A stretch of 35,028 nucleotides of DNA from a virus: positions 1 to 35,028 of IMG/VR virus record IMGVR_UViG_3300047200_000126, one strand, 5' to 3'. Both the position numbers and the translations under genes were made by a program. The notes below the pieces were generated by a model, which was not told where the DNA came from, did no database searches, and saw nothing but the letters and a program-made list of their open reading frames with translations. Shown here piece after piece: positions 1 through 35,028 of the stretch (positions are counted from its first letter, which is position 1; every line of letters begins with the position of its first letter).

Positions 1-1685
1 TTGTTACCTAATGGATCCCATCCTAGTGGATGTTCATGAGTACCATGTGATCCAGGTTCAGTTGGTCTTCCAGCTCCTGGCCAGCCTTTTGGAGGCATTT
101 CATTATTTTTCTCATCATATCCTCTTGGAACACCACCATCACCTTTGTATAGAGAAGCGATATCGTGAGCAGTACCAAATGATTGACCTGTTTTTATAGG
201 GTCGTTACCCTCTGTTTTAATTTGTTCTAATCTAAATGCTGTCTTAGCATCTTCAATAATTTTGTTTTGCTCTTCGAGGTATTGTTCTTCTGATAAGTTG
301 AATAGGTTTTCATAGATCCACGGTTTGCTAAATAAAGCCTTTTCTACCATATCACCAGCTAGAGTCACCTTACTTGTCCACAACTCAACTTTCTCTTTCT
401 CATATACTGAGGATGGAGCAGTTAAACTTAAACTAAAATCAACTAAGTCTTCATCTGTAAAGCCTTGTGCATATAAGTGTACAATACCTATTTTATACAA
501 CTCAGATGCAATGATTCTCTGTACACGTTCGATTGTTCTTGCAAAACGAAAGTCTTGTGATGCTAGAGTAGCTTTACCAGAGGTATCTTCTTCATAGCCT
601 AAATAAGCTTTTGGTATCTTAAGAGATCCTAATAATCTGTTCTTTAAGTATTCAATATCCTGAATGCTATCAAAGTTGATGCCTGCTAAAGTATCAATTG
701 AAGTCCCACTTTCAGTACCACGTACTGGAAGGTAGAAGTCTTCTAGTAGGTTTTGCATGTTGTACTTTAGGTTGTAATCTCCAGTTGTAGGGTCCATGTA
801 AGGAACCTTTTTCATTTTGCTTACCATACCTTCCATAAAAGCATCTACTTCATTAGGTGGTATGTTACCAATATCAATTTTGAAAACACGTTTGTCTGGA
901 GCTCTCATGATACGATGGATTAACATCGCATCTTCCATTAGTGTGATTTGTTTCCAAACCTTTCTAGTTGGTTCAATAAGAGCACGTCCGTAAGGTAAGA
1001 AGTTTGTATCTGTTAGTAAGCGAAAGTGAGCAATCTCATAATTATCATAAGTTTGAGCAGTTTCGTTTGTAGAAGCTACGTGTGACTTTGAAGACAATGC
1101 TGTGTAATCTCTTTTAAATCGAACCCTTTGTGGATTCTCAGGATCAAAGTTTTCTTCTCTGATCATTTCATAAGGAGATATTGGATCAATACCAGTTACA
1201 CCATAACCTTCTGCTATGTGCATGTGTAAGAAGAAATCACCATATTTTACTGTGTTCCTAATCCATGGCCATAAGTTGAACTCAACATTCATTATGTCAT
1301 AGAAAAGATTGTGCAATACTTTTTGTACTTTTGGATTACTTGTTTTAACTGTGAGAACATCACCAAACTCATTCTTAGCTGTACATTCGTCGGCATAAAT
1401 GTCTAACGCAGATGATATGATACTATCAGTATCCATTGCTTCGTAATCACGAAATAATTCTAAACGAGTGTATAGTTGTAATTGTCCTGCTGAATAAGAA
1501 TATCCTGGAATAGCTGAGAATAGTCTAGAAAACCTATCTACCCTACGATTGGTTGCAATATTACCATCCGATTGGATGTGCTCTATATCAACAACCTTTA
1601 TTTGATCCCCACCTACATTACGAATGATAACATCCGTACTGAATAGTTTACGTAATCTGCTAAATAAAGTTGTATTTTCTGCCAT
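1..1685 (-). CDS. gp20: Portal vertex protein, T4 gp20-like (3' end outside window)
   Basis: The reading frame starts with ATG at 1685 (MAENTTLFSRLRKLF) and stays open to the left edge, giving 561 visible codons with the C-terminus missing. My translation contains typical gp20 portal text, such as SPYEMIREENFDPENP and, from about residue 359, PKAYLGYEEDTSGKATLASQ followed by DFRFARTIERVQ. The family forms a dodecameric ring at one head vertex. The ring nucleates prohead assembly, docks the terminase and is the channel for DNA entry and exit. T4 gp20 is 524 residues, so this version is longer; its visible end is rich in Gly, Pro and His. The gene follows the terminase gene after 31 nt, and that gap carries a TATTTATA late-type motif, so it can be transcribed independently. 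Identification is by family pattern and gene context and is strong; the exact end is unknown. Confidence 0.93.
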   Translation of the reverse strand, partial: MAENTTLFSRLRKLFSTDVIIRNVGGDQIKVVDIEHIQSDGNIATNRRVDRFSRLFSAIPGYSYSAGQLQLYTRLELFRDYEAMDTDSIISSALDIYADECTAKNEFGDVLTVKTSNPKVQKVLHNLFYDIMNVEFNLWPWIRNTVKYGDFFLHMHIAEGYGVTGIDPISPYEMIREENFDPENPQRVRFKRDYTALSSKSHVASTNETAQTYDNYEIAHFRLLTDTNFLPYGRALIEPTRKVWKQITLMEDAMLIHRIMRAPDKRVFKIDIGNIPPNEVDAFMEGMVSKMKKVPYMDPTTGDYNLKYNMQNLLEDFYLPVRGTESGTSIDTLAGINFDSIQDIEYLKNRLLGSLKIPKAYLGYEEDTSGKATLASQDFRFARTIERVQRIIASELYKIGIVHLYAQGFTDEDLVDFSLSLTAPSSVYEKEKVELWTSKVTLAGDMVEKALFSKPWIYENLFNLSEEQYLEEQNKIIEDAKTAFRLEQIKTEGNDPIKTGQSFGTAHDIASLYKGDGGVPRGYDEKNNEMPPKGWPGAGRPTEPGSHGTHEHPLGWDPLGN

Positions 1686-1699
1686 TGTGTCTTATTATA

Positions 1700-1707
1700 T
1701 ATAAATA
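1700..1707 (-). promoter_or_regulatory. Late-promoter-like motif upstream of portal gene
   Basis: The coding strand reads CTATTTATATATAATAAG here, and the octamer TATTTATA ends 14 nt before the portal ATG. The same octamer precedes seven other genes in this window. It resembles the T4 late promoter TATAAATA at six of eight positions. The promoter role is inferred. Confidence 0.6.
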
Positions 1708-1716
1708 GTCCTGTTA

Positions 1717-3291
1717 TCAAAGAAGCCAATTAATATCTTCACTATTACCATCAGGCAAATGCATTTTATATGGATCATTTTGTATTGATGGTCTGTTGTA
1801 TATAGATACTGTAGATTTTATATTTGCTACCGCCATTCTATTTATTTCAATACCAGCTTGTCTTAGTTTAAGTGCTGTATCTCTAACCCACAATCCTTCA
1901 CAAAAACTCATAATCAAATCGTCATTATAACCTGATGCTGCTTCTGCTCTTGCGTTTCTCCAAATAAAGACATAAAGCTCTTCTAATAACCTCTTGCTTC
2001 TAATAATACAGCTTTTTTCACGTATATACAACTCCATCTTACTAATCGCAAGTGGTCTAGTTTTTTGACTCATTGTAAATCCTGCAACCATGTCTGACTT
2101 ATTTGTTAAGTCATATCCCTTTGTTAAGAATCTATCTGAATCCAATACATCGTTCTTATAAGTGTAATATAAGTTTCTATAGTTCCTATCAATAACTTGT
2201 TGTATTGTAGCCCATCCCACATTAGCATTTTCTATAACAAGCAATGCATCATTGTATTCGGTTCCTACAGCTACTAACATGTTACCATAATCCTTTGTTC
2301 CAATTTGTCCTCTATACTCAGCAACTTGTCTGCAAGATTCAACATCGATAACATGAAATGCAGAATTGTCACTACCATCTCCACGAGCAACGTCAGCTGC
2401 AACAATATAGTTTTTTGTGTAATCTGGTATTTCCCAAACCCATAAATTTCCATCAAAGCCTCTTTTCTCAATTGGCTCTTGTGCATAAGTTTGCATGTAA
2501 TATGTAATGAGTTCTGGTGATACCACTGTATTACCTGATGTAGAGAAGTCACAGTCACATTCTTGTGCTGCAAGTCTTATACCTAATTCCTCATCTTGTC
2601 TATCTCTCCAAGTCTGATCTCTGTCTGGATGCACTTGCCAAGGTAGTCGTTTTGTTTTAAACTTGTTCTCTCCTGCTTCTGCCTTAACCCAAGTCTTATG
2701 AAAAAAGTTACCAGTTCCATTTGGAGTCGATAATATGATACCCTGACCACCAGTATTTAGTGTTTGTTGTAGTGATGCCCAAAGTTCTTCTGCTCCTTCA
2801 ACGAAAGCAGCTTCGTCAATAACTACCATTGATAACGCTTCTGAACGTCCTGATGTTCCTGTACTCGCTACTGCTTTAATCTGAGATCCATTTGATAATC
2901 TCATTGATAGCTTGTTACTTTCTGTTGTTTTTAGTTTAAGCCAACTTGGTAGATTATCAAACATTACCCTAACCTTTGTTACAAGGTTTTTAGATGTGTT
3001 TTGATCTATCGCTACTACTAATACGTTTTTATCGCTGTGGAATAGAATCATCCATAAAGCATATCCTCCAACTAAGGTTGATATACCTAACTGACGAGAC
3101 TTTAGGATAACCATCCTATCATTCTCTTGAAAATCTTCTAAAGTATCTTCTTGGTATGGGTATAAATGAAATGGAACTTTTCCTTTGGTAGGATGTTGAA
3201 TCATACAATACTTCTTCATGAAGTATGATGCTGATTTAGCGCATTTAACGTACTCTTCCTTGATTATGTCTTTAAGACTCTTCTCAGCCAT
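1717..3291 (-). CDS. gp17: Terminase large subunit, T4 gp17-like
   Basis: This 524-residue protein is the ATP-driven DNA packaging motor and headful nuclease, which docks on the portal. The N-terminal ATPase domain shows a deviant Walker A (KSRQLGIST, about 64-72), in which the Lys comes early and the usual GKT lysine is Ile. It also has a Walker B with catalytic Glu (VVIDEAAF, 156-163) and a coupling motif STPNGTGN (188-195). The C-terminal RNase H-like nuclease has acidic residues in VAADVARGDGSDNS (Asp300), LVIENA (Glu354) and GYNDDLIMS (about Asp457-458). T4 gp17 is 610 residues, so this one is somewhat shorter. The ATG is 15 nt after the preceding stop, with no Shine-Dalgarno element. 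No small-terminase gene is visible in the window. The portal gene follows directly. Confidence 0.95.
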   Translation of the reverse strand: MAEKSLKDIIKEEYVKCAKSASYFMKKYCMIQHPTKGKVPFHLYPYQEDTLEDFQENDRMVILKSRQLGISTLVGGYALWMILFHSDKNVLVVAIDQNTSKNLVTKVRVMFDNLPSWLKLKTTESNKLSMRLSNGSQIKAVASTGTSGRSEALSMVVIDEAAFVEGAEELWASLQQTLNTGGQGIILSTPNGTGNFFHKTWVKAEAGENKFKTKRLPWQVHPDRDQTWRDRQDEELGIRLAAQECDCDFSTSGNTVVSPELITYYMQTYAQEPIEKRGFDGNLWVWEIPDYTKNYIVAADVARGDGSDNSAFHVIDVESCRQVAEYRGQIGTKDYGNMLVAVGTEYNDALLVIENANVGWATIQQVIDRNYRNLYYTYKNDVLDSDRFLTKGYDLTNKSDMVAGFTMSQKTRPLAISKMELYIREKSCIIRSKRLLEELYVFIWRNARAEAASGYNDDLIMSFCEGLWVRDTALKLRQAGIEINRMAVANIKSTVSIYNRPSIQNDPYKMHLPDGNSEDINWLL

Positions 3292-3306
3292 ATGTAACCT
3301 GTTTTA

Positions 3307-3726
3307 TTAGCGAACTAGCAAACTTGTTGCTACTCCTGCTATTGCTATTCCGGTAACTATTCTAATTACCCTTTTTTGTTTTTTCTTGAGCTTTTTGTTA
3401 TCTTGCTCTAGTCCTGTAACGATGCTTTTGTATTCTATTTCTTTATTCTTGTACAAATCAATTTGTGCTGTGTAATTTGCTACTTTAGCTACATACGCAT
3501 TAATCAGTCTCTGATTGGTAGAGTTTTTTTCCTCTAGCTGTTCAACTAGGATTTTTGTCTCAGTCAGTTCGGTTCGTGCTGAATCACCTCTTACTAAATC
3601 TTTTGCTATCTTTTTTACAACACTGTCTGGAAAGCAGTGCATTTGTGTTTTACTTGTACCTGTCTGTGAAAAAGTTGCCAAGCTCATCATGAGTAGCATT
3701 ATCAATAGCTTTAATCTTGTTGCCAT
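3307..3726 (-). CDS. Exported coiled-coil protein with C-terminal membrane segment, spanin-like
   Basis: The protein has 139 residues. It begins with a signal peptide (LKLLIMLLMMSLATFSQ, about 5-21), continues with a long charged coiled-coil-like region (about 45-118), then a basic stretch (KKLKKKQKR) and a C-terminal hydrophobic helix (VTGIAIAGVATSLLV, about 124-138). This predicts a periplasmic coiled coil anchored by its C-terminus. Its start lies 77 nt inside the preceding gene, which encodes an N-terminally anchored coiled coil. Overlapping pairs of this kind are the usual arrangement of phage spanins, which disrupt the outer membrane in the last step of lysis. There is no convincing lipobox (the first Cys follows KTQMH), so it is not a standard Rz1 lipoprotein. 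The lysis role is inference. Confidence 0.75.
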   Translation of the reverse strand: MATRLKLLIMLLMMSLATFSQTGTSKTQMHCFPDSVVKKIAKDLVRGDSARTELTETKILVEQLEEKNSTNQRLINAYVAKVANYTAQIDLYKNKEIEYKSIVTGLEQDNKKLKKKQKRVIRIVTGIAIAGVATSLLVR

Positions 3727-4003
3727 ATTGGTTTTGAATTTGTGTTATTTTGTGTTTTGTTGAGTCAATTTTTTGATCAGCAATAATCAAGTCGTTTTTA
3801 TAACACTTAATTAAACTATCTTGAACGAGTTGTTCTTTTTCTAGTGCATTAATTAAGGTTGTTAAGCTATCGATTTGACTCTTTTCTTTAGCATACGGAT
3901 CTACATCAGATCCTCTTGTAGACATAAACAAGTAACCAGTCAACACAAGTATGGTGATGAATATGGTAAGCAACAATCCTGTTGTTAATTTGCTTATTGT
4001 CAT
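3650..4003 (-). CDS. N-terminally anchored coiled-coil protein, i-spanin-like
   Basis: The protein has 117 residues. One hydrophobic segment lies near the N-terminus (LLLTIFITILVLTGYLFM, about 10-27). The rest is a charged region with heptad-like spacing and a C-terminus ending in FFTDRYK. This is the topology of inner-membrane spanin subunits (Rz type): a short cytoplasmic end, one membrane helix and a periplasmic coiled coil. The last 77 nt overlap the start of the next gene in another frame, like Rz/Rz1 pairs. I see no endolysin or holin beside it. Alternative roles are a membrane-tethered assembly factor or a superinfection protein. The ORF itself is secure; the function is a moderate inference. 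Confidence 0.72.
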   Translation of the reverse strand: MTISKLTTGLLLTIFITILVLTGYLFMSTRGSDVDPYAKEKSQIDSLTTLINALEKEQLVQDSLIKCYKNDLIIADQKIDSTKHKITQIQNQYGNKIKAIDNATHDELGNFFTDRYK

Positions 4004-4015
4004 AACTGTGTTTTA

Positions 4016-4252
4016 TTAATTTTCGTCTTTAGCTTTGTAGTTGTTATCTACATAGTCAAAGAATTCTTTTTTCTTTGCTGGATCTTTTAAATCTGCTGGG
4101 GAGCTGATTTTAAATTTATCCATAGCTTTTTTAAAGAACTCTTGATAAGCTGTGTCTTCTTTAAGACGCTTTACGATCATTTTAGTTTTGTTTTCGTTTA
4201 AAGCTTTTTTAACTTCTTCACGAATTGCTTTTCTTAGATTGGCCGTTTTCAT
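4016..4252 (-). CDS. Small charged protein with capsid-targeting-like N-terminus
   Basis: The protein has 78 residues, is Lys/Glu-rich and helical-looking, and belongs to no family I recognise. It begins with MKTANLRKAIREEVKKALNE, a basic amphipathic helix ending in L-x-E. The start resembles the MKT... targeting peptides of T4 internal head proteins, which the prohead protease cuts after [LI]-x-E. The start codon overlaps the preceding stop by one nt (TAATG), so the two genes are probably translationally coupled. Its position among head-packaging genes fits a packaged internal protein or a scaffold component, but no function is shown by the sequence. Confidence 0.72.
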   Translation of the reverse strand: MKTANLRKAIREEVKKALNENKTKMIVKRLKEDTAYQEFFKKAMDKFKISSPADLKDPAKKKEFFDYVDNNYKAKDEN

Positions 4253-4587
4253 TAGTGTACGATGTTTGTTCTGATTGTTTTCAGAATGTTTAATTTCTGC
4301 TCGCTTGAGGCTGCAAACTGTTCAATTACAGTAGATAACATTTCCACCAACTCCTCCATACCTATCTCAGCACCACTATCTTTTAGCTTCCTGATGTAGT
4401 ACCTAGTTATTCCTTCCAGTTTTGGATTCAATCCTTGCTCTTCTTCAGGCTCTTCTTCAGGTTCAGGTTGCTCTTCTTGTTCCGGAGCTTCTTGTTCTTC
4501 TTCAGCTTCTAACAACTTAACAATTTCTTTTCTAAGCATTAAGCGTAGAGCGTTTTCGTTTATTTTAGATTTTTTAGTAGTTTTCAT
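4252..4587 (-). CDS. Small protein with highly acidic tract and charged N-terminal helix
   Basis: The protein has 111 residues. The N-terminal helix (about 10-27, containing ALRLMLRKEIVKLLE) is followed by a tract made almost entirely of Glu, Gln and Pro (about 27-51). A helical C-terminal region follows (ITRYYIRKLKDSGAEIGMEE and onward). The acidic tract is encoded by low-complexity CTT/TTC-rich sequence on the plus strand. Extreme acidity occurs in scaffold proteins, DNA mimics and packaged head proteins, and I cannot choose among these. It lies 2 nt after the preceding stop and overlaps the next start by one nt, so it is part of one tight operon. The function is unknown. Confidence 0.72.
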   Translation of the reverse strand: MKTTKKSKINENALRLMLRKEIVKLLEAEEEQEAPEQEEQPEPEEEPEEEQGLNPKLEGITRYYIRKLKDSGAEIGMEELVEMLSTVIEQFAASSEQKLNILKTIRTNIVH

Positions 4588-4589
4588 TT

Positions 4590-5009
4590 TTATTTTTCGA
4601 TTAATTTCATAAAATTAGTTGTCTTGGCATTGAAGTTTTTCTTGTCTTTGTTGTCGAACATTATTCTTTCGATTTGACCATCTTTTTGTTTCATTAAACA
4701 AACAGTCGCTTCTAAAACTTCTAAACCAGTTAAAGTGTAAACAACACCAAATACTGCATATTTTTCAGTTACCTTGGCATACAACTTAGCATCTGCTACA
4801 ATTAAGTCTAACATGCCAAAACCAGTAAGGTCAGCTACGAAGATGCTTTCTTCGCTTTTTACACCTAGGAATTTAAACATTGGTTTGTACCCATGAGCTG
4901 CTTGAAATTCACGGAAATAAGGGATTGCCATTAATTCTGGAGTTGATTGCTCTTCTTGAGCATATTCTCTTAATGGTATTAGGTTTACTAGTTTCATAGT
5001 CTGTTTCAT
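4590..5009 (-). CDS. Conserved-looking hypothetical protein, possible head-internal
   Basis: I chose the ATG at 5009 (MKQTMKLVNLIPLREYAQEE, 139 residues). The longer frame from 5081 would run back into the preceding coding region, whereas 5009 begins 7 nt after that gene's stop. A second in-frame ATG at 4997 is possible. The N-terminus is short and charged with L-R-E, like its neighbours. The remainder looks like a small mixed alpha/beta domain (hydrophobic runs such as SIFVADLTGFGMLDLIVAD and YAVFGVVYTLTGLEVLEAT). I recognise no catalytic motif or family. It sits inside the cluster of small genes between the ligase fusion and the lysis-like pair. Confidence 0.68.
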   Translation of the reverse strand: MKQTMKLVNLIPLREYAQEEQSTPELMAIPYFREFQAAHGYKPMFKFLGVKSEESIFVADLTGFGMLDLIVADAKLYAKVTEKYAVFGVVYTLTGLEVLEATVCLMKQKDGQIERIMFDNKDKKNFNAKTTNFMKLIEK

Positions 5010-5016
5010 ATAATTA

Positions 5017-5541
5017 TTACGTTTTAGGCTCAAACCAATCACTACACCATTTGCTTGGGTCATTAATTGGATAACCATCATTATCTGTTAATGTCATAGA
5101 ACCTTTTAAATTTACATAATTTGAATTTGAGCATTTATGTACATCAAAATCTTTTATGTAGTATTTGCAAACATGACAGCCAAAGCCATCCTGACTATAC
5201 ATATATGGAATATGCTTTTCTAAGCTCTCTTTTATTAAGTCTGCTAGTTTTATTACACCTTCTTTTGCATTTATTTTTTTAGCAGCTGCTACTGCTTTGT
5301 TATATGCTTCTGAGCCTTTAGGAGCTGGTTTTTCACCACGAGCTTGTTTAGCCCGTATGTTTGCCCACAATCCTTTTGATTCCTCATCAATTGGCTCTAT
5401 ACCTTCTTTTGCATTAATGTGCAAAGCAGCTAAATATTTTCTCAAGGCTTCTTTATTGCCAGCAGTATGACCTACCAACTTTCCAGTGTCTTTCTTGTAC
5501 ACTGCATATTTGTCTCCTTGTTTTTTAACTTTGTATGGCAT
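5017..5541 (-). CDS. Multi-motif small protein with C-terminal four-cysteine cluster
   Basis: The protein has 174 residues with three parts. Residues 1-43 (MPYKVKKQGDKYAVYKKDTG and onward) look like a small beta-hairpin plus helix module. Residues 54-95 contain SKGLWANIRAKQARGEKPAP, a Trp/Lys/Arg-rich segment that I recall from other marine phage proteins. Residues 122-170 hold four cysteines (C122, C125, C137, C166) as C-x2-C ... C ... W-C-x2-W-F. The last part resembles high-potential iron-sulfur proteins, which also end in G-W-C-x2-W, or a zinc-binding site. The sequence INAKEG occurs twice (42-47 and 90-95), before each module change. It is in an operon with its neighbours, 1 nt after the preceding stop. 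The function is unknown. Confidence 0.7.
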   Translation of the reverse strand: MPYKVKKQGDKYAVYKKDTGKLVGHTAGNKEALRKYLAALHINAKEGIEPIDEESKGLWANIRAKQARGEKPAPKGSEAYNKAVAAAKKINAKEGVIKLADLIKESLEKHIPYMYSQDGFGCHVCKYYIKDFDVHKCSNSNYVNLKGSMTLTDNDGYPINDPSKWCSDWFEPKT

Positions 5542-5542
5542 G

Positions 5543-6148
5543 TTATGATTCTAAATGACTTGATAATACTCCACCAATTCCAGTAGCATAGTTGGATAAA
5601 TGATGTACGTCTTCTGGTGTTAACTTTGTTTTTTTCTTTGTGAAATCTAAGCCTAGTGAACCAATAAACTTACCTTCAAAGCTTTTAATTGCAAATATGT
5701 AGCTTGATTTACATCCAGTGTCTTCTGCTATATATTTTAATCCATAAGTAGGTATCGCTTCATCCTTGTAGTCTGATATCTCTATCGTATCGTGCTCTAA
5801 TAAAAAGTTTATTGATTTGCTGAATAGGTTTACAGGAATGTTTTGAAAATTGTTTTGTATAGAACCTACTCCGATATTCACTGTCTCATATATAAGACTG
5901 AATTTGGCTATTGACTTTCCAGTTGGATAAAAGTGGCCACCATTGTGAAATTGCGTTATCCAAACTCGATCAGCTTCATATTCGTTTTTAATAGAATCCA
6001 ACTTGTCCATTACTTTTTCACTAGTTTGTAGTGCTTCAGTAAGCATGTCTGGTTTTTTCTTACTCTTCTCTATACGATGCTTGAAAAAGAGTACCGCTAT
6101 TGGTCCTGCTAATCCTGTTATAAATGACGCTATTACTTCTGGTTGCAT
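5543..6148 (-). CDS. Membrane-anchored GAF-like domain protein
   Basis: The protein has 201 residues. An N-terminal hydrophobic helix (about 6-24, containing GLAGPIAVLFF) is followed by a basic stop-transfer stretch (HRIEKSKKKP) and a short helix. A domain from about 60 to 195 contains DRVWITQFHNGGHFYPTG and, near the end, an IGSLGLDF strand followed by a helix. The overall arrangement of strands and the final helix look like a GAF/PAS-type ligand-binding fold. This suggests a small-molecule sensor or scavenger at the host inner membrane, with no fused output domain. I recall similar sequences in marine T4-like phages, but the ligand is not known. Confidence is good for the gene and moderate for the fold. 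Confidence 0.68.
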   Translation of the reverse strand: MQPEVIASFITGLAGPIAVLFFKHRIEKSKKKPDMLTEALQTSEKVMDKLDSIKNEYEADRVWITQFHNGGHFYPTGKSIAKFSLIYETVNIGVGSIQNNFQNIPVNLFSKSINFLLEHDTIEISDYKDEAIPTYGLKYIAEDTGCKSSYIFAIKSFEGKFIGSLGLDFTKKKTKLTPEDVHHLSNYATGIGGVLSSHLES

Positions 6149-6150
6149 AG

Positions 6151-6657
6151 TTAATTACTTTGTTTGTAGTCTTCTACTTTTTTGGTTATGTTTTCGATAA
6201 CTGAGTCTGTAATCTTTTTTATTTCAGTTTGATCTGCATCTCTCCATTTTTCGACTTGACCATTTTCAGTAACGTGTGCTTTTGCAACCCCTTCTTGGTT
6301 ATAATCTTCCATATAGCTAATTAGATCTTTTATAAAGCTATCAGCATTAGCCATTATTTTTGCTTTTTCATACTCTGCCCATTTACCTGCTTTTTGTATT
6401 TCATGATCTGCATCAATTACACAATTAAAGCAAGTTTTGTGGATTGCCCACATCTTCTCATCTAAGTAGTGTTTCATAGATCCATTGCATTTTGGACATG
6501 CTAATGGAGTTGAAAACTGCTTACGTGCCTCATCCATTTTAGACACCGTTCTTTTGATACCATTCTTAATAGTCCATAACTTTCCACCTTCTGTCCAAAC
6601 ATCGCCTTCGATGTGCTTAACGTGTTTTTCTCCTATCGTAACATGTAAATTTTCCAT
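6151..6657 (-). CDS. Zinc-ribbon hypothetical protein
   Basis: The protein has 168 residues. The first 45 residues (containing GDVWTEGGKLWTIKNGIKRT) look like a small beta domain. A zinc ribbon follows, with C54-x2-C57 and C76-x2-C79 (CPKCNGSM ... KTCFNC). The C-terminal half is helical and charged and has no further motif. The layout matches a hypothetical family I recall from T4-like phages of aquatic bacteria. Likely roles are nucleic-acid or protein binding through the ribbon, but nothing indicates a reaction. The gene starts 5 nt after the preceding stop and lies in the same operon as the GAF-like gene. Confidence 0.72.
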   Translation of the reverse strand: MENLHVTIGEKHVKHIEGDVWTEGGKLWTIKNGIKRTVSKMDEARKQFSTPLACPKCNGSMKHYLDEKMWAIHKTCFNCVIDADHEIQKAGKWAEYEKAKIMANADSFIKDLISYMEDYNQEGVAKAHVTENGQVEKWRDADQTEIKKITDSVIENITKKVEDYKQSN

Positions 6658-6662
6658 TAATA

Positions 6663-6977
6663 TTATCGTGTTTGTAGTTTATACTTGTCAGCGATAAATT
6701 GAACGTGCTTATCAAATTTACGCAAAGCTCTGCGCAGTTCTAATCTAACACCTTCAGCTAGTTTTGCACTCTCCTCACTATCACCTACACCACGAAAGAA
6801 TTCTTTCCCTCCTGTTGATGAGATGCTAATTGTAAAGCTAAATTCTGGATTCCCAGCTTCACCAACTTGCTTAAAATTTGCATCATAGTGCAAAGTCATG
6901 TTGGTATTAGGAGATGTAGCAATTGCTTGCTTTTTTTCTTCTAATCTTTGCGTTTCTAGTAATTTTTTTAATTTCAT
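6663..6977 (-). CDS. Small hypothetical protein with charged N-terminal leader
   Basis: The protein has 104 residues. The N-terminus MKLKKLLETQRLEEKKQ is basic and amphipathic and contains L-E-E, like other proteins in this cluster. The body, with FSFTISISSTGGKEFFRGVG followed by a long helix (SAKLAEGVRLELRRALRKF), suggests a beta-hairpin plus helix of the double-stranded-RNA-binding or similar small alpha/beta kind. That resemblance is weak and I do not assign it. It begins 4 nt after the ligase-fusion stop. The function is unknown. Confidence 0.66.
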   Translation of the reverse strand: MKLKKLLETQRLEEKKQAIATSPNTNMTLHYDANFKQVGEAGNPEFSFTISISSTGGKEFFRGVGDSEESAKLAEGVRLELRRALRKFDKHVQFIADKYKLQTR

Positions 6978-6981
6978 TTTA

Positions 6982-8868
6982 TTAGAATTTTAGATATCCG
7001 AGTATCTGGTTTATTGGAGCAAATGCTCCGGTAAGTTTGTATAATTTTTCATTGTACTTAAACACAATTCCTTCTGTAGGCATGATAGCACTGAATCCAC
7101 CTATGTCTTTTAAGCGAGCTAATTCTCTTTTTAAGAATTTTAGTGCTGCTGCTCCATCGTCCGTATTGTCTGTCTTTGAAAAGGCTTTAATTTGCTCAAT
7201 TGAGCTTCTCAAATCATTTTTCATTTTCCTAACGCTATTGTTAGGATTCAATGATACTAAATTTTCAATATTTCCAAGAGTATAAACTCCTAACTTTAAA
7301 AATAAGTTTTCAATTGGCTTACCTGCAATCTTTTTTTGATCGTTGTAATCTTTCTTATCAAAGTTCATTACCCAATTCTTAAACTCTTCGTTTTGAATAC
7401 CATCACGGATTACTTTAATATTAGTATCTTTGTTTCCAAAAGACCATCTATTAATTAACTGCATCATTGTGGTTTCAGGCACAGTGTACTGGAATCCTTT
7501 TGCTATCTGGCTAATGTAATTTTTCCACCAAGCTTGAAAGTAAAGACCCACCTTATCTGTAGGTTTTAGCTTGTATGTAGCCATTATAGTTGCGATCATT
7601 TTGCTCAGTTCTTCTTTTTGAGCTTTATATTCTGCAGACTTTCTGATTGTAATAGGATCTGTTGTTCTGATTTCGTAGGTCTTTTGAGTTTCTGCCTGTA
7701 CTTGACGTATAGCTCCTTGTAATTGTCTTACTGCTTCAATGTCTTCACCAACCACATTACCTGCTTTATCGTACTCTTTAATGTGATGAAGTCTTAGTTG
7801 TGAAGCTCCATAAGGAACTACATTAGCTGTTGGAGGATAAAGTACTTCTAAATTTACAAACTTAGCTCCATTTGCAAAAAACTTTTGCTTTTGAGCTGAG
7901 GATAGTTTATTAATGGCCATCTCTAAGTCTTTCATTGCTTCTGCAAATGCTTCTTGGATAGGACCCCTACCTGCAAAGGTATCTTCAACTTGTTTTACTG
8001 TCAAAGAGTTAGCTCCAAAATCTTTTACTTGTCCTTTGTTTCTTGCTGCTCTTACTTGACCATCCTTATAAGTTACCATTAGATTTTGTCCATCTAATTT
8101 TTCTTGTGCTGATTCTAATGTACCACCTAATGCAGCATTAATCATGTTTTGGATATCTTTGAACGTAAGATCGTAATCTTCGTATGGATGTGCAAGATGT
8201 CCTGCTGCTCCTCCTTCTAATAGCATCATAGATTCTGATATTGCTCCTGTCTTCTTTGTTAAAGTGTTGTAGATTGCACGAAGAATGTTTTCAGGTATGG
8301 TTGATGGATAGTTTGTTTTAAAGTTTTTGTAATCTTTTTTTGCTAAATCTTGTCTTAGTACTGAAGCACTAACACCTTTACCATTTAATTCATCTGTTCT
8401 TCCAGTATACAATAATGGTTTTGTGTCTAAAGGTAGCTCAATTACATTTACACCAGCTTTGTGGTATTTAGATCCTTCTGCATGACCTTCTACGAATTTC
8501 TTAACACGTTCGTAATCTTTACCTTTGCTACTTGCTGCTAATGCATAAGTTCCTGGTTTAGCTGTCTCAATGTATTTGTAAGCTGCTAGTAATGGATTAT
8601 CTTCTGCTACTTTTTGTACTGTTATTCCTCTTGTACCTACTAGTAGCTCATTCCATACCGTTATACTCTGCTCTCTAGTAACACCTTCACGTTCTTTTGG
8701 ACCAATTAAGATTTTTACTTCGGAAACATTTGGTAGTTTTGAATATTTTACTGCCAATTCCAAATGACCTCCATGAGGTGGCTTAAATCCACCAGGTAAT
8801 AGCACAATAATGCCTGTTTCAGCTTCTTGCAATATACCTTCTACTAAATACTTAGTTAAATCATTCAT
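6982..8868 (-). CDS. Nucleotidyltransferase fused to ATP-dependent polynucleotide ligase-like domain
   Basis: From ATG 8868 the protein has 628 residues; an in-frame TTG at 8871 is less likely. Residues 1-19 form a charged leader (LTKYLVEGILQEAE). Residues 20-200 are a HIGH-type (cytidylyl/adenylyl) nucleotidyltransferase domain with LLPGGFKPPHGGH (23-35). Residues 212-620 look like a covalent nucleotidyltransferase/ligase. They contain GHLAHPYEDYDLTF, then motif I EKLDGQN (K257 as the predicted adenylated lysine), AARNKG (274-279), motif III-like FVNLEV (337-342), motif IV EGIVFKY (599-605) and motif V YKLTG (610-614). The protein could join nucleic-acid ends or modify nucleotides; the substrate is unknown. 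The start overlaps the preceding gene by 8 nt. A TATTTATA motif lies 15 nt upstream. Confidence 0.85.
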   Translation of the reverse strand: MNDLTKYLVEGILQEAETGIIVLLPGGFKPPHGGHLELAVKYSKLPNVSEVKILIGPKEREGVTREQSITVWNELLVGTRGITVQKVAEDNPLLAAYKYIETAKPGTYALAASSKGKDYERVKKFVEGHAEGSKYHKAGVNVIELPLDTKPLLYTGRTDELNGKGVSASVLRQDLAKKDYKNFKTNYPSTIPENILRAIYNTLTKKTGAISESMMLLEGGAAGHLAHPYEDYDLTFKDIQNMINAALGGTLESAQEKLDGQNLMVTYKDGQVRAARNKGQVKDFGANSLTVKQVEDTFAGRGPIQEAFAEAMKDLEMAINKLSSAQKQKFFANGAKFVNLEVLYPPTANVVPYGASQLRLHHIKEYDKAGNVVGEDIEAVRQLQGAIRQVQAETQKTYEIRTTDPITIRKSAEYKAQKEELSKMIATIMATYKLKPTDKVGLYFQAWWKNYISQIAKGFQYTVPETTMMQLINRWSFGNKDTNIKVIRDGIQNEEFKNWVMNFDKKDYNDQKKIAGKPIENLFLKLGVYTLGNIENLVSLNPNNSVRKMKNDLRSSIEQIKAFSKTDNTDDGAAALKFLKRELARLKDIGGFSAIMPTEGIVFKYNEKLYKLTGAFAPINQILGYLKF

Positions 8869-9406
8869 CAACGGTGTCTTGGTTATAAATATGCTTGTTA
8901 TTAAGTTGACGTCTTAAATTAGCAACTTCTACTTGTAATTTTTCTGTTTTATCTATTAAATTCATTACCAACTTGCCTAAAGGTACATCTCTTATAGCTT
9001 CGTGTTTTTTAAAGTACAAGTCATCCGCTACTATATCACCATCAACAAATAGTTTACAATTACTATACACATTTTCATCCAGAGATTGACCGATATATAC
9101 CTTTTCCATATTACGGTATGGTATTATTTCACGCATCTCAACATTTTTTGTCATTGGATTGTATGAGAGGTAGTGTAGTATAAAGAAGATAGCATCTCCT
9201 TTTAATTGCTTATCAGTAGATGGCATTCCTATCCTTAGACTGTAAGGATTTTGTTCATGCTTATCTCTTATTTGAAGAATGTTTTCACCTTGCCAACTTT
9301 GGTATATGTTTTTAAGTTTAATCTTACCTAAAGCATGCTCATTAACCATTCCTTGTATTGCTGGAAATGGTGTTGTGCAGTTTCTTATATTACCTGTGTT
9401 TATCAT
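8861..9406 (-). CDS. Probable virion structural protein with C-terminal coiled coil
   Basis: The protein has 181 residues. The N-terminal part contains IKLKNIYQSWQGENILQIRD and beta-rich text. The centre contains KLFVDGDIVADDLYFKK, a pattern seen in tail-fibre or collar-associated proteins where a beta segment precedes a chaperone-like coiled coil. The C-terminus (containing LGKLVMNLIDKTEKLQVEVA) is a predicted trimeric or dimeric coiled coil. The gene lies 3 nt after the preceding structural gene and overlaps the ligase fusion. I do not recognise a named family; a fibre or tail-attached role is inferred from context. Confidence 0.68.
   Translation of the reverse strand: MINTGNIRNCTTPFPAIQGMVNEHALGKIKLKNIYQSWQGENILQIRDKHEQNPYSLRIGMPSTDKQLKGDAIFFILHYLSYNPMTKNVEMREIIPYRNMEKVYIGQSLDENVYSNCKLFVDGDIVADDLYFKKHEAIRDVPLGKLVMNLIDKTEKLQVEVANLRRQLNNKHIYNQDTVDE
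8884..8891 (-). promoter_or_regulatory. Late-promoter-like motif inside the end of the preceding gene
   Basis: The coding strand reads GCATATTTATAACC, with TATTTATA ending 15 nt before the ATG at 8868. It lies within the coding sequence of the gene ending at 8861. It could start a transcript covering the ligase fusion and the following cluster of small genes. The role is inferred from the eight-copy pattern. Confidence 0.5.
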
Positions 9407-9409
9407 TGT

Positions 9410-10882
9410 TTATGGAGTAGGTGGTGGTAGACTTTCAGCACGATCTATACCTGCAACGTAGCTAGTATTTTGAACTATTTGAGTAAGTGAGTATGGTTTG
9501 ATAAATCTTGGATCGGTTGTTACTCCTACTTTACACATCTGTATATCGTCTACTATAATTCCAAAGTAAGCATTATTTGCTAATGACCCACTCACCTCTA
9601 TACATAGTTGTGCTGGATATCCATACTGGATTACATTTACATTGAACTTTTCTATTGCATAACCTGTTTGTATATCATAAAAGCTTATTGCTGGTGCAGT
9701 TCCATACCCATTTCCAACTCTTACCATGTTATTTTCAGGTGGATACCATCCAAGTGCTCCTGGTACTCTAGCAGATGATGAAGGAATCTGAGGAATTATG
9801 TTATGTATAAACACAGACATAAAGGTATTGTTATCTGGGTAGCTGTCTAATGCTATTTGCTTTTTAAGAGTGAACTGTACGTTGTAGATACCACCATTAT
9901 CTGTAAATAAATCGTTAGCTTTGTATCCTGTGAAACTCTTAAGCCAGTAATCTGTCCCAGTGGATTGACCACTTTGTGATACTGGTGTTGGAAAGTAAAG
10001 ACGTCTTGCTTTTAAGGCTTCTGTTGATAGTCTTAATCCGGTAGCTGTGTCATCATTATAGTAGGTTGATCCTATTACTAAAGAGCTACTTACACTTGCT
10101 CTTGATATTAACGCTCCACCTCCTAAATCAAAATACTGTCCATCTATTGAAGAAGTAGAGTTTCCATTTGTAATGTTTGGGAAGGATATATCATATGCAA
10201 AGTATGAAGCTGAGTCTCTAGCTGTTTGATAGTAGGTAGCACCTACGCTTACAGGATAGCTAGAGGTTGCTGGTGCAGTGGAAGGTATTTGGTAAGAGTG
10301 AATGTATTGAAAGCTGGCTGTGTTTGCAAATCTAGGATCTGTTATTCTCCAACTAGATGTTATGGGATAGCTTGCTACACCAAAACTAGATCCGTTGGGT
10401 TGATTTGTTTTATGGAAGCTTTTGGATGTGTAAGAAAGATCCCACTGCCGCCAGTTATATATATTAAAAGTTGATCCTCCATCTACTGAAGCAGCTTCAC
10501 CAAGCTCTCTAAAAGACCAAGAAGGAATTTGAACATTCCATAAAAAATCAGCTGCATGCGATCCCCATGGTAAAGCAAGATAGGAAGCATTGCTTGATGA
10601 GTCTCTTGTTGTTATAAAAGATCCTGACTTTCCTCCTGAAGGTGTGAGTGCTTTGCTTGATGTTAGATCTGCTGGAAAGTTTAAGAAGGAGTGCGATACT
10701 TTTAACCCTTGAGAAGCTGCTGTTGAGGAGGATACACTCGATGTAAACCAATACTCTGGTAGACGTCCTTGCCAAACAAAGATACCATTTCCTGCTTCTG
10801 ATCCAGAGCGTGTTCCATTAAGACTACCTGTCGGACCTAATCGTTTGTAAAATAAATCAAATACTCTTGTTGGAAATCCCAT
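9410..10882 (-). CDS. Large Ser/Gly-rich tail or fibre structural protein
   Basis: The protein has 490 residues, is rich in Ser, Thr, Gly, Tyr and Asn, and has few charges, few long helices and no signal peptide or membrane segment. Repeating short beta-like segments (for example SLVIGSTYYND, FGIIVDDIQM) suggest beta-sandwich domains. The C-terminal 150 residues (from about FMSVFIHNIIPQ to FGIIVDDIQMCKV) look like one jelly-roll or carbohydrate-binding module. The composition matches the other tail-associated proteins in this window. Position directly after the split structural gene (5-nt gap) places it in the same late operon. The specific role, such as receptor-binding fibre or baseplate appendage, is not determined. 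Confidence 0.75.
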   Translation of the reverse strand: MGFPTRVFDLFYKRLGPTGSLNGTRSGSEAGNGIFVWQGRLPEYWFTSSVSSSTAASQGLKVSHSFLNFPADLTSSKALTPSGGKSGSFITTRDSSSNASYLALPWGSHAADFLWNVQIPSWSFRELGEAASVDGGSTFNIYNWRQWDLSYTSKSFHKTNQPNGSSFGVASYPITSSWRITDPRFANTASFQYIHSYQIPSTAPATSSYPVSVGATYYQTARDSASYFAYDISFPNITNGNSTSSIDGQYFDLGGGALISRASVSSSLVIGSTYYNDDTATGLRLSTEALKARRLYFPTPVSQSGQSTGTDYWLKSFTGYKANDLFTDNGGIYNVQFTLKKQIALDSYPDNNTFMSVFIHNIIPQIPSSSARVPGALGWYPPENNMVRVGNGYGTAPAISFYDIQTGYAIEKFNVNVIQYGYPAQLCIEVSGSLANNAYFGIIVDDIQMCKVGVTTDPRFIKPYSLTQIVQNTSYVAGIDRAESLPPPTP

Positions 10883-10887
10883 ATTAA

Positions 10888-12345
10888 TTAGCCTATAAAC
10901 AATGGTACGTTTGCACTACCACTAAAGTTTGTATTGTAGTAGAAATAAAGCTTGTCATCTTGACAAGTGTTGGATGCTATATCTGCTTTTAGATTAAGTA
11001 TAACATCATCTAAGAAAGTTGTATACTCTGATTGTCTTCCTGTAAAGTCAAAGTATTCAATTTTAAAATCAATGGACTGTGATAGTGTTGATGCTACTAT
11101 TAATTCTTGAGGTAGTGGTACAGCATATTGCACTATATTTGGTGTAAATCCATTAATTTGATAAGGCTTAATACTCACTTCACCAATATAGGCACTACCA
11201 GTTACTCCTGACATTTGATCTACTACACGAGATCTGAATAGTGGTCTGCCTAAACCTGCCGCATCTGTTTCAAAGTCATATAGAATTTTACCATAGTATT
11301 TTCTATTTGCTCGATCGTTTTTAATTTTTCCTAAGTACTTTCCAAATCTATTATAAGATCCTTTGTAACGATCTTTTTCATTATTATAGGACTTATCAAA
11401 TGCTCTTGGATATACCATTGGCATAATAGCATTTAAACTCATTGGATCACTGTTCATATACACTTCTACTTCTGTGTATGGGTCTAGTGTAAGATAGAAT
11501 CCTAATGTATAGGTTTGGTTTGGTGCGTAGTTCTGATTAAATTGTGTGGTAAATATCCCAGATTGAGTATAAGAAGCGTTTATTGGAGCAGATTCAATCA
11601 TAACACTGTTATCAAGTGATCCTGATTTTACATAGACACTTGTTGGTCTTTCTTCTAAGAATGTCCAATAGTCTGTGAGTATTGACTGTGTAACAAAGTG
11701 TCCAACAAGCCTATAATCTGACTCGTGTCTTGCATAATTCATACCATTAACATATTGAGCATCTGTTAGGTATTCAACTGGTATGACAATTTGATCGTTT
11801 AGCTGTTTGTAATCACCAGTAACTGATCCCAACTTTGCAGAAGTTTTTATTCTATACACTTGACCACTTATTGGATTCAAATCTCCAAAAGTAAATTCAA
11901 CATAAGACTGGCTTACTGTGGAACTTGTCACGTAAGTGAGATCAGTTGGTACATACACAATACTACCAGTAAATACGCTTGCGTTCTTGTAATTAAAGGT
12001 TGAATAAGTGTTTGATGATATGTCATTTGCATCTTGTGTTATGATGCTGAGTTGTTCACTTAGGATGGCTTGACTATTGTTTATTATTTCTACAATTGTA
12101 GCTTTGTAATCCTTTAGTTGCTCGTAAACACTTCCAGAAACAGTTATTCCAGTAGGTAGGGCTGGTAGTAGTGTTTTTGGCGTACTACCCGAATTAAAAA
12201 ACGTAAAGTAACCTCCTAACTGCTGCTTACTAAAAGATGCTGATACTGATTTTATTATGGTATTGAAACGTGTTGTGTAGTTTATTAAAAAACCGTTTGC
12301 AACGTCTTCATCTCTATTTCTAGCTGCTGTTGATACACCATTCAT
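10888..12345 (-). CDS. Structural protein, main part of an apparently frame-split gene
   Basis: From the first ATG (12345) this is 485 residues, beginning MNGVSTAARNRDED. The same frame is open for another 67 codons upstream, to a stop at 12547-12549, and encodes normal protein-like sequence there. The true N-terminus therefore probably lies in the preceding reading frame (12522-13001). The protein is Ser/Thr/Tyr-rich and beta-like, with segments such as QTYTLGFYLTLDPYTEVEVY and a C-terminal FKIEYFDFTGRQSEYTTFLD. These look like carbohydrate-binding-type sandwich domains. It has the same composition as the neighbouring tail proteins, and no enzyme motif is seen. It is probably a virion structural or adhesin component. 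Confidence 0.75.
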   Translation of the reverse strand: MNGVSTAARNRDEDVANGFLINYTTRFNTIIKSVSASFSKQQLGGYFTFFNSGSTPKTLLPALPTGITVSGSVYEQLKDYKATIVEIINNSQAILSEQLSIITQDANDISSNTYSTFNYKNASVFTGSIVYVPTDLTYVTSSTVSQSYVEFTFGDLNPISGQVYRIKTSAKLGSVTGDYKQLNDQIVIPVEYLTDAQYVNGMNYARHESDYRLVGHFVTQSILTDYWTFLEERPTSVYVKSGSLDNSVMIESAPINASYTQSGIFTTQFNQNYAPNQTYTLGFYLTLDPYTEVEVYMNSDPMSLNAIMPMVYPRAFDKSYNNEKDRYKGSYNRFGKYLGKIKNDRANRKYYGKILYDFETDAAGLGRPLFRSRVVDQMSGVTGSAYIGEVSIKPYQINGFTPNIVQYAVPLPQELIVASTLSQSIDFKIEYFDFTGRQSEYTTFLDDVILNLKADIASNTCQDDKLYFYYNTNFSGSANVPLFIG

Positions 12346-12546
12346 TGTAAATGGTGCTCCTGTTGGATTAACCGATATTGCTCTTAATCTTGGATCTAAT
12401 ATATTCTTACTTGATGCAAAGTCTCTATCGTAACCAGAAAAATCAGAACTAACAATGCTGAAGTCGTTTACGCTACTAGTGTATGCTGTAAAGTTGTATG
12501 CGCTTGCAGTGCTTTGAGCTGCTATCTTAACTGGTGTGACAATTTG
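12346..12546 (-). other. Coding-like 5' extension without a start codon (apparent -1 frame change)
   Basis: The frame of the 485-residue ORF continues upstream to 12546. It encodes QIVTPVKIAAQSTASAYNF and ILDPRLRAISVNP, plausible protein with no ATG, GTG or TTG. The upstream ORF (12522-13001) ends in another frame inside the same 25-nt window (12522-12546). Inserting one base, for example in the AAA of GACAAATTG, would join the two into one protein of roughly 700 residues (...LIFDK-IVTPVK...). I see no classical X-XXY-YYZ slippery heptamer. A natural indel, an assembly error or unconventional recoding are all possible. Confidence 0.7.
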
Positions 12547-13001
12547 TCAAATATTAACTCAGAATTGTTTCGCTCAAAAGGTAGTATGTTAAATTGTTTG
12601 GACCACCTCACATTATACTTTCCTGCTTCACTCTTAGGAACTGGTAGGCCATTAAGATTTAATAGTGCCTCACCAACAAAGTATGCAGTTGCAATACCTT
12701 GAGCTGTTATATCATAAACATCAAATGATATATAGTAGTTATTAAATCTATCAGTATACCCAGTAACTTCCGTAAAAATTGCTTGACCTTCAGCATCTAT
12801 TATCTCAACATCAACTGTTGTATTTATTCTTAAATCTAAACCACCTTTTATCTTAATTACATGTCTACCACCTCCAACTACTAATGGAAAATCTTGAGCA
12901 TCAAAATAGTTTGGTGAATTTTCTGATGTGTCTTCAATGTAAAAAGTTCTGGTTGAGTATCCTTTTAGTAGAGGTATTTTGTATGTTGATAGCAATGTCA
13001 T
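12522..13001 (-). CDS. Structural protein, N-terminal part of frame-split gene
   Basis: The ORF has 159 residues starting MTLLSTYKIPLLKGYSTRTF. Its ATG is 4 nt after a TATTTATA motif. The content is beta-rich (VDVEIIDAEGQAIFTEV, NNYYISFDVYDITAQGIATA), similar to small Ig-like or fibronectin-like adaptor domains in tail proteins. The last residues before the TAG at 12522-12524 (KLSHQLR) look like out-of-frame translation. The in-frame continuation of the domain is found in the -1 frame downstream. The best reading is an N-terminal domain of a ~700-residue structural protein interrupted by a frame change. As written it could still be a separate small protein. Confidence 0.72.
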   Translation of the reverse strand: MTLLSTYKIPLLKGYSTRTFYIEDTSENSPNYFDAQDFPLVVGGGRHVIKIKGGLDLRINTTVDVEIIDAEGQAIFTEVTGYTDRFNNYYISFDVYDITAQGIATAYFVGEALLNLNGLPVPKSEAGKYNVRWSKQFNILPFERNNSELIFDKLSHQLR

Positions 13002-13005
13002 CTAC

Positions 13006-13013
13006 TATAAATA
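13006..13013 (-). promoter_or_regulatory. Late-promoter-like motif upstream of the frame-split structural gene
   Basis: The coding strand reads CGATATTTATAGTAGATG. TATTTATA ends only 4 nt before the ATG at 13001, in the 16-nt gap after the SbcDC-fusion gene. If it acts as a -10 element, the transcript would be leaderless or nearly so. Confidence 0.55.
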
Positions 13014-13017
13014 TCGT

Positions 13018-16000
13018 CTAACAATTTATATAGCTAAAATCATCTTTACGATCTATAGTTATTATATTGTCAACCATATCCCTAACAACATCAATGTGAG
13101 ATATTACTAAACTAAACCTAAATACATCCTTCATATATGTGAATAAAGTGTGCATTGAGTTAAGATTGCTACTATCCAATACTCCCAAACCTTCATCTAA
13201 TGCAATGAAGTCAGGCTTTGGTAGGTTAGTAATCTTAATTAAAGCTATACGAAGTGCTAAAGATGATAAAAAACGCTCCATTCCAGAGCTTAACTCTAAT
13301 GGCCACTTTGCATCATCATAGCAAATAAATACGTTTATATTCTTTCCATCTGTCTCCAGTTCAACCGTAAAGTCAATAACTTGGTTTAAGATGTTGTTGA
13401 CATATTGTTGTATGTATGGAACAGCTTTGCTTATCATTACATATGGTATGCCATCTTTACAAACAGCTTTACAATATAGATCGTAGGCTACTTGTCTATC
13501 AGCCAACTCTTGCATATGTCTGATAGATTCATTGCATTCATCAATAACCTGTTCAGCTACCTTTATTTTAGCATGAAAATCCTTTACTGTATTGTTAGCT
13601 TTGGATAGATCTATCTTTTTTAATGCTATTTTTCCTTGTATATCTTTGATTTGAACGTGGATTGCTTTGTTGTTGCTAAGTATTGCCACATTGTCATTAT
13701 ACACCTTTATATCCCCTTTAATCTTGTCTATTTTGTGTTTTTGGATATCTATATCCTTCTTGATACGATCATAAGCATTCTGCAATCTCTCTACTACTAT
13801 CACAGCTTCTTTGTGGTTGTTGAGTGCTATCTGCAGTTTGTTAGCTTCTTCTTGTATAAACTTGTTGTTTTCAATAAACTCGGATACCTTACCTATTTTC
13901 TGCAAAAAATCATGTACTACCTTCTTATCGTTTTCTAACTCATCTTTAGTCTCGATAGCATCCTTTACAAATACGTTTGAAGTACAATACTTGCAATTAG
14001 GATCATACTCGTGTTTTTCGAGTTTTTCCAGCTTTGATAGCTTGTTTGATATTGTAAGTTTCATTGTGCTGAGTGTGTTATCTAACTCACTCTTCTCTTG
14101 CAACTTTGCGTTGTACTCCTTGTATAGGTTGTTATCAAAAGAACTTTTAGTCTTGTCTAAATTCTGTGTAGCTTCCTGTAAAACTGTCTGCTCATCTTCT
14201 AATTGCAAATGTGCTGTTGAAGCATCTTGACCTAGTTTAGCTAAATTGTTTTCTGCTAATTGCAAATCTTTTTCCAATACTACAATATCTAAACCATCAG
14301 CTGTACAAGGTTGTAGTTGCTTGTTTAAATCGAGCTGTTGCTCACTTAATATGTGTAAGTCAGCTTCTGCGCTATCTAATACCTTTTGAGCTTCTTCATG
14401 CTTACCTTCGTTAGTTTCTTTAGCTGTTTCAGCATCTCCTAGTTTAGTCTCAAAATCTTGCTTTTGGTACTCCTCTAATACTATTACAGCTGTTCTATTC
14501 TCTTTGTTAGCTAACTCATATAGTGAGTCAAATATTTTCAAATCTAAAAAGTTAGCTAACAAATCTTTTCTTTCACCTTGAGTCTTATCGATAAAGTTTG
14601 AGTTATTACCTTGTAGTGATAATGCAGTTAAAATGAAGTCATCAAAGGTTCCTACATAGGATTGAATAATCTTGTCTGTATCTCTTCTTTGCTCACCATT
14701 TAAGGATATCTTATTGTAGTCAGCATCTATGTACCAAAAATCTATATCTACACGAAGCTTACCAGCTAATGGTCCTTTTAGGTATCTTGTAGCTTTTTTC
14801 TCTACAAAATAATCTAAACCACCTAATTCAAACTGAAACTTACACCAGAAGCCATCCTTCTTTCTATTCAATACTTGCTCAGCTTTGCTCGCTCTAAAGG
14901 AGTGATCAAATAAACAAAAGCAAAGAGCATCTAAGATAGCTGATTTACCTGCATGATTAGGTGCAAACAATCCACATGTTCCATCCAGCTTTTCAAAGTT
15001 TACTGAGTTGCCTTCACCATAACTGAACATATTATCAAACTCAAACTTCTTTGGTTTCCAAACTACGTTACGAGCTGATTCTCCTTGATTTAAGGTTTGA
15101 TTAAGTGTTGTATTGATTTTTAGTATGGATTCCATCAACTCTGCATCAACGTCAAACTGCTGTAAGTAATCCGTTATCAACTGGTTTTGGTGTTGAATAT
15201 TACGTACATCTCCTTGGTGAAGAGATTCTCCAAATAATTGATTATCAGTAGTACTTGTGTTCTTATCTAACCTCTGAACAATCACATCACTATTACGATA
15301 TAGTTTTCTAATTGTTGCAAGGATTCTTTTGACTTCTGCTGCTGAAGTGTTCTTAGTTCTTAGCCGTACGTTTGTTTTGGAGTTGATTGGTAAGTTGTCA
15401 GGCAATACTCCTGAGTCTACATCTAGTGTATAGAATCCATATGGATTTGGAATATCAAAAAACTCATACTTGATGTCTCCTTTAGTTCTCAAATCACAAA
15501 GAGCATAACCATGCCCCTCAAAAGATTCTCCAAAGTTTTGTTGTACTAATGATCCTGGATAAAATATAATTGGCTCACTCTTACATAGGACTTGTCTTTT
15601 GTGAATGTCTCCTAACAAAACTAAATCAAAGTTTGCAAAAGTATCCCAATCTAAACCATGTGACAACACTAAACCACTATCAACTTTACTATTAGCAATA
15701 GTACCGTGATACATAGCTATTGTATGTTTGTATTCTTTATTTTGTGGTAATTTATCAGCTGTTACATAGTCTGTTGCTGGATCAAGTAAAGACATGACAC
15801 TTATGGCTACGTCACCAATTTCATATACTCCTGAGTTACGTAGGTAGAAAAGATTAGGATGATTGTTAGCTTCTATTATTGGAGTTAAAGCATCTAATCT
15901 GTTGTTGTTATTTAGATTTGTGTCATGGTTACCACAAATAACTATTGTAGGTCTTCTTGTAGCTAACTCATTAAACAGGTATGAAGTCATGTTAATCAAC

Positions 16001-16203
16001 TCAGGACTCATATCTGTCTTAGCATGAACAATATCACCTCCAACAGTAACAATACTATTGTCAGGTAACTCATCAACAGCTACAAGTAGTTTTTTAAACA
16101 CCTCTTTAAACTCAACATGTCTTTTCCAGTTTCGCAAATGGATATCTGCAATATGGAGTATGTGATCTACTTGGGTTATTTTATTTTTAATTTTGTTAAT
16201 CAT
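13018..16203 (-). CDS. 47/46: Single-chain SbcD-SbcC (Mre11-Rad50, gp47-gp46) fusion recombination nuclease
   Basis: One uninterrupted 1061-residue ORF carries both subunits. Residues 1-250 are a metallophosphoesterase with D20-x-H22, GD (56-57), GNHD (91-94), H166, H182 and GDIH (198-201). A linker with a helical region (250-385) leads into an SMC-type ATPase. This has Walker A APNHAGKS (414-421), long coiled-coil arms (about 565-905) with a zinc hook CKYC (737-740), signature LSSGMERF (971-978), Walker B FIALDEG (999-1005) and H-loop ISH (1034-1036). T4 makes gp47 and gp46 as separate proteins. Together they resect DNA ends for recombination-dependent replication and host DNA degradation. 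The ATG overlaps the primase TGA by 4 nt (ATGA), which implies translational coupling. Confidence 0.95.
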   Translation of the reverse strand: MINKIKNKITQVDHILHIADIHLRNWKRHVEFKEVFKKLLVAVDELPDNSIVTVGGDIVHAKTDMSPELINMTSYLFNELATRRPTIVICGNHDTNLNNNNRLDALTPIIEANNHPNLFYLRNSGVYEIGDVAISVMSLLDPATDYVTADKLPQNKEYKHTIAMYHGTIANSKVDSGLVLSHGLDWDTFANFDLVLLGDIHKRQVLCKSEPIIFYPGSLVQQNFGESFEGHGYALCDLRTKGDIKYEFFDIPNPYGFYTLDVDSGVLPDNLPINSKTNVRLRTKNTSAAEVKRILATIRKLYRNSDVIVQRLDKNTSTTDNQLFGESLHQGDVRNIQHQNQLITDYLQQFDVDAELMESILKINTTLNQTLNQGESARNVVWKPKKFEFDNMFSYGEGNSVNFEKLDGTCGLFAPNHAGKSAILDALCFCLFDHSFRASKAEQVLNRKKDGFWCKFQFELGGLDYFVEKKATRYLKGPLAGKLRVDIDFWYIDADYNKISLNGEQRRDTDKIIQSYVGTFDDFILTALSLQGNNSNFIDKTQGERKDLLANFLDLKIFDSLYELANKENRTAVIVLEEYQKQDFETKLGDAETAKETNEGKHEEAQKVLDSAEADLHILSEQQLDLNKQLQPCTADGLDIVVLEKDLQLAENNLAKLGQDASTAHLQLEDEQTVLQEATQNLDKTKSSFDNNLYKEYNAKLQEKSELDNTLSTMKLTISNKLSKLEKLEKHEYDPNCKYCTSNVFVKDAIETKDELENDKKVVHDFLQKIGKVSEFIENNKFIQEEANKLQIALNNHKEAVIVVERLQNAYDRIKKDIDIQKHKIDKIKGDIKVYNDNVAILSNNKAIHVQIKDIQGKIALKKIDLSKANNTVKDFHAKIKVAEQVIDECNESIRHMQELADRQVAYDLYCKAVCKDGIPYVMISKAVPYIQQYVNNILNQVIDFTVELETDGKNINVFICYDDAKWPLELSSGMERFLSSLALRIALIKITNLPKPDFIALDEGLGVLDSSNLNSMHTLFTYMKDVFRFSLVISHIDVVRDMVDNIITIDRKDDFSYINC

Positions 16204-17126
16204 AAAGACATTTTAAAGGTTATTAGGTCAAAAAAGTCTACTTTCTTAGCTCTGTCCTTAGCTTCAACCATAGACAAATATCCAGCTTCACTTGGATCTT
16301 TTCCTGGAAGATGGACTAAATAGACTTCTACACCATTGTTCATAAAATATTCAATCTCTTTCACACTACTCTTAAAAGCATCAGTATCTAATGACAAATA
16401 GAGTTTTTGTACCTTCTCAGTTAGTATCTTATTTCTTAAGGTACTCAATATTATTTTACCAAACAACGGTATTGCGTTCCTTTTGGTTGCTATTGCATCG
16501 AATGCACCTTCTACAATTGTTATAGGCTCTTTCCAGTTGATTTGGTTCTCAAATCCAATGATATCTTTAGTTACTGGTGGGTTCTTATGCTTAACGGTTG
16601 CATTGTCATAAAAGCTTCTGCCTACGTAATAGTTGATCATATTGTGTTCATTATAGCTTGGAATGATCAACATTCCAGCATAAGGTCCTTCTTCACAATA
16701 ACCTACCTCATATCTTAGGATATCCATTGGAGTTAGCTTTCTTACTTGCATTGCATAGTGTAAAGCATTTTTATAGTCAGGTGTGCCTTGTGGTATGTAT
16801 AATGGTTTGTAATGCTCTGGTAGTCCAACTATCTCTCTACTAAAGTTGTTTTTGTTACTAAAGTTGTTATCACCATAAATCTCTCGAATCTTCTGATAAC
16901 TTTGGTTTGGAGCATTACTCTTTTTGAGTAGGGATGTTAAGGTTTGTCCCTTACTATCGCATGTCCAACAGTGCCACTTCTGTGTATTTATGTTGACTTG
17001 AAGTTTTCTCTTATGGTGATTGCAGAATGGACAGTAGTAGCTTATCTCCCCACTTTTTTTATGTTGCATGCTAGAACCTAGATGCTCATCAATAATATGT
17101 TTTACTTCCAATAAGTTTAAAGTCAT
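16200..17126 (-). CDS. DnaG-type DNA primase (zinc finger plus TOPRIM)
   Basis: I chose ATG 17126 (MTLNLLEVKHIIDEHLGSS, 308 residues); the frame could start earlier only at a TTG (17159). The N-terminus has a CHC2-type zinc ribbon, C32-x2-C35 and C53-x2-C56 (YYCPFCNHH ... WHCWTC). A TOPRIM fold follows, with the catalytic Glu in ITIVEGAFDAIA (E206) and the metal-binding pair in YLSLDTDAF (D247, D249). At 308 residues it has the compact size of phage primases and carries no helicase domain. It would lay RNA primers for lagging-strand synthesis, as T4 gp61 does. It lies between the resolvase gene (40-nt gap) and the SbcDC fusion (4-nt overlap), forming a replication/recombination trio. Confidence 0.92.
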   Translation of the reverse strand: MTLNLLEVKHIIDEHLGSSMQHKKSGEISYYCPFCNHHKRKLQVNINTQKWHCWTCDSKGQTLTSLLKKSNAPNQSYQKIREIYGDNNFSNKNNFSREIVGLPEHYKPLYIPQGTPDYKNALHYAMQVRKLTPMDILRYEVGYCEEGPYAGMLIIPSYNEHNMINYYVGRSFYDNATVKHKNPPVTKDIIGFENQINWKEPITIVEGAFDAIATKRNAIPLFGKIILSTLRNKILTEKVQKLYLSLDTDAFKSSVKEIEYFMNNGVEVYLVHLPGKDPSEAGYLSMVEAKDRAKKVDFFDLITFKMSL

Positions 17127-17166
17127 ATTTGAATATACAACTTTTATTCTATAAAACAAAGAATGG

Positions 17167-17568
17167 TTATTTCAACCAATCGCTTGGTATGATCTTGTCT
17201 GAGAATTGAAAACCGTGTTTGATACACCAATCTGCATAAGTAGTTTTAGATCCTTTTCTAATCTTTCCTTTAGAGTTTTGAAACACAAATCGGATATCCA
17301 ACTCAGGATGTTGCTTTTTTATCAAAACATGTTTTGCTCTATCTTCTGTTACAAACCTTCCTTTAGTTTCTATAAAGATTCCGTTAGGTAGTTTGAAGTC
17401 TGGTGTATATGTGTGTTCAGATTCTGGTATAATGTACTTGATCTTGTGCTTCTCGTACTCTCCATCAATGCTGTTTTGAGATAGTAGCTCGTTTATATCT
17501 GCTTCCAAGCCACTTCTGTAACCTCTTACTAATGCTGCTTGTCTTTTTGCGAATCTTACTTTTTTCAT
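17167..17568 (-). CDS. T7 endonuclease I-type Holliday-junction resolvase
   Basis: The protein has 133 residues. The PD-(D/E)xK active site is complete: E22 in RSGLEADINELL, D57 in YTPDFKLPNGIF, and E67-x-K69 in IETKG. The spacing is the same as the E20, D55, E65, K67 set of T7 endonuclease I, shifted by two. The C-terminal block (KIRKGSKTTYADWCIKHGF) also matches the family. The family forms a domain-swapped dimer that cuts four-way junctions and branched DNA, which resolves recombination intermediates before packaging. T4 itself uses the unrelated gp49 (endonuclease VII). This is the one start with a Shine-Dalgarno-like AAAAAGG. It follows the LamG structural gene by 13 nt. Confidence 0.92.
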   Translation of the reverse strand: MKKVRFAKRQAALVRGYRSGLEADINELLSQNSIDGEYEKHKIKYIIPESEHTYTPDFKLPNGIFIETKGRFVTEDRAKHVLIKKQHPELDIRFVFQNSKGKIRKGSKTTYADWCIKHGFQFSDKIIPSDWLK

Positions 17569-17581
17569 AACCTTTTTATTT

Positions 17582-19333
17582 TTATCTATCGTATCGGACT
17601 ATAAATGTTGTGTCCATGTTATTTGGTGTTTGTATTGGAGTATTTAACTTTCCAATTACTAACAAAGATCCTGAATCGTCATATAAACCTATTGTTGTTA
17701 TAAATGGTTTAAAGCTTGAACCTGTTACAAATGGTTTATACACATATTCATTTTTTGCTGAATCATACTCTTGTATAGTCCTATTAGTACTCATTCCAAA
17801 GTCGCCAGGACTAACTGTACAGGAAATCTCATTTTCATAGATCGTATGAGTGCCTCTTGATTCAACCTTATTGATAGTTAGAAATCTAGATGGAATTGAA
17901 CCTAAAATCATCATTCCGTGATTGTAGTAAGCGTTTCCAAGATACACATTACCAACACCTAAAGTGTGATAAAGGATGTTTACTTCGTTTTGTGTAAGAT
18001 AGCTTTTGTATATTTTTAAGTTATCTATTCCTCCGTTAAATCCTTGATCAAACGTATCAATATTACCTACAATTATGTTAGATAGATTTGAAGTATCGCT
18101 ATCTCGTAACACAGTTGATCCTGAGTTAATTGAGCTTGTTAGTAGGCTGTTAACGTGTAAAGTTATTAGTGAGCCAGTCTTAGTTGCTACTATATGATGT
18201 AGTGTGTTTAAGCTCATTGATACGCTACTAGTTAAGGCAAAATAGCCTACTCCACCACCACTCTTTTCAAACATAACTTTTTTACTGCCTGATGTATAGC
18301 TTAGTTTATATGGGAATTTATTGGGTGCTGGTTGCGAGTATATGTTTCCGTTTTGATCTACTTTCAATTGCTCAACAACTCCCTGCTTTGTTAGTAAAAT
18401 AGATCCTGATGGATGTGTTGGTGCTTGAGTTGGTCTAACTATCATACTAATAGAATAGTCACCATTTTCAAAGTTGTAGTGTACATTGCGATCTGCAACT
18501 ACGTTTGGTTTGATTTGTATACTAGAGCTGTTAGATGCAGTAAAATACATTACAGCTCCTAACATATCTATATCTGATACGTTTGGCGCTACACTCCCTG
18601 TAACTGTTGTTACACTAATGTTTGTGTAGATAGATTCCATTTGCCAGAAACCTTTGTTAAAGCTACTAGTAAAACTCACCGATCCTATATCCACATACTT
18701 ATAGAGATTATCTAATGGCCACTCACCTGCTATTGGTTTTGTTACAGATGATGTATAGTTTGTATAAGCACCTCCAACATATTGACCATATACAGAAAAA
18801 TAATTACTTCCTGAAACTAATAAGTTTCCATAGCCATCATCGATTAGGTTCCATGATCCACTTCTATTAGCTACTGAACTTGCACTACTAGCTGCAAAAG
18901 ACCAACTAACTCCTATATTTATAGAGCTTGGTAATATTTCTTCACCAAATTTAGATTGTGGCATGCTAACTACTTGAGCCTTATCTTCTAATATTCTAAA
19001 CTGTTTGTTGATATCTCCACCACCAAAGGAAGCTTTGTTATTATTATAATAGTCTCTATAATATAAATGATCTATCGATGCATGTACAACTCTTTTAAAT
19101 TTACCGTTGATAGTAGTAGGTTCGTTAGCTTCAAAGTAGGGATTGCCTTGATCAAAAGAGTCTTTTAAAGGATCTGAATTTAGATAGTTTGATAGTGGGT
19201 TATAGTCTGCTTGATAAACAGAGTATACTGATCCACTTCCACCGCTTCCAATAACATCTGACCATAGTTTGTAGGTGCGGAAAGGTGTAATTCGTACATC
19301 AGCTTTATCTAAACTTTTAAAAACTCCAGCCAT
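17582..19333 (-). CDS. Tail/baseplate structural protein with LamG-like lectin domain
   Basis: The protein has 583 residues. An N-terminal region rich in Tyr, Asn and Gly (DSFDQGNPYFEANEPTTING) is followed at about 260-460 by a LamG/concanavalin-like domain. This runs from FENGDYSISMIVRPTQAPTH through LHHIVATKTGSLITLHVN to GGIDNLKIYKSYLTQNEV, the usual strand order of that fold. The final ~45 residues (FITTIGLYDDSGSLLVIGKL...TFIVRYDR) match the C-terminus of the preceding gene product. This C-terminal block is probably a shared docking module. The likely role is a virion protein binding host surface glycans. The ATG is 4 nt after a TATTTATA motif and just downstream of a terminator, so the gene begins a new transcription unit. 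Confidence 0.82.
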   Translation of the reverse strand: MAGVFKSLDKADVRITPFRTYKLWSDVIGSGGSGSVYSVYQADYNPLSNYLNSDPLKDSFDQGNPYFEANEPTTINGKFKRVVHASIDHLYYRDYYNNNKASFGGGDINKQFRILEDKAQVVSMPQSKFGEEILPSSINIGVSWSFAASSASSVANRSGSWNLIDDGYGNLLVSGSNYFSVYGQYVGGAYTNYTSSVTKPIAGEWPLDNLYKYVDIGSVSFTSSFNKGFWQMESIYTNISVTTVTGSVAPNVSDIDMLGAVMYFTASNSSSIQIKPNVVADRNVHYNFENGDYSISMIVRPTQAPTHPSGSILLTKQGVVEQLKVDQNGNIYSQPAPNKFPYKLSYTSGSKKVMFEKSGGGVGYFALTSSVSMSLNTLHHIVATKTGSLITLHVNSLLTSSINSGSTVLRDSDTSNLSNIIVGNIDTFDQGFNGGIDNLKIYKSYLTQNEVNILYHTLGVGNVYLGNAYYNHGMMILGSIPSRFLTINKVESRGTHTIYENEISCTVSPGDFGMSTNRTIQEYDSAKNEYVYKPFVTGSSFKPFITTIGLYDDSGSLLVIGKLNTPIQTPNNMDTTFIVRYDR

Positions 19334-19337
19334 TTTC

Positions 19338-19345
19338 TATAAATA
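19338..19345 (-). promoter_or_regulatory. Late-promoter-like motif upstream of the LamG structural gene
   Basis: The coding strand reads AGATATTTATAGAAAATG, with TATTTATA ending 4 nt before the ATG at 19333. It lies directly after an intrinsic terminator, which supports a real transcription-unit boundary here. Confidence 0.62.
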
Positions 19346-19351
19346 TCTTGT

Positions 19352-19380
19352 AAAAAGGAAACCCTCCTTTTATAGAGGGT
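19352..19380 (-). terminator. Rho-independent terminator
   Basis: On the coding strand ACCCTC and GAGGGT pair perfectly (6 bp, positions 19380-19375 with 19366-19361) around an 8-nt loop. They are followed by TTCCTTTTT. The structure lies 36 nt after the stop of the 343-residue structural protein and just before the next late-type motif. A longer 11-bp pairing (AAAAGGAAACC at 19417-19407 with GGTTTCCTTTT at 19363-19353) encloses it and shares three bases with the hairpin, so the two folds partly compete. Confidence 0.75.
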
Positions 19381-19415
19381 CTGTCAATGGATACTATCCA
19401 AAGAGAGGTTTCCTT

Positions 19416-20447
19416 TTAGTAGTCGAGCTTAACTTTAATTAAAGCTTCGCGATTGAAAGACTTTAGTAAAGGTTTGCTTAATTTAGCAACTGCTAACAGT
19501 TGGTTCATATCATCATACATACCGATAGTTGTGATGTATACACTTGGATTACGTAGCATGCTTGAGTGCAAGAATGTTCCAGTACTACCAGTTACAAATG
19601 TTGGATTGTTTGAGAAATTAAACTGTTTGTTAGTTACTCTTACAAAATAATGAGTTGATTGTATTTTTTCTTCACTTCTTGCTTGAAAGTAAGTTGAACC
19701 TGAGATTCTTAGTGACATGGTCACGTGATTGCGAGCTTGAATTGCTGATGCAGAGTTGAATGGCATGCCTAAATTAGCTCTTAATAATCCAGCATGGAAT
19801 ACAAAAACGCCTTGATCTGGATAAAATAAACCGTATTGTGTGTTTGATGAAGTTACTCCACCTGTTCCACGATAGATACCAAATACACGACCTGCTTCAT
19901 TAATTTCTGGATTTTCACCAGCACCACTAGCATCAATAAAGCTAAAATAGCTTGAAGTAAAGCTTCCTACTGATCCACTTCCTAATCTTAATTCCCAATT
20001 GCCTGGATCAACTTTTTGACGAAAGCGTGATCTTGCTACATTGATAACTACAATTTCTCTAGAGTCAGTTGTACCAAAGGTAAAAATATTATCATTTGCA
20101 GGTAATAGCATGTTACGATATTGTGAATAAATTGCACGTGATGGTGTGTCATTTGCATTATTACCTACTGTGTTAGCATCTCCTACAGAACCACTTCCAT
20201 CAATATTACCATAAGCTAAAGCAAACTGAATTGCAGCATTGGCATCTGATTGTGGATTTCTGTGGTAAATGTTCATGTAGTAATCTCCTGATTGAGATAA
20301 CTGAGCTGATGAAGTAAAGAATCCAATACCACTTCCATTACTTGCGCTGTATGGATTCATATTCTCAGACCATACTGGTTGAGAAATTGTTTGAACATCT
20401 GATGGTACTATGTCGTCTGCTGTAAAAGCTTTATATATATCTGCCAT
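19416..20447 (-). CDS. Virion structural protein with shared C-terminal module
   Basis: The protein has 343 residues beginning MADIYKAFTADDIVPSDVQT. It is Ser/Gly/Asn-rich and beta-like, with SGSVGSFTSSYFSFIDASGA and AGRVFGIYRGTGGVTSSN segments. The C-terminal ~45 residues (VYITTIGMYDDMNQLLAVAK...EALIKVKLDY) are clearly related to the C-terminus of the downstream LamG protein. I recall this ending from structural proteins of other aquatic T4-like phages. It is probably a tail or baseplate component made in many copies, since it sits before a strong terminator. No enzymatic motif is seen. It starts 19 nt after the preceding stop, with A/T-rich sequence and no Shine-Dalgarno element. Confidence 0.8.
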   Translation of the reverse strand: MADIYKAFTADDIVPSDVQTISQPVWSENMNPYSASNGSGIGFFTSSAQLSQSGDYYMNIYHRNPQSDANAAIQFALAYGNIDGSGSVGDANTVGNNANDTPSRAIYSQYRNMLLPANDNIFTFGTTDSREIVVINVARSRFRQKVDPGNWELRLGSGSVGSFTSSYFSFIDASGAGENPEINEAGRVFGIYRGTGGVTSSNTQYGLFYPDQGVFVFHAGLLRANLGMPFNSASAIQARNHVTMSLRISGSTYFQARSEEKIQSTHYFVRVTNKQFNFSNNPTFVTGSTGTFLHSSMLRNPSVYITTIGMYDDMNQLLAVAKLSKPLLKSFNREALIKVKLDY

Positions 20448-20466
20448 TGTTTATTGTTTATCGTAA

Positions 20467-21156
20467 TTATTGTAGTGTGTCGGTGTTAGGAGCAACGTTT
20501 TGTACTAAAAAGTTAGTTGGGTCTACTGTTATAGATATTGTTTTAAATCCACCAGTTTCATTTCCTATTATGGTTAGTAAAGCACGTACAATTCTTGTAG
20601 TATTTGCCTGTTGCTTAGGTGTAATAATAAATTTAGTACCAGTTCTAACAACTGTTCTTCCTGCTGTAGTTACATCACCTAGGAAGGTTGCTGCCATATT
20701 TGAAGTACCTGTTACAGCACCATCAGGAGCAACTTCTAAGCTAGCAACTGTATCATCTGATAGAATTACTGTGTATCCCAAAGTACTGTTGGCACCAGCC
20801 ATATTTGTTGTTGATGGTGTAATTGTTTGAGAATTTAATAACGATGTAAATGAGATGGCAGAAGGAGATACGCTAATTACTGGGATACCTGTAGCATCTT
20901 TTGGTAAAGTTACTAGCTTATACCGAAGCATTTGAGTTTCATCAGGTAATGCTTCTAATACTGGCATATTTTCAATTACAGCACCATAGTAGTTTGTTCC
21001 TAAAGTGTGTGCTGGATTCCACAGATCATAATCGATCTCATCGTCGCTCAAAGCAAACTTTGTTATATTTAACTGGCCACCTTTTGCTAATACTTCGCGA
21101 CCTTTGTTTGTTAATATTGCGTCCACAGTAACGCTTGAATTATCTAAATAGCCCAT
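20467..21156 (-). CDS. Virion structural protein with possible Ig-like C-terminal domain
   Basis: The protein has 229 residues. The N-terminal block GYLDNSSVTVDAILTNKGRE followed by LNITKFALSDDEIDYDLWNP is a pattern I recall from structural proteins of marine T4-like phages. From about residue 90 the sequence (VISVSPSAISF ... VTLSDDT-like strands ... KTISITVDPTNFLVQN) looks like one or two bacterial Ig-like beta sandwiches. The ATG is 16 nt after a TATTTATA motif, so it opens a transcription unit with the 343-residue protein. The role is probably tail or baseplate decoration; it is not assigned to a named T4 protein. Confidence 0.8.
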   Translation of the reverse strand: MGYLDNSSVTVDAILTNKGREVLAKGGQLNITKFALSDDEIDYDLWNPAHTLGTNYYGAVIENMPVLEALPDETQMLRYKLVTLPKDATGIPVISVSPSAISFTSLLNSQTITPSTTNMAGANSTLGYTVILSDDTVASLEVAPDGAVTGTSNMAATFLGDVTTAGRTVVRTGTKFIITPKQQANTTRIVRALLTIIGNETGGFKTISITVDPTNFLVQNVAPNTDTLQ

Positions 21157-21172
21157 TTTTTGTTTGTTTATA

Positions 21173-21180
21173 TATAAATA
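21173..21180 (-). promoter_or_regulatory. Late-promoter-like motif upstream of the 229-residue structural gene
   Basis: The coding strand reads CATATTTATATATAAACAAA, with TATTTATA ending 16 nt before the ATG at 21156. It shares the 13-mer TATTTATATATAA with the copies at 1700 and 34415. It lies in the 60-nt gap after the 1516-residue gene. Confidence 0.6.
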
Positions 21181-21216
21181 TGTTGTGTTTTATAATTATG
21201 TGTAATATTATTAAAA

Positions 21217-24200
21217 TTACCCTATGGGTCGTGTAGTTGTTTCACCAGGCCTATTTGTATTTGTTGACAATAATCCTCTTGTACTTGGTTGAACGCTTAA
21301 TTGTCTACCTCCTCCAACTGTCACTACTACTACTGGTCCTCTATCTATTGTGTCTGGACTATTTACATTCCAATCAGTTGAGGTCATTTTACAGCCATCG
21401 TAGCGAGCATTTCTCATACCACGACTATCTCTTAAATGAAAATCCTGTACTTGTGCTCTGTAATTTAAACATTCAACACTCACCGATTTGATGTAGCTTT
21501 GGTGTGCAGCTGTTCCATTAGTATACATTCTAAAACCTAACCATGGACCTACGGCTAGTGTGTTGTATGTGTATGTTGTTTCTGCTGTAGATGGCACGAT
21601 TGATGCAGTTAATATACAATCTAAATTACCAAAATGCAACTCTAATCTATCTGTTGGTGTGGCTGATGTTTTCGCTACAGTAACTGATACTTTGTATTGA
21701 TAGTTTATTGCTTTAGGACTAGTTGCATCGTAGAAAAATGCTGGTAGTTTAACTGATGCTGTGTAAGATTGTATTGCTGTGTTTTGGAAATACAATCCTA
21801 AACTTCCAGTAAGTCCCCAAAATCCAGTAGTACTGTATGGTGTTGATTGTGCAACATTTGCAATAGACAAAGAGTCAATTCGTAAGCCGTATAGATTTGT
21901 CCAGTTATTCTCATACAATGCTGATGAAGCTGTATATAGTGTTGTGTAGGTGCTCAGTGAACCTGATTTATACTTACTGTAATCGGTGAATGCTTTTTTA
22001 AAGTATATGTCAGTGTCATATACGTCGTTAGTTATGTTTGAGAGTCTGCTGGTTGTATTATCCATAATTGTTGGACTATACGGCTCAAAATAGTCATACC
22101 TGCTGGCAGTTACTAGGTATGGTTCAGATGTAACTAGAGTTGTTGCACTATATGTAGAAGTGCCATATATTGCAGTTCCATAAAGAGACACTTGAGCACT
22201 TTGACTTGTCATGTAAGTCATGAAGATGTATTTAGAACCCTCTACTCTTGTATCACGACCATAGCTTGATATTCCCAAATCAACTGTTCCTATTAAGCTA
22301 CTGGCTTCCGATGGATTGCTAGTTATTCCTGTGTTGTTAAATTCGTTAGCTGTTCCCGATAATGTTGTATGCTTTTCTCCTATTGTTCCTTCTGCAACAA
22401 TAAAGTCTTCACCAGATATTGGTACCAATTCCGTTGTAATAGTTCCTGCTGGAACATATCCTGTACTATCTCTGAAAGGCTCACCATCACCATCTTGTAC
22501 AAAACCACCTAAGGTGTATATGTCAGGAATTGTTATGGATCCTGAGTAGTGAAGTTCCTCAGAGGCTGGCGGTCTTGTTGGTACTTTGCTTCTTTGTAGT
22601 ATGGTTGGTTCTATAACCAAACCTACTTGAGTATTAGCTCTATAAGGTACAAAATTTTTAATGAGCTTAAATAAAGCTGCATCAAAGTTTTTTAGCAATC
22701 TAATATAGTTTTGAGCACCAGCCTTTCTGGTATATTTTTTAAAATATTCTCTTTGTAATTTTTCTAAGTCAGGATAAACCTCACTGCTTAGGTCTGCTGG
22801 ATTTCCAATAAAATCATCAACACTAAGACCTCCAAATTGCTCTGCAATATCTTGATTAATTTCATTTAGTGGTGATAAGTATACTCCTAAACGAGGACTG
22901 TCAATTGGACTATTATCAGATAATGCAACTTCAGTTTTAGTGTTTCTGTAAAGTTGATTGTCACCACTTAACGTTGTTGTATCAATCTTAATCTTATTAC
23001 TTACGCTCCTATTACCACCTAGATCTGGCCACTCAAGTGAATGGATTTCTACAACAGGATTAAAATAAGATCCTGAAAAATTGTAGAATGAGCCGCTTAG
23101 ATTGGTTCTTGTTTGATCTGGATGTTGTGAAGTTAAGCTGCTAGTAGTTGCTAAGTTAATCTTTTTATTATCAGCTCCTAAGCATAGTCTAAACGCTAAA
23201 TCATTAAAGCTAGATGTACTGCCTGTGTAGGTGTCTGCTAAACTTCCTTGAAAGCTTGTAGGTGCTAACGCATGATTGTCTAATATGGCGTTTTGTAAAG
23301 GTGTTGTCCAGTATCTCAGTTCTTGAATACTTCCTGAGAAGATATTCATTGAATGTGAAGTGGCTGCTAAGAATGAACCAGATCCTGGAATCCATAAAGT
23401 TCCTTGTGTATTGAACTTTTGTAGATAATAGGATCCAGTAGATCCACCAACTATGGTGAGAGAGGAGGTGTATGTTGCTGTAACTTTTTGATAATTTGTG
23501 TCTCTAAGAGATAGGGTAAAGATCTGTGTAGTGCCTGGTGATGTTGCATCAGTTTTATTACTCCTTTGAAGGTTGAGTAGATGAAAATTACCATCATAAA
23601 TAGAGCAGCTTACGCTTGAAGTATACCATCCTTGACTTCCACTTAAATAGAAACCAACATAATCACCACTTGCACTCTTAAAAGCTTCTACTTTCCATTG
23701 GTTTGGAACTTCTAGAATAGTTTGTCTTTTGGTTTGATTTGGTGCCATTTTGACACGCATCTCAACTGCCATTGGTATTAGATCGTCAGCACCTACTTTA
23801 CTCCAAGGCACACTAACAAGTTGTGCTACTTGTCCGGAAGTCTTTCCATTATATCCTACTGTTGTTGAGTAAAAAAACCTCTCGTATTGTAAATCTGTTT
23901 TAGTTTCAAAACTTGCTTCTGCTCCTCCATATTCACGAATACGTAAAATGGTTTGTGGAATACCAAAACAATTAATTAAAGCTCTTACGCTTCTTTCTGT
24001 ACCTCTTGTTTTTAGCAAGTATGGTAAGTTGTTGACAATTCGTTTCCAAATCTCTTTTGTCTTATCTTCAGTACTTACTGCAAATGTTGATGATAGTGAT
24101 CCTGTTGTATCTGTTCCTAATGTATAGCTCCACAACTCATCAATAGATGATCCATTTTCAAAATCCACTCCTAAGTTTCTGGAAACGTGATAAACCAACT

Positions 24201-25767
24201 CTTTACTGAAACCTTCTAGAATAGACTCTTGTCTGTCTGTATTTTTGTTTAACTGCTTAACATATGTAAACATTAAATCAAAATAGTGACCGATCATTTG
24301 CGTAAATAATACGTACTGATCATTGTTTGGATCACTTATAATGTGTGCTGGTATTAGCCTGTATAATGCATTGTCATTGTTTTGATCGTATATACTTGCT
24401 GAAGTGATTATTCCATCAAACCAACTTTCCACTTGTGATGATGTGTATGAGTAATTTACGTATGGTTTTGTGCTGTTTATCTTTGGCCAAGTAGTTGGAT
24501 AAAACTCACCATAACTACTAGATTCATAGCTACTTGATTCGTTTAGTAGGTATTTTTCATACCCATCCATCGATCCTAATAATGCTGCCTTTTTGGTTTG
24601 AGCATCTACTACATTGCTTTGATAGTATATACTACCTGATGCGCTACCACTCAGTAATCCAGATAAACCAGTTGTTAACGCTTGTATCCTACTATCGTAG
24701 TTTTCTAATAACTGTACTTTATATTTAAAATTTTGTAATCGTTCTGTGGCTGATCCAAAGTGAGTATGATTCTCAAACTTTCTATAATCTACATTTAAAG
24801 CTATTCCTTCTAAGAAGGAACTGCTTAGCATTTTGTTTATAATGCCTTGAGAGGTTTGAGTATTTGTTGTTAAAATATCATCCCAATCTTTATACTGTGT
24901 AGCTATTCCAGTTGTTTGTTTGGTGTTTATATCCCAATTAGGTCCTGCTATTACAATCTTATTTCCTTGATTTTTAGGAGGTATAATAGTTATAGAGTCG
25001 GTAATAGGATCGCTAACTTGTTGAGCTAACCATAGAAGAGTTCCTACATTAATCCCTGCTGGTGCAGGTGCATTTAATTTAAAAATTATGCTGTAAGGAG
25101 AGTTGCTTACTGTTATATAGTCTTGAACATAATCAAATACTCTCAGGCCAGTAGTAGCATCTTTAAACAAAAACAGGTTTACTAGTGTTTCTGTTTTTAA
25201 AAGTTTAAAAAAGTCATTTCCAAAAAAGTTAATAAAATCAACATTGTTGTATGTACTAGATAAAACAGGAACTACACGTATTTCTAGTCCATCAGCACTA
25301 ATTTCTTGTATTCTTAGTTTCTGTGTATCACCGGATCCTAATAAATTCCTATGAAAGTTATATTGAACTTTATACTTTCCAGAAATGTAACCCGAACCAC
25401 TTAAATCTGTTTCTGGGTCTAATGTTATACTATTTCCTGTCTGTGAGTAAGAACTAACTCTAAAATTTGTCTCTAAATACTGATTGTTGTTGTTGTATAT
25501 ATCTAGAGTGACAACGTCGTTTGGGTATAGAATACTGGCAGTATTTTGACCTCCTACTTGAGCATAGTTTGTTGTTGGGTTTGAGTAGATTCCAAAAGGA
25601 GTAACTGTTGTTACTAGTTGAACTGTTGATACTAAATCTTGTGGTTGAGTATTAAGTGCAGAAGCGATACCTGCTGGTAGCTCACTGCCTGCTGGAGCAG
25701 CACCTAATGTAAAGCCACCTACTGTTGACTGGCTTAGCTCTGATGTATTCAATCCTTCTGTAGGCAT
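21217..25767 (-). CDS. Very large tail/baseplate structural protein with central LamG domain
   Basis: The protein has 1516 residues. The N-terminal 450 residues are mixed alpha/beta with no recognised family. Around 580-611 is YLLKTRGTERSVRALINCFG, an arrangement reminiscent of baseplate proteins of the P2 gpI type. A LamG/concanavalin-like domain follows at about 650-845, ending FSGSIQELRYWTTPLQNAIL. Around 1020-1040 is KNFDAALFKLIKNFVPYRAN, then a long Ser/Thr/Tyr-rich C-terminus of further beta domains. Size, composition and place between the Ig-domain proteins and the small structural proteins suggest a baseplate hub-to-fibre connector or a giant adhesin. The ATG is 9 nt after a TATTTATA motif. 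The specific role is inference. Confidence 0.82.
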   Translation of the reverse strand: MPTEGLNTSELSQSTVGGFTLGAAPAGSELPAGIASALNTQPQDLVSTVQLVTTVTPFGIYSNPTTNYAQVGGQNTASILYPNDVVTLDIYNNNNQYLETNFRVSSYSQTGNSITLDPETDLSGSGYISGKYKVQYNFHRNLLGSGDTQKLRIQEISADGLEIRVVPVLSSTYNNVDFINFFGNDFFKLLKTETLVNLFLFKDATTGLRVFDYVQDYITVSNSPYSIIFKLNAPAPAGINVGTLLWLAQQVSDPITDSITIIPPKNQGNKIVIAGPNWDINTKQTTGIATQYKDWDDILTTNTQTSQGIINKMLSSSFLEGIALNVDYRKFENHTHFGSATERLQNFKYKVQLLENYDSRIQALTTGLSGLLSGSASGSIYYQSNVVDAQTKKAALLGSMDGYEKYLLNESSSYESSSYGEFYPTTWPKINSTKPYVNYSYTSSQVESWFDGIITSASIYDQNNDNALYRLIPAHIISDPNNDQYVLFTQMIGHYFDLMFTYVKQLNKNTDRQESILEGFSKELVYHVSRNLGVDFENGSSIDELWSYTLGTDTTGSLSSTFAVSTEDKTKEIWKRIVNNLPYLLKTRGTERSVRALINCFGIPQTILRIREYGGAEASFETKTDLQYERFFYSTTVGYNGKTSGQVAQLVSVPWSKVGADDLIPMAVEMRVKMAPNQTKRQTILEVPNQWKVEAFKSASGDYVGFYLSGSQGWYTSSVSCSIYDGNFHLLNLQRSNKTDATSPGTTQIFTLSLRDTNYQKVTATYTSSLTIVGGSTGSYYLQKFNTQGTLWIPGSGSFLAATSHSMNIFSGSIQELRYWTTPLQNAILDNHALAPTSFQGSLADTYTGSTSSFNDLAFRLCLGADNKKINLATTSSLTSQHPDQTRTNLSGSFYNFSGSYFNPVVEIHSLEWPDLGGNRSVSNKIKIDTTTLSGDNQLYRNTKTEVALSDNSPIDSPRLGVYLSPLNEINQDIAEQFGGLSVDDFIGNPADLSSEVYPDLEKLQREYFKKYTRKAGAQNYIRLLKNFDAALFKLIKNFVPYRANTQVGLVIEPTILQRSKVPTRPPASEELHYSGSITIPDIYTLGGFVQDGDGEPFRDSTGYVPAGTITTELVPISGEDFIVAEGTIGEKHTTLSGTANEFNNTGITSNPSEASSLIGTVDLGISSYGRDTRVEGSKYIFMTYMTSQSAQVSLYGTAIYGTSTYSATTLVTSEPYLVTASRYDYFEPYSPTIMDNTTSRLSNITNDVYDTDIYFKKAFTDYSKYKSGSLSTYTTLYTASSALYENNWTNLYGLRIDSLSIANVAQSTPYSTTGFWGLTGSLGLYFQNTAIQSYTASVKLPAFFYDATSPKAINYQYKVSVTVAKTSATPTDRLELHFGNLDCILTASIVPSTAETTYTYNTLAVGPWLGFRMYTNGTAAHQSYIKSVSVECLNYRAQVQDFHLRDSRGMRNARYDGCKMTSTDWNVNSPDTIDRGPVVVVTVGGGRQLSVQPSTRGLLSTNTNRPGETTTRPIG

Positions 25768-25776
25768 CTATTTTAG

Positions 25777-25784
25777 TATAAATA
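25777..25784 (-). promoter_or_regulatory. Late-promoter-like motif upstream of the 1516-residue gene
   Basis: The coding strand reads CTATATTTATACTAAA, with TATTTATA ending 9 nt before the ATG at 25767 in a 51-nt intergenic gap. No terminator hairpin was found in that gap. Confidence 0.58.
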
Positions 25785-25818
25785 TAGTGAAATAAAACTT
25801 CTGACCTTCTTAGTTGAT

Positions 25819-28668
25819 CTATAATTCAGGTAGCTCTGTAGGGAATATCAAATTGTATGAAAATTCAGGTGCATCAGCTGAATTAAATGCGCTAGGGTTT
25901 AGGTATTTTTCTTTTTGTAATCCTAAAACAGTTGCACTTGCTGGTGGTAGGTAGTAACTTGGGTACTTTGGTGATTTCTCAAAGTTATTAGCAGCTACTA
26001 AATATTTCATTGATGTTATACCACATCTTGGATTTCCATACTCAACTAACCTATTACTATAACCAGTTGATTGACCATACTCATCACTATATATCTCTGA
26101 ACTTGTCCATCCTTTAGTTTGTGGACTGTTGTCGTCAATGATAGTTGACTTGTGATCAAATAATACAGTAATTTGTACAGATCTTGTTCTTTTAGGTATA
26201 GCTGCTGTTAGTTCAACTCCGAACATTGCAGCTGCTCCAAAATCGTAGACTGCTTTATAGCTGTTTTGTGAGTAGGAATCTCCACGTGGATTTGTGTTAC
26301 GATTATTTGGTGGGTAGGCTCCTCCGTAAGTTTTAAAGTCGTATTTGTTCATTAAGAACTTTGCATTTACATCTCTAATTTGGTCAATAGCTCCACCGTA
26401 ACCATCTCCTACATTTAGTAAGTTAAAGAAAGGGTTTATAGTAAGTGTGTCTGTATACTTTTGGTTAAATACTGTTATTGCATTGCTCCCACTTGGTTTT
26501 ACAAACTCAAAGAGAGGATATAGGGTTAGTGGAAAATACACCTTCTCCTTAATTGCCCACACGGTTTGTTCATCTGGTCCGTTTATTGTGTCAGTTTTTA
26601 TAATATTACCTTCACCATCCAGATAATTAATTTGTATTTTTGTTTGATCGTCCAATACTGGTATTATTTCAATATCGGAATACTCATTAATTTTTCTTTT
26701 TCTTGCTTCTCCTGCTGCATACCTAGCAATTCTCTCTACACCTAGTATCCATGAAATCTTGCTCGACTGCCTTGCTATAAATGCAAGGGTTTTATCTACG
26801 TTTGGTAAGATGTTTGTTTCAATTTCAGATATAGTGTCCTTAAGAAAATTATACAAGTTTCTAGTAACTAGTCTTTTGAGTTCATCGGAATCGTAAGTAA
26901 AATCTTTTGCACTTCCAAAAATTGGTCTTTTCCCTTTATAAAAAGTATTTAAGTCTGATGTAGTTGGAGTGTATGTAAATTCAGTATATTGGTCAGTATA
27001 TCCATCCACATTTGCTGAAAGTATACCTGTAATACCAAGATATCCTTGAAGTCTATTGATATTTTCATTAGGAGTTATATTACTACTCGATACTAAGAGT
27101 GTTTGTAAATTATTAAAATTAATTTTTATACTCCTCCACCAGTCCCATCCATCATCTGGTAAGTTGTTAGCTGCTTCAATTAAAATGTCGTTAATGTTTT
27201 CTGAATTCTCATAGTAATCTCTCCGGAGATGTAAACTATTGAGTATGTCTATCACACCAGTACGAAAATTAGTTTGACTTTTTTCATCCTCTGTTAGGTT
27301 AAGTCCTCGTGTTAAGTTTTTCATCTCACTATATGTGAATCGTTTTTGTTGATCCACATCATAAAAAGTATCCTTTATTGTAAATGCTCCATCTTGACCA
27401 TCACGAAAATTAGATGCAAACATTTCAGCGTACTCTTCTGATGTACCTATATAATAGGGAAATTCCGCGATTCCATCGGGTGTAGAGAGTCTTATTTTAT
27501 AATTTGTTATACCAGCTCCAACGTATGCAAAGAACTGTGAGGTAGCGTGTGTAATGCCGTATGCGTTGCCATCAATCATATCAGCTATATCACTTAAATC
27601 TATTGTTTGTGATAAGCTTGTTTGAGCTTTTCCACCTGCATTTTTAAATTTAATTTTATCTCTTGTAAAATATGTTGGTGTTGTGTCTGTTAATTCACTT
27701 TGCAAACTTATAATATTTTCATTTGTGTTTTTATTATAAGCATCTAACCAAGCAATTCCAGGAAAGAAACCTGCTACATCGTTTGGAGTATTGTAATCTT
27801 CGTTTGGTATTATTTGTGGAATTTGTCCTTGTGAATAGTATTGATCTTGATAATCTAATATTCCATCAGCTGAAGATTTTCTGTCTATGTCTGTAAATGT
27901 TGTATCTCTAGCAACTCGCTTTCTGTAGGATTCATTAAACATGCCTGCATGAGACGTATTTGAAAATCTAAACTCAGGTCGTATTTGTGTTGTTGTATTT
28001 GATCCAGAGTCATTGATTATCATTCCAGACAATCTAAAGCTACTAAAATTTAGAGACCTTTCTAATTCACGTTGGAAGGGTGTTACTTTTATATCTGAAT
28101 CTGCTTGCCATCCATCTAAGCCACCTTCACCACTTCCGTTAGTAATGAGGTTTTTATATAGTTTTGGATGATCAAATGGATCTACTATATTAAGCGTAAA
28201 TGGCTCTGTTTCAGTACTTCCATACTGATTTATTACTTCACACACATATTCTCCTGATAAGAGTGGTGTACACGATTCACTCATAATTAGGACTTTATTT
28301 GTACCTAAGTTGTTATTTAAAGTATTCAAGCTCCCAATCAAAGAACCATTCAATCTCCATCTATACTGCAAACTGCTTGGTGTATTTCCATTAGCTTGTG
28401 TTGCATAGTTTCCAGCAAATAATTCAAATGTAATTTCAGTACCTTGTAAAGCTGTTACGATATCGGATGATGGTGTTATTCTTTGAGATCGAGAGTTGTT
28501 GGGGTTTAGTTCTATATTAGATGCCCATGTTTGTTGTGTTAGAGATGTAAGTGGTTGTAGAGTAATCTCTGGTGGTGTTGTGTTAAGCGGTAGAATAGAG
28601 AATGGACTAGTGTGATTTACACTCTCTTGAGAGTATGTATTTAAACTTATTGTACGCTTATTGCTCAT
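25819..28668 (-). CDS. Ig-domain structural protein, longer paralogue
   Basis: The protein has 949 residues. An Ig-like domain spans about 33-162. It shows the core Trp in LQYRWRLNG (W104) and the tyrosine-corner/Cys motif SGEYVCEVINQYGS (138-151). Right after it comes DPFDHPKLYKNLITNGSGEG, which aligns with DPNIDDYFFTNLIRNPNGEQ in the next gene, so the two are paralogues with the same N-terminal architecture. The remaining ~750 residues are mixed alpha/beta with no family I recognise. Ig-like domains on phage virions usually give weak binding to cell-surface glycans. The ATG is 4 nt after a TATTTATA motif. It is probably a tail or baseplate appendage. Confidence 0.8.
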   Translation of the reverse strand: MSNKRTISLNTYSQESVNHTSPFSILPLNTTPPEITLQPLTSLTQQTWASNIELNPNNSRSQRITPSSDIVTALQGTEITFELFAGNYATQANGNTPSSLQYRWRLNGSLIGSLNTLNNNLGTNKVLIMSESCTPLLSGEYVCEVINQYGSTETEPFTLNIVDPFDHPKLYKNLITNGSGEGGLDGWQADSDIKVTPFQRELERSLNFSSFRLSGMIINDSGSNTTTQIRPEFRFSNTSHAGMFNESYRKRVARDTTFTDIDRKSSADGILDYQDQYYSQGQIPQIIPNEDYNTPNDVAGFFPGIAWLDAYNKNTNENIISLQSELTDTTPTYFTRDKIKFKNAGGKAQTSLSQTIDLSDIADMIDGNAYGITHATSQFFAYVGAGITNYKIRLSTPDGIAEFPYYIGTSEEYAEMFASNFRDGQDGAFTIKDTFYDVDQQKRFTYSEMKNLTRGLNLTEDEKSQTNFRTGVIDILNSLHLRRDYYENSENINDILIEAANNLPDDGWDWWRSIKINFNNLQTLLVSSSNITPNENINRLQGYLGITGILSANVDGYTDQYTEFTYTPTTSDLNTFYKGKRPIFGSAKDFTYDSDELKRLVTRNLYNFLKDTISEIETNILPNVDKTLAFIARQSSKISWILGVERIARYAAGEARKRKINEYSDIEIIPVLDDQTKIQINYLDGEGNIIKTDTINGPDEQTVWAIKEKVYFPLTLYPLFEFVKPSGSNAITVFNQKYTDTLTINPFFNLLNVGDGYGGAIDQIRDVNAKFLMNKYDFKTYGGAYPPNNRNTNPRGDSYSQNSYKAVYDFGAAAMFGVELTAAIPKRTRSVQITVLFDHKSTIIDDNSPQTKGWTSSEIYSDEYGQSTGYSNRLVEYGNPRCGITSMKYLVAANNFEKSPKYPSYYLPPASATVLGLQKEKYLNPSAFNSADAPEFSYNLIFPTELPEL

Positions 28669-28672
28669 CTCT

Positions 28673-28680
28673 TATAAATA
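28673..28680 (-). promoter_or_regulatory. Late-promoter-like motif between the two Ig-domain genes
   Basis: The coding strand reads TGCTATTTATAAGAGATG, with TATTTATA ending 4 nt before the ATG at 28668. It fills most of the 15-nt gap after the shorter paralogue. Confidence 0.55.
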
Positions 28681-28683
28681 GCA

Positions 28684-30561
28684 TTAGTATGCTAATCCAT
28701 GGGGAACTATTACTCGAGGTGCTTCATTTTGCACTAAGGTTGTAGCTGTATAGTAGTCAGTTATTGCACTATCTGTTGTTAAGATTGGAATTAAGCTTAA
28801 ATTTAGTCCTGTTGCCATTCCACGTGGATTATTTGCAAGCTTAAGAAAGTCTTTAAGCTGCTTACCTGCATTATAATTCTCTCTGCGTAGGTACTCCACA
28901 ACATTACCTTCTGTAGTCCATGCGTTTTTTTTAGAAGCCTCTTGAAATCTTGAAAACTCAAACACTTCATCTGATTGATCAAGAGCTTCATTCCAATTAA
29001 AATCATACATTCGAGGATCCGTAGTTTGAAAGTTTATAGCGATTCTAATTTTAGATGTTTTATCGTTTATTTTAGATAAGACAAGTCTATTAAATTCCAC
29101 ATACTGTCCATAAGTAAATCTTTCATACTTATCTGGATACATGTCTTCAGCTGCAAATAAAATCGCATCTACCCCTGTTCCTAGTGATCCTGAAATACTG
29201 TTTAAGGGGTCGGTGAAATAGTTTAGTGCAGTTTCTCCATTAGAGTTTAACGGACCTATTCCACTATAGTATTGTCTGCCCACATACTGATTATATCTCT
29301 TAGTCCATGGATCTACTAATTTAATAGTATTTGTGCTTATGGTTGTAGTATTGTCAGTGTTTAATATGGTGCTAGGTACTCTTGAATTACCATCAAATTC
29401 TTCAATAGTAATATAGGTTTGTTCATAGATATCGTTTGGGATTCCTGCGTAGACAAAATTTTCAGGACTTATTCTTGGCCTTTCCATGAAGTAACTCTTG
29501 TTACTGGTATAGGATCTACCATGTATTTGATCTATTGTTGGGATGTATCCAGACAAAGCACTTCCTATATAACAGCTGAAAAAAGCACGTACTCCACTTA
29601 CTCCATACACACCACCTCTTATAAAGTTTTGTATATCTGTGACGTCCACATCTTGGTAAGCTCTTACTAAAAAAGTACCTCCTTTGGTATCAAATTTATA
29701 GCGTGTTCTTGTAAAGAAGGTTGGTTTAGGATTGCTTACGAAATCCTTTATGTAGTCTATACCTTTAACTATTCCTGGACTGATCTGATATGGTCTTGGA
29801 TTCATCATATCAGCCGTGTAGCCAAAAATATCTACATTATTTGGCTTTAGAAATTCTTGAGATTTTGTTGTGCTAAAAGTGTCTGTAGCGAAGTCTGTAC
29901 TTGTTGATTGCCATTCGCTTGTTGACTGCTCACCATTAGGATTTCTAATAAGATTTGTAAAAAAGTAATCATCAATGTTAGGATCATATACTTCAATAGT
30001 TAAAGTTTCACTAACTGTTGTTCCTATGTCATTAGTAATCTCACAAGTATAATCTCCTGCTAATAATGGTTGTATGTTTGTTATTGTTACAGTGTTATTT
30101 AACACATCAACTTTCATACCTAAAGAATCTATACCAGAAGTTTGCAGTGGTGAATTATCTTTAAACCATGCATAAGTTAGACCGGTATTTGGTAATATTA
30201 CTTTTGGTATACCATTTTCGATATTTAATGTACTAGGTTGTGATGCTTCAACTCTTAAAGCAAAACTAGCTCCTATTACAACTTTCACAGTTCCATCAGA
30301 GTTTCTATATAAGACGGTGCTTCCTGTCTCTTGTGTTGATGGATCTCTATGTTTGGGAGGATATGCTTGTATTGCTGGTACTGATCCTTCCACCATTGAT
30401 TTAATGATTATAGGTGGTTGGTTGACTACTACTGGTAGTAAGCTGTAATTTGTTTGGTTTTCGTTTATTGTAGATGTTGGGTAGGTGGTAATGCTTCCAG
30501 TAGTTGTTGCTGAAACATTGTCATTAAGGTCTCCTACTAATGTGCCATCTGCATATCTCAT
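28684..30561 (-). CDS. Ig-domain structural protein, shorter paralogue
   Basis: The protein has 625 residues. After a low-complexity N-terminus, an Ig-like domain occupies about 48-192, with LTYAWFKDN (W132) and AGDYTCEITNDIG (168-180). The following segment (DPNIDDYFFTNLIRNPNGEQ) matches the same position in the 949-residue neighbour. Beyond about 220 the sequence is mixed alpha/beta and unassigned. The start codon overlaps the preceding gene's stop by one nt (TAATG), tying it to the upstream DNRLRE-like gene and gp6/gp25. Tandem duplication followed by divergence is the simplest origin of the pair. A virion surface role is inferred from the Ig fold and gene position. Confidence 0.8.
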   Translation of the reverse strand: MRYADGTLVGDLNDNVSATTTGSITTYPTSTINENQTNYSLLPVVVNQPPIIIKSMVEGSVPAIQAYPPKHRDPSTQETGSTVLYRNSDGTVKVVIGASFALRVEASQPSTLNIENGIPKVILPNTGLTYAWFKDNSPLQTSGIDSLGMKVDVLNNTVTITNIQPLLAGDYTCEITNDIGTTVSETLTIEVYDPNIDDYFFTNLIRNPNGEQSTSEWQSTSTDFATDTFSTTKSQEFLKPNNVDIFGYTADMMNPRPYQISPGIVKGIDYIKDFVSNPKPTFFTRTRYKFDTKGGTFLVRAYQDVDVTDIQNFIRGGVYGVSGVRAFFSCYIGSALSGYIPTIDQIHGRSYTSNKSYFMERPRISPENFVYAGIPNDIYEQTYITIEEFDGNSRVPSTILNTDNTTTISTNTIKLVDPWTKRYNQYVGRQYYSGIGPLNSNGETALNYFTDPLNSISGSLGTGVDAILFAAEDMYPDKYERFTYGQYVEFNRLVLSKINDKTSKIRIAINFQTTDPRMYDFNWNEALDQSDEVFEFSRFQEASKKNAWTTEGNVVEYLRRENYNAGKQLKDFLKLANNPRGMATGLNLSLIPILTTDSAITDYYTATTLVQNEAPRVIVPHGLAY

Positions 30562-31655
30562 TATCCACGAGTAACTTTAAAAATCCACTTATTATCATAT
30601 ATCTGATAAGCTGATGCTGAACCTGAATTAGGAACTTTAAATAGTAGCTTATAGTATCTTTCTGGCTGAAAGCTGTCTAAATGCATTTTTATATAGTTGC
30701 TTGTTGCGTCGTCACTAAGTTTAGTGTAATCACTAAAACCTATCACTACATCATCACTTTGAGCACTATACACAGCATACTGTGTTCCTGCAGGTAGTCT
30801 ATATCTTGTTAAATATCCAGATGCTGTTTCAAAAGTATCTACTGGAAATTTATACCTTGCTGATATCCTTATTACGGGAGTTGATGTTTCTGTATATGCT
30901 TGTTTTAGGTTGATTGGTATAATGTTAATTTCTTCATCTGGGTTTATAAGAGATAAAGATCCTGTTGTTATGCTATCATCAAACCTTGCTTCTAGTACTG
31001 GTAGGTAAACTGTATGAGTGTCTTTGCTAAAGAATTTTAGACTATTAAATATGTTTGCTGATGATTCGTCTGTTAAGCTCTTTTTTAATATGAATCCTCT
31101 AAAGTCTATAGAACCTGATTGTACTTGTCTGATGATGCTAGTTACATCCATGTCGACATCTGACGTAGTATAGCTAAATGATTGAGATGCCACACTTCCT
31201 GTATACCAAGTACCACCACCAGGTGTTGTTGCCCAAGATGCTGTTGCACTTACTCCAAAAGATCCTGTTTGCCAAGCACTTGCTAAATCATCTGCTGTAG
31301 TCTTGTACTTCCAGCTAACTCCGGTAGTTGTTTCTGGGTAGTTGCCATATCTTCCAACACCCATACTCCAACTACTACTTACTGGATAACAGTATAGCGT
31401 GTAATCAGAAGGTATTTCGTTTGCTTCGGCTATGTATAGTTTTAAACCATAAGAGAAGAGTTTAGCATTATATCCCAAGGATGATATACTTTGTGAAATT
31501 GCTGTGTAATCAAAATCAAGTAGTGTTCTTGAATTGTAACTACTAGAATTAATTATAGTTTTGCTAACTTCTAGTACAGCATCTAAACCAGTATTCTTTT
31601 GTGGATACTGCTCATATATTGTTGTGTCCTTAGTTGGATAAAATCTTAATATCAT
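30561..31655 (-). CDS. Beta-rich structural protein with DNRLRE-like start
   Basis: The protein has 364 residues. The opening MILRFYPTKDTTIYEQYPQK followed by NTGLDAVLEVSK resembles the start of DNRLRE-type beta-sandwich domains found in surface and phage proteins. The rest continues with alternating strands, for example YGLKLYIAEANEIPSDYTLY and DVTSIIRQVQSGSIDFRGFI, and ends in a basic KVTRG. No catalytic motif is present. It follows gp6 after 2 nt and overlaps the Ig-domain gene by one nt, so it probably attaches to the baseplate wedge or links it to fibres. The family resemblance is moderate and the role is inferred. Confidence 0.78.
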   Translation of the reverse strand: MILRFYPTKDTTIYEQYPQKNTGLDAVLEVSKTIINSSSYNSRTLLDFDYTAISQSISSLGYNAKLFSYGLKLYIAEANEIPSDYTLYCYPVSSSWSMGVGRYGNYPETTTGVSWKYKTTADDLASAWQTGSFGVSATASWATTPGGGTWYTGSVASQSFSYTTSDVDMDVTSIIRQVQSGSIDFRGFILKKSLTDESSANIFNSLKFFSKDTHTVYLPVLEARFDDSITTGSLSLINPDEEINIIPINLKQAYTETSTPVIRISARYKFPVDTFETASGYLTRYRLPAGTQYAVYSAQSDDVVIGFSDYTKLSDDATSNYIKMHLDSFQPERYYKLLFKVPNSGSASAYQIYDNKWIFKVTRG

Positions 31656-31657
31656 AA

Positions 31658-33550
31658 TTAAAATGTTGCTATACGTCCTTTAATATCATTATTAGGGTAC
31701 TTCACTTCAAATATAGCTGGATCTAAACTTGGATATACAATGCCATTTCTAGTCGCTTCATTTATTGCATAGCTTACATTGCTGTAGCCTGCCAACTCAT
31801 CATTAAGATTTTTAATCTTTATTCCAGTTACAGTTTGTACACCTCGAACTCCTAATAAAGTATTAAACAAATCGCTAAAGATGATTGGTTGATTGATTTG
31901 CCATCTATCAATTTCAAACATATACTTTAATGCTTCAATGCAGCCTAAAATAACTTCGTTTGCATTAAATTGTGGTAAAGGTACTACCTCAAAATCGACA
32001 CCTATATTAATAATATATGCATTTCTAAAGTTAATGCTGTCTGTCAGCATTCTATACTGACTTAAGTATGTCTTTAGATTCTCTTTAACAGCTCTATTAA
32101 CTGTAGTAAGATTCTTGCTGTTATTGTATCCAAGCATGTACATATTCATTGCTAATGGATTTGCTATGACATCTCCTACTTCAGAAGTTCCTATGTTGTT
32201 TTGTTCGTCAGGTGTGATATACACTTTTGCAACACTTCCATACACATTTGGCATTGCATATGCTCTAATGATATAATCCTCTTTAGTGACAGCTCTATTT
32301 TGGCTTGTGAGTTGTGCAAGAGCTCTTTGTCTAATCTCATCCACTGATTCAGCACTACGACCACCACTTGCTGCAATTGGATTGTTTATCGCAACTGAGT
32401 TTAGTATTGTGGCATTTAATCCAGTTGTACTGCTTGGTAAGTTTGTTGAGGTTGTGTTAATTGAGGTGATTTCTGTAATGGTGTTACTTGGTACATTTGC
32501 ACTTACACCACCACCTATTAAGTAGGTTATTGTAAGTGTTGTATTAGATGGCGAAATGCCATAAGAAGTTGTAAATACTGGTGCAGCAGGATCTATTGAG
32601 GCATCTATATCATCCTTACCTGTTGGTAAAGATAAACCTATATTCTCTGGAGTTGCTAACAACTCTTCATCTGGAGATGAACTTACACCAGCACCAAATT
32701 GAATTTCAATGCCTGTAGGGGTTGTACGTGTTACAAATCGTCTTGGAACACGTTTTAATTTTAATAAGTATGGAGTTTCTTGACTAGACGTTGCTGCGTC
32801 TGGATCATTGTATGATGTATTTTGAACTTTTTCAAAAATAGTATCTTGTGCCAAATAAGGAACTTCATACCATATATTACCATTTGAATCCACTATTGAA
32901 TCAATACCAATTATGCTAGGATCTTCTACGATTGTTTTAAAAAACTTAGTAGGACTGGTTACGGTTACGGTTGTTGTTTGTGGTGTTGCTGATATTGCTT
33001 GAACTGTTTTTTTAGCTAAAAAGTAGTTTGGAGCTCCGTTTGCATCAATACTATATACACTTATTGTAGTAGGATCAAAAACATTATTAACACTAAAATC
33101 AATACTATTCTGTGCTATAAACTCAATACCTCCTGCTGCACTTCTTGCACGCATTCCAGATTCAATCTTAATTGCATAGTTTAAGTCAGGCACAACATTA
33201 GCGCCACTTCCAGATCCAGGCATTAGCTGATATACATCTATATCTACAATTGATGGTACACTTAATTTTGGTTTATACCCCATTGCAGCTGCTATTGACA
33301 TGAGGCTTTCTCTTTCAGTAGCATGCAGTAATAATGACTCTTTAAACTGAGAATCTATGTAATAATTTAACACATCACCTACATAAGCAGCCATCTCAAC
33401 AAACATCATTCCTGGTGATGTCTCATTAAAGTCGTTGTAAGTAGTTGGGTAGTATGTTTTAGTAAAATCGATTAGACCCTGTTTTAACGAGTCAAAATCT
33501 CTACCTAAGTATTTAATATCCTTCGATGTATTTTTTTGTGTGTTGGCCAT
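31658..33550 (-). CDS. gp6: Baseplate wedge protein, T4 gp6-like (Baseplate_J family)
   Basis: The protein has 630 residues, close to T4 gp6 (660). The N-terminus (SKDIKYLGRDFDSLKQGLID, then TYYPTTYNDFNETSPGMMFV) and AAYVGDVLNYYIDSQFKES, HATERESLMSIAAAMGYKP are typical of gp6/gpJ wedge proteins. The central part, with AASGGRSAESVDEIRQRAL and QLTSQNRAVTKEDYIIRAYA, is the conserved Baseplate_J core. In the family, gp6 dimers form the ring of wedges around the hub and trigger sheath contraction. The gene follows gp25 after 1 nt, the same pairing seen in many contractile phages and secretion systems. Assignment is strong. Confidence 0.94.
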   Translation of the reverse strand: MANTQKNTSKDIKYLGRDFDSLKQGLIDFTKTYYPTTYNDFNETSPGMMFVEMAAYVGDVLNYYIDSQFKESLLLHATERESLMSIAAAMGYKPKLSVPSIVDIDVYQLMPGSGSGANVVPDLNYAIKIESGMRARSAAGGIEFIAQNSIDFSVNNVFDPTTISVYSIDANGAPNYFLAKKTVQAISATPQTTTVTVTSPTKFFKTIVEDPSIIGIDSIVDSNGNIWYEVPYLAQDTIFEKVQNTSYNDPDAATSSQETPYLLKLKRVPRRFVTRTTPTGIEIQFGAGVSSSPDEELLATPENIGLSLPTGKDDIDASIDPAAPVFTTSYGISPSNTTLTITYLIGGGVSANVPSNTITEITSINTTSTNLPSSTTGLNATILNSVAINNPIAASGGRSAESVDEIRQRALAQLTSQNRAVTKEDYIIRAYAMPNVYGSVAKVYITPDEQNNIGTSEVGDVIANPLAMNMYMLGYNNSKNLTTVNRAVKENLKTYLSQYRMLTDSINFRNAYIINIGVDFEVVPLPQFNANEVILGCIEALKYMFEIDRWQINQPIIFSDLFNTLLGVRGVQTVTGIKIKNLNDELAGYSNVSYAINEATRNGIVYPSLDPAIFEVKYPNNDIKGRIATF

Positions 33551-33551
33551 A

Positions 33552-33980
33552 CTATATGTTCGAATTATTTAGAATCTCTACCTGAATGGATCTTGTATCG
33601 GTCGCATTACCACTTAAACTTATTGTCATTTTAAGGTTTATGCGGTTTTGATCCTCGTTAGGTGTAACTAATAACTCATTAATAAATATATACGGAAGCC
33701 AATAGTTGAAGCTACTTCTTATATTTGATTCGATAGAAGTAACTAAATCCTCTGTAATATTCTCAAATAGTATATTACTCAAATCACAACCTAAAGTTGG
33801 TTGCATTATTCGTTCACCTTTATTTGTTAATAGCAGATTCCTAGCATTAGCTAATGCCTGATCTATAGAAAAATAAGTTTGCTGAAATAAACCACCCACA
33901 CTACCCATCATAGGTAGATCAATGCCTATCGCTGTACTTAGTTCAAAGTCAATTGGGTTTATTTTAATTTCAACTGCCAT
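33552..33980 (-). CDS. gp25: Baseplate wedge protein, T4 gp25-like
   Basis: The protein has 142 residues (T4 gp25 is 132). It has the family's characteristic centre: NARNLLLTNKGERIMQPTLG, then CDLSNILFENITEDLVTSIE, and a C-terminal beta region. Gp25 clamps gp6 and gp53 in the wedge and contacts the first sheath ring; the lysozyme-like fold has lost enzymatic function. The start overlaps the preceding stop by one nt, and the stop is 1 nt from the gp6 gene, so the three are coupled. The order matches contractile tail operons in general. Confidence 0.94.
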   Translation of the reverse strand: MAVEIKINPIDFELSTAIGIDLPMMGSVGGLFQQTYFSIDQALANARNLLLTNKGERIMQPTLGCDLSNILFENITEDLVTSIESNIRSSFNYWLPYIFINELLVTPNEDQNRINLKMTISLSGNATDTRSIQVEILNNSNI

Positions 33981-34402
33981 TAAGATCTGTAGTTGTTACT
34001 TGCTATTTGCTCAGCTGTTTTTAGTACTTGAGAATAGTCTTTCATAAAGACTGCTGTTGGATCATTACTCATTGCAGCTCTCATACTATTGTTACCTGCA
34101 AAGGATGGTGCATCTTCTGATGTCATCATGCCCATATTCATTTCTGGCCATTCTTCTTCTTGAGGAGCTTGTTGCATGCTTCGAGCTGTTTCCTCTAGTA
34201 TGGACTTTAATGGTCCATCAAACTGCACTAGTGGTTGAGTTCTTTGTGGTCTTGCAGTTGGTGTTGTTGGTTTTTTTGTAACAGTTGGTTGTTGTTTTTC
34301 CATAAGTAAAGGTTTTAAAGCCTTTAACTCCTCTTTCACGACAGTTCTTACTTCTTCACGAATTACTTTTCGCATTAGATTTATAAATTCTGATCCTTTC
34401 AT
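33980..34402 (-). CDS. Small protein with charged N-terminal helix, baseplate operon
   Basis: The protein has 140 residues. It starts MKGSEFINLMRKVIREEVRT and continues with a Lys/Glu helix to about 35. A Pro/Thr/Gln-rich linker (about 36-60) and a polar C-terminal half with Met-rich text (WPEMNMGMMTSEDAP) follow. The IREEV helix is shared with the 78-residue protein at 4016-4252. No family is recognised. It is the first gene after a TATTTATA motif (12 nt upstream) and overlaps gp25 by one nt. It may be a head- or tail-assembly accessory; the function is unknown. Confidence 0.72.
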   Translation of the reverse strand: MKGSEFINLMRKVIREEVRTVVKEELKALKPLLMEKQQPTVTKKPTTPTARPQRTQPLVQFDGPLKSILEETARSMQQAPQEEEWPEMNMGMMTSEDAPSFAGNNSMRAAMSNDPTAVFMKDYSQVLKTAEQIASNNYRS

Positions 34403-34414
34403 GTTTGTTTTATA

Positions 34415-34422
34415 TATAAATA
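34415..34422 (-). promoter_or_regulatory. Late-promoter-like motif upstream of the gp25-gp6 operon
   Basis: The coding strand reads ACTATTTATATATAAAAC, with TATTTATA ending 12 nt before the ATG at 34402, in the 29-nt gap after the edge gene. It is nearly identical to the copies at 1700 and 21173. Confidence 0.6.
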
Positions 34423-34431
34423 GTTAGTGTT

Positions 34432-35028
34432 TTAAATGTAGCCATTAAATGGTAGTGGTGGAATCAAAGTATTTAGAGGTGGTGTAACTAATCCAAACAT
34501 ACGTTGAAGCTGTCCTTCAAAACTACGTGCCATCTCTCTTATCATTCCTGAAGCTCCATCTGCTATTGTAGCTTTTATTCTTTTGAACGAGCCTATGTTT
34601 ATGACTGTATGTGTGCTTCCAGTAGGTCCTACCCAAGTTGCTCCTGTCCAAAAAGCTCGTGCAGCTAAACCAAGCATGATGCTCATTGCAATAGCATCTG
34701 GATTCACTTCATTTTCTGTTATCTTTTTTAGATCCTTCTTAGCTTGCTCCTGCTTGTCTTTTGTCCGTTTGTTTAGTTTTATAGTTATATTTTCTACTAC
34801 TTTTTTTATCTTTTTATTGAGAAATTTTACAAAAGCTTGTAACTGTTCCTTAAGGTATTTGAATGCTGATAGTATAAATGATTGGTTTTTATCTAAGCTA
34901 TCACTTACCTTATCCAACATTCCTTTTACTTTTATGTTCTTTATGTGTTTGGTATCACACAAAAGCCTAACAACCTCTCTGCTTCTAAGCAGGTACTTTC
35001 TTTCTAAACTAATTATGGTGTTTGCTGC
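34432..35028 (-). CDS. Unknown structural-operon protein (5' end outside window)
   Basis: The frame is open from the right edge to the stop at 34432-34434, so at least 198 residues are visible and the true start lies beyond the window. A TTG at 34962 is in frame, but the upstream 22 codons (SLERKYLLRSREVVRL) look coding, so I did not use it as the start. The first half is Lys-rich and helical (KFLNKKIKKVVENITIKLNK). The second half has a hydrophobic, Gly-rich part (AIAMSIMLGLAARAFWTGAT, then WVGPTGSTHTVINIG) and a Pro-rich end (PPLNTLIPPLPFNGYI). I recognise no family. Position before the gp25-gp6 operon suggests a tail or baseplate component. Confidence 0.72.
   Translation of the reverse strand, partial: AANTIISLERKYLLRSREVVRLLCDTKHIKNIKVKGMLDKVSDSLDKNQSFILSAFKYLKEQLQAFVKFLNKKIKKVVENITIKLNKRTKDKQEQAKKDLKKITENEVNPDAIAMSIMLGLAARAFWTGATWVGPTGSTHTVINIGSFKRIKATIADGASGMIREMARSFEGQLQRMFGLVTPPLNTLIPPLPFNGYI

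Follow-up and report, generated by a model that had tools for sequence, protein, structure and literature searches.

The window, by which we mean the whole stretch of 35,028 bases taken from a virus record, looks like phage DNA; the phage would be tailed and myovirus-like, with the baseplate of a contractile tail. On its minus strand, positions 13018-16203 form a single unbroken frame of 1061 codons that begins with ATG, and the product is confirmed as a two-part protein, in which a nuclease of the Mre11/SbcD type comes first and an ATPase of the Rad50/SbcC type, bearing a zinc hook, comes second (Table 1).

Table 1. Features of the window discussed in the text (residue numbers are those of the fused protein)
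Feature	Position	Strand	Basis
Fused Mre11(SbcD)-Rad50(SbcC) gene, 1061 aa, ATG start	13018..16203	-	ORF, Pfam, PHROGs, motif search
Mre11-type phosphoesterase domain, residues 13-250	15454..16167	-	Pfam Metallophos; AF2 models against SbcD/Mre11 structures
Metal motif V GDIH, residues 198-201, Asp for the canonical first His	15601..15612	-	Sequence; Asp in 113/113
Capping domain (modelled), residues 252-311	15271..15450	-	AF2 secondary structure; SbcD/Mre11 nuclease-plus-capping chains align to about residue 311
Apparent helix-loop-helix (Rad50-binding domain), residues 336-370	15094..15198	-	AF2 helices; 7yzo_B alignment; TmMre11 profile
Predicted tether from nuclease part to Rad50 strand 1, residues 371-380	15064..15093	-	Between helix 354-370 and strand 381-390 (model)
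Rad50 N-lobe with Walker A (414-421) and Q-loop, residues 381-583	14455..15063	-	AAA_23; SbcC head match
Coiled coil, residues 584-914	13462..14454	-	AF2 helices
Zinc hook CKYC, residues 737-740	13984..13995	-	Both Cys in 113/113
Rad50 C-lobe with signature, Walker B, D-loop and H-loop, residues 915-1061	13021..13461	-	Motifs, conservation, fold
Terminase large subunit	1717-3291		
Baseplate wedge genes	31658-33550 and 33552-33980		
DnaG-type primase-like gene	16200..17159	-	Zinc ribbon above cut-off, Toprim below
T7-type endonuclease I family gene	17167..17568	-	Pfam PF05367, 5.3e-60

The two halves are recognizable by several searches. By motif search, the nuclease part contains DIH (20-22), GGD (55-57), GNHD (91-94), the motif IV His (166) and GDIH (198-201), and the Rad50 part contains GLFAPNHAGKS (411-421), the Q-loop Q531 and the hook CKYC (737-740), followed near the C-terminus by LSSGM (971-975), FIALDE (999-1004) and the H-loop H1036. 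The Pfam models Metallophos (residues 15-202, 1.2e-8) and AAA_23 (390-630, 1.3e-8) scored above their cut-offs, SMC_N (667-1052, 8.2e-10) was slightly below with 38.9 against 40 bits, and SbcC_Walker_B was far below (15.4 against 27). In PHROGs, the SbcC family phrog_77 matched residues 289-1059 (2.1e-46) and a metallo-phosphoesterase family matched residues 11-249 (3.4e-11), and sequence searches of the PDB led from the N-terminal part to calcineurin-like phosphoesterase/SbcD and from the remainder to SbcC/Rad50. An earlier sequence-only reading of the window had placed the motifs of both subunits in one frame and had suggested an HMM search of each half; the frame, the motif search and the matches to phosphoesterase and SbcC families all agree with it. 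Every site on its list of diagnostic motifs was found, but one of them, GDIH, is a variant of the canonical GHxH because the first His is Asp. Apart from this Asp (present in 113/113), the phosphoesterase metal residues DxH, GD, GNHD and H are in place, and motifs, conservation and models together show that the Rad50 ABC-ATPase motifs, the coiled coil and the CxxC zinc hook are all present. Among 113 distinct intact coding sequences, the window counted with them, 18 of 19 tested motif residues are identical to the window in every sequence; the other, H22, is kept in 111 and is Gln in two. This conservation is far above chance expectation.

The gene lies in a cluster with primase and endonuclease I genes. 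The primase-like gene overlaps the start of the fused gene by 4 nt. Among loci with sufficient flank, 132 of 133 have a primase homologue upstream and 87 of 124 an endonuclease I gene. The start of the fused gene reads ATGA in 49 of the 64 intact loci of our first IMG/VR scan (described below); in the window these four bases are shared with the stop of the primase gene, which suggests translational coupling. For a survey of gene content, 12 long records were chosen from the relatives. Each of them has one strong match to phrog_77, RecA is present in nine (the three in which it was not found may be fragments), and endonuclease I is present in eight and was not found in four. The idea that these phages have an additional SbcC gene was considered and rejected, as the four other phrog_77 matches, in three records, are weak (E 7e-6 to 3e-4). 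Similarly, four extra phosphoesterases in three of the 12 records are taken as probable ordinary phosphatases and not as a second SbcD, because they are only 219-267 aa each and only two Metallophos models matched them.

The region that joins the two halves was examined with AlphaFold2 models. The full-length model (29 sequences, mean pLDDT 77.8, pTM 0.51) gives strands and a helix at 256-311, helices at 336-348 and 354-370, and Rad50 strand 1 at 381-390. Since the fold search with this model scarcely covered residues 310-380, residues 1-381 were also modelled apart (32 sequences, mean pLDDT 86.1, pTM 0.79), with nearly identical elements (helices 336-350 and 354-370) and a segment of pLDDT below 50 at 316-331. 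The shorter model aligns with E. coli SbcD from the DNA-bound complex (7yzo_B) over model residues 13-372 and chain residues 1-395 (Z 24.4, 4.8 Å, 325 residues) and with T. maritima Mre11 (3tho_B) over model residues 13-360 (Z 25.3, 5.8 Å, 307 residues). About six of the 50 listed chains extend into the helix-loop-helix, and several others end at about 311-321 (5dny_A at model residue 314 and 6s6v_A at 321), so we are more confident that it is present than of how it is placed relative to the nuclease. A sequence profile also reaches the C-terminus of TmMre11 (3qg5_C, chain residue 366), with low confidence in its middle. Residues 382-1061 match the SbcC head fold (Z 27.9, 3.6 Å, 347 residues); the full-length model, with its pTM of 0.51, does not fix how the nuclease sits with respect to the heads. 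On these models the presence of a capping domain is firm, a Rad50-binding helix-loop-helix appears to be present in residues 250-385 with less certainty than the capping domain, and the true tether would be about 10 residues, 371-380. Across the 113 sequences, the mean majority fraction is 0.55 in the capping domain and 0.54 in the helix-loop-helix, compared with 0.64 in the nuclease domain and 0.40 in the coil; conservation is poor in the loop 312-331 (0.30), and tether residues 372-380 reach 0.47. The sequence-only reading had held that residues 250-385 replace the normal subunit interface. This is not supported: from the models and the SbcD/Mre11 alignments, 7yzo_B over 13-372 among them, the canonical interface parts appear to be present with only about 10 extra residues. 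A linker of similar length, 9-12 residues, was proposed in an earlier study of Mre11/Rad50 fusions from a gap of about 28 Å (PMC3175470).

We consider it highly probable (roughly 0.85) that the gene encodes an SbcCD/Mre11-Rad50 enzyme in one chain, of the same type as Mimivirus R555, in a tailed, myovirus-like phage, where it would carry out end resection that feeds phage recombination. In such an enzyme, two chains would pair through their nuclease domains and, with ATP, through their ATPase heads, so that the usual M2R2 machine would need two chains where it otherwise has four. Movement of the heads, driven by ATP, would allow the nuclease to act on hairpins and double-strand ends by trimming or nicking. 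By analogy with T4, where gp46/gp47 serve the recombinase UvsX, the resulting 3' strands may be used by the phage RecA in recombination-dependent replication and repair, and endonuclease I may resolve the junctions. The fusion would then chiefly couple expression and stoichiometry without rebuilding the interface; a 1:1 stoichiometry follows from the fusion itself, and the functional weight of it is conjectural.

The variant metal motif invites a different reading. The first His of motif V is Asp (D199) in all 113 close relatives, in six of seven full-length fused proteins compared, and in a further relative (L003), and the same position, that of Pfu His206, is reported to be Asp in R555, in which His also replaces the last Asp of GDXXD (PMC3175470). 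The family of the window has both substitutions described for R555, H60 in 113/113 and D199 in 113/113. Asp for His at this site could mean a weaker or altered nuclease, and the tether and the Asp together could make an altered machine whose metal site or substrate differs, for example one that acts mainly in tethering or as an endonuclease. We regard such a machine as unlikely, although the recurrence of the Asp in these proteins, R555 included, speaks for it, because the Asp and the fusion are separable: the fused proteins of Sphingomonas phage PAU and of L007 (an incomplete frame from human faeces) read GHIH, whereas Vibrio phage 70E37.1, which is split, reads GDLH. The motif V Asp is thus not exclusive to fusions, nor is GDXXH, as T. 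maritima Mre11 reads GDLLH. Asp is still able to bind metal, and the other tested metal residues are kept, save H22 in two of the 113. An ordinary, if single-chain, resection enzyme is therefore preferred, and the Asp, which is invariant across the 113 sequences, is a modest new point.

Less probable still is that the chain is cut, or that the ATPase half is made separately from an internal start, so that two working subunits arise. Met392 is invariant (113/113) and would be the candidate start, with Met in at most 19 of 113 sequences at every other position from 340 to 396. However, Met392 lies just past Rad50 strand 1 (381-390), and a product started there would be without the first strand.

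The fusion itself is well attested in related genomes. In the first IMG/VR scan, 159 relatives were confirmed and 80 kept, of which 64 have one intact frame, 12 are unbroken but end at a contig edge, and four are broken. The second scan gave at least 600 stretches, at least 567 of them confirmed, and 80 were kept; among its 75 new locus ids, 68 are intact, six run off the contig end, and one is the contig of L049 again. The resulting 155 locus ids reduce to 132 sequence-distinct ones and, with L002, L003 and L005, to 135 (two of them contain or are contained in another, and 133 are left when both contained fragments are excluded). The junction lies within one open frame in all 135 sequence-distinct relatives, down to about 39% identity. 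By a stricter frame criterion the count is 133 of 135, the exceptions L005 and L164 having stops upstream of the start codon. The breaks in the four of 80 first-scan loci sit off the junction, near residues 113, 207, 531-607 and 880; one is an insert following residue 207 (L049), and the others (L054, L059, L063) are apparent frameshifts. A search for a group I/II intron at the insert site of L003 and L049 gave only matches far below gathering scores, and none was to an intron family. No internal stop occurs in the 113 intact coding sequences. Selection over the joint was also estimated for six of 10 chosen pairs, the other four having a member missing from the de-duplicated set. Over residues 246-380, dN is well below dS in the four pairs with estimable dS (dS was saturated in the other two); for example, the window against L013 gives dN 0.061 and dS 0.80.

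False fusions do exist: Listeria phage LMTA-57 has a fused frame of 3030 nt where the region is 3031-3032 nt in 38 other Listeria records among the matches listed (40 of 62), 33 of them with two or three features there and five without annotation. An assembly or sequencing artefact of this kind, an indel joining two adjacent genes, can nevertheless be dismissed for the window, since the junction frame is kept in 135/135 relatives with no systematic break among these loci, the breaks that occur lie elsewhere, and dN is below dS over the joint. The claim of a true Mre11-Rad50 fusion in a phage was thus borne out. A break at the junction, which would have spoken against it, was seen in none of the 135 loci. 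Homologues consistently made as two proteins, the other refuting condition of the sequence-only reading, did not turn up either: those found to be close are fused, and the two-gene phages found are distant.

Fused forms were found in isolated phages as well as in metagenomic relatives. Microcystis phage Mel-JY01 encodes a homologue that is 38% identical over the whole length (WWT39521.1), with a primase just upstream, and further fused homologues occur in Tenacibaculum phages pT24, PTm1 and PTm5, Sphingomonas phage PAU (gp288), Chryseobacterium phages MA9V-1 and MA9V-2, and an uncultured 735-kb phage. These share with the window both halves in one frame, but the proteins of pT24, PTm1, PAU and MA9V-1 differ in length (1301-1326 aa) and form a separate branch. 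The T4 pair gp46/gp47 is likewise an SbcC/SbcD-type pair in a phage, but gp46 and gp47 come from separate genes, with a pair of small genes lying in between, and motif V there is GHFH. E. coli SbcCD (PDB 7yzo, 6s85) resembles the modelled protein in the fold of both halves, including the helix-loop-helix, and differs in having two separate chains and a longer SbcC (1048 aa); SbcC and SbcD are named as two partners in the available part of PMC7824862.

Fusions of this kind are not new. In 2011, Yoshida, Claverie and Ogata (PMC3175470) reported R555 of Mimivirus as an Mre11/Rad50 fusion, together with twelve further cases. Bacteria, plasmids and eukaryotes are represented, as is a Bacillus phage; among the cases is Bacillus phage 0305phi8-36, whose fusion is said to be without one ATPase segment and without the capping/helix-loop-helix part. 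In the same study, marine R555 homologues adjoin phage primases (SPO1- and A511-like) and T7-type endonucleases, and the fusion itself was verified in only a few long marine sequences. The fusion, the compatibility with the interface and the tie to aquatic phages were thus already published, and the window adds a phage representative to a known kind. It resembles R555, by the published description, in having the nuclease first and Rad50 second in one frame, with the capping and helix-loop-helix region kept, the His that ends GDXXH and the Asp for the motif V His, and its primase and T7-type endonuclease neighbours match those of the marine homologues. It differs from R555 in its length (1061 against 1351 aa) and in lying on a phage contig with terminase and baseplate genes. 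In the parts of the literature available to us, we found no report on the activity of any fused Mre11-Rad50 protein.

The relationship of the fusions was examined in a tree of 27 fused rows (21 of the 113 intact coding sequences and six proteins of named records) and six split pairs, which were picked from hit lists; rows were chosen partly by similarity to the window, and the tree does not include L003, L004, L007, P100, Bacillus phage 0305phi8-36 or any fusion from cells or giant viruses. The fused rows form one side of a branch with support of 100/99, in an unrooted tree with few split rows and with long branches flagged by the program. When the nuclease and the ATPase halves are each given a tree of their own (12 fused, six split), the fused proteins also group together, with SH-aLRT of 96 and 99. 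The T4 pair as a member of the fused group was rejected by the AU test (p 6e-9), Moorella MTATph1 was not (p 0.23), and Vibrio phage 70E37.1 adjoins the fused group in the best tree without support (37/3). The tree is compatible with one fusion event in phages and is no proof of it; the grouping of the sampled phage fusions, as it appears from these sequences, is a modest new point. Giant or large algal viruses account for all seven named entries among the nine best fold matches in BFVD, and Tupanvirus comes first (23% identity). It is conceivable, though we hold it with some doubt, that the phage fusions arose once, near the Asp-for-His change, and that the R555-type genes of giant viruses belong to the same lineage. 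If so, an aquatic phage gene pool would be the source of the R555 gene, as against the repeated independent fusions that were proposed in 2011 (PMC3175470).

The inference of Mre11/Rad50 fusions in aquatic phages, made in 2011 (PMC3175470), gains long genome contexts from these records, and Mel-JY01 is a named isolate in which the fusion is testable. A natural single-chain SbcCD is also suited to the question of whether nuclease and ATPase head cooperate within a chain or act in trans. Twelve relatives came from a scan of bacterial genome contigs: 11 lie in metagenome-assembled bins, and the last is a short, weak match in Ewingella. By inference, most of the bin matches are misplaced phage contigs. 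In sequence records, labels such as AAA domain containing protein, metallo-phosphoesterase or DNA repair mask the fusion.

The fused Mre11 (SbcD)-Rad50 (SbcC) gene is interrupted in two relatives at the same site after motif V, the last metal motif of the nuclease half. In LR756508.1, a 484-kb uncultured phage, an insert of about 1 kb breaks the gene directly past this motif, and its 305-aa ORF is possibly a homing endonuclease which splits the fused gene, a reading that draws on the idea of fractured genes. When an intron family was searched for at this insert, none was found. The insert in the IMG/VR contig IMGVR_UViG_3300010354_000656 is short and carries no endonuclease ORF, and the first frame of this contig ends in a terminal tail similar to that of LR756508.1 (an acidic stretch, then YL..GW). 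This short insert could represent either a remnant or a related element.

The split SbcD of Vibrio phage 70E37.1 (Demerecviridae) also has Asp at motif V (GDLH), and its gene shares a 4-nt overlap with that of SbcC; this may resemble how the two genes were arranged before they became fused.

The annotated fused exonuclease of Listeria phage LMTA-57 (AID17555.1) is probably a one-base sequencing artefact, because the region spans 3031-3032 nt in the 38 other Listeria records among the matches listed. The same artefact fusion is also present in the viral structure library. The record of Listeria phage P100 divides its ATPase region into two annotated parts, gp46 and gp47, possibly owing to another indel.

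Coordinates of features in the window and its relatives
Record	Positions	Feature
LR756508.1	about 3580-4634	insert
LR756508.1	3674-4591	305-aa ORF; Cys-rich fingers, TnsA-like endonuclease match (PF08722, 5.8e-6)
IMGVR_UViG_3300010354_000656	about 3098-3186	short insert
Vibrio phage 70E37.1	2521-5369	split SbcD/SbcC
LMTA-57	2351-5380	annotated fused exonuclease
P100	1348-3232	ATPase region
Mel-JY01	6277-6789	annotated GIY-YIG protein
Window	21217-30561	three large ORFs (1516, 949, 625 aa)
Window	6151-6657	Mu Gam-like DNA end protection, weak match (E 0.0065)

In Microcystis phage Mel-JY01, the GIY-YIG protein adjoins the primase, and it may stand in for endonuclease I, since a match to the latter was looked for in that genome and not found. 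In the window itself, the three large ORFs gave no PHROG match at E 0.01. The Mu Gam-like match may be due to chance; if real, such end protection would be noteworthy beside an end nuclease.
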